From: Geitlerinema sp. PCC 7407
Lineage (GTDB): Bacteria > Cyanobacteriota > Cyanobacteriia > PCC-7407
Direction of reading: 5' to 3'
Assembly: GCF_000317045.1 (NCBI RefSeq)
Contig: NC_019703.1
Location: 484,501-548,500 of the forward strand
Length of the DNA: 64,000 nucleotides
A program made the position numbers and the translations under genes. Below, piece by piece: positions 1 to 64,000 of the stretch; the first letter of the stretch is position 1, and each line of letters begins with the position of its first letter. The notes under the pieces were generated by a model. The model was not told where the DNA came from. It saw nothing but the letters and a program-made list of their open reading frames with translations, and searched no databases.

Positions 1-109
1 TTTGCTCAAAGCGACCCCCCGCGCCCGCTACAACGCGCAAGTCTTGATATTAGTATGGTGGTGATAGCAGGTTGGGATACACAAAATGCGGGGTGAACGG
101 GGTCGGGAA

Positions 110-670
110 ATGACATTGAAAGTATACCCTGCGGCAATGATTGGCTTGGGCCTAGCCCTAGTGGTGGGGGTGGCAGGACTGGCCCTGCGGCGGTTTGAGG
201 TTGATGTGTGGGTGGGCCCGGCGGATGAATCGCTGGAGGCGCCGGTGATGCCAGAGCCCGGAGCTTCGGGGGAGCGCGATCGCTCTTCTCCCGTGCCCGC
301 GTCTCCCAAGCCTTCAGTGGCGGCTTCTCCGGCAGCGAGCCCAGCGGCAGCACCCTCCGGGGCGATCGCCGGCAACTTCCGCGTCAGCAACCGCACCGAG
401 CACCCGATCCGCCTAGCCCTGCTGTCTCGTCAAGGAGCGACAGCCTCGCCTGAACCGGTGCACTGGGATTTTGTACCCCAAGAAGGCAGCAGCAAGGGGC
501 TGATTTTGTCCTTGCCGACGACCTCCCTACAGCTGCAAAAAGGGGATGTGGTGGTGGCCTTTGCCCAGGACGGCTCTCGGCGCTATTGGGGGCCTTATGT
601 GGTGGGCGAAACATCGCAGCCCCAGTGGGACGCCGATCGCTCGGAATGGCGCCTGGTGATTGCTCCCTGA
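110..670 (+). CDS. Hypothetical membrane-anchored protein
   Basis: The product is about 186 residues from the ATG at 110; an in-frame ATG at 86 would add eight residues. I prefer 110 because the hydrophobic segment then begins close to the N-terminus (residues about 8-26, rich in G, L, A and V), which looks like a signal anchor. A Pro/Ser/Ala-rich linker follows (about residues 45-85), then a compact domain of about 95 residues containing NFRVSNRTEHPIRLALL and ending in a beta-rich stretch. I do not recognise the family. The topology suggests an anchored extracytoplasmic domain on a flexible linker. It converges with the LysR gene downstream. Confidence 0.65.
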   Translation: MTLKVYPAAMIGLGLALVVGVAGLALRRFEVDVWVGPADESLEAPVMPEPGASGERDRSSPVPASPKPSVAASPAASPAAAPSGAIAGNFRVSNRTEHPIRLALLSRQGATASPEPVHWDFVPQEGSSKGLILSLPTTSLQLQKGDVVVAFAQDGSRRYWGPYVVGETSQPQWDADRSEWRLVIAP

Positions 671-677
671 CGGGAGG

Positions 678-696
678 CGTGAGGCTGGCCCTCACG
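678..696. terminator. Convergent hairpin, weak terminator candidate
   Basis: Arms CGTGAGG (678-684) and CCTCACG (690-696) flank a 5-nt loop between the convergent genes ending at 670 and 741. There is no clear T-tract, so it is only a candidate. Confidence 0.35.
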
Positions 697-740
697 GGAT
701 CACCGAAAGACCCTCGCCCCATCAGCCCTGGGAATACGCT

Positions 741-1694
741 TTAGGCGATCGGCTCAAAGACTCGATTGCTCAGGGTTTCCTGGGCAATTTGCTTGCCTTC
801 GGTTTGCAGATACTCCAAAAAGGTGCGAGCCACAACGGAGAGCTGCTTGCCCGAAGGATAGAGCACGTGCCAGTTGCGGCGAATCGGAAAGCCTTCCACA
901 TCGAGGGTGACCAGCTGGTTGGTCGCGCCCACGAGGGCGAGGGTGTGGCGGGAGAGAATAGAAATTCCCAGGCCACCGGCGATCGCCTGCTTGATCGCTT
1001 CATTGCTGCCGAGCTCTAGGCGCACCTTCATCGACATACCGTTCTGGCTGAACAGCTCCTCGATGACCTCGCGGGTTCCGGAGCCCGCCTCCCGCATGAT
1101 GAAAGGCTCGTCTTGTAGACGCTCCAAAGGAATCGATCGCTCGTGGGCCAGGGGATGATCCGCTGAAGCCAAGACCACCAGCGGATTTTCGAGAAACGGC
1201 TGGCAGGTGATGTCCATATCCTCTGGCGGCTGACTCATGATGTAGAGATCGTCGAGGTTCTCGCTCATCCGCTCCAGCAGGTACTTGTGGTTGGTCACCT
1301 CAAGGGCGATGTCCACCCCCGGATAGCGGCGACAAAACGGCCCCAGCATCCTCGGCACAAAGTATTTGGCTGTGGTAATCACCGCGAGACGCAGCTGGCC
1401 TTTTTTGACCCCCTGCATGTCGGCGATCGTCATCTCGAACTGGGTCAGCCGCTCAAAAATTTCTCGACAAACAGCTGCTAGTTCGTGGCCCGCATCGGTC
1501 AGATAGAGACGCTTGCCCACTTGCTCAAACAGCGGCATCCCAACCGTTTTGGCGAGCTGCTTCATCTGCATAGAAACCGTCGGCTGGGTCAAAAAAAGCT
1601 CCTCAGCGGCCCGAGTAAAGCTGCCATGGCGAGCTGCGGCTTCAAACACGCGTAGTTGGTGAAGGGTTGCTTGTTTCAGTGCGTCAGTACCCAC
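741..1694 (-). CDS. LysR-family regulator, CmpR/NdhR (CbbR-like) type
   Basis: This is a 317-residue LysR-type regulator with a GTG start. The N-terminal winged helix-turn-helix (about residues 9-68) includes RAAEELFLTQPTVSMQMKQL and FEQVGKRLYLTDAG, close to cyanobacterial CmpR and NdhR. The rest is the periplasmic-binding-protein-like effector domain; in CmpR/NdhR/CbbR proteins this senses metabolites such as 2-phosphoglycolate, RuBP, 2-oxoglutarate or NADP. It lies beyond the cupB end of a CO2-uptake NDH-1 operon, and the family controls inorganic-carbon uptake genes, so regulation of the neighbouring operons is a reasonable inference. About 740 bp and a terminator separate it from cupB, so it is probably transcribed on its own. 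Sequence alone does not separate CmpR from NdhR. Confidence 0.9.
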   Translation of the reverse strand: MGTDALKQATLHQLRVFEAAARHGSFTRAAEELFLTQPTVSMQMKQLAKTVGMPLFEQVGKRLYLTDAGHELAAVCREIFERLTQFEMTIADMQGVKKGQLRLAVITTAKYFVPRMLGPFCRRYPGVDIALEVTNHKYLLERMSENLDDLYIMSQPPEDMDITCQPFLENPLVVLASADHPLAHERSIPLERLQDEPFIMREAGSGTREVIEELFSQNGMSMKVRLELGSNEAIKQAIAGGLGISILSRHTLALVGATNQLVTLDVEGFPIRRNWHVLYPSGKQLSVVARTFLEYLQTEGKQIAQETLSNRVFEPIA

Positions 1695-2432
1695 GGCAGT
1701 ATCCCAAAGCTGGTGAATAAGAAAGCATGTGCCATCTCATGCGGAATGGATGGCGAATAGTCTCGAACAGGGGGGAGACGGGAGGCGATCGCAGCATCTT
1801 TATGGGTTCCACAGAAGTCAGGGTGACAATGGAAAACAGCGGTGGCAGCTGGCCCTAATTCTTCAACAGGTCTGAATCTGGAAGGGCGATCGCCCCAATC
1901 TTTATAGAACTAAGTCTATCATCATTATCCAAGACATTGATTCTAGGTGATGCAACTTTGAGATAAGATTCTATCAGAGCGTAAGACTACCCGAAAAAGC
2001 ATTGCACAGTAGAGCTGTTTGCAGACTTTGGATGGTTCGATCTTTGCCTTCTAGATCTTCCGAACCTCAGGCACGGTCAGGAATCTGTTGAAGGCCACTG
2101 CCCCAAAAGCAAAAGGCGATCGCACCCTCCCAAGCCCTCAAACGCAATTACCGCTGGTTTCCTCCTCTCACTGTGCAATGACTCTTCTCTCGCTCGAAAA
2201 TCGTTTCCTTCCTACGCAAACTTGGCACACCTAATGATCCAGCGAGTTCGGCCTACTGCAGTAGGTCGAACCCGTCACGGGTCCTCCAAACACAGCCGTT
2301 AACCTCATGAGTCTCCAGCGTGCTGCAATCCGATTTTCGGAAGCAGCACGATTTTTTTGTCATTTCCTCAGCACAACCAAAAGGCCGTGGCGATCGCCAC
2401 GGCCCTTGAAAACCCTTAATCTATGCTCTTGT
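1695..2432. other. LysR-cupB intergenic region
   Basis: About 740 bp with no convincing gene. It must hold the promoter of the LysR gene near its left end. It also holds a perfect 14-bp palindrome (CCTACTGCAGTAGG, 2252-2265), an adjacent ACCCGT-C-ACGGGT inverted repeat (2270-2282), and the cupB terminator at 2383-2404. Confidence 0.5.
2383..2404 (-). terminator. HIP1-cored terminator of the ndhF4-ndhD4-cupB operon
   Basis: A perfect 22-bp palindrome with arms GGCCGTGG and CCACGGCC around CGATCG, so a HIP1 octamer forms its centre. On the minus strand it lies 29 bp beyond the cupB stop and is followed by TTTT, as expected of an intrinsic terminator. Confidence 0.7.
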
Positions 2433-3563
2433 CTAGACGGGATTGACGGTCGTCAGTCGAGAGTCGACCAAGCGCGTCAGCCAGCCGGTCAGGTATGCCC
2501 GATTCTGGGACTGCTCATCTGGATTGCCAGTCTCTAGAGGAAAAGGGGCTAGGCCGCGAATCGCGGCTGTCGTTACGCAGAACATCGATTTCTGGAAGCT
2601 CTGGCAGATCTTCACCAGCAGGTCATCCTCGCCGCGGTGAGACTTGAGATAAATCTCGTGTAGATAATCCGGCAAAAAGTGCCGCATATCCTGCATCAGC
2701 AGCGTCGGTGGAATGCCAGCGCCCCCAGAAGGCAGCGGGTCAGCATAGAGCGCGCCATAGCCGAAATCTTCTTGCTGATTGGGAATCTGGTGCGCTTGAG
2801 CGTTGTAGGAGATGACTCCCATAAAGGGCGTGCCCCGGAAGAAAACGCTCTCGACATAGGGAACCGCCGTGTCCATCAAGAACGTGAGGCCGGCTGATTC
2901 GGGAATCAGCTCGTGGGTTTGGCCATCTACGTGGACTCGATAGGTGATGGGAACGCTGGCGTTAGCAACAAGGGCGTCTTGGATCAGCGTGACAACATCC
3001 GGAATGTCTTTGATCTTGCCGCGATCGAACTGATCCGACAGATCAATAAACATGTCGCTCATGATCCGCCAAAACTGGCCCAGAGCGCTGTAGTAGGCCA
3101 GCATCTTGGCCTGCTCTAGGAAAAACTTTGGAAAGAGCGCGTCGAGGGCCTTGCTGAGGGGATTGCTGCGGAGGTGGCGCTGCATAGCGACGCGGGTGCG
3201 CTCGGCAAACTCCGGCGAGTCCACAAAGGTATCCAGACCGCCGCCACCGTGCCAGAGCATGGTGCGAACGCAGTACTCGGCGTACTCATAGTTGATGCGA
3301 TCGTGCCACCAGTGGCGCAGAAGCTGCTTGAGCGAGACTTTGCCGTTGAAATACTTGAAGAAGGGAAAAGGATTGAGGAAGGTGTTTTCGCCAACAAAGA
3401 TGAGGTTGTTGGAATAGGCATCCAGCACGACGCCGTAGCTCTTCAGAATGCCCACAACTTCCAAGAGGTTAGTGGGGCTGTGGGGAAGCAGCGCTTCTCC
3501 AGCTTCGAGGCGCTCGATATAAGGGGCGTAAGGGGAAGAAATGGGCGTTTGAAGGGTGACCAT
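2433..3563 (-). CDS. cupB: CO2 hydration protein CupB/ChpX
   Basis: This 376-residue protein belongs to the ChpX/ChpY (CupB/CupA) family, the extra subunit of the CO2-uptake NDH-1 complexes that hydrates CO2 to bicarbonate on the cytosolic side of the thylakoid. Recognisable segments are RLEAGEALLPHSPTNL at the N-terminus, HWWHDRINYEYAE at about residues 84-96 (the histidine-rich stretch linked to the proposed zinc site), and YADPLPSGGAGIPPTLLMQD. It is shorter than CupA-type proteins, which supports CupB/ChpX. It is the last gene of the operon, 47 bp after ndhD. The ndhF4-ndhD4-cupB order next to ccm genes matches the NDH-1MS' (NDH-1-4) system, usually the constitutive low-affinity one. Confidence 0.93.
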   Translation of the reverse strand: MVTLQTPISSPYAPYIERLEAGEALLPHSPTNLLEVVGILKSYGVVLDAYSNNLIFVGENTFLNPFPFFKYFNGKVSLKQLLRHWWHDRINYEYAEYCVRTMLWHGGGGLDTFVDSPEFAERTRVAMQRHLRSNPLSKALDALFPKFFLEQAKMLAYYSALGQFWRIMSDMFIDLSDQFDRGKIKDIPDVVTLIQDALVANASVPITYRVHVDGQTHELIPESAGLTFLMDTAVPYVESVFFRGTPFMGVISYNAQAHQIPNQQEDFGYGALYADPLPSGGAGIPPTLLMQDMRHFLPDYLHEIYLKSHRGEDDLLVKICQSFQKSMFCVTTAAIRGLAPFPLETGNPDEQSQNRAYLTGWLTRLVDSRLTTVNPV

Positions 3564-3610
3564 GATGGGAGTCCCTCGGTACTAGCAGAACAACAGCACA
3601 AGCCTGGAGG

Positions 3611-5167
3611 TTAGAGATGGGGCGATCGCACTGCTAGGAGCGTGCTCTCAATACCAGCGGTCAGCGCTGGTGGACTGCCCGTCTTCTCCTCAACCGTCTG
3701 AACAGTGGCGCTCGGAAGGCTCATGGCGGTAGTAACCGCTTCGCTCCAGAGCACCATCCAGCGAGGCTGAACACCAAAGATCACGATGATGACGGCCAGA
3801 GCGATCGCTGGCATCCGCTCACCCCAGCGCACGCGGGGCAGGTCGATCACCTTGGGAGACAGTCGACTAAAGAAGGCGCGGTTGACCAAATTGAGGAAAT
3901 ACACCGCCGTCAGACCCGTACCCACCATGCACAGCAGCGTCTGGATAGGAAAACTGGCGAAGCAGCCCCGGAAGATCAAAAATTCAGCAATAAACCCTGT
4001 CATGCCGGGAATGCCAGCGCTGGCCATCACCCCCAAAATCATCAGACTGCCAATCAGGGGCAAGCCGCGCTCTGGGTTGAGCAAACCGGTGAGCTCTCGC
4101 AGGTCGCGGGTGCCTGTTTTGGCGTAGACCACCCCCACCAGCAAGAAGAGCAAACCGGAAATCAAGCCGTGGCTGACCATCTGGCTCACCGCGCCTGCCA
4201 GGCTCAAGGGCGTTGCGGCGGCGGCGGCCAGCAGAATGTAGCCCATATGAGCGACAGAGCTGTAGGCCACCATTTTTTTCATGTCTTGCTGAGTGATGGC
4301 AGCGAAGGCGCCATACAGCACGCTCACCACCGCCCACGTCGCCAGCCACGGGGCGATCGCCGCCCAAGCATCTGGGAAAAGGCCTAGCCCAAACCGCAGC
4401 AGGCCATAGGTCCCCAGCTTTAGAAGCACGCCAGCCAGCAGCACCGAAACCGGCGTCGAGGCTTCCACGTGGGCATCCGGTAGCCAAGTGTGAAACGGCA
4501 CCAGAGGAATCTTGATACCAAAGCCGATCAGCAGCGCTACCAGCAGAATCATCTGGGTCGCCAGAGGCAGCGCCTGAGCCTGTACGGGGTCATAGGAGAA
4601 AGTACTCGCGCCGCTCAATCCTACCAGGCCCAGGAAAGTCGCCAGCAGCAAAATGCCGGAGACAGCCGTATAGATCAAGAACTTGGTGGCGGCATAGCCC
4701 CGCCGTGCGCCGCCCCAGATGGCAATCAAGAGGTACAGCGGAATCAGCTCTAGCTCATAAAACAGGAAAAACAGCAGCAGGTCTTGGGCCAAAAAGGCGC
4801 CTGCAACCCCTGCATTGATGAGCAAAATCAGGGAGTAGTAGAGCTTGGGTCGCCGAATTTCAGAATCGCTGCTGTAGATGGCGATCGCCGTCAGAAAGCC
4901 ATTCAGCAGCAACAAAGGCAGCGAAAGCCCGTCAACTCCTAGGTAGTAGGTGAGGCCCAGTCGCTCCAGCCATGGAACATACTCCACAAACTGCAAATCG
5001 CTCACACCTGCATTGAACTGGCTCGCCAAAAAAAGCGACCAGAGAAAGGTGCTAACGACGATCGCCAGCGTTCCGAGCCGAGCCAGCTTTGCGCTGGAGA
5101 AAGGTGGCAAAAAGCCAATAACAGCGGCGCCAATCAGAGGCACCCAGATCAAGGCACTAAGCATCAA
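3611..5167 (-). CDS. ndhD4: NAD(P)H dehydrogenase subunit NdhD4 (CO2-uptake type)
   Basis: This 518-residue polytopic protein is an Mrp-antiporter-like NdhD (NuoM/ND4) subunit. It shows the conserved proton-channel segments LELIPLYLLIAIWGG, IPLVPFHTWLPDAHVEAST and SSVAHMGYILL. It forms the distal proton-pumping part of the membrane arm of NDH-1. It lies between ndhF and cupB on the same strand, with spacings of 121 and 47 bp. The assignment to the D4 rather than D3 isoform is inferred from the partner genes and the ccm context. Confidence 0.93.
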   Translation of the reverse strand: MMLSALIWVPLIGAAVIGFLPPFSSAKLARLGTLAIVVSTFLWSLFLASQFNAGVSDLQFVEYVPWLERLGLTYYLGVDGLSLPLLLLNGFLTAIAIYSSDSEIRRPKLYYSLILLINAGVAGAFLAQDLLLFFLFYELELIPLYLLIAIWGGARRGYAATKFLIYTAVSGILLLATFLGLVGLSGASTFSYDPVQAQALPLATQMILLVALLIGFGIKIPLVPFHTWLPDAHVEASTPVSVLLAGVLLKLGTYGLLRFGLGLFPDAWAAIAPWLATWAVVSVLYGAFAAITQQDMKKMVAYSSVAHMGYILLAAAAATPLSLAGAVSQMVSHGLISGLLFLLVGVVYAKTGTRDLRELTGLLNPERGLPLIGSLMILGVMASAGIPGMTGFIAEFLIFRGCFASFPIQTLLCMVGTGLTAVYFLNLVNRAFFSRLSPKVIDLPRVRWGERMPAIALAVIIVIFGVQPRWMVLWSEAVTTAMSLPSATVQTVEEKTGSPPALTAGIESTLLAVRSPHL

Positions 5168-5289
5168 CGGTGACGGCTCCTTCCAAATACATCAGCTTTA
5201 GCTTCAAAAGCACTGCGCCTGATCGCCTCAACAAGGTCTGAGACTGCGGTGAGCCTTCATGCCCCTCTGGTCCCCCAGAACGGCTTGCC

Positions 5290-7137
5290 TCACCAGCCAA
5301 AGTTCAAGACGGCCAGCATCGGCCAAGTCATCCACAGCCCCAGTGCACCGACTCCAACGAGAATTGTTAGAACATAGGCCTGCGATCGCCCTGAAATGCT
5401 GTATTTGAGTCCCTCACCGCTTAAAAGCGACGCGAGGCCTACCAGATTGACTGCGCCATCAACCACATACTGATCGATCCAGGCCGTCAACCGAGAAAAG
5501 ATGCTGACCCCCAAAACCACCGTCAATCGGTAAAGCCGATCGATGTAGAAGTCGTAAGCTAGCAAATCGCGAGCAGGCTTCCAGTCCGTAGGCAAAACCA
5601 GAGCGCGTCGATAAATCAGGGCGCCCACGCCACAGCCTGCCAAACTAGAGCTCAGCAGCAGAGCCACCGCCACCGGATTGAGATCCAGCCAGCTCGGCAG
5701 CAGTCCCCAGCTGCTCAGCATGACCGGAATCAGCAGCGCAATGATAATCAGCGAAACCATAGGCACTGCCATGGGCCAAGGCACTTCCGGAGCGCGGCGG
5801 GTCTTTGGCTGGGGAGGACCCAGCAGGACTCGACTGCAAACCCGGACCAAGTTCATCGCCGTCAAGCCATTCACGGCAACCAAAATGCCCGTCAGCCAAA
5901 AAGGAGTCCCCTGCAAGCCATCCATCCAGCTCAGAAAGGACCAAAAATTCCCCAGCGGCAGCAGGCCGATCATGCCTAGGGTGCCAACGCCAAACGCCAT
6001 GGCCGTGACGGGCATTCGTGAGCCTAAGCCGCCCATCTCGGTAATGTTTTGGGTGTTGGTGGTCATGATGACCGAGCCAACCCCCATGAACAGCAGCGCT
6101 TTGGCAATGCCGTGGGTCAGCAAAAGTAGAAGGGCAACGTCAGTCTGCTGTAGCCCGACAGCAATAAACACCAGGCCAAGGTAGGCGCTGGTGGAGTGAG
6201 AAAATGACCGCTTGATATCTAGCTGGGCGATCGCCACCAAAGAAGCCCCGATCGCCGTCATTCCGCCCATCACAATCAAAGTATTTTGGGCCGCTGGCAA
6301 AATAGCAATCACCGGCTGCAGCTTGATCAGCACGTAAGCACCGCAGCTGACAACCAGGGAATTTCGCAAAATCGAGGCTGGGTTAGGGCCTTCCATCGCC
6401 TCGTCCAGCCACAGGTGCAGCGGAAACTGGGCACACTTGCCCGCCGGGCCCGCAATCAAAGCCAGCCCTAGCAGGGTCGCTGGCAAAGGCGCCAAGCTGG
6501 CCGTCTGAGCCCACTGCTCGTAGTCCGAAAAGTTGATGCTCCCCGTGATAGTTGCGAGAGACACCACTGCCATCAGCAGCAGGATATCGCCCACACGCTT
6601 GGTTAAGAAGGCGTCTCGAGCCGCTGTAACTACCAGAGGCTGGGCATACCAGAAGCCCACCAGCAGATAGGTCGAAAGGGTCAGGATTTCTAGAAGACCG
6701 TAGCTGAGAAGGAGAGAGTCGCTAAGGACAAGGCCTGTCATGGCCGCCTCAAAGAACCCCATCAGTCCATAAAACCGGGCGATCGCCCAGTCTTTTTCTA
6801 GGTATCCCAAAGCAAAAACCTGAGCCAGAAAGCTCAAGCCCGTCGCCAGTACGATCGCTCCAGCGCTGATCGAAGAGAGCTCCAGCGCAAACGAGAGATC
6901 CAAGTCGGCCACCTGAACCCAGTGGAACATCACCTGCCGAGCAGGTTGCTGCCAAACCGCCCGAAAAACTACTAGCCCATGACCTAGTGACAAAACTGTC
7001 ATCAATAGGTTGAGGTAAGCTGCAGGTCGAGGTCCTGTTCGACGAATAATGCCCGTAGACCAGGGCAGTGTTAGAAGCGCGCCAAAGAGGCCATAAAGGG
7101 GTATCCACCAACTAGATTGGAGGAGAAACTCGGTCAT
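5290..7137 (-). CDS. ndhF4: NAD(P)H dehydrogenase subunit NdhF4 (CO2-uptake type)
   Basis: This 615-residue NdhF (NuoL/ND5-like) membrane subunit is first in the operon. The antiporter motif KCAQFPLHLWLDEAMEGP is followed by NPASILRNSLVVS, where respiratory-type NdhF1 has TPVSALIHAA. This substitution fits the CO2-uptake NdhF4 branch. In NDH-1MS' it joins NdhD4 and CupB to couple electron transport to CO2 hydration. The gene is divergent from ccmK2 across an 870-bp spacer. The F4 name rests on family resemblance and gene context. Confidence 0.92.
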   Translation of the reverse strand: MTEFLLQSSWWIPLYGLFGALLTLPWSTGIIRRTGPRPAAYLNLLMTVLSLGHGLVVFRAVWQQPARQVMFHWVQVADLDLSFALELSSISAGAIVLATGLSFLAQVFALGYLEKDWAIARFYGLMGFFEAAMTGLVLSDSLLLSYGLLEILTLSTYLLVGFWYAQPLVVTAARDAFLTKRVGDILLLMAVVSLATITGSINFSDYEQWAQTASLAPLPATLLGLALIAGPAGKCAQFPLHLWLDEAMEGPNPASILRNSLVVSCGAYVLIKLQPVIAILPAAQNTLIVMGGMTAIGASLVAIAQLDIKRSFSHSTSAYLGLVFIAVGLQQTDVALLLLLTHGIAKALLFMGVGSVIMTTNTQNITEMGGLGSRMPVTAMAFGVGTLGMIGLLPLGNFWSFLSWMDGLQGTPFWLTGILVAVNGLTAMNLVRVCSRVLLGPPQPKTRRAPEVPWPMAVPMVSLIIIALLIPVMLSSWGLLPSWLDLNPVAVALLLSSSLAGCGVGALIYRRALVLPTDWKPARDLLAYDFYIDRLYRLTVVLGVSIFSRLTAWIDQYVVDGAVNLVGLASLLSGEGLKYSISGRSQAYVLTILVGVGALGLWMTWPMLAVLNFGW

Positions 7138-8006
7138 GAAAGTTGCCGGTAAGACTGCAAATCAGGAAATGGCTGCCTTGAAAACCAGCTCAGACTACAG
7201 CGCAGCCCAAGCCCCCAAATTGAACAGCAGACGCCCAAAAAAGATATTTTCAAGCCACTAATAGAATTAATTTTTTATTTAGATGCTATTTTAACAGTCC
7301 TCTTCTCGGAAAGGCATCTAGCCTGTGGCAGGGTTGATAGACCTTTCTTATGTCACCCATAAGATATTGCCGAACTGCCAGGCAGACGTGCCCAGAGCAC
7401 TTTTGCAATCCTTGACTATTCTCACTGGAGAGTAAAATTACGCACGAAACTCCTCAATGTGCGTCTGAGAACGTAATCTATTTAATCTCGAAATTAGTTC
7501 TAAAACGTCTCGAAATTGTGATAAAGAGCCTAAACAGGCTGATTGACTTAGAGGCCTCTTTGAACCCATCAGCAAAGACATCTCAAAAGCGATCGCTCTT
7601 CACTGAAGGACAGATCGCCACAGGTGACATCTTATGATAGGAAATTCAAAAATACGACCTCCAAAAAATTGTCTCTTTGCCAGTGTGATTGAAGGAATTA
7701 ACGTCAAGAAAATAAGCTAAAATCAGAGCCTCAAAAGTATCTGAATGCCCTCAAAAGCTTGTGCTGTCGTTCAGTGAGCGCTCATTAGCTAGGCGATCAA
7801 GTTTTGTTAATACCTCTTATTGAAAATTATCATTATGGCTTATATTGTCAGAGTAAACGCCTTCGCCCTATGCTTAGACTCAGGCTTCGGGATCGTTACC
7901 ATAGCCTGAGGATGGTGGGAGATCCCGTCGAATTTTTGCCAAAAAATTTCGTTGATAATTTTACTGATTACTTAATCAGTTTCAGAATTTCAGGAGACTA
8001 GCAACA
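7138..8006. promoter_or_regulatory. Divergent ndhF4/ccm regulatory region with short direct repeats
   Basis: An AT-rich, 870-bp gene-free spacer between ndhF4 (minus) and ccmK2 (plus). It contains TCTCGAAATT at 7486-7495 and again at 7508-7517 (22 bp apart, about two helical turns), and CCTCAAAAG at 7729-7737 and 7749-7757, with a shorter copy (TCAAAAG) at 7583-7589. A TTGAAA...TATATT pair near 7820-7846 resembles a sigma-70-type promoter for the ccm operon, although its spacer is only 15 bp. The repeats are visible in the sequence; a regulatory role is inferred. Confidence 0.5.
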
Positions 8007-8315
8007 ATGCCGATTGCGGTTGGAATGATTGAAACGAAGGGATTCCCTGCGGTTGTGGAAGCAGCTGACGCGATGGTGAAGGCCGCTCGCGTGACCCTGG
8101 TGGGCTACGAGAAAATCGGCAGCGGCCGCGTGACAGTGATTGTCCGGGGCGATGTGTCTGAAGTACAAGCCTCTGTGGCTGCTGGTATTGAATCTGCTAA
8201 GCGTGTCAACGGCGGTGAAGTGCTCTCTACTCACATCATTGCTCGTCCCCACGAGAACCTGGAATACGTTCTGCCTATTCGCTACACCGAAGAAGTAGAG
8301 CAGTTCCGGACCTGA
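8007..8315 (+). CDS. ccmK2: Carboxysome shell hexamer protein CcmK2
   Basis: This is a 102-residue single-domain BMC-H protein. It is almost identical to the second CcmK through residue 95, including the invariant start AVGMIET, the pore-loop region KIGSGRVTV and the edge motif [17 protein letters not shown]. It forms the hexagonal tiles of the beta-carboxysome shell facets, with a central pore for bicarbonate and sugar phosphates. I call it ccmK2 because its 102-residue length and its end match the CcmK2 type; the K1/K2 naming is uncertain. It is the first gene of the operon, with CAGGAGA just upstream as ribosome-binding site. Confidence 0.95.
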
Positions 8316-8339
8316 GAATTGCTTAGATAAGTTCCTGTT

Positions 8340-8374
8340 AGCGTTTCAGCGGACTTTGTTTGTTCGCTGACGCT
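8340..8374 (+). other. Intercistronic stem-loop between the two ccmK genes
   Basis: AGCG plus TCAGCG (8340-8351) pairs with CGCTGA plus CGCT (8365-8374), with a two-base bulge and a loop of about 13 nt. No strong T-tract follows. It may stabilise or process the mRNA after the first shell gene rather than end transcription. Confidence 0.45.
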
Positions 8375-8427
8375 TTGCCTGGATTTACGAGCGAACTGGT
8401 TACACTAAACTCCCTGGAGACTCAACT

Positions 8428-8769
8428 ATGTCTATCGCAGTTGGAATGATTGAAACGCTGGGCTTTCCTGCGGTTGTGGAAGCAGCTGACGCGATGGTGA
8501 AGGCCGCTCGCGTGACCCTGGTGGGCTACGAGAAAATCGGCAGCGGCCGCGTGACGGTGATTGTTCGCGGTGACGTGTCTGAAGTGCAAGCTTCTGTGTC
8601 TGCTGGCATCGAGAACGTGAAGCGCGTCAACGGCGGTCAGGTGCTCTCGACCCACATTATCGCTCGTCCCCACGAGAACCTGGAGTACGTACTCCCCATT
8701 CGCTACACCGAAGATGTTTCCCAGTTCCGTGAGAGCGTGAGCGGTATTCGTCCTATCGGCAGACCATAA
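8428..8769 (+). CDS. ccmK1: Carboxysome shell hexamer protein CcmK1
   Basis: This 113-residue BMC-H protein is a tandem paralogue of the preceding gene and differs at few positions in the core. Its C-terminal tail is longer (about residues 100-113, [11 protein letters not shown]-like, basic at the end), as in CcmK1-type proteins. It is expected to form hexamers, possibly mixed with CcmK2, in the shell facets. CTGGAGA lies upstream of the ATG. It is followed by ccmL after only 6 bp, so the two are probably translationally linked. Confidence 0.95.
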
Positions 8770-8775
8770 GACCTC

Positions 8776-9078
8776 ATGCAAATTGCACGGGTTCGAGGCA
8801 CGATCGTCAGCACTCAAAAAGACCCAAGCTTGCAAGGGACAAAGTTCTTGTTGCTGCAACTGCTGGACGAGGAGGGACAGCCGCTGCCGGGTTATGAAGT
8901 CGCTGCTGATTGTGTCGGCGCTGGTGTTGATGAGTGGGTGCTAGTCACGCGTGGCAGCGCTGCTCGTCAACCAGACGGTATGGACAAACGTCCTCTTGAT
9001 GCTCTGGTGGTTGGAATTATCGACACGGTGAGCATCGAAAATTCCCTCCTCTATAGCAAGAAGGCCCAATATCGGTAA
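8776..9078 (+). CDS. ccmL: Carboxysome vertex pentamer protein CcmL
   Basis: This 100-residue BMC-P/EutN-type protein begins MQIARVRGTIVSTQK and contains GAGVDEWVLVTRGSAAR and DALVVGIIDTV, typical of CcmL. Pentamers cap the twelve vertices of the icosahedral shell. It is needed at far lower copy number than CcmK, which fits its place after the ccmK genes and before an attenuator-like hairpin. Confidence 0.96.
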   Translation: MQIARVRGTIVSTQKDPSLQGTKFLLLQLLDEEGQPLPGYEVAADCVGAGVDEWVLVTRGSAARQPDGMDKRPLDALVVGIIDTVSIENSLLYSKKAQYR

Positions 9079-9125
9079 GGGCTCCTGTTGTGATGCGGCT
9101 AGCCAGTGCGAGTTCCGCATAGCTT

Positions 9126-9156
9126 AAGTCTGGGAGTATTTTGCCCTCGGACTTTT
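9126..9156 (+). terminator. Attenuator-like hairpin between ccmL and ccmM
   Basis: AAGTCTGGG (9126-9134) pairs, with wobbles or one bulge, with the stretch ending CGGACTT at 9154, and is followed directly by a T-rich run (TTTTGTTTTG). It has the form of an intrinsic terminator but sits inside the operon, so partial termination is the likely effect. Confidence 0.5.
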
Positions 9157-9241
9157 GTTTTGTCGCTAGTTCCGGAGTGTTAGCGGCGTGCGATCGCTGG
9201 CAGCAAGCCATTACCGTTGCAGTTAAGAGGTAGTTTTTGTC

Positions 9242-10918
9242 ATGGCAGTCCACAGCTTTGCTGCCCCTCCCACTCCATGGTCTCAAGACTTAGCCGAGCC
9301 TCAGGTTCATGACACGGCTTATGTGCATGCCTTCTCCAACATCATTGGGGATGTCCGCGTAGGTCCCAACGTGCTAGTTGCACCCGGGACCTCTATTCGT
9401 GCGGATGAGGGAAGCCCTTTCTTCATTGGTGCGAATACCAACATTCAAGATGGTGTGGTGGTCCACGGCCTCGAGCAGGGTCGGGTTCTAGGAGATGACC
9501 AAGAACCGTACTCGGTTTGGATTGGCAGTAATGCTTCGATTACCCATAAAGCACTGATTCACGGTCCTGCGTACATCGGCGATGACTGTTTCATTGGGTT
9601 TCGCTCGACCGTATTCAATGCACGGGTTGGCAAGGGCTGCATTGTGATGATGCATGCGCTGATTCAGGATGTGGAAATTCCACCGGGTAAGTACGTGCCT
9701 TCGGGGGCGGTGATTACCAGTCAGCAGCAGGCAGATCGGCTGCCCGATGTGCAAGATGAGGACCGAGAGTTTGCCCGTCATGTGGTGGGCATCAATGAGG
9801 CGCTGCGTTCCGGATATCAGTGTGCTGAGGATAGCGTTTGTATCGCTGGAATTCGGAATGAAGCGCCGAAAACCAAAGAAACGGATGGAGTAAACGGTTT
9901 TAGCAGGTTAAGTGGTCAGATGCAAAGCACACAGTTGAGTTCGGAAACCTTGGATCAGGTGCGTCATCTGCTAAACAGCGGATACCGCGTTGGCACGGAG
10001 CATGCTGATACGCGTCGCTTCCAAACGAGCTCTTGGCACAGCTGCGCGCCGATTCAGTCTAGCCGCGAGTCGGAAGTGGTTGGTGCGCTTGAGGCTTGTT
10101 TGCGAGAGCATGAGGGTGAGTATGTTCGCTTAATTGGGATTGATACCCGAAGCAAGCGCCGAGTCCTAGAGAGCATTATTCAGCGCCCTGGCGATCGCTC
10201 GGGCCAAGCTTCTCGCCCGACGACGACTTCTTCTTACAGCGGTGGGAATGGTAATGGTGCGGCTGCTAGCCGTGGCGCTGCCGTAGCTCCGTCGGCCAAT
10301 GCCGATGTGGCGGATCTGGTGCGCCAACTAGTGGCTCAGGGCTGCCGCGTGAGCCTCGAGCACGCTGATGAGCGCCGCTTCAAGACATCCTCTTGGCGGA
10401 GCGGTCCGCTGATGCAGACTAGCCAAGCCTCTGAAGTGATCGCCGTTGTGCAAAGCTTCCTGGCTGAGCACCGCAACGAGTATGTCCGCCTGGTGGGCAT
10501 CGACTCCGCCGCCAAGCGCCGCGTTGTCGAAGTGACGATCCAGCGTCCTGGCGAATCTGCCAACGTTGCCTCGGGTGCCGGTTCCTCCTCTTACTCTGCT
10601 CCTTCTGCGCCGAGCTATTCTTCGTCGAGCAACAGTTCGGCTACAAGCGGCCGCCTTGCGCCGGAGATTGTCGACCAACTGCGTCAGCTCCTCGCTCAGG
10701 GCTGCCGCATTGGTGTTGAGCACGCTGATGCCCGCCGCTACCGGACCTCGTCTTGGCACAGCTGCCCGGCGATCGACTCCACCCAGCTTCAAACGGTGGT
10801 GGGAATCCTCGAGCGCTGCGTAGCGGATCACCCGGGTGAGTATGTGCGCCTAATCGGCATCGATCCGAAGGCCAAGCGCCGCGTGGCCGAAACGCTCATC
10901 CAACGGCCCGGCCAGTAG
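9242..10918 (+). CDS. ccmM: Carboxysome assembly protein CcmM (gamma-CA plus three Rubisco-small-subunit-like repeats)
   Basis: This 558-residue scaffold has an N-terminal left-handed beta-helix gamma-carbonic anhydrase domain (about 1-200) followed by three SSU-like domains (about 229-317, 353-437, 472-556). Each SSU-like domain contains EHADxRRxxTSSW and ends in IQRPG; Ser/Ala-rich linkers join them. The zinc ligands H75, H102 and H107 are present, and so is the C194/C200 pair (YQCAEDSVC) that is oxidised in active CcmM of Thermosynechococcus. The enzyme is therefore predicted to be active. The SSU-like repeats cross-link Rubisco, and the CA domain binds CcmN and the shell. AAGAGG upstream of the ATG serves as ribosome-binding site. 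Confidence 0.96.
9920..10918 (+). other. Candidate internal translation start for the short CcmM form
   Basis: An in-frame ATG (Met227) precedes the first SSU-like repeat, with AGG about 12 nt upstream. Initiation here would give about 332 residues carrying only the three SSU-like domains, equivalent to M35 of Synechococcus elongatus, which is known to come from internal translation. The site is inferred from its position. Confidence 0.4.
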
Positions 10919-10936
10919 GCTGGAGACCAGCGGTTT

Positions 10937-10967
10937 TTCTAGGAGAGCAAACGTTGCTCTCCTAGAA
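10937..10967 (+). other. Perfect stem-loop between ccmM and ccmN
   Basis: TTCTAGGAGAGCAA (10937-10950) and its exact reverse complement (10954-10967) enclose the 3-nt loop ACG. The 14-bp stem lies 18 bp after the ccmM stop. No T-tract follows on the plus strand, so it looks like an mRNA 3'-end stabiliser or processing signal rather than a terminator. Confidence 0.6.
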
Positions 10968-11017
10968 GACCCTGACCCGCTAGGTCCTCGACCTAGCTGA
11001 GGAGGTTAACAATTTCA

Positions 11018-11632
11018 ATGAATTTGCCATCACTCCAGCCTGTTATTAGCGCTGACATCTATATCAGTGGAGATGTTCGGATTCACGAAAGCGCAATCAT
11101 CGGCTCAGGAGCGATTTTGCAAGCAGATCCGGGATGTCGAATTGTCGTTTCTGCCGGTGCTTGTATTGGCATGGGGGCTGTGGTTCACGCTCACCAGGGC
11201 AATATCGAGATCCGGACAGGAGTCAATTTGGGTGCTGGAGCCCTGGTAGTGGGGGATTGCGTCATTGGAGACAATGCTTGCGTGGGGGCGGTTACGACGC
11301 TGTTCAATACGTCGATTCCGGCATCCCAGCTCGTTTCTCCAGGCACTTTTTTGGGAAATGCCGGCCGTTCGCTCAAAAATCAGCCGCCAGCCTCTTCCCA
11401 AGAGCGGGTTGTAGAAGAGCCTGCTTCACCAACCGTTGAGGCTGCTGAACCTTCGTCGTCTGAGCCAGAATCCCCCGAGCCGCAGCCAACTTCAGAGAGC
11501 TCAGCCTTGGTGAAGCCTGGTGAAAATGACGCTTTACCCAAAATTCCGGGCCAAGAACAGCTCGATCGCCTGTTGGGCAAGCTGTTTCCCTACAATCAAT
11601 CCATGAATCCGCCGGCTGACCCCTGGACATAA
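11018..11632 (+). CDS. ccmN: Carboxysome assembly protein CcmN
   Basis: This 204-residue protein has an N-terminal hexapeptide-repeat beta-helix domain (about 1-120). A Pro/Glu/Ser-rich linker (about 125-175) leads to a C-terminal amphipathic helix, EQLDRLLGKLFPYNQS. That helix is the encapsulation peptide, which in CcmN binds the CcmK shell while the beta-helix binds CcmM. It thus connects the Rubisco-CcmM condensate to the shell. GAGGAGG-like sequence lies upstream of the ATG. It is part of the ccm operon, about 100 bp after ccmM. Confidence 0.93.
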   Translation: MNLPSLQPVISADIYISGDVRIHESAIIGSGAILQADPGCRIVVSAGACIGMGAVVHAHQGNIEIRTGVNLGAGALVVGDCVIGDNACVGAVTTLFNTSIPASQLVSPGTFLGNAGRSLKNQPPASSQERVVEEPASPTVEAAEPSSSEPESPEPQPTSESSALVKPGENDALPKIPGQEQLDRLLGKLFPYNQSMNPPADPWT

Positions 11633-11735
11633 CTCCTGAGAGCTGATGTGAAAGTCGCCTAGCGTAGCTGAAAGCGCTTTTGTAGATTAGAGAGAGGGCT
11701 GTTTCTCCAAATTCGTCGTAAACAGTGGGGAATGT

Positions 11736-12560
11736 ATGAAGATGGAGCTACGAACCAGCGCACCAGCCCTCCCCAATCAATCCATGAAGTTTCTTCGCTC
11801 GGCTACTCAAAATCGCGATCGCGGCCTCAAAGGCAGCGCCATTGGCATGGTTTCAACCCGCAGCTTTCCGGCCATCATCGGAACGGCTGACATGATGCTG
11901 AAATCTGCTGGCGTTTCCCTCATCGGATTTGAAAAAGTGGGCGGTGGCTATTGCACAGCCATTATTCGCGGCAATATTTCGGATGTGCAGATTGCTGTCG
12001 CCTCTGGCGTGGAGACGGCAGAGCAGTTTGGTCAGTTTGTTGACAAGGTTATTATTCCAAGGCCCCTACCTAACTTAGAGGCGATTTTTCCGATTAGTCA
12101 GCGCATGGCTTATCTGGCTGATGGGGTCAAAAGCCCCTGGCGCGATCAGGCCCTAGGCCTGCTAGAAACTCGTGGTTTTCCGGCTTTGGTGGGGGCTGCC
12201 GATGCGATGCTGAAGTCGGCGGATGTGCAGCTGACTGCCTATGAGACCATCGGAAATGGGCTCTGCACGGCGATTATTCGGGGCTCGGTGGCGAATGTGG
12301 CCGTGGCGGTCCAGGCTGGAATGCACGAGGCAGAGCGAATTGGCGAGCTCAATGCGGTGATGGTGATTCCGCGGCCGCTGGACGATATGGAGCAGTCACT
12401 CCCCATTGCGGCGGTCTTGCTGGAGGCCCTACCGAAGCCCCTTGAGATTCCTTTGGCCCTAGAGAAGCGAGAAGTGGTGATGGCAGAGCTGCCTGAAGTG
12501 AAGGCGCTGCCGAATTTGCAAGAACTAGAAAAAGAGACGATTGAGCCACCTGAGAGCTGA
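11736..12560 (+). CDS. ccmO: Carboxysome shell protein CcmO (tandem BMC domains)
   Basis: This 274-residue protein has two BMC domains, about residues 34-120 and 133-220. Each has the AxxVxxADxMLKSA-type start, a GxCTAIIRG pore strand and an (I/V)IPRPL edge motif. A basic N-terminal extension of about 30 residues precedes the first domain, and a Glu/Pro-rich tail of about 50 residues follows the second. CcmO forms pseudohexameric trimers in the shell and is required for carboxysome formation in S. elongatus. It is the last gene of the operon; Rubisco genes do not follow, unlike the S. elongatus arrangement. Confidence 0.94.
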   Translation: MKMELRTSAPALPNQSMKFLRSATQNRDRGLKGSAIGMVSTRSFPAIIGTADMMLKSAGVSLIGFEKVGGGYCTAIIRGNISDVQIAVASGVETAEQFGQFVDKVIIPRPLPNLEAIFPISQRMAYLADGVKSPWRDQALGLLETRGFPALVGAADAMLKSADVQLTAYETIGNGLCTAIIRGSVANVAVAVQAGMHEAERIGELNAVMVIPRPLDDMEQSLPIAAVLLEALPKPLEIPLALEKREVVMAELPEVKALPNLQELEKETIEPPES

Positions 12561-12763
12561 GCGTCTCTGGAGGATTTGGGACACTTATTGGCAGCTGATT
12601 TCGAGGATCAGGCGATCGCGCGGCTTGATCACGCACGGTCAGCGCAGGGAAGCCCGAGCCAGAATCGCATAGGTCAGAGGAGTGTCGTTCGCTCGCTCGC
12701 ATTCATCTCAACGCCAAATCAAAGATGATGGCGTGAGGCTTCTGCTGCTTTGGCTAAAGTTTA

Positions 12764-12804
12764 GCTGCTGCCCCTCAGGTGCAGTGAGGCTGAGCGGCAG
12801 CAGC
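12764..12804 (+). terminator. Candidate terminator downstream of ccmO
   Basis: GCTGCTGCC (12764-12772) pairs with GGCAGCAGC (12796-12804), with an inner CCTCA/TGAGG pair. It lies between ccmO and the convergent 90-codon gene. No clear T-tract is present. Confidence 0.4.
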
Positions 12805-12824
12805 AGGGTCAGGCTGGGGGTTTG

Positions 12825-13097
12825 TTACCTGCGATTGTGAATGAGTTCTTCAATCCACTGCGCGAAGGCGTCATCTCCCAGACGCGCGAGAGCTTCTTCA
12901 ACGATGTCTCGCGAGAGCTCCCCGTTGCCGGGGGGAAAGTCCCGAGAGTAGGTGAAAAAAGCCATGCTGCTGAGCATGTGACAAAGCTCGTCGCGGAGGC
13001 GATCGCGCTTGATCTGAAGGACGCGTGCCGTGCGGCGAACCGATCGCTCCCGGCAAAATTCGCTAGTTAGTTCGTCGCGATTAGGAAGCCCGTCCAT
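12825..13097 (-). CDS. Small conserved hypothetical protein
   Basis: A 90-residue soluble protein, mostly helical and rich in Arg and Glu, with RRTARVLQIKRDRLRDEL near the start and ALARLGDDAFAQWIEELI near the end. I do not recognise a named domain. It converges with the carboxysome operon, but nothing ties it to carboxysome function. Coding is supported by amphipathic helix patterns and by the absence of a competing frame. Confidence 0.6.
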   Translation of the reverse strand: MDGLPNRDELTSEFCRERSVRRTARVLQIKRDRLRDELCHMLSSMAFFTYSRDFPPGNGELSRDIVEEALARLGDDAFAQWIEELIHNRR

Positions 13098-13745
13098 AGG
13101 ATGTGGGGCACTGTGGCTGAAAGATTAGTGAGGGCAAGGGGCGATCGCCCCGGAGCATCCAGACAGGCCAATCAGCTGTGTCGAAGCGCGGATTCGCTGG
13201 TGGCGAGAGGGCAAAGTCCATCCAGGATGCAGAGATGAACTAGCAGAAATGCAAAAACTGATTGGATTAATTGGCCTTTAATTTAATCGATTTTGAAGGA
13301 AGTCAAAAGCGGTTTTCAATTCTCGTAATTTTGAGCGCTATAAGATAATTTTGTGAGAACAATATTCGTACAAGTTCACGCTGCTTGATAAAAGCGAGTG
13401 TCGCTAATCGCAGCTGTTCAAAGCTTTGAAAAAAGAGCCGAAAGCCTATTCACTTCTTGGTGATTCTGGCTTTTTGTAACCGTGAAATCGGTGACCTAAG
13501 GGCTGGTGCTGGTTTGCTAGAAGCGTTTGCTCTAGAGGCTGACAGCTGTAGAAAATCAACAAAAAGCGTTGAAAAATCAATGCTTTTTGCTAAGAATCTG
13601 ATTATCAGTTGGCAAAACCTAAAACAGAGCGTAATTCTAGTCTAAAAAAGCTGTTTTTAGGCATTTGAAACCTAAAAACAGCTTTCGGTGGAAATTTGAG
13701 TGGTTGGTGTCAGAGATTAAAGCCGACCTGTGGCAGTACAAGTGC
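13098..13745. other. Gene-free AT-rich stretch
   Basis: About 650 bp. It contains HIP1 sites, an AT-rich stretch around 13250-13400 that is suitable for a promoter of the 90-codon gene, and the terminator at 13647-13685. No convincing coding region is visible. Confidence 0.4.
13647..13685 (-). terminator. Strong intrinsic terminator of the 69-codon gene
   Basis: AAAGCTGTTTTTAGG (13647-13661) and its exact complement (13671-13685) form a 15-bp stem with a 9-nt loop. On the minus strand the stem ends in a run of six T, about 60 bp beyond the stop at 13746. Confidence 0.8.
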
Positions 13746-13955
13746 TTACTCAACTACTTTGATCAGGCCCATCTGTAGGCGATCGAAGAGGGTTTGAATT
13801 CGCTGTTCACTTTCATTGCTCAAGGCGGTATTCATGAGCGTGATTTTTTGAAGAGACTTCTGGTCAGCGCGGGTGATTTTACCGGAAGCAAGAATGCGGT
13901 GAGTGATTTGAGAAACTGCGGCGTCTGCAATGACCGCAGAGGACTGATGCGCCAT
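13746..13955 (-). CDS. Small conserved cyanobacterial protein
   Basis: A 69-residue protein with the patterns SQITHRILASGKITRADQ and TLFDRLQMGLIKVVE. I recognise it as a type common among cyanobacterial hypothetical proteins, but no function is known to me. It is predicted to be helical and soluble. A strong terminator follows its stop codon, which supports a separately transcribed short mRNA. Confidence 0.7.
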   Translation of the reverse strand: MAHQSSAVIADAAVSQITHRILASGKITRADQKSLQKITLMNTALSNESEQRIQTLFDRLQMGLIKVVE

Positions 13956-14252
13956 GATAAAACGCCTCGTGTGAGTAGTTTCAGGTGAGTGGAGAGCAGG
14001 GTGCGTGAAGGGGGCAAAGGGCGATCGCGCTGGGAATGCAGCGGTGTCGCCGGATGTGAACTGAGAATTTCTAGCCTTCTGTAAAGATTCTATGAAGTTG
14101 GTCCTGTAGTTGCCCTCACCCTGTGGGTTTATCCATTTGGGTGACTCTTAATTAAAGCTTTTGTTAATTTGTCAAGAGTAAAATTGCGGTTCCATGCCTG
14201 TTGGGGGGAAGGTGTTACCCTGTTGGGTAATTTGTAGGTCTGAGGTTAATTC

Positions 14253-15056
14253 ATGTCTCGCTTGAGCATTTTGGGTGCCGTGGTTGGAGCGCTGGTAACG
14301 GCTATGGCAATACCGGCGAGTGTTCATGCGGCGGCGGTATCGGTGATTGGTGCAGAGACTGGGGGCGCGACGTCGCAGCCGAGCCCGGGGGAGTTTTTTG
14401 TTCGGGGGATGTATCTGGCCCAGGAGGGAAAGACGGAGGCGGCGATCGCGGATTGGTCGGAGGCGATTCGTCTGGCGCCGGAGTTCACAGAGGCCTATTA
14501 CAACCGGGGCTTGGCCTATGCGCAGTTGGGCCGCTATGACCGTGCGGAGCAGGATTTTTCGCGGGCACTGCTGTTGAATCCCAGGTTGGGAGATGCCTAC
14601 GACAATCGTGGCGTGGTGCGGGCGGCGCGCGGCGACGCTCCGGGGGCGATCGCTGACTTCACAACGGCGCTGCGCCTCGATCCACAGGATGCCTCAAGCT
14701 ACTACAACCGGGGCAATGTCTACGACGAGATGGAGCGCTATCAGCGGGCGATCGCGGACTATGACGAGGCCATTCGCCTGAGTCCGGCCTACACGTCGGC
14801 CTACAACAGTCGCGGTCGGGTGCGGCTGGCCCTGGAAAATTTCGCAGGGGCGATCGAGGATTTTTCCCAGGCGATCGAGATTGATCCAGAAAACGCGATC
14901 GCGTACTACAGCCGAGGCGTGGTCCATGGGCTGATGGAGAATCGCCCCAGCGCGATCGCAGATTTGGAAAAAGCCGCTGATCTGTTTCAGCGTCAGCAGC
15001 AGCCCGAGAATTATCAGCGTGCCCTCGACAAGCTGCAGGAGTTGCAGGCGTCTTAG
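14253..15056 (+). CDS. Exported tetratricopeptide-repeat protein
   Basis: The 267-residue product starts with a Sec signal peptide: a hydrophobic segment at about residues 5-22 and a likely cleavage after ASVHA. About six TPR units follow (about 45-250), each with the NRGxxxxxxxxxxxAxxDxxxAxxLxP pattern. TPR superhelices bind other proteins; export suggests a periplasmic or thylakoid-lumen scaffold. The gene is 16 bp upstream of a PBP4-type peptidase, so a role in cell-envelope work is possible but only inferred. Confidence 0.85.
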   Translation: MSRLSILGAVVGALVTAMAIPASVHAAAVSVIGAETGGATSQPSPGEFFVRGMYLAQEGKTEAAIADWSEAIRLAPEFTEAYYNRGLAYAQLGRYDRAEQDFSRALLLNPRLGDAYDNRGVVRAARGDAPGAIADFTTALRLDPQDASSYYNRGNVYDEMERYQRAIADYDEAIRLSPAYTSAYNSRGRVRLALENFAGAIEDFSQAIEIDPENAIAYYSRGVVHGLMENRPSAIADLEKAADLFQRQQQPENYQRALDKLQELQAS

Positions 15057-15072
15057 CGAAAATCTTGAGCGA

Positions 15073-16527
15073 ATGTCTATGAAGCGATGGGGACTGGGGT
15101 GGCGGATAGCGATCGCCATCGGTTTGCTGGTGGGCGTGGCGGAGCCAGCGGCGGCGGGCCTGTGTTCTGCTCAGCTAGAGGCTGCCATTGACGCAGTCAT
15201 TGATGTGCCGCCCAACCGCGATCGCTGGGGCGTGCTGGTGCGATCGCTGCCTCCAGAAGGCGATCGCCCCGTCACCCTCTATGCCCGCGAAGCCGATCGC
15301 TTCTTCATCCCCGCCTCCAATGCCAAACTGCTGGTCACAGCCGCCGCCCTGCGCCGCTTGGGACCGCAGTTTCAGATCGAGACCACCGTCTATCAAGAGA
15401 TGGCGACGCCCGACGCAGTCCGCCTGCGCGTGGTGGGGCGGGGAGACCCCAGCGTGACCGACGCCGAGCTGGCAACATTGGCAGCCCAGCTCAAGGCCCA
15501 GGGCATCCAAATCATTGACCAGCTCTGGCTCGATGACCAGTTTTGGCGGGGCGAAAGCGTGCCGGCCACCTGGGAGTGGGAAGACGTCCAGGCGGGCTAT
15601 GGAGCACCCGCAACGCCCCTGATGGTGAATCAGAACGCCCTGGGCCTGACCCTGGTGCCCCAGGCCGTTGGCCAGCCCCTCAAGGTCCTGTGGGACTCTC
15701 CCCAGGATGCTCTGGCTTGGCAAGTCGAAAATCGCTCTCAGACCGTAGCCGCTACCGAACCGGAGTGGGTGTCGGTGGGGCGAGACTTTGACCGCCCGGT
15801 GGTGCGGGTGGCGGGCCAGCTGCAAGTGGGCGCCCCCTCGGAGCCGGTGGCGGTGGCGGTCACGCGCCCGACCGAAAACTTTTTGCGGCGCTTTCGCCAG
15901 AGTTTGACGAATCAAGGCATTGAAGTCCGACAGGCGGCGATCGCCCCTCAGCCACGGACCGACAGCGAACGCGCGATCGCCCGCCTCCAGTCACCGCCTC
16001 TAGTCGCCCTGCTCCAGGAAGCCAACCGCTTTAGCGATAATCTCTACGCCGAAGCCCTGCTGCGCACCCTAGGCGCCGTGACAGATGCTGAGGCCGAAAC
16101 CAGTACCCTAGAAGCGGGCCTAGAGGTTCTAGAGTCCACGCTCAGCGAGCTGGGGGTCGATCCCGAAAGCTACGCCCTCGTCGACGGCTCAGGCCTGTCT
16201 CGCCAAAACTTGGTCAGTCCAGCGGCCCTCGTGGACGTGTTGACCGCCCTGGCGCGATCGCCCGAAGCCGACCTCTATCGAGAAACCTTGGCGATCGCCG
16301 GTCAAGAAGGCACCCTCCGCCAGCGCTTCAGCCCCGATCTCCAGGGCCAGGTCCAAGCCAAAACCGGCACCCTAACCGGTGTTTCAGCGCTGTCGGGCTA
16401 CTTGCTGCGGGCCGATGAGACCCTGGTTTTCAGCATCTTGGTCAATCAGTCTGATCAGCGTCACGCCGACCTCACGGCTCAAATCGATCAAATCGTGCGT
16501 CTCTTGAGTCAGCGGCAAGCCTGCTAA
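15073..16527 (+). CDS. dacB: D-alanyl-D-alanine carboxypeptidase/endopeptidase (PBP4, DacB family)
   Basis: The protein has about 484 residues from the ATG at 15073; another ATG lies at 15079. A signal peptide (WRIAIAIGLLVGVAEPAAA) is followed by a peptidase S13 domain. The serine acylation motif SxxK appears as SNAK within IPASNAKLLVTAAAL, the second motif SxN as SDN in RFSDNLYAEALL, and the third as KTG in QAKTGTLTGVSALSGYL. PBP4-family enzymes trim or cleave cross-links of peptidoglycan stem peptides in the periplasm. It probably forms an operon with the preceding TPR gene. Confidence 0.92.
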   Translation: MSMKRWGLGWRIAIAIGLLVGVAEPAAAGLCSAQLEAAIDAVIDVPPNRDRWGVLVRSLPPEGDRPVTLYAREADRFFIPASNAKLLVTAAALRRLGPQFQIETTVYQEMATPDAVRLRVVGRGDPSVTDAELATLAAQLKAQGIQIIDQLWLDDQFWRGESVPATWEWEDVQAGYGAPATPLMVNQNALGLTLVPQAVGQPLKVLWDSPQDALAWQVENRSQTVAATEPEWVSVGRDFDRPVVRVAGQLQVGAPSEPVAVAVTRPTENFLRRFRQSLTNQGIEVRQAAIAPQPRTDSERAIARLQSPPLVALLQEANRFSDNLYAEALLRTLGAVTDAEAETSTLEAGLEVLESTLSELGVDPESYALVDGSGLSRQNLVSPAALVDVLTALARSPEADLYRETLAIAGQEGTLRQRFSPDLQGQVQAKTGTLTGVSALSGYLLRADETLVFSILVNQSDQRHADLTAQIDQIVRLLSQRQAC

Positions 16528-16890
16528 CGCCGATCGCCCCCGCGATTCTGGGGCTCAAACGCGCCAACCAGTCGTCAATGGACCGCAACCCAGCATAAAA
16601 TCAACGTAGGCTACAAACTGACGCAACGCAAAACCAGTGGTCAAGCCCCGCACTGGGCGCTACAAAGGCTTCAGCCATTGCCAGCTCGTCAGCCGAGATT
16701 GTTCCCCTCAATCCAGCGACTCCTGCGGCCCCCTACATTTCTAATGTTGGCAACGCTCGACACCCAGGCTGCAAGAATTGGGTCGGTGAAGTTGCTAGCT
16801 TTCAAGCGCGAAACTGCTCAGCAATCTTTGCTGAGCCGGTCAGGGTGCGCCAAAATTCCTCGTTGCGTTTCTATCGACGTCACTGCCCCT
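16528..16890. other. Intergenic region before the second TPR gene
   Basis: About 360 bp. The reading frame of the following gene stays open back to 16678, but this upstream part shows no TPR pattern. I treat it as non-coding leader and promoter. Confidence 0.45.
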
Positions 16891-17712
16891 ATGGATCAAA
16901 GTGAACATTCCCAAACGTGGTACAGCCATGGTCAGGTACTGAGCGGATTGGGCCGCTATGAGGGGGCGATCGCTAAGTACGACAAAGTCCTGGCGGTCCA
17001 GCCTGGTGATTATGAAGCCTGGACCCACCGGGGATACGCCCTCGAAAAGCTGGGTCGCTACTCAGAAGCGATCGCCAGCTTCAATGAAGCCATTCGCGCT
17101 CAGCCCAAGTTTGTTCTGGCCTGGCACGGCAAGGGCATTGTCTTGGCCAAAATGAATGAATACGAGGACGCCATCAAAAGCTTTGAGTGGGCCTTGAGGT
17201 TCCAGCCTCAGGACGCCAAGATTTGGTACAACCACGGCAAAGCGCTGTCCCACCTGTGCAACTATCCGGACGCGATCGAGAGCTTTGACAAGACCCTGGA
17301 GCTGAGGCCTGAAAACTACAAGGCTTGGTATCACCGGGGCATTGCCTTAACCAACCTCAACCGCTACGACGAGGCGATCGCCAGCTTTGACACCGCTCTG
17401 GTCATTAACCCCAACTGCTACTACGCCTGGAACTATCGCAGCTTGGTCCTCGCCAAACTCGATCGCTACCAGGAAGCCTTTGACGGCTTTACCCGCTCGC
17501 TCAAGATCAAAGACCGCAATCCCAACGCCTGGTATGGGCGGGCCTGCTGTTGTGCCTCCCTGGGCCGCACCGACGAAGCCATCGACTATCTCTATCGCTC
17601 CTTGGTGCTCAGCCCCAACCTGCACCGCGTGATGGCCCAAACAGACCCCAGCTTCAATGGGCTGCGCCATGATGCGCGATTTGTGGCGCTGCTGCAAGAG
17701 CAGCCCTTCTAG
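16891..17712 (+). CDS. Tetratricopeptide-repeat protein
   Basis: This soluble protein of about 273 residues starts at the ATG at 16891 (MDQSEHSQTWYSHGQ). It has about seven canonical 34-residue TPR units, each with WYxxGxALxxLxRYxEAIxxFxxAL spacing, and a short C-terminal extension with DARFVALL. There is no signal peptide, so it probably acts as a cytosolic protein-interaction scaffold. The open frame extends 71 codons further upstream, but that stretch is unlike the rest and ends exactly where the TPR pattern begins. The partner is unknown. It converges with the cyclase gene. Confidence 0.85.
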   Translation: MDQSEHSQTWYSHGQVLSGLGRYEGAIAKYDKVLAVQPGDYEAWTHRGYALEKLGRYSEAIASFNEAIRAQPKFVLAWHGKGIVLAKMNEYEDAIKSFEWALRFQPQDAKIWYNHGKALSHLCNYPDAIESFDKTLELRPENYKAWYHRGIALTNLNRYDEAIASFDTALVINPNCYYAWNYRSLVLAKLDRYQEAFDGFTRSLKIKDRNPNAWYGRACCCASLGRTDEAIDYLYRSLVLSPNLHRVMAQTDPSFNGLRHDARFVALLQEQPF

Positions 17713-17802
17713 CGTCGTGAGCCAGCGGCAAGCGCAGCCAATCCCCCTCACTACGAGGCGGAGGCGGTCGGTCCCGATGGCCTTAGGGAGGCTAGGGACC
17801 GG

Positions 17803-20800
17803 CTACAGCGCAAAGGTTTCTTCTTTGGTCGGCTTGAGGGCAAAGGTGAGGACCGTCTCGTCAACGCCCTTGAGCTTCAGGGGACTGCACTTGACGATTT
17901 CTTCTTCCTCCAGGTAGTCGGCGACGGCCGCCGACACCAAGATCGAGTTGGGAGTGGCCGCCTCCTGGAGGCGAGAGGCAATGTTCACGCTGGGGCCGAT
18001 CGCCGTGTAGTCGGCGCGCTCCTCGCTGCCGAACATGCCCACCACGGCGGTCCCTTGGTGGATACCGCAGCGAAACTCCACATGGCCAATGCCCTGCTCT
18101 TCCCAGCGGCGATTGAGCTTAGCGAGGGCAACGTGCATCTGGCGGGCTGCCCCGATGGCGCGCCGCACCTGCTCGTTGGGCGAGAGCTCTTCGGGCGCCC
18201 CAAAGAGCGCCAAAATCGCGTCTCCCATAAACTTATCGACGGTGCCGCCATTATCAAAAATGGCCTGGGTCATTTCAGCGAGGTACTCGTTGAGCAGCTC
18301 CGCGACTCGGCGCGATCGCAGGGTGTTGGCCAACTGCGTAAAGCCCACAATATCGCTAAACAAAATCGTCACGAGCCTCGGCTCGGGCCGCAGATCCAGC
18401 ATCAGATCTCCAGTCGCTGCCTTGAGCACCATCGACGGTGGCAAGAACCGTCGCAGCACCGACTCGGTAAGGTACGTGTTCAGCTCGGCAACGCGGCGCT
18501 CATTGGCCTTGAGGGCAAGCAAGTTTCGCACCTCCGCCAAAAGCTCGCGATCGTTGAAGGGCTTGGAAAGGTAGGCATCAGCGCCCCGCTCGGCTCCTTC
18601 GATCCGCGTATCCGCGTCAGCCTTGGCCGTCAGCAAGATAATCGGCGTGCCCTGGAGCGAGACATCCTCTCGAATCATGCCGATCATGTCCAGCCCCGAG
18701 ACCAGCGGCATCATCAAGTCCGTCACGATCAGCTCGGGGTGGTGGTTCTTGGCTTTCTCAAAACCGTCTGCTCCATTCACGGCGGTGCGAACGCGGTAGC
18801 CTTCCTGACGCAAAATCGCCGAGACATAGGTCCGCAGATCGGGGTTGTCGTCTACCACCAAAATCTGGCTAGAAGCAGCGCCATTGGAGGCCGCAATACT
18901 CTCGGGCGCTGGCACAGGGGCGATCGCCCCTGCTGGGATACTCGCGTCGACCTCATCCTCCGTCTGGGCAAAGGACTGTAGCTCCATCTCCAGATCGGCA
19001 AATTCCACCGTCGCCCGATCGGCCTGGAGCTCCGTCGGCACCGCCGCGATCAGCTCCGTCGGCAAATGCTCTGAGCCTGTCCGGAGCACCACGGTAAACG
19101 TCGTGCCCTCGCCATAGTTTGAGCTGACGATGATTTGGCCGCCGTGGCTGTCCACCAGCTCCTTGACCAGCGCCAATCCCAGACCGCTGCCTTCGTAGCT
19201 GCGGTTGGCTGAGCCCTCGGCCTGCCGGAAGCGCTCGAACAGGTGCGGAATTTGGTCTGCCCGAATGCCGATGCCTGTATCTTGAATCTGCAAAATACAG
19301 CTCTCCTCCTCGGGCTGCAGGCGAACCGTGATGCTGCCGCCCGCCGCCGTAAACTTCATCGCGTTGGAGAGCAGGTTGTACAGCACCTTGTCAAACTTCT
19401 CGGCATCCAGATACACCGGCGGACAAGGGGCGAGCTCCGTGACGAAGTGAATCCCCTTGCGCTCACAGTAGGCGCGGAAAATATCGGCGATTTGGCCGAC
19501 GAACTCGGTGAGGTCGCAGGGGCTGAAGGTTGGCTGCATCCGGCCGGCGTCGAGACGCTGAAGATCCAGCAGCTGATTCACCAGCCGCAACAGGCGCCGG
19601 GAGTTGCGCAGCGCGATGGTGGCCTGCTCGGCTGAAAGGCCGGTTTGCTGGTTGACGGCAGATTCGAGGGGCCCAATGGTGAGGGTGAGGGGCGTGCGGA
19701 ACTCGTGGGAAATGTTTTGGAAGAACTCTGTTTTTTGGCGATCGAGCTCCAAGAGCTGCTCCGCTTGCTGCCGCGTTTTCTGGTAGAGCTCTGCCTGCTG
19801 CACGGCGATCGCCGCCTGGGACGCCACCGCCTGAGCCAGCTCCACCTCGGACGGCTGCCAGCGACGCGGCCGCTGGGTTTGGCGCAGAGAAATGCTGCCG
19901 ATGATTTTGCCATTGTGCAGGAGCGGCACCACCAGCAGCGCCCGCGCGGGCGATCGCAGCGGCACATCCAGCATATTCATCTCAGGATGAATGCTCAGAT
20001 CGTCAATCTGGACCGGCTGCTGGGTGCGAATCAACTGCTGCAACACCGGATTGGCCGCGATGGGCACGCTCGACTGCGGGAGATGGCGCATGCCAAACCC
20101 GCCACTCTCTCCAGAAATCTCTTCCCTGTCCAGAGAAATCTGCCCCTCATGGGTGTGGGGATCGTGCAGACCAACACAGCGGACGTACTCGTCCTCCTCG
20201 GTCCACAGCGACAGCGCGCAGCCATCCACCTGGAGGCCCTGGCCGAGCTGCTCCGTGATCGCCGCGAAAATCTCCTCAGGCTCCAGGCTCGAGCGAATCG
20301 CCGACGTGATCGTGTTGACCAGAGACTCCCGCTTCGCCAGGGCCTGCATCTGCTCGTAGGCCCACGCCTGAGCCAGCGCCAAAGCCGCCTGATCGGCCAC
20401 CATCGTGATCAGCTGGACCTCGTCGTCCTGCCAGGCATAGGGGCGATCGCACTGGTGCAGCGCCATCACCGCCAGCAGCTCCTGCCGACAGATCAGTGGC
20501 ACCACCAAGCTCGACTGAATATTGCTGGTCCGATAGGCCGCCAGTCGCTGCTGCTCCTCGGGCGTCTCTCCTCCCTCCAGCCCTGCGACATCCTGGATCA
20601 CCTGGACCTGATCGGTCGCCCAGACCGTCCAGCGCAGCTGCCCCAAATCTTCAAAGCGGGGCATCGATACGTCTGCACCGTCTGCTTTGACAGCAATTCC
20701 ATTGGCGGCCACGACCGACGGTAGGCTGATGTTGGACCCAGACAGCGCATCGAGATCAAGGGACAGATGCTCAGCGGGATTGTAGCGATAAAGAAACCCG

Positions 20801-21381
20801 CCTTCGAGCAGTCGGCCATCTCTGAAGGGGCGCAAAACGCAGCAGCTCACCTCAAACATCTGGCCCACCGTCGTCGCGATGGTTTGCAGAATTTGGCGAT
20901 AGTTTAGGGCGCTGCGGATTGTGTTGGTGACCGCATTGAGAAGAGATTCTTGACGGAGGGTGCGGCAGAGCTCTCGGGTCCGAGCGCGCAAGACATTATG
21001 GGTGTCTACGGCCTGCTGAACAACACCGCGCAGCTCTTCGTCATCCCAGGGCTTGGTGACGTACTTAAAAACTTTACCGGCGTTAATCGCTTCGACAAGG
21101 TCTTCGACGTCGGTGTAGCCGGTCAAAATGATCCGGATGATGTCGGGATAGCGCGTCGCCGTCAGGCTCAAGAACTCTGTCCCGCTCATGAGCGGCATGC
21201 GCTGATCGGAGATGATCACCGCTACATCGCCTTCGGCTTCCAGGATTTCGAGGGCAGCGGGCCCATTCTCGGCGCGCAGCACTTTGAATTCTCGTCGAAA
21301 GGTGCGATAGAGCAGATCGAGGTTGTCTGGCTCATCGTCAACGACGAGAATCTTGGGCTTACTGTCCTCTGAGGCTTTCAT
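17803..21381 (-). CDS. cyaC: CyaC-type hybrid sensor kinase / adenylate cyclase
   Basis: The 1192-residue protein has the domain order REC, GAF, GAF, HisKA/HATPase, REC and class III cyclase. Visible residues: REC1 phospho-acceptor D59 with K110; kinase H-box H559 (ISHEFRTPL), N673, G boxes DTGIGI and GSGLGLAL; REC2 D888; cyclase metal aspartates D1010 (LFSDIVGFT) and D1054, adenine-selecting K1050 and D1124, and N1133/R1137. This order matches CyaC of Anabaena and Spirulina, where the kinase phosphorylates REC2 to stimulate cAMP synthesis. It is predicted to be a cytosolic signalling protein. All catalytic positions I checked are intact. The GAF ligands are unknown. Confidence 0.93.
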   Translation of the reverse strand: MKASEDSKPKILVVDDEPDNLDLLYRTFRREFKVLRAENGPAALEILEAEGDVAVIISDQRMPLMSGTEFLSLTATRYPDIIRIILTGYTDVEDLVEAINAGKVFKYVTKPWDDEELRGVVQQAVDTHNVLRARTRELCRTLRQESLLNAVTNTIRSALNYRQILQTIATTVGQMFEVSCCVLRPFRDGRLLEGGFLYRYNPAEHLSLDLDALSGSNISLPSVVAANGIAVKADGADVSMPRFEDLGQLRWTVWATDQVQVIQDVAGLEGGETPEEQQRLAAYRTSNIQSSLVVPLICRQELLAVMALHQCDRPYAWQDDEVQLITMVADQAALALAQAWAYEQMQALAKRESLVNTITSAIRSSLEPEEIFAAITEQLGQGLQVDGCALSLWTEEDEYVRCVGLHDPHTHEGQISLDREEISGESGGFGMRHLPQSSVPIAANPVLQQLIRTQQPVQIDDLSIHPEMNMLDVPLRSPARALLVVPLLHNGKIIGSISLRQTQRPRRWQPSEVELAQAVASQAAIAVQQAELYQKTRQQAEQLLELDRQKTEFFQNISHEFRTPLTLTIGPLESAVNQQTGLSAEQATIALRNSRRLLRLVNQLLDLQRLDAGRMQPTFSPCDLTEFVGQIADIFRAYCERKGIHFVTELAPCPPVYLDAEKFDKVLYNLLSNAMKFTAAGGSITVRLQPEEESCILQIQDTGIGIRADQIPHLFERFRQAEGSANRSYEGSGLGLALVKELVDSHGGQIIVSSNYGEGTTFTVVLRTGSEHLPTELIAAVPTELQADRATVEFADLEMELQSFAQTEDEVDASIPAGAIAPVPAPESIAASNGAASSQILVVDDNPDLRTYVSAILRQEGYRVRTAVNGADGFEKAKNHHPELIVTDLMMPLVSGLDMIGMIREDVSLQGTPIILLTAKADADTRIEGAERGADAYLSKPFNDRELLAEVRNLLALKANERRVAELNTYLTESVLRRFLPPSMVLKAATGDLMLDLRPEPRLVTILFSDIVGFTQLANTLRSRRVAELLNEYLAEMTQAIFDNGGTVDKFMGDAILALFGAPEELSPNEQVRRAIGAARQMHVALAKLNRRWEEQGIGHVEFRCGIHQGTAVVGMFGSEERADYTAIGPSVNIASRLQEAATPNSILVSAAVADYLEEEEIVKCSPLKLKGVDETVLTFALKPTKEETFAL

Positions 21382-22431
21382 GCACCGCTCTCCTGCTGCA
21401 AGGGCAGTTGAATAAACATTGACCTCGCTACGTGTAGGCTGATCCGAACCATGGACTGGCTAGCAAGTTACGTGAAGGGTCAAAACACACTCTGTTTGGG
21501 AGGGCCTAAGGCCGAGAAAGGTCAACTTGCCATACCAATTTTGGCAGTTGCGGGGTCAGACGTGTCTCTGGTTGAGAGATGCACAGGCTGGGCGGTTACT
21601 TGGGGCTGTCTGCTCCTGGGGGCGATCGCCTCTAGGCAAGCCAGATCGAAACCGGTGGGGAGTGAGAGACGCTGCGTGCTGTGGAGTCGGATCGAGACGA
21701 TAACCCTACATTGAAAGATGACCGGTGACGCACCCAGATTAATCTTAGTTTTTGCAGCCCTCCTTTGGGCGTAATTGAGGTGGCTCTCTTAAGGTTCAAG
21801 GGATGCTCGTACGGTGCTGTGACAGTTATTGTACGAGAGATGTCCTTAGAGTGTTCCCTGGGTTACTAACGTAGGCATCACCCTTACGGAAATTGAGGTT
21901 GCAAATAGCAGCCGTACTGGTGCAATGGTGGAGCGGGCTAGGACGGTACTGATAGAACAGTGAAAGTCATTGGCAATCGCCCATTGCGCTTTATAGGATT
22001 GGAAAGACGGGCTTTGAACGATCTCTTGGGATGTCGTGGTTCGTAGTTCCCAAAAAAGACCCAGACTCCAAAGGTTTGAAGGTGCTTTTTAAACTCCGAA
22101 GACAACGGTATTGAATCTGCTTAGACATACCGTTATCGGGATTAGGAATCCGGATAGGCGATGGTTCCTTCCCGGAACTCTCGCGATCGCCGCCAAAAGC
22201 AGCCTGAGGCGTATTAGAACCAGTCCTTTGCGGAAATTTTGCAAGCGCCTCTACTAGGAGCGATCGCCCTTCGCTGCCAAAGAGTGCCCATCTTTTGAGG
22301 GGGAGTGTGTCAGAATTGAGCCGTTCCCGCGCACAGGGCAAATGTGCAAGCAGCCTGGGGGTGGCCGTCTGCCCATGCCGGGATCTAGATCAGACAAAGA
22401 TTTGTAGGTTGTGTGCTGAGGCTTGCTAATC
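21382..22431. other. Long intergenic region
   Basis: About 1050 bp without a convincing gene. It includes the cyaC promoter side and a stem-loop, CTCGTAC (21806-21812) with GTACGAG (21831-21837), which could belong to a leader or small RNA. Open frames here have no family resemblance or coherent codon pattern. Confidence 0.4.
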
Positions 22432-23046
22432 GTGGACTCCCTTTCCTTTTCAGCCTCTGATGACTTTTCTCAGCAGCCGGGCTCGCTCAAGCCTGCTACT
22501 TCGGTTGTGGTTCGCTTGGCCGAGGCTCGCGATGTCAAAGAACTGTCCCAGCTGCTGACCCTTAGCTTTTACTCCTCAGAAGGCATGATGCAATGGCTGC
22601 TGCCGCTGATTGGTATGGGCATTGCGGAGGATGTGCGAAGCCGCTTGCGATCGCCCAGCCCTCACTATGCCTGCTTTGTAGCGGTCCAGCCAGCAACTTT
22701 GAGTCCCCAGACAGCCCCCGAAATCGTGGGAACCATCGAAATGACGGTCCGCCCCGATTCGCCGTGGCAGTTTCGGCAAGGCCAGCACGTCTACCTCTCT
22801 AATGTCGCTGTTCGCGAAGACCAGCGCCGCCGGGGCATTGCTCAGCAAATGCTCGCCGCCTGCGAACAAAAAGCGCTGGAATGGGGCTTTCGGGATCTCT
22901 ACCTCCACGTCCTCGAAAACAACCAGCGAGCAAGACGATTGTATTTTCGAGCGGGCTACCGCCTGCGGCGCATAGAATTTAGCATCACAGCCCTTTTGTT
23001 GGGCCGTCCCCAGCGCTACTTGCTTCACAAGCGCTTGCCAAACTAG
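22432..23046 (+). CDS. GNAT-family N-acetyltransferase
   Basis: The protein has about 204 residues, probably from the GTG at 22432, which has GAGG about 10 nt upstream; a TTG at 22423 is the alternative. The acetyl-CoA binding motif A is clear in VREDQRRRGIAQQML, followed by ALEWGFRDLYLHVLENNQRA and the C-terminal motif LYFRAGYRLR. GNAT enzymes transfer acetyl groups to amines of small molecules or proteins. The substrate cannot be read from the sequence. No operon partner is evident. Confidence 0.88.
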   Translation: MDSLSFSASDDFSQQPGSLKPATSVVVRLAEARDVKELSQLLTLSFYSSEGMMQWLLPLIGMGIAEDVRSRLRSPSPHYACFVAVQPATLSPQTAPEIVGTIEMTVRPDSPWQFRQGQHVYLSNVAVREDQRRRGIAQQMLAACEQKALEWGFRDLYLHVLENNQRARRLYFRAGYRLRRIEFSITALLLGRPQRYLLHKRLPN

Positions 23047-23951
23047 CCGATGTTCTTTGGCCAAAGAAGATAGTGTGGGCTCAGGTAGGCAGAGCCAATC
23101 AGGGGGAGCAAAGGGCGATCGCGGCTAGAGCGCAACGATCGAAGATCTGAAATCGAAGATCTGAGCGAGAAGCGACGACAAAAAGAAAAAGAAGAAAGCT
23201 GTGAGAGGGAGCGCGACTTTTTGTCAGATCAGCTGATTATTCGCGGCAAAACTACTGAGCAAGGGTAGAAAGTCGAGATAGCTCGAAGGGGCTCTGCGTA
23301 AATACCCGTAATTTAAATAAATATTTGTTTTTTGTTTCTAAAAACGTGTCAATCGGCGATCGCTAGCCTCAGGCGAAGCGTCAGAATGCCATTGATTGAT
23401 TTTGCTTTAATTCTTGCGTGGCAAGGCATTGAGGCGATCGCCCCTACTTAAAGAAATGCTAAAAATCACTGATTAATTAATTTTTTAGATTGTTGCAATC
23501 TCCCATGAAGCTGATGCGCAGCCATTCTATTTGCAGAGAAACCAAGAAATGTGCCGGATGCTTTACAGAAACTTTAAAATAAACCCTGGTTTTGTAGAGC
23601 CTTTTACTAGGGCTGAGCGGTTCCTTGATTTCACCTCAATCTCATGCCATAGAATGGGGAGGTACAATCGGTCCCTAACTCATGAAGACCTCTCAAAGGC
23701 TCCAATGCTTTGATGGCTTTCGATTGTGTAGCCAAGTCAAAACATTTGTGAGATGACCTTGAGAGAAAGGGGCAGACGCTGGGTATGCTGGGTGTGTACT
23801 AAACGGCGATAGGTGAGAACTGAGGAGTTTCGCGCCAGTGATGGACAGCGGCTGCCAACAGCGCTACAGAGATGCTCCCTACAGTGCTAACGAGTGCGTT
23901 GGGTACGCCTGCACTGTCGGTCCCAAATACGAATCTCGAAGCGCTGCTAGG
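23047..23951. other. Intergenic region with a short tandem repeat
   Basis: About 900 bp without a convincing gene. ATCGAAGATCTGA occurs twice in tandem near 23138-23163. Several HIP1 sites and AT-rich stretches (23310-23340, 23470-23500) are present. Confidence 0.4.
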
Positions 23952-24449
23952 ATGGACACCGAAGATTTGAATACGGCCCAGGCGATCGCAAAGCACTCCG
24001 AGCCGTCTAGTGAGATTCTGGAAAGTCTCCGGGCAGGCGAAGTTTTGATGGTCAACAGCCGTCGGCGAAACGGCCTGATTTTGCTGAAGCGCTTTCATGC
24101 AGAATTTGCAGGCCCCGGCGCTGTGATTGGTGGGCGATTTGACAGCGACTGTGAGCAGGTGGTGACAGTGGGTAAGCTGTCTCTGCTGGTGCCCAAGTCC
24201 TACGAAGAGCGTCAGGCTGCCTACAAAATTCGTTTGCAGTGGATCAAGCTGACTAAGCAATTCACGGGCAACCAGATGCCCCTAGAGCGGGCGCGCAAGA
24301 TTTTGGAGCAGTTTGAACAGTACTTTGACACCGAAGAGGTGCAGGCAATTCCCGATGAAGCCTTTGCAAGGCTCGTGGGAGTGCTGCCTAGGACGGTGCG
24401 TCAGGCGCGCCGCAGACCCGAGAAGCTCAATCTCAAGGTGCGCGCCTGA
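23952..24449 (+). CDS. Conserved hypothetical protein
   Basis: The product has about 165 residues from the ATG at 23952. The frame is open back to 23838, but the upstream part lacks the regular composition of the rest. It contains SLRAGEVLMVNSRRRNGLILLKRF, then a helical part with IRLQWIKLTKQFTG and LERARKILEQF, and a basic C-terminus (LPRTVRQARRRPEKLNLKVRA). I do not recognise a named family. The basic tail could suit nucleic-acid binding, which is speculation. Confidence 0.65.
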   Translation: MDTEDLNTAQAIAKHSEPSSEILESLRAGEVLMVNSRRRNGLILLKRFHAEFAGPGAVIGGRFDSDCEQVVTVGKLSLLVPKSYEERQAAYKIRLQWIKLTKQFTGNQMPLERARKILEQFEQYFDTEEVQAIPDEAFARLVGVLPRTVRQARRRPEKLNLKVRA

Positions 24450-24500
24450 CGCCGCCCGCGTCAAAGCTGACCGTTAGGGTTCGGGCAAGCGCAGATTTTT

Positions 24501-25670
24501 TTAAGACAGAGAAGCCAGCTCTGGGCTGTTTAGCTGGGCGATCGCGCTCTGCAATCGGCTCAGGGTGCGGGCGTTTTCTTGGGGGCTGCCGACGGTGATC
24601 CGGAGGCCGTCAGCAATGGTGCGCACCAAGGTGCCTTGGGTGCGGAGCCCTTGGCCGAGATCCGCCGCGCTAAAGCCAGCGGATTCGGTGGGCCGCACAA
24701 AGATGAAGTTGGCGGTGCTGGGCCAGACCTGCAAAGACGGGATTTCCCCGAGGGCGGCCAGCAGGCGATCGCGCTCGTCGACAATCTGGGGAATCGCGGT
24801 CAGCAGTGCGTGGCGGTGGAGCAGCGCTGTCTGGGCTGCTGCCTGGGTGAAGCTGGGCAGGTTGTAGGGAAGCCGCACTTTCTCAAGAACGGCGACCAAG
24901 TCGGGGTGCGCGATGGCGTAGCCGACGCGGTGGGCCGCTAGCCGGAATGCCTTGGAAAAGGTGCGCAGAATAACCCAGTTGGGATGCTCGGGCAGCTCGC
25001 CCACGAGGCTCTGACCGCTGAACTCGAAATACGCTTCGTCGATGACGGCGAGGATGTTTTGGGGCAGGCTGCGCAGCCAGTCAATCTCGGCTTCGGTGAG
25101 GGGGTTGGCGGTGGGAGAGTTGGGGTGGAGGACGAAAACGGTCCGCACTGGCGGATGCTGAGGGGGATCGACTGGGGCGATCGCCTTTTGGGCGGCCTCC
25201 AGATCCATTTCAAAGGTTTCGAGCGATCGCCCAATGGTCAGCACCGGAATTCCCAGAGTTTTGGCCAGAATGCCGTACATCGAGAAGGTTGGCTGGGCCA
25301 CCAAAATGGAACCTTCGCCGCCCAGGCAGGTAGCAATGAGCAGCGATCGAATCAGTTCATCAGAGCCATTGCCCACTGAAATCTGGTGGGAGGCGATCGC
25401 GCCTTTGGGCAGGTGAGCGGCCTCGGTGGCGTACTCGGCGATCGCCTCCTTGAGGGCTTGGTGACCGCCGTCGGGGTAGCGGTTCGCCTCGATCAGGCGC
25501 TGGTAGGTTTGACCGAGCTCTTGCTTGAGGGCCTCGGGCAGATCGTAGGGACTCTCATTGGTGTCCAAGCGATCGAGGCTTTTGGGATCCACCGGTTGCC
25601 CTTCGCTGCCGCCGGGATGGGGCGTGTAGGCAGTTAGTTGGGCCAGATCGGACCGAATAAAGGGCAACAT
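24501..25670 (-). CDS. hisC: Histidinol-phosphate aminotransferase
   Basis: The protein has about 389 residues from the ATG at 25670 ([12 protein letters not shown]); 20 further codons upstream are open but outside the family's start. It is a fold-type I PLP aminotransferase with [11 protein letters not shown] at the N-terminus, GNGSDELI (cofactor binding), [22 protein letters not shown], and the PLP-lysine segment [16 protein letters not shown]. HisC converts imidazole acetol-phosphate to L-histidinol phosphate with glutamate as amino donor. Some cyanobacterial homologues also accept aromatic substrates. The gene stands alone here, as is common for scattered cyanobacterial his genes. Confidence 0.92.
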
Positions 25671-25787
25671 AGCTGCGCTTCCCTCCAAAAACGTACGCGA
25701 GCGGCGATGGCTGAGACCGTCCTCTATCATAGCCTTCCTCCCTAGCGGTGTTTTGGCGTACCGGCGAACTGTCTAGAAATCAGCCTG

Positions 25788-26447
25788 CTAAAGCAATGGC
25801 AGCTCGCAAAAGGCCTGAATTTCTTGCCAGATGCGATCGCTGACAGTGGCCAGGGAGTGGTCGCTCTCGAGCTCGATCAGCTTTACCCAGGGTCGCTGCT
25901 CGGCGTAGTCCCGGCTGGCCTGCACCGGAATCACGTCATCGTGCACGCCGTGCAGAATCAAGGTCGGCAGCGATCGCCCCAGATCCCCATCGTGGTACTC
26001 CGCCAGATCTGTCACAAAGCCATACTGCAAGGGCAGCTCCGTCTGGGCCGCGTAGTGATAGACCGCCATGTACTGCTCCTGCTGCCAGCGCAGCAGCTGC
26101 TCTGACCCGAGGCGCGGCAGCCAGTGGGCCAAAAACTGAAACGCCGGCGCTAGCAGCACGAGCCGCTGGATCTGAGGATTGCGCTCCGCCAGCCAAGCGG
26201 CGGTCAGCCCGCCAAAGCTAGAGCCGATCACCGTCACAGGGCGATCCGGCAGCAGCGCTTCCACTTGGGCTAGCTGGCGACTTAGGCTCAGATGGCTAAA
26301 GTCGTCTTGATTGAGATCGGGGATCTCCAGCGCGATTCCGAGATCTTGAAAGCGATCGCCCAATTCCCGCGCTTTCGCAGAGTTGGGGCTCGAAGCAAAG
26401 CCGTGCAGGTAGAGGTAGCATTCCGGCGATGACTGTGAATGCGCCAT
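25788..26447 (-). CDS. YqiA-like alpha/beta-hydrolase (esterase)
   Basis: The protein has about 219 residues from the ATG at 26447 (MAHSQSSPECYLYLHGF). The YLHGFASSPNSAKA start, the nucleophile elbow GSSFGG, the late LPTLILHGVHDDVIP acid loop and SDHSL histidine give a full Ser-Asp-His set. The size and motifs fit the YqiA/YcfP branch of small carboxylesterases. Its substrate is unknown. The 24 in-frame codons upstream of 26447 lack similarity to the family and are not included. Confidence 0.85.
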   Translation of the reverse strand: MAHSQSSPECYLYLHGFASSPNSAKARELGDRFQDLGIALEIPDLNQDDFSHLSLSRQLAQVEALLPDRPVTVIGSSFGGLTAAWLAERNPQIQRLVLLAPAFQFLAHWLPRLGSEQLLRWQQEQYMAVYHYAAQTELPLQYGFVTDLAEYHDGDLGRSLPTLILHGVHDDVIPVQASRDYAEQRPWVKLIELESDHSLATVSDRIWQEIQAFCELPLL

Positions 26448-26584
26448 GGCGGACAAGGGCGATAAGAGAGAATAGTCGCAATTATCGCCCATCTGGACCT
26501 TGGAGCGTCTCGGCCCCAAGGCCCAGCTCCCCGACCTAGACCGAGGCGGTGCCCGCCGCCCTAGCGGCTAACGCTTTGGGGGGC

Positions 26585-27121
26585 CTAAGGGGTGTTTCCC
26601 GGGTTCCCCATGCCTCGACCTCTGCCTCGGCCCATGCCCTGCTGTCCTTGGCGGGGGCCTTTCTTGTTGCGGGAGTGCTCCTGCATCTTGGCAGCAAAGC
26701 GATCGCGCTGCTCGTCGGTCATGATTTTGCGGGCAGCCAGCATGCTCTCGAAGCGCAGCTCGGCCATTTCCTGGCGCAGGCGCTGGACTTCTTGAAACTG
26801 GCGACGAATTTCGTCATCGGAGGCGTCCCCCGTCATCCGCGTTCGCAGCTCGTCCTGGGCTTGTCGCAGGGCGGTGCGCTTGGCCTGGAGGGGCTCTCGA
26901 TACTGGCCGCGAATGCTTTGCAGCTGCTGGAGCTGATCAGGGGACAGGCCCAGATCTTGGAGCCAGCGGGTTTCCTTCCCTTCGCGATCGCCGTTGGGAG
27001 CATTTTGGGCGAGGGCGACACGGGGCATCGAGAAAAATGCGGGGGCGGCGATCGCCACAGCACCGGCCATGGCTAGCACAGAAAACGCCACAACAGAAGT
27101 ACGGCGAACAGACATAAGCAC
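26585..27121 (-). CDS. Spy/CpxP-like periplasmic protein
   Basis: The 178-residue protein has a Sec signal peptide (hydrophobic residues about 10-30, likely cleavage after VALAQ). A helical domain follows with the LTxxQ-type motif twice: LGLSPDQLQQLQSI and KIMTDEQRDRF. The tail is Gly/Arg-rich (GQQGMGRGRGRGMG). Spy/CpxP proteins are envelope chaperones or stress sensors. It is third in the operon with the ECF sigma and anti-sigma genes, 55 bp after the latter, so it may be a target or modulator of that pathway; this is an inference from gene order. Confidence 0.82.
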   Translation of the reverse strand: MLMSVRRTSVVAFSVLAMAGAVAIAAPAFFSMPRVALAQNAPNGDREGKETRWLQDLGLSPDQLQQLQSIRGQYREPLQAKRTALRQAQDELRTRMTGDASDDEIRRQFQEVQRLRQEMAELRFESMLAARKIMTDEQRDRFAAKMQEHSRNKKGPRQGQQGMGRGRGRGMGNPGNTP

Positions 27122-27176
27122 TTACCTGGTGAAAGATCAAACAGGGCAATGGAGAAGTGAAGGCAGGGCAAAAATC

Positions 27177-27563
27177 CTAGGGGATTTCCTCAAGAAAGGC
27201 GTCCGCCGAAACCACGATCGCGCTTTCGGTGTCGGGGTTGAGGCTGCCAGTCCAGCTGCCTTCGAGGAAGGTTTCTAAGTTGGCAATTTCGGTTTCGGGA
27301 AGCGGGGGCGGGCTCCACAGGCGATCGCTGCCCCACAGGAGCGTCACCCCCGCCGCGATCGCCGTCGGCACGACCCACAGCCAGCGCTGCGGAAGGCACC
27401 TCAGGACCGGGGGGCTCGGCTCGGTGGCGATCGCCTCCATGAGTCGCTCCTCCAAATCCGCTGCCGCCGGTGGCGCGACCGGACGATGCCGCCGCAAAAA
27501 CGTGCGCAGTCGCGGATCCTCATCCGCAGAAGTGGGTTGGTCTTTGGGTCGAAACGGACTCAT
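27177..27563 (-). CDS. Putative membrane-anchored anti-sigma factor
   Basis: The 128-residue protein has a cytosolic N-terminal part (about 1-60, with RLRTFLRRHRP and LEERLMEAI), one transmembrane helix (about 62-80, WLWVVPTAIAAGVTLLWG) and a short outer part. Its start overlaps the stop of the ECF sigma gene by 4 bp. This coupling and topology are those of anti-sigma partners. The zinc motif HxxxCxxC is absent. Function is inferred from position and topology more than from sequence similarity. Confidence 0.75.
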   Translation of the reverse strand: MSPFRPKDQPTSADEDPRLRTFLRRHRPVAPPAAADLEERLMEAIATEPSPPVLRCLPQRWLWVVPTAIAAGVTLLWGSDRLWSPPPLPETEIANLETFLEGSWTGSLNPDTESAIVVSADAFLEEIP

Positions 27564-28156
27564 ATCTGTACTCCCGCTTGCTCCAAAAAGCGTCGCATTG
27601 CCGCGCGGGCGTGAAACAGGCGCGACTTGACGGTACCTGTGGGAATGCCCAACGCTTCAGCAATTTGTCGCTGGGGGATTTCTTCGAGGTCATGCAGCAC
27701 CAAAACGGTCCGGTGCTCGAAGCTCAGGGTGGCAAGGCCTTGTTGCACCAGATCCTGGTAGTGCAAATGCGTCAGGCCCAGGTCGGTGGTTGATTCTGGA
27801 ACTGCTTGCTGCCAGAGTGTCTGCTGCCGCGATCGCTGCTGAGCAAAGCTGCGTCTCTGGTCTGCTGCAACATTCCAGGTGATTCGATAGATCCAGGTCG
27901 AGAGCTGGTCTGCCCGTTTGAGGGCAGGCAGCCCCCGCCAGACCCGCAAAAACACCTCTTGAACCAAGTCATCCAGCGTCGTGGCCCCACACAGTTGATA
28001 GAGCGTAGAGCGCACCCGTTTTTGGTAGCGCTGATAGAGGAACCGGAACGCCTGGCGATCGCCCACTCGACAGCGCTGGACAAGGACTGCATCGGTAAGC
28101 GCGGCGGCGTTCTCCGTGGATGCGGGTTGAGTTGGGCCGTCTGGCACCACAAGCAC
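27560..28156 (-). CDS. ECF-type RNA polymerase sigma factor (SigG-like)
   Basis: The 198-residue sigma-70 family protein has a GTG start. Region 2 includes AFRFLYQRYQKRVRSTLYQL, DDLVQEVFLRVWRGL and STWIYRITWNVAADQRR. Region 4 includes LEEIPQRQIAEALGIPTGTVKSRLFHARAAMRRFL. Region 3 is missing, which marks it as extracytoplasmic-function type. Such factors are held inactive by a membrane anti-sigma factor and released by envelope stress. The anti-sigma gene overlaps its end. A matching promoter upstream suggests autoregulation. SigG is the likely cyanobacterial counterpart, but I cannot confirm this. Confidence 0.9.
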   Translation of the reverse strand: MLVVPDGPTQPASTENAAALTDAVLVQRCRVGDRQAFRFLYQRYQKRVRSTLYQLCGATTLDDLVQEVFLRVWRGLPALKRADQLSTWIYRITWNVAADQRRSFAQQRSRQQTLWQQAVPESTTDLGLTHLHYQDLVQQGLATLSFEHRTVLVLHDLEEIPQRQIAEALGIPTGTVKSRLFHARAAMRRFLEQAGVQI

Positions 28157-28194
28157 CTGGTGAAATCCCGTTCATTCAGTTCAGGGGTTTAGAC

Positions 28195-28216
28195 GACGCA
28201 CCGTCGCTCTGGGTTC
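28195..28216 (-). promoter_or_regulatory. Candidate ECF sigma autoregulated promoter
   Basis: On the minus strand GAAC (28216-28213) and CGTC (from 28195) are separated by 17 bases, the general form of ECF promoters. The leader to the sigma start codon would be about 30 nt. Confidence 0.4.
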
Positions 28217-28380
28217 ACGGTTGATTTTTGGGCTCCTATTTTTCCCTTGCGTCTGGAGACCTGCGATCGCAAGTTTCCTGCCGAAAAAGCTAAAAACAAG
28301 GGCAAAATCACAGCGCGATCGCCGGGAGACTGCTAGGTTTGGATTACAACCCTCGTCGCTCCACTCCTGCCGACTTCTGT

Positions 28381-29541
28381 ATGGACTTGCTAGAGTATCA
28401 GGCCAAGGAACTGTTCCACCAAAAGGGCATTCCCGTTCTACCCTCCCAGCGCATTGAGCAACCCAAAGACCTCAAAGGCCTGAAAATTCCCTATCCCGTA
28501 GTGCTCAAGTCCCAAGTGCGGACCGGAGGCCGGGGCAAAGCGGGCGGGGTAAAGTTTGTCGAAAACACCATCGACGCGATCGCCGCTGCCCAGACCATTT
28601 TTCATTTGCCGATCAAAGGCGAGTACCCCAAAGTCCTCCTAGCCGAGTCGAAGTACGACGCAGCGCGGGAGTTTTATCTGGCGGTCGTGCTAGACAGCAC
28701 CGTACGTCGCCCGGTGCTTCTCGGCTCCCAGCAAGGCGGCGTCGGGATCGAGTCCACGATGGATCATGTGCAGCATGTGGTGGTAGATGACGGCTTCTCG
28801 TCTTTCTATGCGCGGCGGCTCGCCATCCAGATGGGCCTCCAGGGCGCGCTGATTGGGGCGGTGAGCACCATCATCGAGAAGATGTACCGCCTCTTTATCG
28901 AGAAAGACCTGGATCTCGTAGAGATCAACCCCCTGGGCGTCAGCGCCAGTGATGACGTGATGGCCCTCGACGGCAAGGTGACGGTGAATGACTATGCCCT
29001 CGATCGCCACCCCGATATCTCAGCGCTGGTGGCCAATATTCCAGGCCAAAATCAAAAAGATCGCGGCTTACTGGAGCCCTTGCAGCACCTGGATTTGGTC
29101 GGGCTAGAGGGCAACATCGGCATTTTGTGTAACGGGACAGGGCTGACCTTGGCGACGATGGACTTGGTGTCCCAGGCCGGGGGCAAGCCAGCGAATTTGC
29201 TGAATGTGGGGCGCGAGACGAACTTTGAGCCGCCGGCCCAGTCCCTCTGCGGCCGCATTGCCCAGGGACTCGAGCAGGTGGCGCGCCACAAGGGGGTGAA
29301 GGTGGTGCTGGTCAATATCTTGGGGAATGTGACGGACTGTGAGGCGGTGTCTTCGCTGATTGCGGAGTGGTGGCAGCGATCGCACCAATCGCCGCGATCG
29401 CGCTCGGTCCCCCAGGTGATCGTGCGTCTGGTGGGCGATCGCCTGGAGGCGGCCCGCGAAACCCTAAGCGTCATCGAGATTCCGATGGTCGAAGACCTCG
29501 AAGACGCGGTCAGCCAAGCGGTCAAGCTGGCCAAGGCCTAG
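28381..29541 (+). CDS. sucC: Succinate-CoA ligase (ADP-forming) beta subunit
   Basis: The protein has about 386 residues from the ATG at 28381 (MDLLEYQAKELFHQKG); 14 in-frame codons upstream are not part of the family. The N-terminal ATP-grasp domain contains PYPVVLKSQVRTGGRGKAGGV and DLDLVEINPLG. The C-terminal ligase domain is divergent: CNGTGLTLATMDL and LLNVGRETNFEPP stand where canonical SucC has VNGAGLAMATMD and FLDVGGGA. With SucD it interconverts succinyl-CoA and succinate with ATP formation. SucD follows after 180 bp. Catalysis should be checked because of the changed motif. Confidence 0.88.
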   Translation: MDLLEYQAKELFHQKGIPVLPSQRIEQPKDLKGLKIPYPVVLKSQVRTGGRGKAGGVKFVENTIDAIAAAQTIFHLPIKGEYPKVLLAESKYDAAREFYLAVVLDSTVRRPVLLGSQQGGVGIESTMDHVQHVVVDDGFSSFYARRLAIQMGLQGALIGAVSTIIEKMYRLFIEKDLDLVEINPLGVSASDDVMALDGKVTVNDYALDRHPDISALVANIPGQNQKDRGLLEPLQHLDLVGLEGNIGILCNGTGLTLATMDLVSQAGGKPANLLNVGRETNFEPPAQSLCGRIAQGLEQVARHKGVKVVLVNILGNVTDCEAVSSLIAEWWQRSHQSPRSRSVPQVIVRLVGDRLEAARETLSVIEIPMVEDLEDAVSQAVKLAKA

Positions 29542-29720
29542 CCGGGGGAACAAGTCCCCAGCGAAAAAAATTTCCCGCAGCCGACTCCAGGGAGCAGAGC
29601 CTCTGCTGTACCCTGAGTTTTGGGTTTGATCGGAGTCTGCCAACCTCGGAAGCAAGCGGGCTTGAGAGCCACACAGCCCCTGCTGCCTAGACCTATTCCT
29701 AGCGTGACAACACCTTTTCT

Positions 29721-30653
29721 ATGAACTTCCAACCCGATAGCAAGGTACTGATTCAGGGCATTGCTGAACCCCTGGGTGCGTCCCATACGCCGCTCATGAA
29801 GGCCTATGGCACCCAAGTTGTGGCGGGGGTAAGTTCGGGGCGCGGCCGAGAGGTGCTCCACGATATCCCCGTTTTTGATCTGGTGGAGCAGGCCGTGGAG
29901 GCGGTGGGCGAAATTGACGCGACGCTGATTTTTTCGCCGCCCTACCAGGCTCTGGACGCTGCCCTAGAGGCGATCGCCGCTGGCATCCACCAGATCATCA
30001 TCATCACCGAAGGGATGCCGCCGCTGGACATGATTCGCCTGGTGGAGCGCGCCGAAGCGACCGATACCCTAGTCGTCGGTCCCAACTCGCCCGGCATCAT
30101 CGTGCCAGGACAGGTTTTGCTGGGAACCTATCCTGCGGACCTCTTCACGCCGGGACCAGTGGGCATCATTAGCCGCAGCAGCACCCTCACCTATGAAGTC
30201 GGCCTCGTGCTAACGAAAGCTGGGCTGGGTCAGTCTATTGTGGTGGGGATTGGCAGCGACTCGATTGTCGGATCTTCCTTTGCCCAGTGGCTGCAAATCC
30301 TCGACGAGGACGAGCACACCGAGGCCATCGTGCTGGTGGGAGAAGTGGGCGGCGAAAGCGAAGAAATTTCGGCCCAGTACATCAAAGAGAATATCGATAA
30401 GCCGGTCATCGCCTATGTGGCGGGTCGAACGGCTCAGATATCGAAGCCTCTGGGGCACGGCGCGGCGGTGCAGCGCTGGCACCAAGAGGTGATTGTTGAC
30501 ACGCCAATTTCCGATAAAGGGCTGGACATCGGTACGGCTGCCAGCAAAATAGCCGCCTTTAAGGCGGCTAAGGTGCCGGTGGCGGATCGCCCCTCGAAGA
30601 TTCCTAGTCTGCTGGAAAAAGCTCTCAAGCCGTCAGCAGCAAAGGCGGGCTAG
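29721..30653 (+). CDS. sucD: Succinate-CoA ligase alpha subunit
   Basis: The 310-residue alpha subunit has an N-terminal CoA-binding Rossmann domain (SKVLIQGIAEPLGASH) and a ligase domain. The phospho-histidine loop reads LGHGAAV rather than the usual MGHAGA, so the histidine is kept but its surroundings differ. The CoA-site stretch reads GPNSPG instead of GPNCPG. Its partner sucC lies upstream on the same strand. Its last four bases overlap the end of the convergent ABC permease gene. Confidence 0.87.
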   Translation: MNFQPDSKVLIQGIAEPLGASHTPLMKAYGTQVVAGVSSGRGREVLHDIPVFDLVEQAVEAVGEIDATLIFSPPYQALDAALEAIAAGIHQIIIITEGMPPLDMIRLVERAEATDTLVVGPNSPGIIVPGQVLLGTYPADLFTPGPVGIISRSSTLTYEVGLVLTKAGLGQSIVVGIGSDSIVGSSFAQWLQILDEDEHTEAIVLVGEVGGESEEISAQYIKENIDKPVIAYVAGRTAQISKPLGHGAAVQRWHQEVIVDTPISDKGLDIGTAASKIAAFKAAKVPVADRPSKIPSLLEKALKPSAAKAG

Positions 30654-32329
30654 CGAGCGGCGCTTCGTAAGAGGGCCTGACTGCCGGAGGCGCCCATCTG
30701 GCGGAGCCGATAGGTGAACTGGAAGTTCAAAACGCCAATGATGCTCCAGTAGCCGCCCAAGAGGGTAAGGAGGCTGCTGAAGCTGACATGCTCTAGGGCT
30801 TCCCAGGGAAAGGCCGTCAGGAGCCACAGGTCGGCGGCGTTCTCAGGAGACAAAGAGAGGACAGCTAGACCGATCCAGGGCACAACGACGACGCCTGCCA
30901 GGGTTCCACCGGCCCAGACGGTGCGCTTGCTGCTTTTCATCATCAGGATGCTCTGGACGATCGCCGCCAAAAACACGATTAGGCTGCCTGTCAGCGCCAA
31001 GCCGATCCAGGCAATGGATTGGCCATTGCCTCCCAGGGTCATCCCCATGCCAAAGACCCCCAGCATGATGCCCACATTGACACCGATGGCGAGCAGAAAC
31101 GGGCTTTTGTCATGCCACAGCAGGTCGCGCAGCAGCGATCGCCGCCAGGCTTTGCGTCCCTGGGAGCGGCGATCGCGCCGGTAGCGCGCCCAGTCTTGCA
31201 GGGCCTGCCGGTGGGGAGCTAGCGCCGCAATGAGCACCAAAAACATCAGCAAGTTCAGCAAATAAACGGGCCGCATGAGCACCAGATCGGCTGGGCGCAG
31301 AGACGATTCTCCCAGCGGATCTTGCAGCGAAAAGCCCAGCAGCATCAGCTCAAAGCACACAATCAAGCCATAGCTTTGGCCCTTGCTCAGGAGGGTGTCG
31401 CCAGGGCTGCGGAAGCTGCGCCGCAGGGCCTGCCAGGTCCAGCCCAGCCACAGCGCTGCATTGGCGATCGCCAAGCCCATCCACTGCCACAGATCATTGC
31501 CAATCAAAAGCGTGAACCACCGCTCATCTTCCTGCCCGCGAAACGAAAACATGACTTGAAAATTCGGCACTTGGGCTGCCTCTGCGAGATAGGGAAAAAG
31601 TTGTCCAACGCCAAAGAAGTGAAACCAGTCGAAGGCCGAGTAGTTTGCCTCGTTAGTCGCGTTGAAAGCCGAAGCGAAGATCAAAATCAGGCCGCTACCC
31701 AGCCAGGGCTGAAAGCCGCCCAGCCACCCGGTGGTCAAGCCGTAGAGCAGCGAGAGACTGTAAACCAGGGCGCAGATGCCCGCAAAGAGGCTATAAAAGG
31801 CGATGAGGACCCAGGGCGAGATGCCCGCTGAAGCGGCTGCCCACAGGTGAAGCGGTAAGGCCACAAAGGCCATGATGTACAGCAGAACAGGAGTTCCTAG
31901 GAGCTTCCCGGCAAGCACCGTTGTGGCTGAGCGGGGGCTGAGGCGAATGAAGTTGAGCGTGCCCCGGCGCTCCTCTTGGTAGAGGTCATTAATCAGTAGG
32001 TAGCTGCCTGCGGTGAGCAAGATGACTAAGCTGGCGACGCTGATGATGCTGAAGACCTGGAACCACCACAGCGGTTGATTGATGATGATCTGGCCCGCTG
32101 CATCGGTCAGACAGCGAAATTCACCATAGCGCTCTGAGCCGGTGCAGTAGCGGCTGTATTCGCTCCCTGCTTGCTCAATTTGGCGCTGGACCGTGGCGAT
32201 CGCCAGAAATTGGCCAAACAAAGAGAGGCCAATGGCAATCAAAACATTGCGGACCTTCATGCGGCCCTTGAGCTCTCGCAAAAGCTGGGGATTCCAGTCC
32301 CCGAGGCGGTCAATCCAGGACATAAACAT
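30650..32329 (-). CDS. ABC-2-type transporter permease
   Basis: The 559-residue polytopic membrane protein begins MSWIDRLGDWNPQLLRELKGRMK, a cytosolic start common in cyanobacterial ABC-2 permeases. About twelve hydrophobic segments follow, with the EERRGTLNFIRLSPRSA coupling segment typical of ABC-2 exporters. It lies 23 bp downstream of its ATPase on the same strand. The substrate is unknown; related systems move lipids, polysaccharides or peptides, or serve gliding motility. Confidence 0.85.
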   Translation of the reverse strand: MFMSWIDRLGDWNPQLLRELKGRMKVRNVLIAIGLSLFGQFLAIATVQRQIEQAGSEYSRYCTGSERYGEFRCLTDAAGQIIINQPLWWFQVFSIISVASLVILLTAGSYLLINDLYQEERRGTLNFIRLSPRSATTVLAGKLLGTPVLLYIMAFVALPLHLWAAASAGISPWVLIAFYSLFAGICALVYSLSLLYGLTTGWLGGFQPWLGSGLILIFASAFNATNEANYSAFDWFHFFGVGQLFPYLAEAAQVPNFQVMFSFRGQEDERWFTLLIGNDLWQWMGLAIANAALWLGWTWQALRRSFRSPGDTLLSKGQSYGLIVCFELMLLGFSLQDPLGESSLRPADLVLMRPVYLLNLLMFLVLIAALAPHRQALQDWARYRRDRRSQGRKAWRRSLLRDLLWHDKSPFLLAIGVNVGIMLGVFGMGMTLGGNGQSIAWIGLALTGSLIVFLAAIVQSILMMKSSKRTVWAGGTLAGVVVVPWIGLAVLSLSPENAADLWLLTAFPWEALEHVSFSSLLTLLGGYWSIIGVLNFQFTYRLRQMGASGSQALLRSAAR

Positions 32330-32352
32330 AGCGCGATCTCCGCAGAGGGGAT

Positions 32353-33303
32353 TTAAGACGTTTGCTGGTGGCCCAGCTTGAGGAAGATGTCTTCCAAGTT
32401 TTCCTGCGTGCAGTGAAAGTTGTAGATGGGCAGCCCTAGCTCAATGAGCGATCGCAGCAGCGCTGCGCTGTCGTCCGTCGTCCCGGAAAAATGAATCTCC
32501 AGGGTTTGAGTCTCTGGAATGCGGCGACAGTCCTCGAGATTTGGCCAGCGCTGGAGTTCTCGCTCCAGCGCCTCCAGATCCCCAGAGCTCGAAATCTCAA
32601 TCACCTGGCGACTAAACTTTTGGTACAGCGCGCTCAGGGACGCGCTTTCCACCAGGCAGCCCAGCTCCATGATGCCGATGGCGTTGCACAGCTCGGCCAA
32701 GTCGCTCAGGACGTGGGACGAAATCAACACGGTCATCCCCACGTCTTGCAGCGCCCGGATCACTTCGCGAAACTGCTGACGGGCGATCGGGTCGAGACCC
32801 GAAACCGGCTCATCCAGCAGCAGCAGCAGCGGCTCATGGATAATCGTGCGGGCCAGACTCAGGCGCTGCTTCATGCCCCGCGAGAGGCTGGCGATCGGAC
32901 TGTTTTTCTTGTGGGTCAGGCTCACCAGCTCCAAAACATCGTGCAGGCGCCGCCGCCGCAGGGGGTTCTTGAGCTGATAGAGCCGCGCGAAATAGTCTAG
33001 ATAGTCCCAGACCGACAGGTCTTCATAGAGCGGGAAATCATCGGGGAGATAGCCAATGCGGCGCTTGAGGTGGGCGCTGGTGTGGTCTAGCAGGAGGCGA
33101 TCGCCGTTGATAAAAATTTCGCCAATCGTTGGTTCCTCTGCCGCCGCCAGCAGGCGAATCAACGTCGTCTTGCCAGCACCATTGGGACCGATCAAGCCAT
33201 AAACATCCCCCGCTGGAATTTCTAAATCAATATCGTTGACCGCCAAATATCGCTCAAACTGTTTGGTCAGGCCACGGGTACAGACTGCTAATTCCGTCGT
33301 CAT
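32353..33303 (-). CDS. ABC transporter ATP-binding protein
   Basis: The protein has about 316 residues from the ATG at 33303 (MTTELAVCTRGLTKQF); the 30 upstream in-frame codons look like untranslated leader. Walker A is GPNGAGKTT, the signature is SLSRGMKQRLSLARTI, Walker B is LLLLDEPVSGLD, and the switch histidine is in ISSHVLSDL. It carries a C-terminal extension of about 90 residues, as in NatA/GldA-type ATPases of ABC-2 exporters. It forms a pair with the permease that follows. It is separated from the giant gene upstream by two strong hairpins. Confidence 0.9.
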   Translation of the reverse strand: MTTELAVCTRGLTKQFERYLAVNDIDLEIPAGDVYGLIGPNGAGKTTLIRLLAAAEEPTIGEIFINGDRLLLDHTSAHLKRRIGYLPDDFPLYEDLSVWDYLDYFARLYQLKNPLRRRRLHDVLELVSLTHKKNSPIASLSRGMKQRLSLARTIIHEPLLLLLDEPVSGLDPIARQQFREVIRALQDVGMTVLISSHVLSDLAELCNAIGIMELGCLVESASLSALYQKFSRQVIEISSSGDLEALERELQRWPNLEDCRRIPETQTLEIHFSGTTDDSAALLRSLIELGLPIYNFHCTQENLEDIFLKLGHQQTS

Positions 33304-33489
33304 AGCGCCAGGAGCTTCAGAGAGATCAAAGCAGAAGCAAAGTAAAACCGAGAGGCCACGCAGTGCGCGTTTGGAGGCTTGGCAGACAGGCAAAGCAGCC
33401 TGGCCCAGCGATCTCCGCTAGCCTAGCCTTTGGCTACACCGCTCGTCAGGGCGGTTTCAGAAATTGCAATGCTCAATCAGCAAAGAAAA

Positions 33490-33513
33490 ACCCCCCTGAC
33501 GCATCAGGAGGGT
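33490..33513 (-). terminator. Intrinsic terminator of the 2737-codon gene
   Basis: ACCCCCCTGA (33490-33499) pairs with TCAGGAGGGT (33504-33513) with one mismatch and a 4-nt loop. On the minus strand TTTTTCTTT follows. It lies about 57 bp beyond the stop codon. Confidence 0.75.
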
Positions 33514-33519
33514 GAGGGC

Positions 33520-33547
33520 GGCCATGGGGGCGATCGCCCCCATGGCC
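33520..33547. repeat. Perfect 28-bp HIP1-centred palindrome
   Basis: Arms GGCCATGGGGG and CCCCCATGGCC surround CGATCG. It lies between the giant gene's stop and its terminator and would form a very stable RNA hairpin, probably an additional 3'-end structure. Confidence 0.7.
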
Positions 33548-33569
33548 CGGTTACTGGGACTATCGACCC

Positions 33570-36500
33570 CTAGGGAAGGGGAGGCACCACCCCGTTTTCC
33601 AGGGAAATGTGGAGGGTGTAGGTGCTGCCCGGTGCGGGGGCTGAGCCCGTGATGATGCCCGAGCCAGGCTGCACCGATGAGTCAAAGGCACCCACGCCAA
33701 TGACGTAGGTTCCTGCCTCGGTGAAGGTGTACTCAATGAAGGCATCATCGGACTTCGTGCTGCCGCCCGCTCCATTGCTGGTCAGCGAGTCGTCGTTTTC
33801 GGCCAGCAGTGCCCCTGCACTGTTGAACAGGAACAGCTCCGTATCCACATCGCCGACGCCGCCACTGGTGACTCCGAAGTCGATGTCGAAATACGCTACG
33901 CCGGGACTGGTCACTTCGAAGACGTAGTAGTCGAAGCTGCCGTCGCCCGTTGCCTGAACCGTCGCGTGGGGGATCTCCGTGGATCGGAAGATGTTCGCAT
34001 TCGCCGTAGAGGTGAACTGCGCCTCTGGCACGCTCTGGGCCACGACCAGATTCACCGTTGCGGTAGCAGAGCCGCCATTGCCGTCCGCCACCGTGTAGGT
34101 GAAGCTGTCGTTGCCGCTGAAGTTGGCGCCCGGCGTGTAGACGTAGGATCCGCCTTGCTGGGTGAGGGTGCCCCGGCTGGGGGTGCTGACATTGACAACG
34201 TTCAGGGTGGTGTCACCGTCGATGTCGGTGTCGTTGCTCAGCAGCTGGGCGCTGCTGATCGTCAGCGGTGTCCCCTGCGCAACCGTAAAGCGATCGCCCA
34301 CGGCCGTCGGCGCATCGTTGACCGGCGTCACCGTCACCGTCACCGTTGCCACGGCCGTTCCGCCGTCGTTGTCGCTCACCGTGTAGGTAAAGCTGTCAAC
34401 GCCGTTGAAGTTGGCGCTAGGCGTGTAGATGAAGGTGCCGGTGCCGGTGAGATTGACCGCGCCATTGCTCGGCCCCGTCACCACGCTGGGATTGCGCAGG
34501 TCGCCATCAACGTCGGTGTCATTGGCCAGGACGTTGATTTGGACAAAGCTGTCCTCAGCCACCGTGGCGCGGTCGTTGCCGGCGATCGGCGGGTCGTTGA
34601 CATCCCGGACCGTGACCGTGACCTTGATCGGTCCCGAGACGGCCCCCTCTTCATCGGCCACCGTATAGACAAAGCTATCGACGCCGTTGAAGTTGCTGTT
34701 GGGGGTGTAGACCGCCGCCCCTGAAGCATCCAGGGTCACGCTGCCATTGGTCGGGCTGGTGGTGATCACGACACTATCCGGCGCGATCGCGCTGTCGATG
34801 TCGGTATCGTTGCCGAGGATATCGATCGTCACCGCCGTATCTTCATCGGTGATCGTCGTATCTGCCACGCCCACCGGAGCATCATTGACCGGCGCCACCG
34901 TGACAAACACCGTTGCCGGAGCGGCCGTTGCGCCGTCGGTATCGCCCACGGTGTAGGTGAAGGAGTCCACCCCAAAGAAGTTGGAGCCTGGGGTGTAGGT
35001 CACCTCGCCCGTGTTGGGATTGACGGTGGCCGTGCCGCTGGTGCCATTGCTGACAATCGCGACGGTGGTCGGCAAGACGCGGCCGTCCACATCCGTATCG
35101 TTGGCGGCCACGTTGATCGTGACGGCGCTATCTTCGAGGGTGCTGGCGGTGTCGTTGGCCGCGATCGGGGCATCATTCACCGACAGCACGGTGATGGTGA
35201 CCGTGGCCAGGTTGGACGTGCTGCCGTCGTCGCTGCTCACCTGGTAGGTGAAGCTGTCGACGCCAAAGAAGTCGCTGTCTGGCGTGTAGGTAGCGGCTCC
35301 GGTAGCGGCGTCAATGCTGACGCTGCCATTGGCGGCTTCGCTGACCACTACGACGCTGGCTGGCAGCAGGTTGCCATCATCATCGAAGTCATTGGCCAAC
35401 AGGTCGATGCTGACGGCGGTGTCTTCATTGGTGGTGGCGCTGTCGTTGACGGCGAAGGCCGGGTCGTTGACGGACAGGACCGTGACCAGGACCGTTGCTG
35501 GGGCGCTGGTGTCGCCATCGTCGTCGGCCACGGTGTAGGTGAAGCTGTCGACGCCAAAGAAGTTGGTGTCTGGGGTGTAGGTGACGACGCCCGAGCTCGG
35601 ATCGAGGCTGAAGCTGCCACTGCTAGGACCGCTCAGGATGCTGATGGAGGCTGGATTCAGCGTGCCGTCGAGGTCGGAGTCATTGGCCAGCAGGTCGATC
35701 TTGACGACGGTGTCTTCGTCTGTGGTCCCAAAGTCGTCCGTGGATACCGGAGCGTCGTTGATGTCGTTGACCGTCACAAAGACCGTGGCCGGTGCGCCCG
35801 TGACACCGTCGTTGTCCGCGACGGTGTAGGTGAAGGAGTCCACCCCGAAGAAGTTGGCGTCGGGGGTGTAGGTGATGTCGCCGGTGGTGTCATCGATGGT
35901 CACCGAGCCGTTGCCCGCCTCGCTGACGAGCGCCACGGTGGTGGCGTCGAGGGTGCCGTCGACGTCAGTGTCGTTGGCGATCGCGCTAAAGGTGATCGCC
36001 GTGTCCTCATCGGTGGAGACCGCATCTCCCACTAGGCGCGGCGCATCGTTGACCGGCGAAACGGTGACCGTGACGGTGGTGGGAGCCGAGGTCGCTCCGC
36101 CATCGTCGGTCACGGTGTAGGTAAAGCTATCGACGCCAAAGAAGTCGGTGTCTGGCGTGTAGGTCACCACCCCCGTTTCTGGGTTCACGCTCACCGAGCC
36201 GTTACCCGCCTCGCTGGCGATGGAAACCGAGCCGGGCACTAGGGAATCGTCCACGTCGGTGTCATTGGCCAGCACGTTGATGGCGATCGCCGAGTCTTCT
36301 TCTGTCGAGGCTGTGTCGGCCACCGGGCGCGGCGCATCGTTCACCGGCGCCACCGTCACAAAGACCGTGGCCGGCGTTGCGGTCGCCCCGCTGTTGTCCG
36401 TCACCGTGTAGGTAAAGCTGTCGACGCCAAAGAAGTCGGTGCCTGGGGTGTAGGAAACGACGCCGTTGGGACCAACGGTGGCGCTGCCGCTGCTGGGGCC

Positions 36501-39500
36501 TGAGATCACGCTGACCGAGGAGCGCACCAGGGAGCCATCGACATCGGTGTCATTGGCCAGCACATTGATCGACACCAGGGTGTCTTCGTTGGTAGTGGCT
36601 CTGTCGCCCAGGATGCGCGGGGCATCGTTGACGCCGTTGACCGTGATCAAGACCGTGGCCGGAGCCGAGGTTGCGCCGGAGTTGTCTCGCACGGTGTAGG
36701 TGAAGGAGTCCACCCCGAAGAAGTCGGAGTTGGGTCTGTAGGTGGCGACGCCCGTCAACCGGTTGATCAGCACGCTGCCGTTGCTGGGGCGGCTGACCAG
36801 GGTGAGGGACGAGCGAATGAGCGAACCGTCGACGTCGGTGTCATTGGTGATGATGTTGACGCTGCCGACGGTGTCTTCATCGATCACCAGGGAGTCGTTG
36901 ACGGCGAAGGGCGCGTCATTGACGTTGTTGACCGTGACGAACACGGTGGCGGGCTGGGCCTCGGAGCCGGTTTCGTCAAAGACGGTGTAGGTAAAGGAGT
37001 CAACGCCGAAGAAGTCGGAGTTGGGGTTGTAGGTGACAACGCCGGTTTCGAGGTCGACGGTGACGCTGCCGTTGCTCGGAGCGCTGACAACGCTGAGGGT
37101 TTCCTGAAGAATCAGGTCGCCGTCGACGTCGGTGTCATTGGCCAGCACGTTCAGGGAGACGGCAGTTTCCTCGTCGGTGCTGATGGCGTCGTTGACGGCG
37201 GTGGGCGGATCGCTGACCGGGTTGACCGTGACGAAGACCGTCGCGGGGGTTGAGGTCGCGCCGTTGCCGTCGGCCACGGTGTAGGTGAAGGAGTCTACCC
37301 CAAAGAAGTCATCGTCGGGGGTGTAGGTGATCTCGCCGGTTTCGGTGTTGACGGTGGCTGAGCCGCTGCTGCCCTGGGAGGCGATCGCCACAGAGCTGGG
37401 CAAGATGGCGTCGCCGGCGTCGATGTCGGTGTCGTTGGCGAGCACGTTGATGGCGATCGCCGAATCCTCGTCGGTGCTGATGGCGTCATTGGTGGCGACG
37501 GGGGCATCGTTGACCCCATTCACCGTCACAAAGACCGTGGCCACGCTGGAGCTAGCGCCGTCCGCATCGACCACCACGTAGGTGAAGCTGTCAATACCGT
37601 TGAAGTCGGCGTCGGGGGTGTACACCACCCGATTGGGATCCGTGGCGTCAATCTCGACCGATCCCTGGGTGGGATCAGCCACCAGTTCGACCGTCAGATC
37701 GCCGATCGCGTTATCGACGTCCGAGTCGTTCGCCAAGACATTGATCGCAATCTGGCCGTCTTCATTCACCGTGGCGGTGTCGTCTGTTGCCACGGGGGCA
37801 TCGTTGACGGGGTTGACCGTGACGGTGACCGTCGTTGGAGCGGTGGTTGCGCCGCTGTCGTCGGCCACGGTGTAGGTGAAGGAGTCCACCCCAAAGAAGT
37901 CACTGTCGGGGGTGTAAATCACCGCGCCGGACTCATCGATGCTGACGCTGCCGCTGGTGGGGCCAGTGACCACCGCAACGGTGCTGGCATCCAGGGAGCC
38001 GTCGATGTCGGTGTCGTTGGCGATCACATCCAGAGTGAGGATGCCATCCTCGTCGACCGAAGCGCTGTCGGCCACGCCGAGAGGCGCATCGTTGACGGCG
38101 TTGACGGTGACCGTGACCACTGCTGGCGTCGAGGTTGCTCCTTCGCCATCCACCAGGGTGTAGGTAAAGGAGTCCACGCCATTGAAGTCACTGTTGGGCG
38201 TGTAGGTCACGACGCCGTTGGCGTCCACCGTGGCGCTGCCGTTGGTGGGCGCCGTCACCACCACGCTGCCAGGATTGAGGGTGCCGTCGACATCGGTGTC
38301 GTTGGCGACGACATTGAAGGTCAGAGCGGTGTCTTCGTTGGTGCTGACGCTGTCGGCGATCGCCCGAGGCGCGTCATTCACCGGACTCACCGTCACCGTC
38401 ACCGTCGTGGGCGCGCTGACGCCGCCGTCATTGTCCTCCACCGTATAGGTAAAGGAATCCACCCCGTTAAAGTCGCTATTCGGGGTATAGACGAGCGTCC
38501 CGTCGGGATTCACGCTGACGCTGCCGTTGGTGGACTGCTCCACCGCCACGCTGCCCGGCACCAAGTTGCCATCAATGTCGGTGTCATTCACCAACACATT
38601 GAGGGTGACCGCGGTATCTTCGCTGGTGCTGCCCGTATCCGCCACGCCCGTTGGCACATCGTTGACATCATTGACCGTCACCGTCACCACGGCCGGCGCG
38701 GAAGGGACGCCGAGGTTGTCCGTGATCGTGTAGGTAAAGGAGTCCACGCCGTTGAAGTTACTGGCGGGGCGATAAACGACCTGGCCGCTGAAGGGGTCGT
38801 AGAAGGCGGTGCCGTTGCCCGGCTGAGAGGCAATGGTAATCGACGTGCGATTGACCGTGCCGTCGACGTCCGAGTCGTTGGCCAAGACATTCAGGGATAC
38901 GGCGGCGTCTTCGTTGGTGCTGACGCTGTCGGCTCCCGCCACCGGCGCATCGTTCACCGGCGCCACGGTGACAAACACCGTCGCGGGGGTCGAGGTTGCG
39001 CCCGCGTCGTCCTCGACGGTGTAAGTGAAGGAGTCCACCCCGAAGAAGTTGCTGTTGGGGGTGTAGACCACCTGACCGGTAATCGGGCTCGTCAGCACAG
39101 AGCCATTGCTCGGCCCGGTGACCACCGTCAGCGTCGCCGGATCGATCTGCCCATCGATGTCGGTGTCGTTGGCCAGGACGTTCACCGTGACGGCGGCTTC
39201 TTCCTGGGTCGTGATGCCGTCATTGATCACCACCGGCGCATCGTTAACATTGCCGACGGTCACCAGCACGGTGGCGACGTCTGTGCCGCCGCGTCCGTTA
39301 TTGATCGTGTAGGTAAAAGAATCGACCCCGGCAAAGTTGCTGTTGGGTCGATAGACCAGGGTTTGGCCGTTGTTGATGCTGCGGACGCTGCCTCGGCCCC
39401 CTTGGCTAAAGGTGCTGATGGTCAGGCTGCTGCCGTCGCCCGCATCGTCATTGCTAAACAGCTCGCTGCCGACGATGGTCAGGGCGGTGTCTTCGACGGT

Positions 39501-41783
39501 GCTAAAGGCATCGTCATTGGCGATCGCCGGGTCCTCCACCGCGTTCACCGTCACAAAGACCGTGGCCGTGGTCAGATTGCCCTGCTGATCTGAGATCGTG
39601 TAGGTAAAGCTGTCGATCCCGTTGAAGTCTTCTGCCGGGGTGTACTGCAAGAAGTCTCCCAGGCCCTCGAGGCTGCCCCGGCCCGGCTGGGTAAAGCTGT
39701 CGAGGAAGACATTGCCGTCCTCGTCGCTGTCGTTGCTCAGGAGACCGTTGACGGCGATGCTGAGGGCGGTGTCTTCGTTGGTGGAGACGCGATCGTTGCC
39801 AGCCACCGGCAGATCTTCCACGCTGGACACCGTGATAAAGACCGTCGCGGTATCGCTGCCGCCCCGGCCGTCGCTCACGGTATAGGTGAAGCTGTCCACC
39901 CCGTTAAAATTGCGGCTGGGCTGGTAGGTCAGGGTGCCGTTGAGGTTGTTGCGCAGGGTGCCGCGGGCGGGCTGGGTAAAGCCGTTGAGATTGAGGACAT
40001 CCCCGTCGCCGTCACTGTCATTGGCAAACAGCCCCGAGGCCAAGTTGATGGTCAGGCCGGTGTCTTCGCGGGTGCTGAGGCCGTCGCTGCCCGCGATGGG
40101 AACGTCGTTGACCCCGGTGACCGTGACGAAGACTCGACCGACGGTGGTGCCGCCTTGGCCGTCGCGCACCGTATAGGTAAAGGAGTCGACCCCGGCAAAG
40201 TTGCTGTCGGGGGTGTAGGTGTAGGAGCCGTCGCCGTTGCCCTGGAGGTCACCGTTCGCGGGCTGGCCAAAGTTGCTGTTGAGCAGGCTGAGGGTGCCGC
40301 CGTCGATGTCGGTGTCGTTGCCGAGCAGGTCGTCAGCGGTGAAGTTGAGGAGACCGTCTTCGCTGATGCTGAAGCGATCGCTCACGGCCACCGGCACGTC
40401 GTTGACCGACTGCACCGTGATTAGCACCGTGCCGGCCGAGGTGCCGCCGTTGCCGTCCGAGACCGTGTAGGTAAAGCTATCGACCCCGTTGAAGTTGCTG
40501 TTGGGGGTGTAGACAAAGCGGTTGCCGCTCAGGGCTGTGAGGGTGCCGTTGCGGGGGGTGCTGTTTTCGAGGAGGGTGATCGGCTCGCCGTCGATGTCGG
40601 TGTCGTTGGCCAGCACATTCCCCAGGGTGACGGCCCGATCTTCGAGGGTCGTGGCGCTGTCGGGCCGGGCCAGGGGAGGGGCGTCGTTGACAGCGGTCAC
40701 AGTGACATTCACCGTGGCGGTGGAGGTGCCGCCGCGGCCATCGACGACGGTGTAGGTGAAGCGATCGGTGCCAAAAAAGTCGCTGGCTGGGGTATAAACG
40801 AAGCCGTTGCCAACCTGGGTGACGGTGCCGCGACTGCCCTGGCCAAAGCGCAAGATCGTGAGGCGATCGCCATCGGCATCAGTGTCGTTGGCCAGCACGT
40901 TGCTAAGGGTGACGGCCCGATCTTCAAGGGTCGAAGCCGCGTCATTGCGGGCGATCGGCACGTCATTGACGGCGCGCACGGTCACAAACACGTTGGCCGC
41001 GCTGGTGCCGCCAAAGCCATCGCGCACCGTGTAGGTGAAGCTGTCAACGCCGTTGCGGTTGGCGCTGGGCCGGTAGATAAACTGGCCGTTGGTGCTGCTG
41101 GTGACTGACCCAAAGCGGCCGGAGGTAAACCGGATCACCGAGAGCGTGTCTCTGTCCGGGTCGCGGTCATTGGCCAAGACATTGGCCAGGGCGACGGCGA
41201 CATCTTCGTTGGTGGCGATCGCATCATTGGCCAGGACCGGCGCGCGGTTGATGCCCGAGCGACCCTCCGCCTGCCCCTGAATCACGAAGTGCTCAAAACC
41301 TGTCCGGAAGGCCCCAGCGTTCACCGCCTGCAAGACATCCGGGTTGTGAACGAGGTAAAAGCCCTCGTTGAAAATGGCGCTGGGCATGCGCCGCTCAAAC
41401 TGGCCTGCCAGAAAGAAGTGCTCGAAGCCGCTTGAGAACGTGCCCGCGCGCACCGCTGCGGCAATGTCGGGGTTGTTGGTGAGATAGTAGCTCTCGCTGA
41501 ACTGAGCAATGGGCGATCGACCCTCAAACTGCCCCGCTGCGATGTAGTGGTCGTAGGCGCTGGAAACAAGCTTGTTACGAATGGCCGCCGCAACGTCAGG
41601 GTTGCTTGACAAGTAGTAGCTCGTATTGAAATAGGCGCTGGGATTGCGCCCTTCAAGCTTGCCGAGGGCCTGGAAGTGAGCAAACCCACTGGTGAAGACA
41701 CCGTTGCGGACAGCGGTTGCGACGTCGGGGTTTGTCGCTAAATAATACCGCTCGTCAAAGAGGGACTGGAGAGACAGACTCAT
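33570..41783 (-). CDS. Giant cadherin-like repeat protein (2737 aa)
   Basis: The N-terminus (residues 7-178) is four exact 43-residue repeats of the form YYLxxNPDVAxAV...HFxxxGQxEGRxPS. I then count 25 tandem cadherin-like/VCBS-type repeats of about 95 residues (about 180-2555). Each has NEDTAVxxNVLANDTDVDG, with aspartates placed to bind calcium as in cadherins, then YTPxSNFxGVDSFTYTV and ATVFVTVxxVNDAP. The end (about 2580-2737) is a PPC-like beta-sandwich with DTELFLFNSAGALLAENDD, GTYVIGVG and YTLHIS. There is no Sec signal peptide. Such proteins are generally cell-surface or secreted adhesins; the export route is not visible here. It is a tandem paralogue of the next gene upstream. Confidence 0.92.
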   Translation of the reverse strand: MSLSLQSLFDERYYLATNPDVATAVRNGVFTSGFAHFQALGKLEGRNPSAYFNTSYYLSSNPDVAAAIRNKLVSSAYDHYIAAGQFEGRSPIAQFSESYYLTNNPDIAAAVRAGTFSSGFEHFFLAGQFERRMPSAIFNEGFYLVHNPDVLQAVNAGAFRTGFEHFVIQGQAEGRSGINRAPVLANDAIATNEDVAVALANVLANDRDPDRDTLSVIRFTSGRFGSVTSSTNGQFIYRPSANRNGVDSFTYTVRDGFGGTSAANVFVTVRAVNDVPIARNDAASTLEDRAVTLSNVLANDTDADGDRLTILRFGQGSRGTVTQVGNGFVYTPASDFFGTDRFTYTVVDGRGGTSTATVNVTVTAVNDAPPLARPDSATTLEDRAVTLGNVLANDTDIDGEPITLLENSTPRNGTLTALSGNRFVYTPNSNFNGVDSFTYTVSDGNGGTSAGTVLITVQSVNDVPVAVSDRFSISEDGLLNFTADDLLGNDTDIDGGTLSLLNSNFGQPANGDLQGNGDGSYTYTPDSNFAGVDSFTYTVRDGQGGTTVGRVFVTVTGVNDVPIAGSDGLSTREDTGLTINLASGLFANDSDGDGDVLNLNGFTQPARGTLRNNLNGTLTYQPSRNFNGVDSFTYTVSDGRGGSDTATVFITVSSVEDLPVAGNDRVSTNEDTALSIAVNGLLSNDSDEDGNVFLDSFTQPGRGSLEGLGDFLQYTPAEDFNGIDSFTYTISDQQGNLTTATVFVTVNAVEDPAIANDDAFSTVEDTALTIVGSELFSNDDAGDGSSLTISTFSQGGRGSVRSINNGQTLVYRPNSNFAGVDSFTYTINNGRGGTDVATVLVTVGNVNDAPVVINDGITTQEEAAVTVNVLANDTDIDGQIDPATLTVVTGPSNGSVLTSPITGQVVYTPNSNFFGVDSFTYTVEDDAGATSTPATVFVTVAPVNDAPVAGADSVSTNEDAAVSLNVLANDSDVDGTVNRTSITIASQPGNGTAFYDPFSGQVVYRPASNFNGVDSFTYTITDNLGVPSAPAVVTVTVNDVNDVPTGVADTGSTSEDTAVTLNVLVNDTDIDGNLVPGSVAVEQSTNGSVSVNPDGTLVYTPNSDFNGVDSFTYTVEDNDGGVSAPTTVTVTVSPVNDAPRAIADSVSTNEDTALTFNVVANDTDVDGTLNPGSVVVTAPTNGSATVDANGVVTYTPNSDFNGVDSFTYTLVDGEGATSTPAVVTVTVNAVNDAPLGVADSASVDEDGILTLDVIANDTDIDGSLDASTVAVVTGPTSGSVSIDESGAVIYTPDSDFFGVDSFTYTVADDSGATTAPTTVTVTVNPVNDAPVATDDTATVNEDGQIAINVLANDSDVDNAIGDLTVELVADPTQGSVEIDATDPNRVVYTPDADFNGIDSFTYVVVDADGASSSVATVFVTVNGVNDAPVATNDAISTDEDSAIAINVLANDTDIDAGDAILPSSVAIASQGSSGSATVNTETGEITYTPDDDFFGVDSFTYTVADGNGATSTPATVFVTVNPVSDPPTAVNDAISTDEETAVSLNVLANDTDVDGDLILQETLSVVSAPSNGSVTVDLETGVVTYNPNSDFFGVDSFTYTVFDETGSEAQPATVFVTVNNVNDAPFAVNDSLVIDEDTVGSVNIITNDTDVDGSLIRSSLTLVSRPSNGSVLINRLTGVATYRPNSDFFGVDSFTYTVRDNSGATSAPATVLITVNGVNDAPRILGDRATTNEDTLVSINVLANDTDVDGSLVRSSVSVISGPSSGSATVGPNGVVSYTPGTDFFGVDSFTYTVTDNSGATATPATVFVTVAPVNDAPRPVADTASTEEDSAIAINVLANDTDVDDSLVPGSVSIASEAGNGSVSVNPETGVVTYTPDTDFFGVDSFTYTVTDDGGATSAPTTVTVTVSPVNDAPRLVGDAVSTDEDTAITFSAIANDTDVDGTLDATTVALVSEAGNGSVTIDDTTGDITYTPDANFFGVDSFTYTVADNDGVTGAPATVFVTVNDINDAPVSTDDFGTTDEDTVVKIDLLANDSDLDGTLNPASISILSGPSSGSFSLDPSSGVVTYTPDTNFFGVDSFTYTVADDDGDTSAPATVLVTVLSVNDPAFAVNDSATTNEDTAVSIDLLANDFDDDGNLLPASVVVVSEAANGSVSIDAATGAATYTPDSDFFGVDSFTYQVSSDDGSTSNLATVTITVLSVNDAPIAANDTASTLEDSAVTINVAANDTDVDGRVLPTTVAIVSNGTSGTATVNPNTGEVTYTPGSNFFGVDSFTYTVGDTDGATAAPATVFVTVAPVNDAPVGVADTTITDEDTAVTIDILGNDTDIDSAIAPDSVVITTSPTNGSVTLDASGAAVYTPNSNFNGVDSFVYTVADEEGAVSGPIKVTVTVRDVNDPPIAGNDRATVAEDSFVQINVLANDTDVDGDLRNPSVVTGPSNGAVNLTGTGTFIYTPSANFNGVDSFTYTVSDNDGGTAVATVTVTVTPVNDAPTAVGDRFTVAQGTPLTISSAQLLSNDTDIDGDTTLNVVNVSTPSRGTLTQQGGSYVYTPGANFSGNDSFTYTVADGNGGSATATVNLVVAQSVPEAQFTSTANANIFRSTEIPHATVQATGDGSFDYYVFEVTSPGVAYFDIDFGVTSGGVGDVDTELFLFNSAGALLAENDDSLTSNGAGGSTKSDDAFIEYTFTEAGTYVIGVGAFDSSVQPGSGIITGSAPAPGSTYTLHISLENGVVPPLP

Positions 41784-41878
41784 AAAAGTGACCTGCTGAA
41801 TGAAAACACAGAACGGCGCATGCCGGACAGGTTGACGCCATTATGTCAGATCGGCATCCCTATCCTCTGCCAAAGTTC

Positions 41879-41938
41879 AAAACACAAAGCCGTTACTGCT
41901 GACCCTCTCTGCTGTCAGCGGCAACGGCTTTGTGTTTT
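41879..41938. terminator. Strong bidirectional terminator between the giant genes
   Basis: AAAACACAAAGCCGTT (41879-41894) is mirrored by its exact complement (41923-41938). An inner GCTGAC/GTCAGC pair extends the stem to about 24 bp. Both strands end in T-rich runs. It separates the two giant genes into different transcripts. Confidence 0.8.
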
Positions 41939-41995
41939 CAAAGTCTTGTGGCTTGAACCATCAGTTCAGAACCTCCAAGCGCGAGGACAAAAGAA

Positions 41996-42026
41996 GGGGC
42001 GATCGCGCTGTGTGGGCGATCGCCCC
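41996..42026 (-). terminator. Inverted HIP1 pair after the 3820-codon gene
   Basis: GGGGCGATCGC (41996-42006) and GCGATCGCCCC (42016-42026) form an 11-bp stem with a 9-nt loop, made of two HIP1 octamers facing each other. The minus strand continues TTCTTTT. It lies 24 bp beyond the stop at 42050. Confidence 0.65.
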
Positions 42027-42049
42027 CGTTAGTCAAAGGGGCTCAGAGA

Positions 42050-45000
42050 CTACTTCGGAGCCGAGATGTGGAGCGTGTAGAGATCGCCCGGATCGGGAGC
42101 GTCCTCCGAGAGGATGCCGCGCAGTCCGTCGATGGTCGTGACGCCCGAAGCGGACTCGCCCACCCCAACGATGTAAGTTCCTGCTGCCAGATTTCTGGAG
42201 ATGAACGCATCGTTTGTGGTGTTGCTGCCCCCTGCGCCCAGCCCAATAGACGCTGTGTCGTTTTGGGTGATGAGCTGCATGTTGCTATCGAACAGGAACA
42301 GCCGGGTGTCAATGTTGCTAGCGGCCCCTGTGTCAATGTCGAGGGTGATCGTACCTCCTGTGGTGGTGAAGCTGTAGTAGTCAAAGGTTCCGTTGCCGCT
42401 GGCATTGATCGTGGCGTGGGGCACCGTCGTCGCATTCAGGATGTCAGGATTATCGCCAGTGTTAAACAGCGAGTTGACATCCTGGGCGACGGCCAAGAAA
42501 ACCGTTGCCGTCGACGTGCCGCCATTGCCGTCAGTCACCGTGTAGGTGAAGCTGTCGTTGCCAGTGAAGGGCGGGAACCCAGGCGTTGGCCGGTAAACGA
42601 AGCTGTTGCCGCTTCGCGTCACGCTGCCATTCGAGGCTCCACCGAAGCTATTAGTGATCGTCAGGACATCGGTCGGGTCATCATCGAAGTCATTGAGCAG
42701 CAGATCAGCATCCGTGATGGTGACTGAGCCGCTGTTGACCAAGAAGAGATCGTCGAGAGCCGTCGGATCACTGTTGACGGAGTTCACCGTGACGAAGACC
42801 GTCGCCGTTGCAGTGCCGCCCGGGTTGCCGTCACTGACCAGGTACGTGAAGCTATCGACCCCGTTAAAGATTGGGTTCGGGGTGTAGGTCACGGTGCCAT
42901 CGCCGTTGACGCCAACCGCGCCGTTGGTCGGTCCAGCCACGAAGCTGGTAACCGCTAGCGGGCCGCCATCCACGTCGGTGTCGTTGCCCAGGATGTCCAG
43001 GGTGATGGCGATACCTTCGTCTGTAGAGGCTGCATCGTTGACGGCGATCGGCAGGTCGTTGATTGAGCGGACGCTCACCACGACCGAGGCCGTGTCGCTG
43101 CTTCCCTGACCATCGGTGATGGTGTAGGTGAAGGTGTCGAGCCCGAAGAAGTTGCTGGCGCCTGTGTAAGTAAAGGTGCCATCCGGGTTCATGGACACGG
43201 TGCCGCCCTGGCTGCTCACGTTGTCGAAGCCAATCACCACGATGGGATTACCGTCGACGTCGGTGTCGTTGGCCAGGACGTTGCCGCCGGTGAGGGCGGT
43301 GTCTTCGTCAACGCTGAACTGGTCGTCGACCGCCAGAGGCGCGTCGTTGACGGGGGTGACGGTGATGGTGGCGATCGCCGTGTCGGTGCCGCCTTGGCCG
43401 TCACTGATGACGTAGCTGAAGCTATCGACCCCGGTGAAGTTCGACACCGGCGTGTAGATCAGGCGCTGGCTGACTGGGTCTCGGCTGACCTGGCCGTTGG
43501 TGGGCTGGGCAAAGCTAAAGACCGTCAGCGGGTTGCCGTCGACGTCAGAGTCGTTGGCCAGCACGTTGAGGGCGACGCTGGTGGCGTCTTCCGCAATCGT
43601 GAAGTTGTCATCGGTGGCCACGGGGGCGTCATTGACGCCGCCCACGGTTACGAAGACGGTGGCGACATTCGACGTCGCGCCGTCGGTGTCTCGGACCGTG
43701 TAGGTGAAGGAGTCCACGCCAGAGAAGTTGGAGTTTGGCGTGTAGGTTAGGCTGCCCGTACCGGTGACTTGGCCGTTGGCAGGGCCGCTAACCACCACCA
43801 CAGAGTTGGGGTTGAGACCCGGGGCCGGCTGGCTGTCGACATCGGAGTCGTTGGCCAGCACGTTGATGACGACGCTGCCGTCTTCCTGGAGGGAAGCGGT
43901 GTCGTTGGTGGCGATCGGCGCATCGTTCACCTGACCGACGGTGACGATCACCAGGGTCGGCGCAGAGGTTGCACCGCTGTTATCGGCGACGGTGTAGGTG
44001 AAGCTGTCGAGGCCAAAGCCGCCCTGGGTGCCAGGGAAGTTGGCGTTGGGGGTGTAGAAGACGACGCCGTTGCTGATGCTGACGGTGCCGTTGCCAGGAT
44101 TGGAGGCGATCGCCAGAGAAGCGGTGTTAATGGAGCCATCCGTGTCGCTGTCATTCGCCAGCACATTGATGCTCACCGCCGTATCTTCCTGGGTCGATGC
44201 GTTGTCTGCCCCTGTGACCGGTCCGTCATTGACGTTGGTCACCGTGACAAACACCGTCGCGGGATTGGAGGTCGCGCCGTCGTCATCGCGCACCGTATAG
44301 GTGAAGCTGTCCACTCCAAAGAAGTTGGAGTTCGGTCTGTAAATCACCTGGCCCGCTGCGTTGACCGTTGTCGAGCCATTGCTGGGCGCGCTGGCCACCG
44401 TCACGCTCGTTGGGTTGAGGGTGCCGTCGACATCGGAGTCATTGGCCAAGACATTGATGCTGAGGACGCCGTCTTCGACCATGGACGCGCTGTCGTTGAC
44501 CGTGATCGGGGCGTCATTGACATCCGTGATCGAGACCACCACCGTGGCGACGTTGGAAGTCGCGCCGGCGTTGTCGCTCACCACGTAGGTGAAGGTGTCG
44601 AAGCCAGAGAAGTTGGAGTTGGGCGTGTACTGAATGCCGCCTGTGACCGCGTTGATCGTGGCGCTGCCGTTGGTGGGGCCGCTGACCAGAGAAACGCTGC
44701 CACGGACCAGGGTGCCGTCAATGTCGCTGTCGTTGGCCAGGACATTGAAGATCGTGCTGGACTCCTCTGTGATCGTGAACCGGTCGTTGGTGGCGATCGG
44801 CGGATCGTTGACCTCGCCGACGGTGATAAAGACCGTCGCCGCGTTGGACGTCGAGCCCGCGTTGTCGCGCACCGTGTAGGTGAAGCTGTCGATGCCAGCA
44901 AAGTTGGAGTTGGGGGTGTAGACCACTTCTCCAAAGCCATTGATGGTCGCAGAGCCTTGGCTGGGACCCGTCGTCACCGTCACCGATGCCTCGTTGAGGT

Positions 45001-48000
45001 TGCCATCAATGTCGGTGTCGTTGGCCAGGACGCTGATGGTCGCGATGCGATCTTCGAGGGTGCTGACGCTGTCGTTGACGGCAATGGGCAGGTCGTTGAC
45101 GCTGTTGACCGTCACGAAGACCACGCCCGGGGCCGAGACGGCTCCGTCGTCGTCCGTCACCGTGTAGGTGAAGGAGTCAATGCCGAAGAAGTTGGATCTC
45201 GGTCGATAGACCACCTGACCGCTGAAGCCATCATAGAAGGCGGTGCCGTTGCCCGGTTGAGAGGCGATCGCCACCGAGGTCGGATTCACCGTGCCATCGG
45301 TATCCGTGTCATTGGCCACCACATTGATGCTGAGGGCCGTATCCTCATTCACGCTGCGCAGGTCATTGACCGCCAGCGGAGGACTGTTGACATCGGAGAT
45401 GGTGATGAAGACCGTCGCCGTATTCGACGTCAGCCCTGCATTGTCGCGCACCACGTAGGTGAAGCTGTCAATGCCGTTGGCCCCGCCTGTCGGCGTGTAG
45501 ATGACCTGACCGGTCACCGGGCTGATCTGCGTCGTGCCCTTGGTCGGAGCACCAGAGACCACCACCGTCGCCGGGTTGATGCTGCCGTCGACATCGGAGT
45601 CATTGGCCAGCACATTGACCAGGATCGAGGTGTTCTCGCTGGTTGAGGCTGCATCATTGCCCGCGATCGGCGCATCGTTCACCTGACCAATGGTCAGCGT
45701 CACCGTCCCCGTGGAACTGCCGCCTGCACCATCGCTGATGCTGTAGGTGAAGCTGTCAAGGCCGAAGGCCGCCGTACCCGGGAAGTTGGTGGTGGGGCGA
45801 TAGGTGTAGGTGCCGTTGCCGTTGTCCACCAAGGTGCCCTGGGTGGGTCCGTTGACGATGCCGGTGAAGAAGCGGGTCGTGCCGTCCACATCGGTATCGT
45901 TGCTCAGCAAGGAGGTGGTCAGCACGTTGAAGGTCGTGTCCTCCGCCAAGCTGAAGCGATCGGCCACGGCCACCGGCGCGTCGTTCACCTGGGTCACGGT
46001 CACAAACGCCGTTGCGGTGCTCGAGCGTCCCGTCGGGTCTTGGACCGTATAGGTGAAGCTGTCCACCCCAGAGGCTGCCGTACCCGGGAAGTTAGTGGTG
46101 GGTCGGTAGACGAAGCTGTCGCCCGAGCGGGTGATTGTGCCACCCAGGCTCGTGGTGCTCTGGAAGCCGCTGATGCTCAGGGCTTCACCGTCGGGATCGG
46201 TGTCGTTGGCCAGGAGCTGGCTGCCCGTAATGGTCAGCAGCGTATCCTCGACCATGGTGAACTGGTCGTTGGCGGCGATCGGCGGGTCGTTACTGACCGC
46301 ATTCACCGTGACAAAGACCGTTGCCGCATTCGAAGAGGCGCCATTGTTGTCCACCGCGAAATAGGTGAAGCTATCCACCCCGGAGAAGTTGGAGTTGGGG
46401 GTGTAAACCGCTTGCTGGACCCCGTTGAAGCTCACCGTTCCGTTGCTCGCCTGGGAGACCAGCGACGCAATGGGCAGGGTGCCATCGACGTCGGTGTCAT
46501 TGCCTAGGACGCTAATGACAAGGCTGGTGTCCTCGTTGGTGGAGGCCCGATCGCTGACGGCGATCGGCGCATCGTTGACCCGACCAACGGTGACAATGAC
46601 CGTTGCCGGCAGGCCGGTTGCCCCGTTGTTGTCGCTCACCGTGTAGGTGAAGGTGTCCGTTGCCGAGGCCGCGGTGCGCGGGAACTCAGCATTGGGCGTG
46701 TACACCAGCACGCCATCGGCGCCGATGGAGATGCTGCCGTCGGTGGGGCCGCTCACGATGCTCACAGAGCCACGGTTGAGGGTGCCGTCGACATCGGAGT
46801 CATTGGCCAACACGTTCAGGGAGAGAGCGGTCTCTTCTTGGGTGGAGCCGCCGTCGTTGCCTAGGACGGGCCGGTCGTTCACTTCGGCCACGGTGACGAA
46901 GACGGTGGCCGGATTGGAGGCCGAGCCGCTGGCGTCGCGCACTGTGTAGGTGAAGCTGTCAACGCCGGAGAAGTTGGTGCCGGGGGTGTAAATCACCTGG
47001 CCAGCGGCGTTGACGGAGGTGGAACCGTTGCTCGGACCGCTGCCGATGCTGACAGTGGCAGGGTTGATCGAGTTGTCGATGTCCGAATCGTTGGCCAGCA
47101 CGTTGATGCTGAGGGCCACGTCTTCGTTGGTCGATGCCGTGTCGTTGGTGGCGATCGGCGAATCGTTGATATCGCTGACCGTAACCACGACCGTGGCGAC
47201 GTTGGAGCTAGCGCCCGCTTGGTCAGAGACCACGTAGGTAAAGGTATCGGTGCCCGAGAAGTTGGAGTTCGGGGTGTAGAGGATACCGCCCGTGGTGCTG
47301 TTGATGCTGATGCTGCCGTTGGCAGGACCGGTGACGATGGCGACGCTGCCTCGGTTGAGGGTGCCGTCGACATCGGAGTCGTTGGCCAGGACATTGATGG
47401 CGATCGCCCGATCTTCCTGGGTCGAAGCCGTATCGTTGCCCGCGATCGGCGCGTCGTTGACGTCGTTGACTGTGATAAACACCGTCGCCGTATTCGACAC
47501 GCTGCCCGCGTTGTCCGTCACCGTGTAGGTGAAGCTATCAACCCCCGCAAAGTTGGACGTCGGCGTGTAAACCGCCTGGCCAAAGGCATCGAGGGTAACC
47601 GTCCCGCTGCTGGGCGGCGCGGTGAACACCACGCTGGTCTCATTGAGATCCCCATCCACATCGGTGTCGTTGCCCAGGATGTCCAGAGTGGCCACTTGGT
47701 CCTCGACCACGCTGAACTGGTCATTCACCGCGACAGGGATGTCGTTCACGCTAGTGACCGACACCGTGACTACGGCGGGGGCCGAGACCGTACCGTCGTC
47801 GTCCGTCACCGTGTAGGTGAAGCTATCAATCCCAAAGAAATTGGAAGCGGGTCGATAGATGACCTGGCCGGTGAAGGGGTCAAAGAAGGCCGTGCCTCTA
47901 CCGGGCTGGCTGGCGATCGCAATCGAGCCTGGGTCGATAGTGCCGTCAATGTCGCTGTCATTCGCCAGCACATTGATCGTGGCAGCGCTATCTTCCAGAA

Positions 48001-51000
48001 TCGTCACGCGATCGGCCGTTGCCGTCGGCGCGTCGTTGACATCCGCGATCGTCACAAACACCGTCGCCGAAGACGTACCGCCGTCATTGTCAGCCACCGT
48101 GTAGGTGAAGCTATCAATGCCGTTCAGGCCGCCCGTGGGCGTATAAATCACCTGACCCGTCAGCGGACTCACCTGCACCGTACCCTTGCCAGGATTCACC
48201 GACACCACGACCGAGCCGCGGTTGAGGGTGCCGTCGACATCCGAGTCATTGGCCAAGACATTGACCGTGACCCGTTGATTTTCCTGGGTATTCGCCGTGT
48301 CGTTCGTCGCGAAGGGCAAGTCATTCACTTCCCCAATCGTGATCGTGACCGTGGCCGTCGCTGTGCCGCCCTGACCGTCATTCACGATGTAGGTGAAGCT
48401 ATCGAGGCCCACCGACGCCGTACCCGGGAAGTTGGTGGTGGGCGTGTAGGTGTAGGTTCCGTCGCCGTTATCGGACAGGGTGCCGTTGACCGGCGCCGTT
48501 GCGATGCCCGTCACCAGCAGCGTGCCGCCATCGGCATCGGAGTCATTGAGCAGCAGGTTCGCCGCATTGATCGTCAGCGGCGTATCTTCAGCCGTGCTGA
48601 GCTGGTCTGCCCCGGCGGTCGGCGCGTCGTTGACCTGACCCACCGTCACAAAGACGGTGCCCACACTCGTGCGGTTGGTCGAGTCGCGCAGCGTATAGGT
48701 GAAGCTGTCAATGCCGGACGGATTATTCGCAGGGAAGTTTGCCGGCGGGCGATAGACAAAGGTGTCGCCACTGCGCGTGATGGTGCCGCCGTTGGCCGAC
48801 GCGCTCTGGAAGCCGCTGATGCTGATCGAATCCCCATTGGGAATATCGACGTCTGTATCATTGGCCAGCAGCTGCGTGCCGGTCAGGGTTAGGCCGACAT
48901 CCTCTGCTGTAGAGAAGTTGTCGTTGCCCGCGATCGGCGCGTCATCGTTGCGCGAAGCCACCGTGACAAACACCGTCGCCGGATTCGAAACGCTGCCGTC
49001 ATCGTCCTGCACCGTGTAGGTGAAAGAATCCACCCCAAAGGTGTTGGAGTTGGGCGTGTAGAGAATGCTACCGCTCACCACAGAGACCGTGCCCCGCGTC
49101 GGGTTACCCACGACGGAGACCGTGGCCGGGTTGAGGGTGCCATCGAGATCGGTGTCATTTTGCAAGACATTGATCGACAGGCCGCCCGGCACATCCTCAA
49201 AGGTGGTGACGCTGTCATTGACCGCGATCGGGGCGTCATTGATGTCGGTAACCGTGACGAAGACCGTCGCCACGTTGGAAACCGAGCCCGAGTTGTCGCG
49301 CACCGTGTAGGTGAAGGAATCTACGCCCGAGAAGTTCGTGTTGGGGCGGTAGGTGACCTGGCCCGTGCTGCCGTTGAGGGAGACGCTGCCGTTGCCCGCC
49401 GCCTGGACAACCTGAATGCTGCCCGGGGCGATCGACCCGTCGATGTCGGAGTCGTTGGCGATTAGGTTGATGCTGGTGACGCCATCTTCAAAGACACCCG
49501 CCGTGTCATTGACTGCGATCGGAGCATCGTTGACCGGATTGACCGTCACAAAGACCGTCGCCGGATTCGAGACCGAGCCACTGCCATCAGCCACCGTGTA
49601 GGTGAAAGAATCCACGCCCGAGAAGTTGCTGTTGGGCGTGTAGAGAACCGTGCCCGCGCTGATGCTGGTGGCCCCTTGACCCGGACCCGTAACGACTACC
49701 AAGCTGGTTGGATTGAGCGTCCCGTCAATGTCTGAGTCATTGATCAAGACCGGAATCGCAATGCTGGTGTCTTCGTTCAGGCTAGCGGTGTCATTGGTAG
49801 CGATCGGCGGATCGTTGACATTGCTCACCGTCACAAACACGGTCGCCGTGTTCGAGAGGCCATTCTGGCGATCGCGCACCGTATAGGTGAAGCTATCGAC
49901 CCCCGAGAAGTCCGAGGTCGGACGGTACACCACCTGACCCAGGAAAGCGTCATAGGCCGCCGTTCCGCGAGCTGCCCCCGTCACGATGGTCACGCTGCCC
50001 GCATCCAGGGTGCCATCCACATCGCTGTCGTTGGCCAGCACATTGATGCTGATCGCCCGATCCTCTTGGGTGCTTGCCGTGTCATTGGTGGCGATCGGCG
50101 CATCGTTCACGCTGCTGATCGTCACAAACACCGTCGCCGGATTCGACACGCTGCCCGCGTCATCCGCCACCGTGTAAGTAAAGCTATCGACCCCAAAGAA
50201 ATTGCTGTTGGGCCGATAGAGGACGCGGCCATCAGCACCCACCGTGGCAGTACCATTGCCCGGACCCGTGCCGATGGCGACGCTGCCCGTTTCGAGGGTG
50301 CCGTCCGTATCGCTGTCATTGGCCAGCACCGAAATCAGGATGCTGGTGTCTTCGTTCGTCGAAACCCCGTCGTTGGTCGCGATCGGAATCGAATTGACAT
50401 TGTTGACCGTGACGAAGACCGTCCCCACATTGGAGCTGGCCCCTTCGTTGTCCTGCACGGTATAGGTAAAGCTATCCACCCCAACAAAATTGGATCTGGG
50501 GCGATAGCTGACATTACTGGTCAGCGGATCAATCGTGACCGTGCCACCCGAAGGTCCAGTCACGATCGACAGCGTGGCCGGGCGCAGATTCCCATCCACA
50601 TCCGAGTCATTCGCCAAAACATTCAGCGTAATGGGAATGTTCTTGTCCGTGGTTGACAGGTCATTGTTGGCAACCGGCGGGTCATTGACGTTGTTGACCG
50701 TCACAAAGACCGTCGCGACATTCGACAGGCTGCCGCCGCTGTCGCGCACCGTGTAGGTAAAGCTGTCAATGCCCGAGAAGCCTGCAACCGTCGGCGTATA
50801 GACCACCTCATCGGTTACCGGATTGAAGATGACGCTGCCGTTAGTTGGCTGACTGCCAATGACGAGAGTGTCGCGATCGATCGTGCCGTCAATGTCGCTG
50901 TCGTTTGCAAAGACACTGATTGTGACCGCTGCATCTTCGTTGGTCGTCGCAGTATCGTTTCCAGCGATCGGACGATCGTTGACTGAAACAACTGAGATGG

Positions 51001-53512
51001 TTACAACGGCCGTATCCGTCAGGCCCGTACCGTCGTTGATGGTGTAGGTAAAGCTATCGAGCCCATTAAAGTTTGCAGTGGGCGTGTAAGTATAGCTTGT
51101 GCCGTTGAAGACTAGGCGTCCCCGCGTGGGCTGCGTAAAGTCCTCCAGGAAAATCAGCGTTTCCGCGTCGCTATCGTTTGCCAGCAGGCTGTTGCGGCTA
51201 AAAGTCAGGACGCCGTCTTCTTGCACCGTCAGCCGGTCATCCCCAGCAATGGGTGCATCGTTGACGCCATCGACCGTGATGAAGACCGTTCCCGTTGCGT
51301 CGGCCGTCGCCGTGTCGTTGTCGGCAATAGTGTAGGTAAAGCTGTCAACGCCCGTGAAGTTCTGGCTAGGCGTATAGATGTACTGACTGCCGTTGAAAAC
51401 GAAGCTGCCGCCTCTACCAGTCGTGGACTGGAAGCTCGTGATTTGCAGCGCATCGCCGTCGGGGTCGGTGTCGTTGCCCAGCAGGCTGTTGCGGCTGAGG
51501 GTAATGGCGGTGTCTTCGACCGTGCTGAATCTGTCATTGACGGCGATCGGCGCGTCGGCCACCGGGCTGACGGTAACCACAACGGTGGCGCTAGCCGTTC
51601 CGCCGTCGCCATCGGCGACGGTGTAGGTGAAGCTGTCCCGACCAAAGAAGTTAGAGCGCGGGACGTAGGAGAACTGGCCGTTGCCGAGGTTCGTGATGGT
51701 GCCGCTGTTGAGGGGCGTGAAGCCAATGATGCTCAGGGAGGCGCCGCTCTCAAGGTCAGAGTCATTGGTGAGGACATTGAAGGTGATGCCTGCCGAGTCC
51801 TCTACCAAGGAAATCTGGTCATTGCCAGCAACGGGTAAGTCATTGACCGGGGTGACCGTCAGATTGACGGTAGCGGTAGCAGTGCCGCCATCGCTATCAG
51901 AGATGGTGTAGGTAAAGCTAACGGGGCCGCTAAAGTTGCTGCTCGGCCGATAAACGAACTGCCCACCGTTCTGGGTGAGGGTGCCGCTGGCGGGCGGAAT
52001 GGGGGTGAAGCCAATAACGTTGAGCGCATTGCCATCTTCAACATCGGTGTCGTTCGTGAGGACGTTGAAGGTGATACCTGCTGAGTCCTCACCGATCGTG
52101 AAAGCGTCGTTGCGGGCAATGGGCAGGTCGTTAACGTTGTTGACGGTGACAAAAACGGTGGTGGAGCTGGTGCCGCCCTCGTTGTCTTCGATGAAGTAGG
52201 TAAAACTATCAACGCCAGAGACGTTGGGGTTGGGCTGATAGGCAATTTGCCCGTTAGTGGCGTTGACGGTGGCGCTGCCGCGGGTGGGGTTGCTCAAAAG
52301 GGCAACCCGGTTGGGCACGATGGAGCCATCGGTGTCCGTGTCGTTGGCGAGGACGTTGATGGTGATCCGGGTGTCTTCGTTGGTCGAGACGCGATCGCTC
52401 ACTGCCACCGGAGAGTTGTTCACCAGGGTGACCGAGACCCGCACGGTGGCGCTAGCGGTGCCGCCGTTGCCGTCACTGACCCGATAGGTGAAGTTGTCGA
52501 TGCCGGAGAATCCGGAATTAGGCCGGTAGACGAACCCGTTGCCAACCCGCGTGATCGTGCCGCTGCTGGGGGGTGTGGTCCCCACAATGGTCAAGGGGTT
52601 GCCGTCAACGTCGGTGTCGTTGGCCAGCACGTTAGCAAGGGTGACGGCCCGATCTTCGAGGGTCGTGGCACCGTCAGCGCGGGCAATGGGTGCGTCATTG
52701 ACGGCCCGCACGGTGACGAACACTCGAGCAGTGCGGGTGCCGCCGAACCCGTCTCGCACGGTGTAGGTGAAGCTGTCTACGCCGTTGCGGTTGGTGGCAG
52801 GGTTGTAGGTGAAGCGGCCATTGCCATTGTTGACAACAGAGCCAAAGCTGCCTTGGGTGTTGCTAATGACGCTGAGTATGTCACTGTCGGGATCGCGATC
52901 GTTCGCTAGAACATTGGCGATGACGATGGAGGTGTCTTCGTTACCGGCGATCGCATCATTTGCCAGGACTGGCGCGCGGTTGATGCCCGAGCGACCCTCT
53001 GCTTGTCCTCGAATGATGAAGTGCTCAAAACCCGTCCGAAAGGCGCCAGCGTTAACGGCGTTGAGAACATCTGGGTTATGAACGAGGTAAAAGCCCTCGT
53101 TGAAGATGGTGCTGGGCATGCGCCGCTCAAACTGGCCCGCGAGGAAGAAGTGCTCGAAGCCGCTGGAGAAGGTGCCTGCGCGTACCGCATTCGCGATGTC
53201 AGTGTTGTTGGCGAGGTAGTAGCTCTCGCTGAACTGGGCAATGGGCGATCGCCCCTCAAACTGCCCCGCAACGATGTAGTGCTCGTAGGGGCTGCGAATG
53301 ACGTTTGGGAAGGCAGCCGCAATGTCTGGATTGCTCGAGAGATAGTAGGCGGTATTAAAGTAGGCGCTAGGGTTGCGCCCTTCAAATTGGCCAATTTCCT
53401 GGAAGTGAACAAACCCACTGGGGAACACCCCATTGGCAACCGCCGTGGCGACGTCAGGATTCGTCGCTAGGTAGTACCTTTCGTCGAACAAGGACTGGCG
53501 AGACAGACTCAT
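42050..53512 (-). CDS. Giant cadherin-like repeat protein (3820 aa) with higher-order repeats
   Basis: It has the same plan as its neighbour. Residues 7-177 hold four YYLxxNPDV repeats of 43, 42, 43 and 43 residues. I count 36 cadherin-like repeats (about 178-3665) with NVLANDSDVDGTL and SGVDSFTYTV cores, then a PPC-like end (about 3670-3820: NIDTRLFLFDSN, GTYIVGVGE, LYTLHIS). Within the array two kinds alternate: pairs with LLxNDxDxDG and runs of seven with INVLANDSDxDG. This nine-domain set recurs at about 2.64 kb. No Sec signal peptide is seen. The role is presumably a calcium-dependent surface or secreted adhesin. The frame is intact over 11.4 kb, which argues for selection. Confidence 0.92.
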   Translation of the reverse strand: MSLSRQSLFDERYYLATNPDVATAVANGVFPSGFVHFQEIGQFEGRNPSAYFNTAYYLSSNPDIAAAFPNVIRSPYEHYIVAGQFEGRSPIAQFSESYYLANNTDIANAVRAGTFSSGFEHFFLAGQFERRMPSTIFNEGFYLVHNPDVLNAVNAGAFRTGFEHFIIRGQAEGRSGINRAPVLANDAIAGNEDTSIVIANVLANDRDPDSDILSVISNTQGSFGSVVNNGNGRFTYNPATNRNGVDSFTYTVRDGFGGTRTARVFVTVRAVNDAPIARADGATTLEDRAVTLANVLANDTDVDGNPLTIVGTTPPSSGTITRVGNGFVYRPNSGFSGIDNFTYRVSDGNGGTASATVRVSVTLVNNSPVAVSDRVSTNEDTRITINVLANDTDTDGSIVPNRVALLSNPTRGSATVNATNGQIAYQPNPNVSGVDSFTYFIEDNEGGTSSTTVFVTVNNVNDLPIARNDAFTIGEDSAGITFNVLTNDTDVEDGNALNVIGFTPIPPASGTLTQNGGQFVYRPSSNFSGPVSFTYTISDSDGGTATATVNLTVTPVNDLPVAGNDQISLVEDSAGITFNVLTNDSDLESGASLSIIGFTPLNSGTITNLGNGQFSYVPRSNFFGRDSFTYTVADGDGGTASATVVVTVSPVADAPIAVNDRFSTVEDTAITLSRNSLLGNDTDPDGDALQITSFQSTTGRGGSFVFNGSQYIYTPSQNFTGVDSFTYTIADNDTATADATGTVFITVDGVNDAPIAGDDRLTVQEDGVLTFSRNSLLANDSDAETLIFLEDFTQPTRGRLVFNGTSYTYTPTANFNGLDSFTYTINDGTGLTDTAVVTISVVSVNDRPIAGNDTATTNEDAAVTISVFANDSDIDGTIDRDTLVIGSQPTNGSVIFNPVTDEVVYTPTVAGFSGIDSFTYTVRDSGGSLSNVATVFVTVNNVNDPPVANNDLSTTDKNIPITLNVLANDSDVDGNLRPATLSIVTGPSGGTVTIDPLTSNVSYRPRSNFVGVDSFTYTVQDNEGASSNVGTVFVTVNNVNSIPIATNDGVSTNEDTSILISVLANDSDTDGTLETGSVAIGTGPGNGTATVGADGRVLYRPNSNFFGVDSFTYTVADDAGSVSNPATVFVTISSVNDAPIATNDTASTQEDRAISINVLANDSDVDGTLDAGSVTIVTGAARGTAAYDAFLGQVVYRPTSDFSGVDSFTYTVRDRQNGLSNTATVFVTVSNVNDPPIATNDTASLNEDTSIAIPVLINDSDIDGTLNPTSLVVVTGPGQGATSISAGTVLYTPNSNFSGVDSFTYTVADGSGSVSNPATVFVTVNPVNDAPIAVNDTAGVFEDGVTSINLIANDSDIDGSIAPGSIQVVQAAGNGSVSLNGSTGQVTYRPNTNFSGVDSFTYTVRDNSGSVSNVATVFVTVTDINDAPIAVNDSVTTFEDVPGGLSINVLQNDTDLDGTLNPATVSVVGNPTRGTVSVVSGSILYTPNSNTFGVDSFTYTVQDDDGSVSNPATVFVTVASRNDDAPIAGNDNFSTAEDVGLTLTGTQLLANDTDVDIPNGDSISISGFQSASANGGTITRSGDTFVYRPPANFPANNPSGIDSFTYTLRDSTNRTSVGTVFVTVGQVNDAPTAGADQLSTAEDTPLTINAANLLLNDSDADGGTLLVTGIATAPVNGTLSDNGDGTYTYTPTTNFPGTASVGLDSFTYIVNDGQGGTATATVTITIGEVNDLPFATNDTANTQENQRVTVNVLANDSDVDGTLNRGSVVVSVNPGKGTVQVSPLTGQVIYTPTGGLNGIDSFTYTVADNDGGTSSATVFVTIADVNDAPTATADRVTILEDSAATINVLANDSDIDGTIDPGSIAIASQPGRGTAFFDPFTGQVIYRPASNFFGIDSFTYTVTDDDGTVSAPAVVTVSVTSVNDIPVAVNDQFSVVEDQVATLDILGNDTDVDGDLNETSVVFTAPPSSGTVTLDAFGQAVYTPTSNFAGVDSFTYTVTDNAGSVSNTATVFITVNDVNDAPIAGNDTASTQEDRAIAINVLANDSDVDGTLNRGSVAIVTGPANGSISINSTTGGILYTPNSNFSGTDTFTYVVSDQAGASSNVATVVVTVSDINDSPIATNDTASTNEDVALSINVLANDSDIDNSINPATVSIGSGPSNGSTSVNAAGQVIYTPGTNFSGVDSFTYTVRDASGSASNPATVFVTVAEVNDRPVLGNDGGSTQEETALSLNVLANDSDVDGTLNRGSVSIVSGPTDGSISIGADGVLVYTPNAEFPRTAASATDTFTYTVSDNNGATGLPATVIVTVGRVNDAPIAVSDRASTNEDTSLVISVLGNDTDVDGTLPIASLVSQASNGTVSFNGVQQAVYTPNSNFSGVDSFTYFAVDNNGASSNAATVFVTVNAVSNDPPIAANDQFTMVEDTLLTITGSQLLANDTDPDGEALSISGFQSTTSLGGTITRSGDSFVYRPTTNFPGTAASGVDSFTYTVQDPTGRSSTATAFVTVTQVNDAPVAVADRFSLAEDTTFNVLTTSLLSNDTDVDGTTRFFTGIVNGPTQGTLVDNGNGTYTYRPTTNFPGTAAFGLDSFTYSISDGAGGSSTGTVTLTIGQVNDAPIAGNDAASTSENTSILVNVLANDSDVDGSINPATVVVSGAPTKGTTQISPVTGQVIYTPTGGANGIDSFTYVVRDNAGLTSNTATVFITISDVNSPPLAVNDLRSVNEDTALSINVVANDTDTDGTVNPTSVAIASQPGNGTAFYDGFSGQVVYRPRSNFFGIDSFTYTVTDDDGAVSAPGVVFVTVNSVNDLPIAVNDSVSTLEDRIATISVLANDTDIDGNLNEASVTVTTGPSQGSATINGFGEVVYTPNSNFAGIDSFTYTVRDNAGSTSNAATVFITVGEVNDPPIATNDRFTITEESSTIFNVLANDSDIDGTLVRGSVSLVSGPTNGSATINAVTGGIQYTPNSNFSGFDTFTYVVSDNAGATSNVATVVVSITDVNDAPITVNDSASMVEDGVLSINVLANDSDVDGTLNPTSVTVASAPSNGSTTVNAAGQVIYRPNSNFFGVDSFTYTVRDDDGATSNPATVFVTVTNVNDGPVTGADNASTQEDTAVSINVLANDSDTDGSINTASLAIASNPGNGTVSISNGVVFYTPNANFPGTQGGFGLDSFTYTVADNSGATSAPTLVIVTVGQVNDAPIATNDTASLQEDGSVVINVLANDSDVDSQPAPGLNPNSVVVVSGPANGQVTGTGSLTYTPNSNFSGVDSFTYTVRDTDGATSNVATVFVTVGGVNDAPVATDDNFTIAEDATSVALNVLANDSDVDGNPLTVFSFAQPTNGQVSRDPVSQRLIYTPVSNFTGVDSFSYVISDGQGGTDTAIATITVTPVNDAPLAVDDQFSVDEDTALTGGNVLANDTDVDGNPIVVIGFDNVSSQGGTVSMNPDGTFTYTGASNFFGLDTFTYTITDGQGSSDTASVVVSVRSINDLPIAVNDAASTDEGIAITLDILGNDTDVDGGPLAVTSFVAGPTNGAVGVNGDGTVTYTPNPIFNGVDSFTYLVSDGNPGGTATATVFVTVNSVNSDPTALDDLFLVNSGSVTITDADLLLNDFDDDPTDVLTITNSFGGASNGSVTRSGNSFVYRPTPGFPPFTGNDSFTYTVTDGNGGTSTATVFLAVAQDVNSLFNTGDNPDILNATTVPHATINASGNGTFDYYSFTTTGGTITLDIDTGAASNIDTRLFLFDSNMQLITQNDTASIGLGAGGSNTTNDAFISRNLAAGTYIVGVGESASGVTTIDGLRGILSEDAPDPGDLYTLHISAPK
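43513..51433 (-). repeat. Nine-domain higher-order repeat, period about 2.64 kb
   Basis: Equivalent codons of the FQSTTG/FQSASA/FQSTTS/FAQPTN segment lie at 51433, 48811, 46165 and 43513, giving offsets of 2622, 2646 and 2652 bp. A second marker, GLDSFTY or GLDTFTY, lies at 51058, 48403, 45757 and 43138. All offsets are multiples of three and equal nine domains. Confidence 0.8.
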
Positions 53513-53800
53513 AAGAATGACCTAAGCGAAGACAACGCTCACACCAATAGATTGGACTGTACCGGCGATGGACGCATCACTAGATTGTCCTAAGAATTAT
53601 TTCAGAACCTAAGTGATTTCATGGAATTTCTAGGAATCAAACTAGAACTTTGTTTAACCCAAGCAGGCGATCGCGGTGAAGACCGCCGGGACGCATTCGA
53701 TCGTCTGCTCAAAAGAGCCGTTGACGCTATTGTGTTCTCAATTCTGGCGATTGCGTCCTAAGAATTATGTCAACCATCGAGGGCAAAAGGGAGGTGTGCT
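53513..53800. promoter_or_regulatory. Divergent spacer with a repeated 18-bp motif
   Basis: GTCCTAAGAATTATTTCA (53587-53604) and GTCCTAAGAATTATGTCA (53755-53772) differ at one base and lie 168 bp apart. Both are in the spacer between the giant gene (minus) and ftsX (plus). A further CCTAAG occurs at 53608-53613. An operator role is inferred. Confidence 0.5.
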
Positions 53801-54703
53801 GTGTTACAGCGTCTAACAAAATTGAATTATCTAATGCAAGAGACGCTGTTGGGACTGCGGCGTGGGGGCTGGATGAATTGGGCCGCCATTAGTACGGTGA
53901 CGGTCCTGCTGTTTTTGTTTGGGGTCAACCTTCAGGCCTCCTGGCAGCTAGAGCGCCTGCTAAACCAGTTTGGGAGCCAGCTAGAGGTGTCGGTGTACCT
54001 CCAGGAGGCGGCGGAGCCGACGGCGATCCAGGCGTCGGTGGCGGCTTTGCCAGAGGTGGCGTCGGTGGCGATCGTCCCTCGCGAGGAGGCTTGGGCCTCC
54101 CTGGTCAAGGATTTGGGCGTGGCAGACATTGCGGCGGCGACTGACCAGCTTAATGGCAATCCCCTGGTGGACGAGCTGCGGGTGCAGGTGCGAGAGGCGG
54201 AGGCTGTGGCGTCTCTGGCCCAGCGCCTCGAGAAACTGCCGGGGGTGGACACGGTCCAGTACCTGGCGGAGGCAGTGCAGCGCCTAGAGCAGCTCAATCG
54301 GGGATTTCGGTGGCTGAGTGTGTCGGTGACGACCCTGCTGACCCTGACGGCGATCGCCGTGATTACGACCACGATTCGCCTGATCGTGATGGCCCGTCGC
54401 CGCGAAATCGAGGTGATGCAGCTGGTGGGAGCGACCACGGGCTGGATTTATTTCCCGTTTATTTTGCAGGGCTTGGCCTTTGGCGTGGCGGGAGCGGCGA
54501 TCGCCTGGGGCCTGTTGGGGGCGGTGCAGCAGTTTTTGCGTAGTTTGCTCACCCAGCAGGCGGACTTTATCCAGTTCCTGGCCCAGGGGCTGGCGCTCAC
54601 GGCGGCCGAGCAAACCCTACTAACGCTGATTCTGCTTGGCTTTGGTGGGTCTGTTGGCCTGCTGGGGAGTTTGTTGGCAGTGCGGCGGTTTGCAGTGCGT
54701 TAG
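53801..54703 (+). CDS. ftsX: Cell-division ABC permease FtsX
   Basis: The 300-residue protein has a GTG start with GGAGGTG upstream. It has one N-terminal transmembrane helix (about 28-46), an extracytoplasmic domain (about 50-165, with QLEVSVYLQEAAEP and ELRVQVREAEAV), then three helices (about 170-195, 220-250, 270-295) with RREIEVMQLVGAT, the typical FtsX motif. FtsX pairs with the ATPase FtsE to control septal peptidoglycan hydrolases. No ftsE gene is next to it, as is common in cyanobacteria. Confidence 0.92.
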   Translation: MLQRLTKLNYLMQETLLGLRRGGWMNWAAISTVTVLLFLFGVNLQASWQLERLLNQFGSQLEVSVYLQEAAEPTAIQASVAALPEVASVAIVPREEAWASLVKDLGVADIAAATDQLNGNPLVDELRVQVREAEAVASLAQRLEKLPGVDTVQYLAEAVQRLEQLNRGFRWLSVSVTTLLTLTAIAVITTTIRLIVMARRREIEVMQLVGATTGWIYFPFILQGLAFGVAGAAIAWGLLGAVQQFLRSLLTQQADFIQFLAQGLALTAAEQTLLTLILLGFGGSVGLLGSLLAVRRFAVR

Positions 54704-54718
54704 CGGAGAAAAAAAGCA

Positions 54719-55564
54719 ATGAAATCACAGTGGGATGCACTGCTGGAAAATTTGGGCGCGTGGGAGGGCTCCTTTACGCGGCTCTCGCCCCAGGGAGAGG
54801 CGATCGCCGATATGCCCACCCAGGTCTCCCTTGAGGCCATCAACGATCGCCAAACCATTCGCCAGACGATCCGCCGATATGCCCCGGATGCCCAAGACCA
54901 AGTAACCCCGCAAGATCAGGTCCTAGAGTACAGCTCCCTGGGGCGGGGAGTGCTGCTGTTTGAGAATGGCGCGTTTTCCCAAGGCTCGACCCAGCTGGGG
55001 CCCTTCTCGGAATTTGGGGCGGAGTTTGGCTTCATTGCAGGCGATCGCCGTTTGCGCCTGGTGCCCCTCTACGATCGCCAAAGCCAGCTGTCTCAGATCA
55101 CCTTGATCCGGGAAAAGCGCTCAGGCACCGACGCGCCCGACCGGCCGCCGCTGACCCTGGAGGCCCTGCTCGGAACCTGGGAAGGAGAAGCGACGACCCT
55201 CTATCCCGACTGGCGATCGCCGGACAGCGCACCTACGCAGCTCACGCTGATCCAGTTGGCGGGCGATCGCCTCCAGCAAACCTTGACCTTTGGCGCTCCG
55301 CCGACTACCTTGACCTCCACCGCCGAGATTCGCGGCCAGAGCCTCCTGTTTAGCCAGGGCAGCCAATCGGTCCAGGTGCTCCTGCTGCCCGACGGGGCCT
55401 CAGTCACAGCTCCCACCCAGCTTCAGATGGGCAAGCCCTGCTTTCTCGAAGCGGGCTGGCTCCTCGCCCCCGACCTGCGCCAGCGCATGATCCGCGCCTA
55501 CGACGAAAAAGGCGGCTGGGCAAGCCTCACCCTCGTCACCGAGCGCAAAGTCGCTGAGCCCTGA
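54719..55564 (+). CDS. DUF3598 family protein
   Basis: The 281-residue protein looks like a tandem of two beta-barrel halves: LGAWEGSFTRLSPQG near the start and LLGTWEGEATTLYPDW at about residue 150. This two-part pattern belongs to the cyanobacterial and plastid DUF3598 proteins, which have a calycin-like fold. Function is unknown to me. It lies 15 bp after ftsX on the same strand and ends 12 bp before the convergent aat gene. Confidence 0.8.
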   Translation: MKSQWDALLENLGAWEGSFTRLSPQGEAIADMPTQVSLEAINDRQTIRQTIRRYAPDAQDQVTPQDQVLEYSSLGRGVLLFENGAFSQGSTQLGPFSEFGAEFGFIAGDRRLRLVPLYDRQSQLSQITLIREKRSGTDAPDRPPLTLEALLGTWEGEATTLYPDWRSPDSAPTQLTLIQLAGDRLQQTLTFGAPPTTLTSTAEIRGQSLLFSQGSQSVQVLLLPDGASVTAPTQLQMGKPCFLEAGWLLAPDLRQRMIRAYDEKGGWASLTLVTERKVAEP

Positions 55565-55576
55565 ATACTCCTGGCC

Positions 55577-56149
55577 TCAGCAGAATCGGCAGCGCTGTCT
55601 GATCCCTCGCTGTAGCAGGCGATCGTAGCCTCGGCTATCCACCACGTAGGCGCCAAAGCGCTCCAGGTGGGGGTTCATCATCTGGGCATCAAACACCTGG
55701 AATCCCCGCGATCGCAAATGCTCCACCAGCTTGACCATCGCCACCTTGGAGCCATCTGGAATCGCGTAAAACATCGACTCCCCAATAAACACCCCGCCTA
55801 GCGCAAGGCCCAAAACGCCCCCTGCCAGGCGATCGCCCTCCCACGTCTCGAAACTGTGGGCCCAGCCCGCCCGGTGAAGCTGGCCATAAATCTTCCGCAG
55901 CTCCGGCGAAATCCAGGTCGTCTCACGGTCCGCGCAGCCCGCCACCACTTGCTCAAAAGCTTGGTTGATCTCCACCCGAAATCGGCCGCTATTGAGCACC
56001 CGACGCAGCGATCGCGGGTAGCGAAACCGCTCATCCAGCGGAATCAGCGTCCGCTCGCGACTGCTGTACCAGCCCAAGCGCCGACCCGTCTCGTCGGCCA
56101 TCAAAAAATAGCCCTGAGCGTAGCCCGTCACAATCTGCTCAACGTCCAC
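55577..56149 (-). CDS. aat: Leucyl/phenylalanyl-tRNA-protein transferase
   Basis: I choose the GTG at 56149 because GGAGG lies eight bases upstream and the family start ([19 protein letters not shown]) begins there. The open frame extends 45 codons further without similarity. The 190-residue product has [50 protein letters not shown] and [16 protein letters not shown], which are Aat motifs. The enzyme adds Leu or Phe to proteins bearing N-terminal Arg or Lys, marking them for ClpS/ClpAP degradation. Confidence 0.92.
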
Positions 56150-56334
56150 CGCAGACCTCCTGCTTGTCCCTCCGTCTGCCTGTCCAGCGCCAGAGGATTT
56201 GGGGAGAATAAGGCGCGATTGTATAGTGGGGGTACGTCCCCCGCCCCACAACATTGCCAGGGTGGCGTTCCGGCGACCCAGCATCTTTCCCGGACCGACC
56301 CCAGCGGCAAGCTTGGACTGAAGGAGAAAACACC

Positions 56335-56664
56335 ATGGCTGATGCGATTCCTCCCATCACCCTACCCCCATCGCAAAATCCCCAGCAAGAAGGGCAGTGG
56401 CTCCAGGCAGCCCTCCATCACTGGCTAGATTCAGAATTCTTGCCCGAAGGCATCAACGCCGACATCGCGACCCGAGCCGCTCAGGTCTACGTGCGACAGC
56501 GCATGGAGGGCGAAAACGACGTTGGTTCCCTCGTGATCGCCCTCGTGACCGAGATGCAGGCCTTTGATTTTTCTAAAAGTTTTTATAGTGAATTCGCAGT
56601 CGCTAACGCAGTAAGCGACCTGCTATTAGAGAGTTTGGGAGTCGATCGCTGCTGTGGTCAGTAG
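56335..56664 (+). CDS. Conserved hypothetical protein
   Basis: A 109-residue protein starting at the ATG at 56335, which is preceded by AAGGAGA. It has a Pro-rich start, [19 protein letters not shown], then [36 protein letters not shown] and [14 protein letters not shown], all helical. I do not recognise a named domain. It converges with rpsN, with a hairpin between them. Confidence 0.7.
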
Positions 56665-56684
56665 CGAAAGAGCCAGGGGGTCAG

Positions 56685-56707
56685 TTTCATGCGCAGGGCG
56701 CATGAAA
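56685..56707. terminator. Convergent terminator hairpin
   Basis: TTTCATGCGC (56685-56694) and GCGCATGAAA (56698-56707) form a 10-bp stem with a 3-nt loop. TCAG/CTGA extends it with one bulge. It lies between the 109-codon gene and rpsN and has no T-tract. Confidence 0.5.
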
Positions 56708-56721
56708 GCTGAAGGCGGCCA

Positions 56722-57024
56722 TTACCAGCTCGACTTGACAACCCCTGGCAGCAAACCCTCGTGAGCCATTTCGCGGATCACGTGGCGAGATAGACCGAAA
56801 TCGCGGTACACACCCCGGGGACGGCCCGTCGCCCAGCAGCGATTCCGCAGACGGATATGGGAGCTGTTGCGAGGCAACTGCTGCAGCTTGCGATGGAGAT
56901 CCATCTTCTCTTGCTGCGTGGTTGCTTTGGCAAATTGCTCTTTCAGCTCAGCGCGCTTGTCGGCATACTTGTCTACCAGCTTCTGCCGCTTGACTTCGCG
57001 CTGAATCATGCTTTTCTTGGCCAT
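56722..57024 (-). CDS. rpsN: 30S ribosomal protein S14
   Basis: The 100-residue protein from the ATG at 57024 ([16 protein letters not shown]) is the long, zinc-free S14 typical of cyanobacteria and plastids. It has [29 protein letters not shown] and ends [12 protein letters not shown]. It binds 16S rRNA in the 30S head. It stands apart from the main ribosomal protein operon, as is common in cyanobacteria. It follows nth after about 85 bp on the same strand. Confidence 0.97.
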
Positions 57025-57109
57025 AGATGTCCTTAGACCCTCAGTTGAGACAGCGTTTTCCATTCTAGCGAAGTCATAGAGCTTAGCACAAATTTCCCTC
57101 GATCAAAAG

Positions 57110-57811
57110 TCAGGAAATCGGGGTTGAAGTTGCCAAAGCTTTGGCAGACGGTCGCTTGGCCGGATCGACGGAAGGGCACAGATCCGCTAGTTTGCAGCGA
57201 TCGCAGGCCGGATTGCGCGCCATACACACCGCCCGACCGTGATAAATCAGCCGAATTGACCAGTTTTCCCAGTCCGGCTGCGGGATCAGCTTCATCAGAT
57301 CCCGCTCCACCCGAATCGGGTCAGTGTGCTTGGTGAGGCCCAAGCGAAAGCTCAGCCGCTTGACGTGGGTGTCCACGGTCACGCCCAAATTCACCCCGAA
57401 GGCGTGGGCCGAGACCACGTTGGCGGTCTTGCGCGCGACCCCGGCTAGGGACAGCAGCTCCTCCATCCGCTGAGGCACCTTGCCGCCAAACTCCGTCACG
57501 ATCCGATGGCAGGCCGCCCGAATGTTCTTCGCCTTGTTGCGATAGAAGCCGGTGGAGCGCACCAGCTCCTCCAGCTCGCTGATCTCGGCTCCAGCCAGCG
57601 CCTCCGCATCCGGAAAGCGAGCAAACAGGGCGGGGGTCACCTTGTTAACGCGCTCATCTGTGCATTGGGCAGACAGGATCGTCGCCACCAGCAGCTGAAC
57701 GGGTGTTTCGTAGTCGAGGGTGCAGGTCGCGTCAGGATAAAGCCGCTTTAGGCGCACCAAAATTTCGGTGGCGCGCTGCTTTGCGGAGGTTCGTTTTCGC
57801 TGGGTTGCCAT
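57110..57811 (-). CDS. nth: Endonuclease III (DNA glycosylase/AP lyase)
   Basis: The 233-residue HhH-GPD glycosylase has QLLVATILSAQCTDERVNK, the helix-hairpin-helix LAGVARKTANVV with catalytic K128, catalytic D147 in VDTHVKR, and a C-terminal [4Fe-4S] loop with spacing C-x6-C-x2-C-x5-C. It removes oxidised pyrimidines and nicks at abasic sites. It follows the RseP gene with only 2 bp between, so the two are co-transcribed. The HhH loop reads AGVARK rather than the usual PGVGRK, a mild deviation. Confidence 0.95.
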   Translation of the reverse strand: MATQRKRTSAKQRATEILVRLKRLYPDATCTLDYETPVQLLVATILSAQCTDERVNKVTPALFARFPDAEALAGAEISELEELVRSTGFYRNKAKNIRAACHRIVTEFGGKVPQRMEELLSLAGVARKTANVVSAHAFGVNLGVTVDTHVKRLSFRLGLTKHTDPIRVERDLMKLIPQPDWENWSIRLIYHGRAVCMARNPACDRCKLADLCPSVDPAKRPSAKALATSTPIS

Positions 57812-57813
57812 GC

Positions 57814-58902
57814 CTATTGGAAAAACTGCTGAACCCAGTCGAGGCGAGCCGTATCCCGCACAATCAGGAAGATGCCGAGGCCGAGGAGCAGCATCAAACC
57901 GGTTTGCATCACGCCATCTTGAATTTTGGTCGGCAGGGGTTTGCCGCGCACGCCTTCGACGAGCAAGAACGCGAGCTGACCCCCGTCGAGGGCCGGCAGC
58001 GGCAGGATATTAATGATGGCGAGGTTGATGCTGATCAGGGCACCAAACTGGAACAGGCTAGCCAGATCCGACTTGGCAACGCTGGCTCCGATGGCGACGA
58101 TGGCGACGGGACCGGCGACCTGCTCGGCGGTTTCGCTGAAGTTGCTGATCAGCTGACCGAAGCCCTGCAAAATCCGGATGGTGACTTGCTGAAACTGCTG
58201 GGCAGCGATGCCGAAGACGTCGAGGGGGTTGTTGACGCGGCGGCGAATGATGTCGCCGTTAGGGGCAAGCTGAACGCCGATGCGCGCTTTGCCGTCGATA
58301 TTTTCGGGGGTGACGGTGAGGTCGAGAATTTCGTCGCCCCGCTTGATTTCTAGGGGAATGGGCTCACCAGGCCGGTCCTGAATGATGTCCATCAGTTTGG
58401 GGATGGAGCTTTCGGATGCGGTGAGGGTTTCGCCGTTGGCAGAGAGGATGATGTCTCCGGCCTGGATGCCGGCGCGGGCGGCGGCGGAGCTGACGTCTGT
58501 GGCAACTTGGGGAACGAGGACCCCAGGCCGATAGTTGAAGTCTTGAATGCCGACGATGCCGACTTGAGCGACGAGGAGGAAGTAGGCAAAGATCAGGTTA
58601 GCGATGACGCCAGCGCTGATGACGATGGCCCGGTCCAAGATGGGGCGATTGCGCAGGAGGTCGGGATCGTTGGGGGGGATGGGGCTGTCGGGGTCGTCGT
58701 CGGGAAAGCCGACAAAGCCGCCCAGGGGAAAGCCGCGCAGAGCGTATTCGGTTTCAGGTCCTTGATATTTCCACAGGATGGGTCCGAAGCCAATCGAGAA
58801 GCGATTGACGTGGATTCCTTGCAGCCGAGCGGCCAGGAAGTGTCCTAGCTCATGAACCACGATCAAGATCGCCAATACTGCGATCGCCGCTATTGTCGAC
58901 AT
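57814..58902 (-). CDS. rseP: Site-2 intramembrane metalloprotease, RseP/M50 family
   Basis: The 362-residue membrane protein has the zinc motif HELGH at residues 17-21 in the first transmembrane helix, a PDZ domain (about 120-200, with ARAGIQAGDIILSANGE), and the second metal motif LDGG in LPLPALDGGQL near residue 305. It cleaves transmembrane segments, for example of anti-sigma factors. An ECF/anti-sigma pair occurs elsewhere in the window, and a link between them is conceivable. It heads the rseP-nth-rpsN run. Confidence 0.93.
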   Translation of the reverse strand: MSTIAAIAVLAILIVVHELGHFLAARLQGIHVNRFSIGFGPILWKYQGPETEYALRGFPLGGFVGFPDDDPDSPIPPNDPDLLRNRPILDRAIVISAGVIANLIFAYFLLVAQVGIVGIQDFNYRPGVLVPQVATDVSSAAARAGIQAGDIILSANGETLTASESSIPKLMDIIQDRPGEPIPLEIKRGDEILDLTVTPENIDGKARIGVQLAPNGDIIRRRVNNPLDVFGIAAQQFQQVTIRILQGFGQLISNFSETAEQVAGPVAIVAIGASVAKSDLASLFQFGALISINLAIINILPLPALDGGQLAFLLVEGVRGKPLPTKIQDGVMQTGLMLLLGLGIFLIVRDTARLDWVQQFFQ

Positions 58903-59084
58903 AGTGAACTTTCGTAACGTTTAGACCGGACTTTCTTCATTCTACGGTGCCTGCTCGGGGACGGGTTTGGGAAGAAGTGGCTTAGGGGGCGATCTTGCCC
59001 ATGGCTGAGGCTTTGCTGGCTCTGGCTTGGTAGGATGCTCCTGAGCCAAAATTTCACGTCTTTCGGCGCTTTGAGTGAGTTTCT

Positions 59085-59567
59085 ATGGCTGATTCCTCTG
59101 TGCCCCCGCCTCAGTCTGCGGGCGATCGCGCCCCGTCTGCCCCAAGTGTGCTGCCCGCCAGCCAAATTGTGGAAACGCTGTGGGCTGATCTGCCGACCCT
59201 GTTCGAGCGCGATATTTCCTACGACATCTACAGCGCTGATATTTTCTTCAAAGACCCGGTTAATACCTTCAAGGGCAAATTCAACTACCGCATTATTTTT
59301 TGGACGCTGCGCTTTCACGGCCAGCTCTTTTTCACTGATCTGCATTTTGATGTCCACGACATTCAGCAGACTGAGCCGGACGTAGTCTTTGTCACGTGGA
59401 CGGTGCGGGGCACCCTGCGTTTGCCCTGGCGGCCGCGTCTCTTTTTTAATGGCAACTCGACCTATCGGCTGGGGCCTGACGGCCTGATCTATGACCATCG
59501 GGACGTTTGGGACCGCAAGCCCAGCGAACTTTTAAAACAATTTTTTGTGAAAGGAACGAATACGTGA
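59085..59567 (+). CDS. DUF2358 family protein
   Basis: The 160-residue protein has a Pro/Ala-rich N-terminal tail, then a SnoaL/NTF2-like domain with LPTLFERDISYDIYSADIFFKDP, IIFWTLRFHG and GNSTYRLGPDGLIYDHRDVWDR. This matches the DUF2358 proteins shared by cyanobacteria and plants. Function is unknown to me. Its stop overlaps the next gene's start by one base (TGATG), which implies translational coupling with the hydrolase. Confidence 0.85.
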   Translation: MADSSVPPPQSAGDRAPSAPSVLPASQIVETLWADLPTLFERDISYDIYSADIFFKDPVNTFKGKFNYRIIFWTLRFHGQLFFTDLHFDVHDIQQTEPDVVFVTWTVRGTLRLPWRPRLFFNGNSTYRLGPDGLIYDHRDVWDRKPSELLKQFFVKGTNT

Positions 59568-60499
59568 TGATGCAGCCTGACGTTGCGGCTTCGATGGTGG
59601 AAACGGGTGTCTCGACGCAGTTCTACGCCTGGCGCGGTCACCGGTGCGCGTATGAGGTGCGGGCGTCAGAAGCGTCTGCGGGCCAGACGCCGCTGGTGCT
59701 GGTGCACCCGATCGGGGTGGGGCTGTCGCGACGATTTTGGGATCGATTCTGCGAAGGGTGGCAGCGATCGGGCGCTCAAAACCCGATTTACAACCTGGAT
59801 TTGCTGGGCTGCGGCGAAAGCGACCTGCCGGCGATCGCCTATCCGCCTGAGATCTGGGCGGAGCAGCTAGAGTACTTTTTGCAAACGGTGGTCAAACAGG
59901 GCGCGATCTTGGTGGTTCAGGGGGCGCTGTTTCCGGTGGCCATTGAGCTGTGTCAGCGCGAACTGGGCCAGACGCTGGTGCGCGGGATGGTGCTGTCGGG
60001 GCCGCCTGCGTGGCCAGTGATGACGCTGGCGTGGCCGGAGTGGCGCAAAAATCTGAGCTGGTCTTTCTTCCGATCGCCCTTGGGCGCGCTGTTTTACCGC
60101 TACGCTCGGCGCCGGCAGTTCTTGCAGTCCTTCTCGGCCAAGCAGCTTTTTGCGGCGTCGGAGGGGGTGGATGAGCCCTGGCTGGCGATGCTCCACGAGG
60201 GCTCGCGAGATATGGCGACGCGGTACGCGGTGTTTGCCTTTTTGGCGGGCTTCTGGCGCAAGGGCTACCAGGAGGCGATCGTCGCGATCCCCCACCCCAC
60301 TCTGGTTGTGGTGGGCGACACGGCCTCCAGCATCAGCCGCTCGGGCAAGCAAGAGACCCCGAGCGATCGCCTCAGCGACTATCTCAAGCACCTCTCCCAA
60401 GGAGAAGGGCTCAAGCTCGACGGCCGCAATGTCTTGCCCTACGAGCAAACGGATACCTTTGTAGAAGCGATCGCCCCCTTTATTGCCCGCCTGAGCTAG
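59567..60499 (+). CDS. Alpha/beta hydrolase
   Basis: The protein has about 310 residues from the ATG at 59567, with AAGGA upstream; a frame open 20 codons further lies inside the preceding gene. The oxyanion segment LVLVHPIGVGLSRRFWDRF, the YNLDLLGCGESD strand and the late PTLVVVGDTAS segment mark an alpha/beta hydrolase. The nucleophile elbow reads LVVQGALFPV instead of GxSxG, so the usual serine is missing and catalysis is uncertain. It is translationally coupled to the DUF2358 gene. Confidence 0.85.
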   Translation: MMQPDVAASMVETGVSTQFYAWRGHRCAYEVRASEASAGQTPLVLVHPIGVGLSRRFWDRFCEGWQRSGAQNPIYNLDLLGCGESDLPAIAYPPEIWAEQLEYFLQTVVKQGAILVVQGALFPVAIELCQRELGQTLVRGMVLSGPPAWPVMTLAWPEWRKNLSWSFFRSPLGALFYRYARRRQFLQSFSAKQLFAASEGVDEPWLAMLHEGSRDMATRYAVFAFLAGFWRKGYQEAIVAIPHPTLVVVGDTASSISRSGKQETPSDRLSDYLKHLSQGEGLKLDGRNVLPYEQTDTFVEAIAPFIARLS

Positions 60500-60885
60500 C
60501 GCAAGAAGGACATCTGGGTCTGGGCCACCTGCCACAGATGCTCTAGCGATCGCTCCAGGCGATCGCCCAAAAGCGACAAAAAGAGACCCTCTTCAGATGC
60601 AGTCTCTGGGGTGACCCAAAGCCCGTGGAGACCGACCTCTATATAATCTGCATCCGCGCGAAATATCTCTATGTCTGGTTCAGCGTCGAGACTGGCCCAG
60701 GCTTTGTCTAGCTGCGCCAGTTCCGGCAAATCAGCGGGCAGCAAAAACGCTGCGCGGCCCTGGACTACGTGGATGGGCTGGCCGAGCCGCAGGGCCAAAA
60801 GCGTTCGCTGGGTCACAAACGCCTCAATCGACTCAGACAGCCGCTCTAGCTGTACATCGTCCTCGGTGTAAATCAGCTTCAACAT
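60496..60885 (-). CDS. Conserved cyanobacterial protein
   Basis: The protein has about 129 residues from the ATG at 60885 (MLKLIYTEDDVQLERL), with AAGGA upstream. It is rich in acidic and leucine residues, with VTQRTLLALRLGQPIHVVQGRAAFLLP and YIEVGLHGLWV. I believe it belongs to a widespread cyanobacterial family of unknown function (alr0857-like, from memory). It overlaps the end of the convergent hydrolase gene by 4 bp. The 54 upstream in-frame codons appear non-coding. Confidence 0.7.
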   Translation of the reverse strand: MLKLIYTEDDVQLERLSESIEAFVTQRTLLALRLGQPIHVVQGRAAFLLPADLPELAQLDKAWASLDAEPDIEIFRADADYIEVGLHGLWVTPETASEEGLFLSLLGDRLERSLEHLWQVAQTQMSFLR

Positions 60886-61052
60886 AACCGGAGGTTCCTT
60901 GAAAGAGCAGATCAGGAACCCGCCTCCGGAGGCGGGGAAGGGGAGTTTGGAGCGCTCCCGTCGCTGGGGCCAAAGCGTTTTGGCAAAAGGTGAAGGGACC
61001 TGGGAACGGAGCTCCTTGGCGATCGAAGTGGGTGATTGCTCAACCATTGAAA

Positions 61053-61085
61053 AACCCCCGCTTCTGCCAACGAGAAGCGGGGGTT
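61053..61085 (-). terminator. Strong intrinsic terminator
   Basis: AACCCCCGCTTCT (61053-61065) and its exact complement (61073-61085) form a 13-bp stem with a 7-nt loop. On the minus strand TTTTT follows. It ends a leftward transcript coming from the 61.1-62.3 kb region. Confidence 0.8.
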
Positions 61086-61105
61086 AGACGAACGTTTGGA
61101 GTTCT

Positions 61106-61357
61106 CTAATCCTGGGGTCGGAAAAAGCCTCTTCCGCGCCAACCGCTTCGAAATGCTAGGTTTGCCACCAGTTCAGCGCCGCGGCTGCGACCCTGAATGG
61201 TCCCGTCGTGGCCAAAACGCCCTTGAACTGGGGCGCCGCTGAGAGCGCGCCATGGGCGGCTGACCTGACCTCCTACCTGGACCATGGCCACGCCTGCCTC
61301 ACCGGATTGCCGGTGAGCGCTGGTCGTGAGGTCAAGGTCAAAGGAGGAGAGCTTCAT
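61106..61357 (-). CDS. Possible small protein before a strong terminator
   Basis: An 83-codon frame (MKLSSFDLDLTTSAHRQ...GRGFFRPQD), rich in Gly, Arg and Gln. It has no clear ribosome-binding site. Its stop lies 21 bp before a strong minus-strand terminator, which would otherwise have no gene. I recognise no family, and it may be chance. Confidence 0.35.
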   Translation of the reverse strand: MKLSSFDLDLTTSAHRQSGEAGVAMVQVGGQVSRPWRALSGAPVQGRFGHDGTIQGRSRGAELVANLAFRSGWRGRGFFRPQD

Positions 61358-62242
61358 GACAGTCAGGGGCTGACTAGAGGTTTGCGGTTGGAAAACGAAA
61401 TCTCAGAAAGGCGATAGGGCGAAAATTCTTGAATGACTAATATGCTACACGCGTAATACAAAAATGTCCATTATTTTTTTGCTGCCATCGCGATTGCGGA
61501 GCGATCGCCCGGTTTCTGGGGCTCCGGGCTGCGCAAACTAACGCAAAAGCCCCAGGAGACTGCGATCGTCAGAAACTTCAGTCTCCCAGGTCCAGATTCC
61601 AGATCAGAGCCCAAAAATTTGGCCTGATGTTTTCTCAGGCGAGTCATCCCCTGAGTTTCTGATAGGAACTCGCCCACCGAGTTGCTGGCTGCATTCTGAC
61701 TAAAAATGACATCGCCCAGCAGGCGATCGCCCTCAAAAATCACCAGCCTTAAAATAGAGTCCTTGGGCGGGACTCTTGCAGCCTCAGAAATCCCTTGACT
61801 GAGAAGTCATTGGTGGAGACAAAACGCCTTATCAGCGAGTTTTGGTGAGAGATTTTTAGGGTTGTTTTTGGCCCTATTTTGCACTAAAAAAATTAAACCC
61901 CTGGTTGGGTGTTACTTTGCAGAATGATGTCGCTGGCATTCTGAAGTGATTTAGACGCGTTTCTCGCGAAAAGCGGCCGATTATGCGTCTCAAGGCATCA
62001 AACTATCAAGAACAACTAACTCTAATTCACAGGCGTTATACACTTTGTCTCAAATTATCACGAAAATCTGGAGCGCCTTCAGAGCCTTGCTAATATGAAT
62101 GTGCGGTCCAGAAGACTAGCGAAGTTTCCACTCCCAAACAAGCCCACAGGGTGGCAAAAAATTCCGGTTTTTTAGGAACAGAGTTTCTAACAAAATTGGG
62201 CTGGTTTTGAGGGTGATTTGAGATCCGCGTGAGTGAGTGTTG
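61358..62242. other. Gene-free region
   Basis: About 900 bp, AT-rich in the centre (61830-62060). A 90-codon minus-strand frame at 61471-61743 lacks family resemblance. The terminator at 61053-61085 suggests that a leftward transcript, coding or not, starts here. Confidence 0.4.
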
Positions 62243-62270
62243 CCCTGTAACCGAAAACATGGTTACAGGG
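62243..62270. terminator. Hairpin downstream of the PLP-enzyme gene
   Basis: CCCTGTAACC (62243-62252) and GGTTACAGGG (62261-62270) form a perfect 10-bp stem with an 8-nt loop. A small HIP1 palindrome, GGGCGATCGCCC (62284-62295), touches the stop codon of the gene at 62295. Together they probably form its 3' end. Confidence 0.5.
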
Positions 62271-62294
62271 TTTCCCTTTTGGGGGGCGATCGCC

Positions 62295-63536
62295 CTAGGC
62301 CGTTGCAGGACCGATGGCCTCGATGGCCGCCTCCAGGGCGATCGCCACGTGGGTCCAGTGGGTGCCTCCCTGACAAAACACCACGTAGGGCTCCCGCAGC
62401 GGACCATCCGCCGACAGCTCCGAGGTGCTCCCATCGATGAACGTGCCGCCCGCCATCACCAACTCGCTCTCATAGCCCGGCATCCCGGCAGGCACCGGAT
62501 CAAGGTAAGAGCCAATGGGAGAGTGCTTCTGGATTGCGCGGCAAAACGCAATCAGCTTCTCGGGGGACCCGAGCTGAATTGCCTGAATGACATCTCGGCG
62601 GGGCGCAAAAGGTGCCGGGTTGACCGGATAGCCCAGCCGGTCAAACACATAGGCGACCAAGTGATTGCCCTTCATCGCCTCCCCGACCATCTGGGGTGCT
62701 AGGAAGAGTCCCTGGAACATCAGGCGATTTTGGTCGAGGGTGGCGCCGCCCGAGCTGCCGATACCCGGCGCCGTCAGGCGACAGGTGGCCGCCTCCACTA
62801 AATCCGCGCGGCCCGCTACGTAGCCGCCCGTCGCGACAATGGTGCCGCCAGGGTTCTTGATCAGCGAACCTGCCATCAGGTCTGCACCCACCGCCGTCGG
62901 CTCGCGATCGCTAATGAATTCTCCGTAGCAGTTGTCTACAAAACAGACTGTGTCTGGGTTCTGGCCCTTCACAATCTGGACGATTTTCTCGATGTCCTCG
63001 ATGGACAAGCTCGGCCGCCAGGAGTAGCCGCAGGAGCGCTGGATCGCCACCAACTTTGTTTCGGGTGTGATAGCTTTAACTAAAGCCTGCCAGTCCACCG
63101 TACCCTGAGGTGTTAGTTCAAGTTGACGATACTTGATGCCAAAGTCGCGAAGAGAGCCTTGATGTGTTCCTCGCAGACCTATTACTTCCTCTAGGGTGTC
63201 GTACGGGGGACCCGCGACAGCCAGCATTTCGTCTCCGGGGCGAAGCGCGCCAAATAGTGCGCAGGCGATCGCGTGTGTACCGGACACAAACTGCACGCGA
63301 ACCGCCGCAGCTTCTGCTCCCACAATATCTGCAAACACTCGATCCAGCGTTTGTCGACCTAGGTCATCGTGACCATATCCACTCACCCCTGAAAAGTGAT
63401 GGACGCCGACATTGTGACGCTGAAACGCTCCTAAAACCCGCCTCAAATTCTCCTTGACCTGGGTGTCGATTCCAGCAAAGATCTGGGACAGTGCCTGCTG
63501 CGCCGCTTGCAGCTCCTCAACGCTGTTTTTAAACAC
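62295..63536 (-). CDS. PLP-dependent lyase family protein (methionine gamma-lyase / 'aluminum resistance' family)
   Basis: The 413-residue fold-type I PLP enzyme belongs to the COG4100/PF06838 family. It has HHFSGVSGYGHDDLGRQTLDRV near the start, VQFVSGTHAIACALFG, CFVDNCYGEF (PLP aspartate region), and AGSLIKNPGGT with the likely PLP-lysine. The family is annotated as a cystathionine or methionine lyase or as 'aluminum resistance protein', but its true reaction is poorly established. It diverges from the desaturase gene across about 87 bp. Confidence 0.9.
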   Translation of the reverse strand: MFKNSVEELQAAQQALSQIFAGIDTQVKENLRRVLGAFQRHNVGVHHFSGVSGYGHDDLGRQTLDRVFADIVGAEAAAVRVQFVSGTHAIACALFGALRPGDEMLAVAGPPYDTLEEVIGLRGTHQGSLRDFGIKYRQLELTPQGTVDWQALVKAITPETKLVAIQRSCGYSWRPSLSIEDIEKIVQIVKGQNPDTVCFVDNCYGEFISDREPTAVGADLMAGSLIKNPGGTIVATGGYVAGRADLVEAATCRLTAPGIGSSGGATLDQNRLMFQGLFLAPQMVGEAMKGNHLVAYVFDRLGYPVNPAPFAPRRDVIQAIQLGSPEKLIAFCRAIQKHSPIGSYLDPVPAGMPGYESELVMAGGTFIDGSTSELSADGPLREPYVVFCQGGTHWTHVAIALEAAIEAIGPATA

Positions 63537-63623
63537 CCCGCTCTCTCCGTCTAAACGCGCGGTGTTTCATTATCGCGCAGTTTAGGCATGATCTAAATTC
63601 AAGTTGTGTATCAAGAGACTTGC

Positions 63624-64000
63624 ATGACGCTTGCAACTCCAACCAAACTTTCACTAAATTGGCCGGTCATTACGTTTATGGCCGTCATTCACATCGGGGC
63701 TCTCTTTGCCTTGCTGCCCAGCAACTTTAGCTGGGCAGCCGTCGGAGTAGCACTCTTCTTGCACTGGGTGACCGGGGGACTTGGGATTACGCTCGGTCTT
63801 CATCGACTCGTGGCGCACCGCAGTTTCCAAACTCCCAAATGGCTTGAATATTTCCTGGTGTTCTGCGCTAGCCTTGCTGCCCAAGGTGGACCCATTGAGT
63901 GGGTGGGACTGCATCGCCACCACCACCTGCACTCGGATCAAAGCGTCGATCACCACAACTCGGGCAAGGGCTTCTGGTGGAGCCACATGGGCTGGATGCT
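63624..64000 (+). CDS. desC: Acyl-lipid delta-9 desaturase (partial, cut by window end)
   Basis: The first 125 codons are present; the gene runs off the right edge. The N-terminal membrane part (VITFMAVIHIGALFALL, VGVALFLHWVTGGLGITLG) leads to the first histidine box HRLVAHR and the second HRHHH, the iron ligands of membrane desaturases. Length and motifs fit the DesC-type stearoyl desaturase, which introduces the first double bond of membrane-lipid acyl chains. The third histidine box must lie outside the window. Confidence 0.9.
   Translation, partial: MTLATPTKLSLNWPVITFMAVIHIGALFALLPSNFSWAAVGVALFLHWVTGGLGITLGLHRLVAHRSFQTPKWLEYFLVFCASLAAQGGPIEWVGLHRHHHLHSDQSVDHHNSGKGFWWSHMGWM

Follow-up and report, generated by a model that had tools for sequence, protein, structure and literature searches.

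The 64,000-nucleotide stretch of Geitlerinema sp. PCC 7407 DNA analyzed here (the window) carries a giant gene for a protein, A, that is made up largely of similar domains, and the question raised by this locus is how such an array reached its present length. A sequence-only reading had proposed growth by duplication of a nine-domain block of about 2.64 kb, present in three to four copies and comparable to higher-order repeats in satellite DNA.

The open frame at 42050-53512 on the minus strand, taken from the list of open reading frames and the sequence, encodes a protein of 3820 aa. All 36 of its array domains, which like those of its paralog B are ~96 aa each, match both Big_9 (PF17963, Pfam) and tandem-95 (NF012211, NCBIfam). 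Protein A is a tandem-95 repeat protein based on its score of 2872.9 bits over 36 stretches, the curated cut-off of NF012211 being 90. An AF2 model of three domains, A15-A17, gave a chain of beta-sandwiches (pLDDT 86.6) whose best PDB matches in Foldseek were mostly cadherin and protocadherin tandems, with E down to 1e-13, and the RTX adhesin extender 6xi1 was among the top five. The predicted fold of these domains is thus that of a cadherin-like beta-sandwich stalk. Based on domain content, protein A is probably surface-exposed, and it would act as a stalk and a putative secreted adhesin. The array is preceded by four helical repeats (motif YYL..NPDV..AV..G.F..G..H....G..E.R) that AF2 models as all-helical (pLDDT 94, pTM 0.87). 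This N-terminal repeat had no match among Pfam or NCBIfam families or, up to an E of 10, among PDB folds; its relatives are found in several cyanobacteria, Halomonas, Acetobacteraceae and Acuticoccus. The features of the locus are collected in Table 1.

Table 1. Features of protein A and its surroundings (positions in the window; domains numbered from the N-terminus).
Feature	Position	Strand	Evidence or remark
Protein A, giant tandem-95/Big_9 (cadherin-like) repeat protein	42050..53512	-	ORF; PF17963 x36; NF012211 x36
N-terminal region of A, four ~45-aa helical "YYL..NPDV..AV" repeats	52973..53512	-	sequence; AF2
Flanking domains A01-A05, outside the higher-order repeat	51551..52972	-	domain matrix, register tests, tree
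A06-A14, probable older, eroded copy: LL-type pair A06-A07 and seven NVLAND-type domains	48938..51550	-	tree, register p, block matches
Block copy A15-A23, 2655 bp	46283..48937	-	off-diagonal, domain matrix, tree, windows
A15-A22, one-to-one partners of A24-A31	46568-48937	-	
A15-A16 with FP insertion, first copy	48317..48937	-	also A22 at 46568-46870
Block copy A24-A32, 2658 bp	43625..46282	-	off-diagonal, domain matrix, tree, windows
A24-A31, partners of A15-A22	43919-46282	-	
A24-A25 with FP insertion, nine domains on	45671..46282	-	also A31 at 43919-44221
Flanking domains A33-A36	42476..43624	-	lag-9, window and block comparisons
C-terminal DVUA0089-family/PPC-like domain of A	42050..42475	-	NF038127; PF04151
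Protein B, tandem paralog, 2737 aa, 25 domains	33570..41783	-	same kind of N- and C-terminal regions as A
FtsX-like gene, divergent neighbor	53801..54703	+	65-67% aa beside orthologous giant in G024, G039, G053
DUF3598/BFA1-C gene	54719..55564	+	kept with the locus, 59-61% aa

Comparison of the array with itself revealed a period of nine domains. Autocorrelation over the whole protein and gene peaked at 883 aa and 2649 bp, and the expected 2.6-kb off-diagonal was present: the best self-blastn match of gene A lies at a lag of 2655 bp and spans 5750 bp at 63.4% identity (2028 bits, the next match having 831). Self-blastp of protein A, at the settings applied, gave no off-diagonal segments. In a 36 × 36 domain matrix, A15-A22 pair with A24-A31 at 61-70% amino acid identity. 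All eight domains from A15 to A22 are closer to the domain nine positions on than to the adjacent one (mean identity 0.661 versus 0.496), the lag being constant at nine throughout the run; outside the block the two averages are nearly equal (0.507 for n+9 and 0.509 for n+1). The mean z at lag 9 was 1.52, a lag-9 score reached by none of 20,000 shuffles of domain order, and a shuffle test that took the best of any lag from 1 to 24 gave p = 0.0002. Allowing lags up to n-3 gives p 0.033, a noisy value as few pairs are left at such lags, and we relied on the bounded-lag tests. With 48-aa windows, the best partner lay at +9 for 67 of 98 windows in A15-A22 and at -9 for 61 of 99 in A24-A31.

The ML domain tree, which rests on 97 columns and in which many forks stay open, agreed in large part with the expectation that domain n would be closest to n+9. 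Supported pairs were A15/A24, A16/A25, A17/A26, A19/A28, A20/A29 and A22/A31, while A18/A27 formed a clade with domain B09 of the paralog and A21/A30 did not resolve as a pair. Shared indels follow the same spacing. A loop insertion of ~5 residues beginning with FP was found only in A15, A16, A22, A24, A25, A31 and the terminal A36, so that the pattern {15, 16, 22} recurs as {24, 25, 31}, and the linker end is one residue longer in both A14 and A23. The ninth domains, A14, A23 and A32, were not each other's nearest in the domain matrix. At this divergence, a test of A23 as a chimera, its N-terminal part like A32 and its C-terminal part like A14, lacked the resolution to show such a pattern. 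There is thus one clear two-copy duplication, consisting of eight paired domains and an unpaired ninth.

The proposed number of three to four copies was borne out in part. The originally described arrangement, a pair of LLxND domains and then seven NVLAND-like ones, is found in A06-A14 as well as in the two clear copies, and A06-A14 is probably an older, eroded third copy. This is because, in the tree, A06 joins A15/A24 (support 94/88) and A08 joins A17/A26 (89/83), and because the best matches of A06-A14 in the array are the in-register blocks (z 1.16 and 1.01), with shifts by one reaching 0.9. The register of A06-A14 is weak, at p = 0.003 for all nine domains and 0.18 when the seven NVLAND-type domains are taken by themselves. 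A33-A36 were also considered as a fourth copy. They gave no lag-9 signal (mean z 0.24), a lag of -9 was absent from the most frequent best-partner lags in 48-aa windows of this region, and they resemble neighboring domains instead; a fourth copy therefore falls. The two marker segments said to recur in each copy were only partly recovered: FQS is present three times only, the fourth proposed site, at 43513, reading FSFAQPTNG, and GLD[ST]FTY is present five times, one of them out of register in A31. That the marker offsets are multiples of three is trivial because all of them lie inside one reading frame.

The duplication is ancient, as substitutions at synonymous sites have nearly reached saturation: pS between the two clear copies was 0.555 (dS ~1.0) and dN 0.28, and four-fold sites with shared codon boxes were identical at 149 of 283 (0.527), compared with 0.475 for all other domain pairs. 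Paired domains are 65-72% identical in DNA, no whole domain pair in A exceeds 72%, and the highest identity between any two A domains is 0.71. What remains visible of the repeat is amino acid conservation specific to each block position. The likeness to satellite DNA is therefore loose: the high DNA identity between units that marks such repeats is absent from A, recent homogenization of the block was not seen, and Tandem Repeats Finder, with a longest period of 500, found no array within gene A. Its sole array in 33000-54000 was at 35900-36454, in two adjacent B domains (period 291, 75% matches). With DNA identity between copies no higher than 72% in any domain, length change in nines, which the sequence-only reading had envisaged, looks inactive. 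The relatives returned by our searches belong to the same class only, none being at genus, family or order level, and a scan of genome contigs gave distant N-terminal matches only; no relative that preserves the state before duplication came up, and the direction and timing of the duplication were not observed.

Gene B lies directly downstream of A and encodes, as judged by sequence, four ~45-aa N-terminal repeats and a C-terminal DVUA0089/PPC-like region. Lag tests found no nine-domain repeat in protein B. A01 pairs with B01 and A02 with B02-B03 by domain comparison and tree, and B06-B09 align in order with A24-A27 (z 2.09) and A15-A18 (z 1.71). Based on this ordered match, the first part of the block is probably older than the split of A and B or was exchanged between the two genes. 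The first 540 nt of the N-terminal regions (52973-53512 and 41241-41783) are 82% identical in the window.

FtsX-like and DUF3598 genes were also found upstream of a giant tandem-95 gene in three other genomes, G024, G039 and G053, each with a second giant downstream. All three belong to one other family, f25. The A-type proteins have 28, 28 and 26 domains, respectively, and the B-type proteins 16, 14 and 14, so that A-type G053 has two domains fewer than A-type G024 and B-type G024 two more than the other B-type proteins. G024 is one contig, whereas G039 and G053 are draft assemblies, and collapse of near-identical units of ~555 bp is thus possible in their counts. Among the three loci the outer domains correspond one to one and the central run repeats with a two-domain unit; in the core of A-type G024, DNA identity from n to n+2 is 0.72-1.00 and from n to n+1 about 0.62. 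These syntenic orthologs show length steps set by the repeat unit, here of two domains. The internal domains differ between the window and f25, the last domain, A36, being the sole clear pair (z 6.9). The interiors of this locus turn over, and its ends and neighbor genes stay. The N-terminal regions of the A- and B-type genes (first 540 nt) are 99% identical within G024, 92% within G039 and 74% within G053. Those of the A-type genes of G024 and G039 are 73% identical, yet the 400 bp upstream are 97% identical, and this contrast suggests gene conversion between the tandem giant paralogs.

To place these units among other tandem-95 arrays, we analyzed seven plasmid-borne proteins chosen from the top matches of one search, a small sample that gives no frequency estimate. 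A two-domain unit was found in Priestia (52 domains) and Rhizobium (12 domains, p 0.053) and a three-domain unit in Variovorax (121 domains, where another peak lies near 20); the other four had no multi-domain unit. The small arrays of other cyanobacteria (5-9 domains) gave no usable lag statistic. The Variovorax paradoxus protein is a 16,239-aa ORF on a plasmid (L075, 114-48833, minus strand), and its offsets near 20 domains on a three-domain unit are perhaps a nested repeat. The 5288-aa Priestia megaterium protein (plasmid L071, 9763-25629, plus strand), which has relatives in many strains, shows an ABAB alternation with mean identities of 0.77 at lag 2 and 0.56 at lag 1. In the A-type arrays and Priestia all adjacent pairs stay below 70% identity, and 21-58% of lag-2 pairs are at ≥70% in f25 A-type arrays and Priestia. 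Homologous domains that sit side by side tend to differ in sequence, a divergence believed to reduce misfolding (PMC4660218). It is conceivable, if rather doubtful, that amplification by several domains at once (2, 3 or ~9) is favored because it keeps near-identical domains apart and so avoids misfolding between neighbors, the block in A being an ancient outcome whose positions keep distinct roles. However, 31-40% of adjacent pairs are at ≥70% identity in f25 B-type arrays and Rhizobium, and neighbor dissimilarity is thus no rule.

Overall, we read protein A as a long cadherin-like stalk that was extended when a segment some nine domains long (~2.65 kb) was duplicated in tandem and in frame, a reading to which we give a probability of roughly 0.85. 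Growth by such a block, as first proposed, holds for one event based on the off-diagonal, the tree and the shared indels, and probably for an older one, but not for four copies. The simplest route would be an unequal crossover in which a domain recombined with a similar one nine positions away. One block duplication gave A15-A23 and A24-A32, and A06-A14 probably goes back to an earlier one. The missing pairing of the ninth domain (A14/A23/A32) counts against a duplication, although recombination breakpoints within two similar domains at that distance should yield eight complete pairs plus a chimera, consistent with an unpaired ninth. The f25 locus grew recently by a two-domain unit, its length changing in that unit. 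Since the unit differs between the two families, that of nine domains most likely reflects where recombination happened to fall in this one lineage, and not a conserved design.

Three other explanations were weighed against this duplication. We consider it improbable that selection alone keeps the period, with nine positions each having its own ligand or contact in the manner of a titin-like ruler. Such selection would explain why amino acid similarity at +9 persists despite near-saturated synonymous sites (dN ~0.28 against dS ~1.0) and why an LL-pair marks every ninth step three times, but eight domain subtypes would need a like order twice without common descent, the FP insertion would have to arise at three matching positions, and orthologs at the same locus have no period of nine. 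Selection may follow duplication of a block but does not replace it. Less probable still is that the lag-9 signal only reflects LL-type pairs recurring among NVLAND-type domains, two domain classes without any block. The third-copy signal does come mostly from the LL-type pair, as the register p without that pair indicates; within the main pair (A15-A31), however, the NVLAND-type domains A17-A22 mostly prefer n+9 too, with supported tree pairs. Least credible of all are four block copies still recombining in the style of a satellite higher-order repeat. LL-pairs at A06-07, A15-16 and A24-25 and a weak GLDTFTY motif in A34 would fit such copies, but A33-A36 are without in-register similarity, and the identity ceiling of whole domains and the state of four-fold sites described above speak against continuing exchange.

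The growth mode favored here, block duplication, is already known for long repeat proteins, and duplicating several domains at once is a reported common mode in domain repeats (PMC1553488). Protein A adds a bacterial case with an unusually long, nine-domain unit, which among the tandem-95 (NF012211)/Big_9 (PF17963) proteins surveyed is unique to A. Our literature search, in which subscription journals were mostly outside coverage, returned no previous paper describing higher-order repeats in proteins of the tandem-95 type. The locus comparison shows the same giant gene pair with kept ends and neighbors and different interiors, the step being nine domains in one lineage and two in another, and the locus lets one ask what sets unit size and whether selection keeps neighbors dissimilar.

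The seven-domain super-repeat of nebulin is similar in that consecutive domains were duplicated together, autocorrelation peaks at the unit size and expansion took place in mid-array (PMC1553488); A differs in its nine-domain unit, its bacterial origin and in having one clear two-copy event rather than many. The closest Ig-fold analogue is the A-band super-repeat of titin, with Ig-like beta-sandwiches and position-specific identity in a long super-repeat (PMC10665226), whereas A has no known filament of matching periodicity and its repeat is not kept in its orthologs. For A15-A17, the predicted fold match to the RTX adhesin extender of Aeromonas hydrophila (PDB 6xi1) has an E of 2e-12 at 24% identity, although the C-terminus of A is DVUA0089/PPC-like. 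Periscope proteins are likewise bacterial stalks of tandem folded domains in varying number, in which high DNA identity accompanies length change (PMC8201768). The copies in A are too diverged for the high mutual domain identity of that type (maximum 0.71), and the f25 orthologs, with two-domain units between species, fit the Periscope type better than A does.
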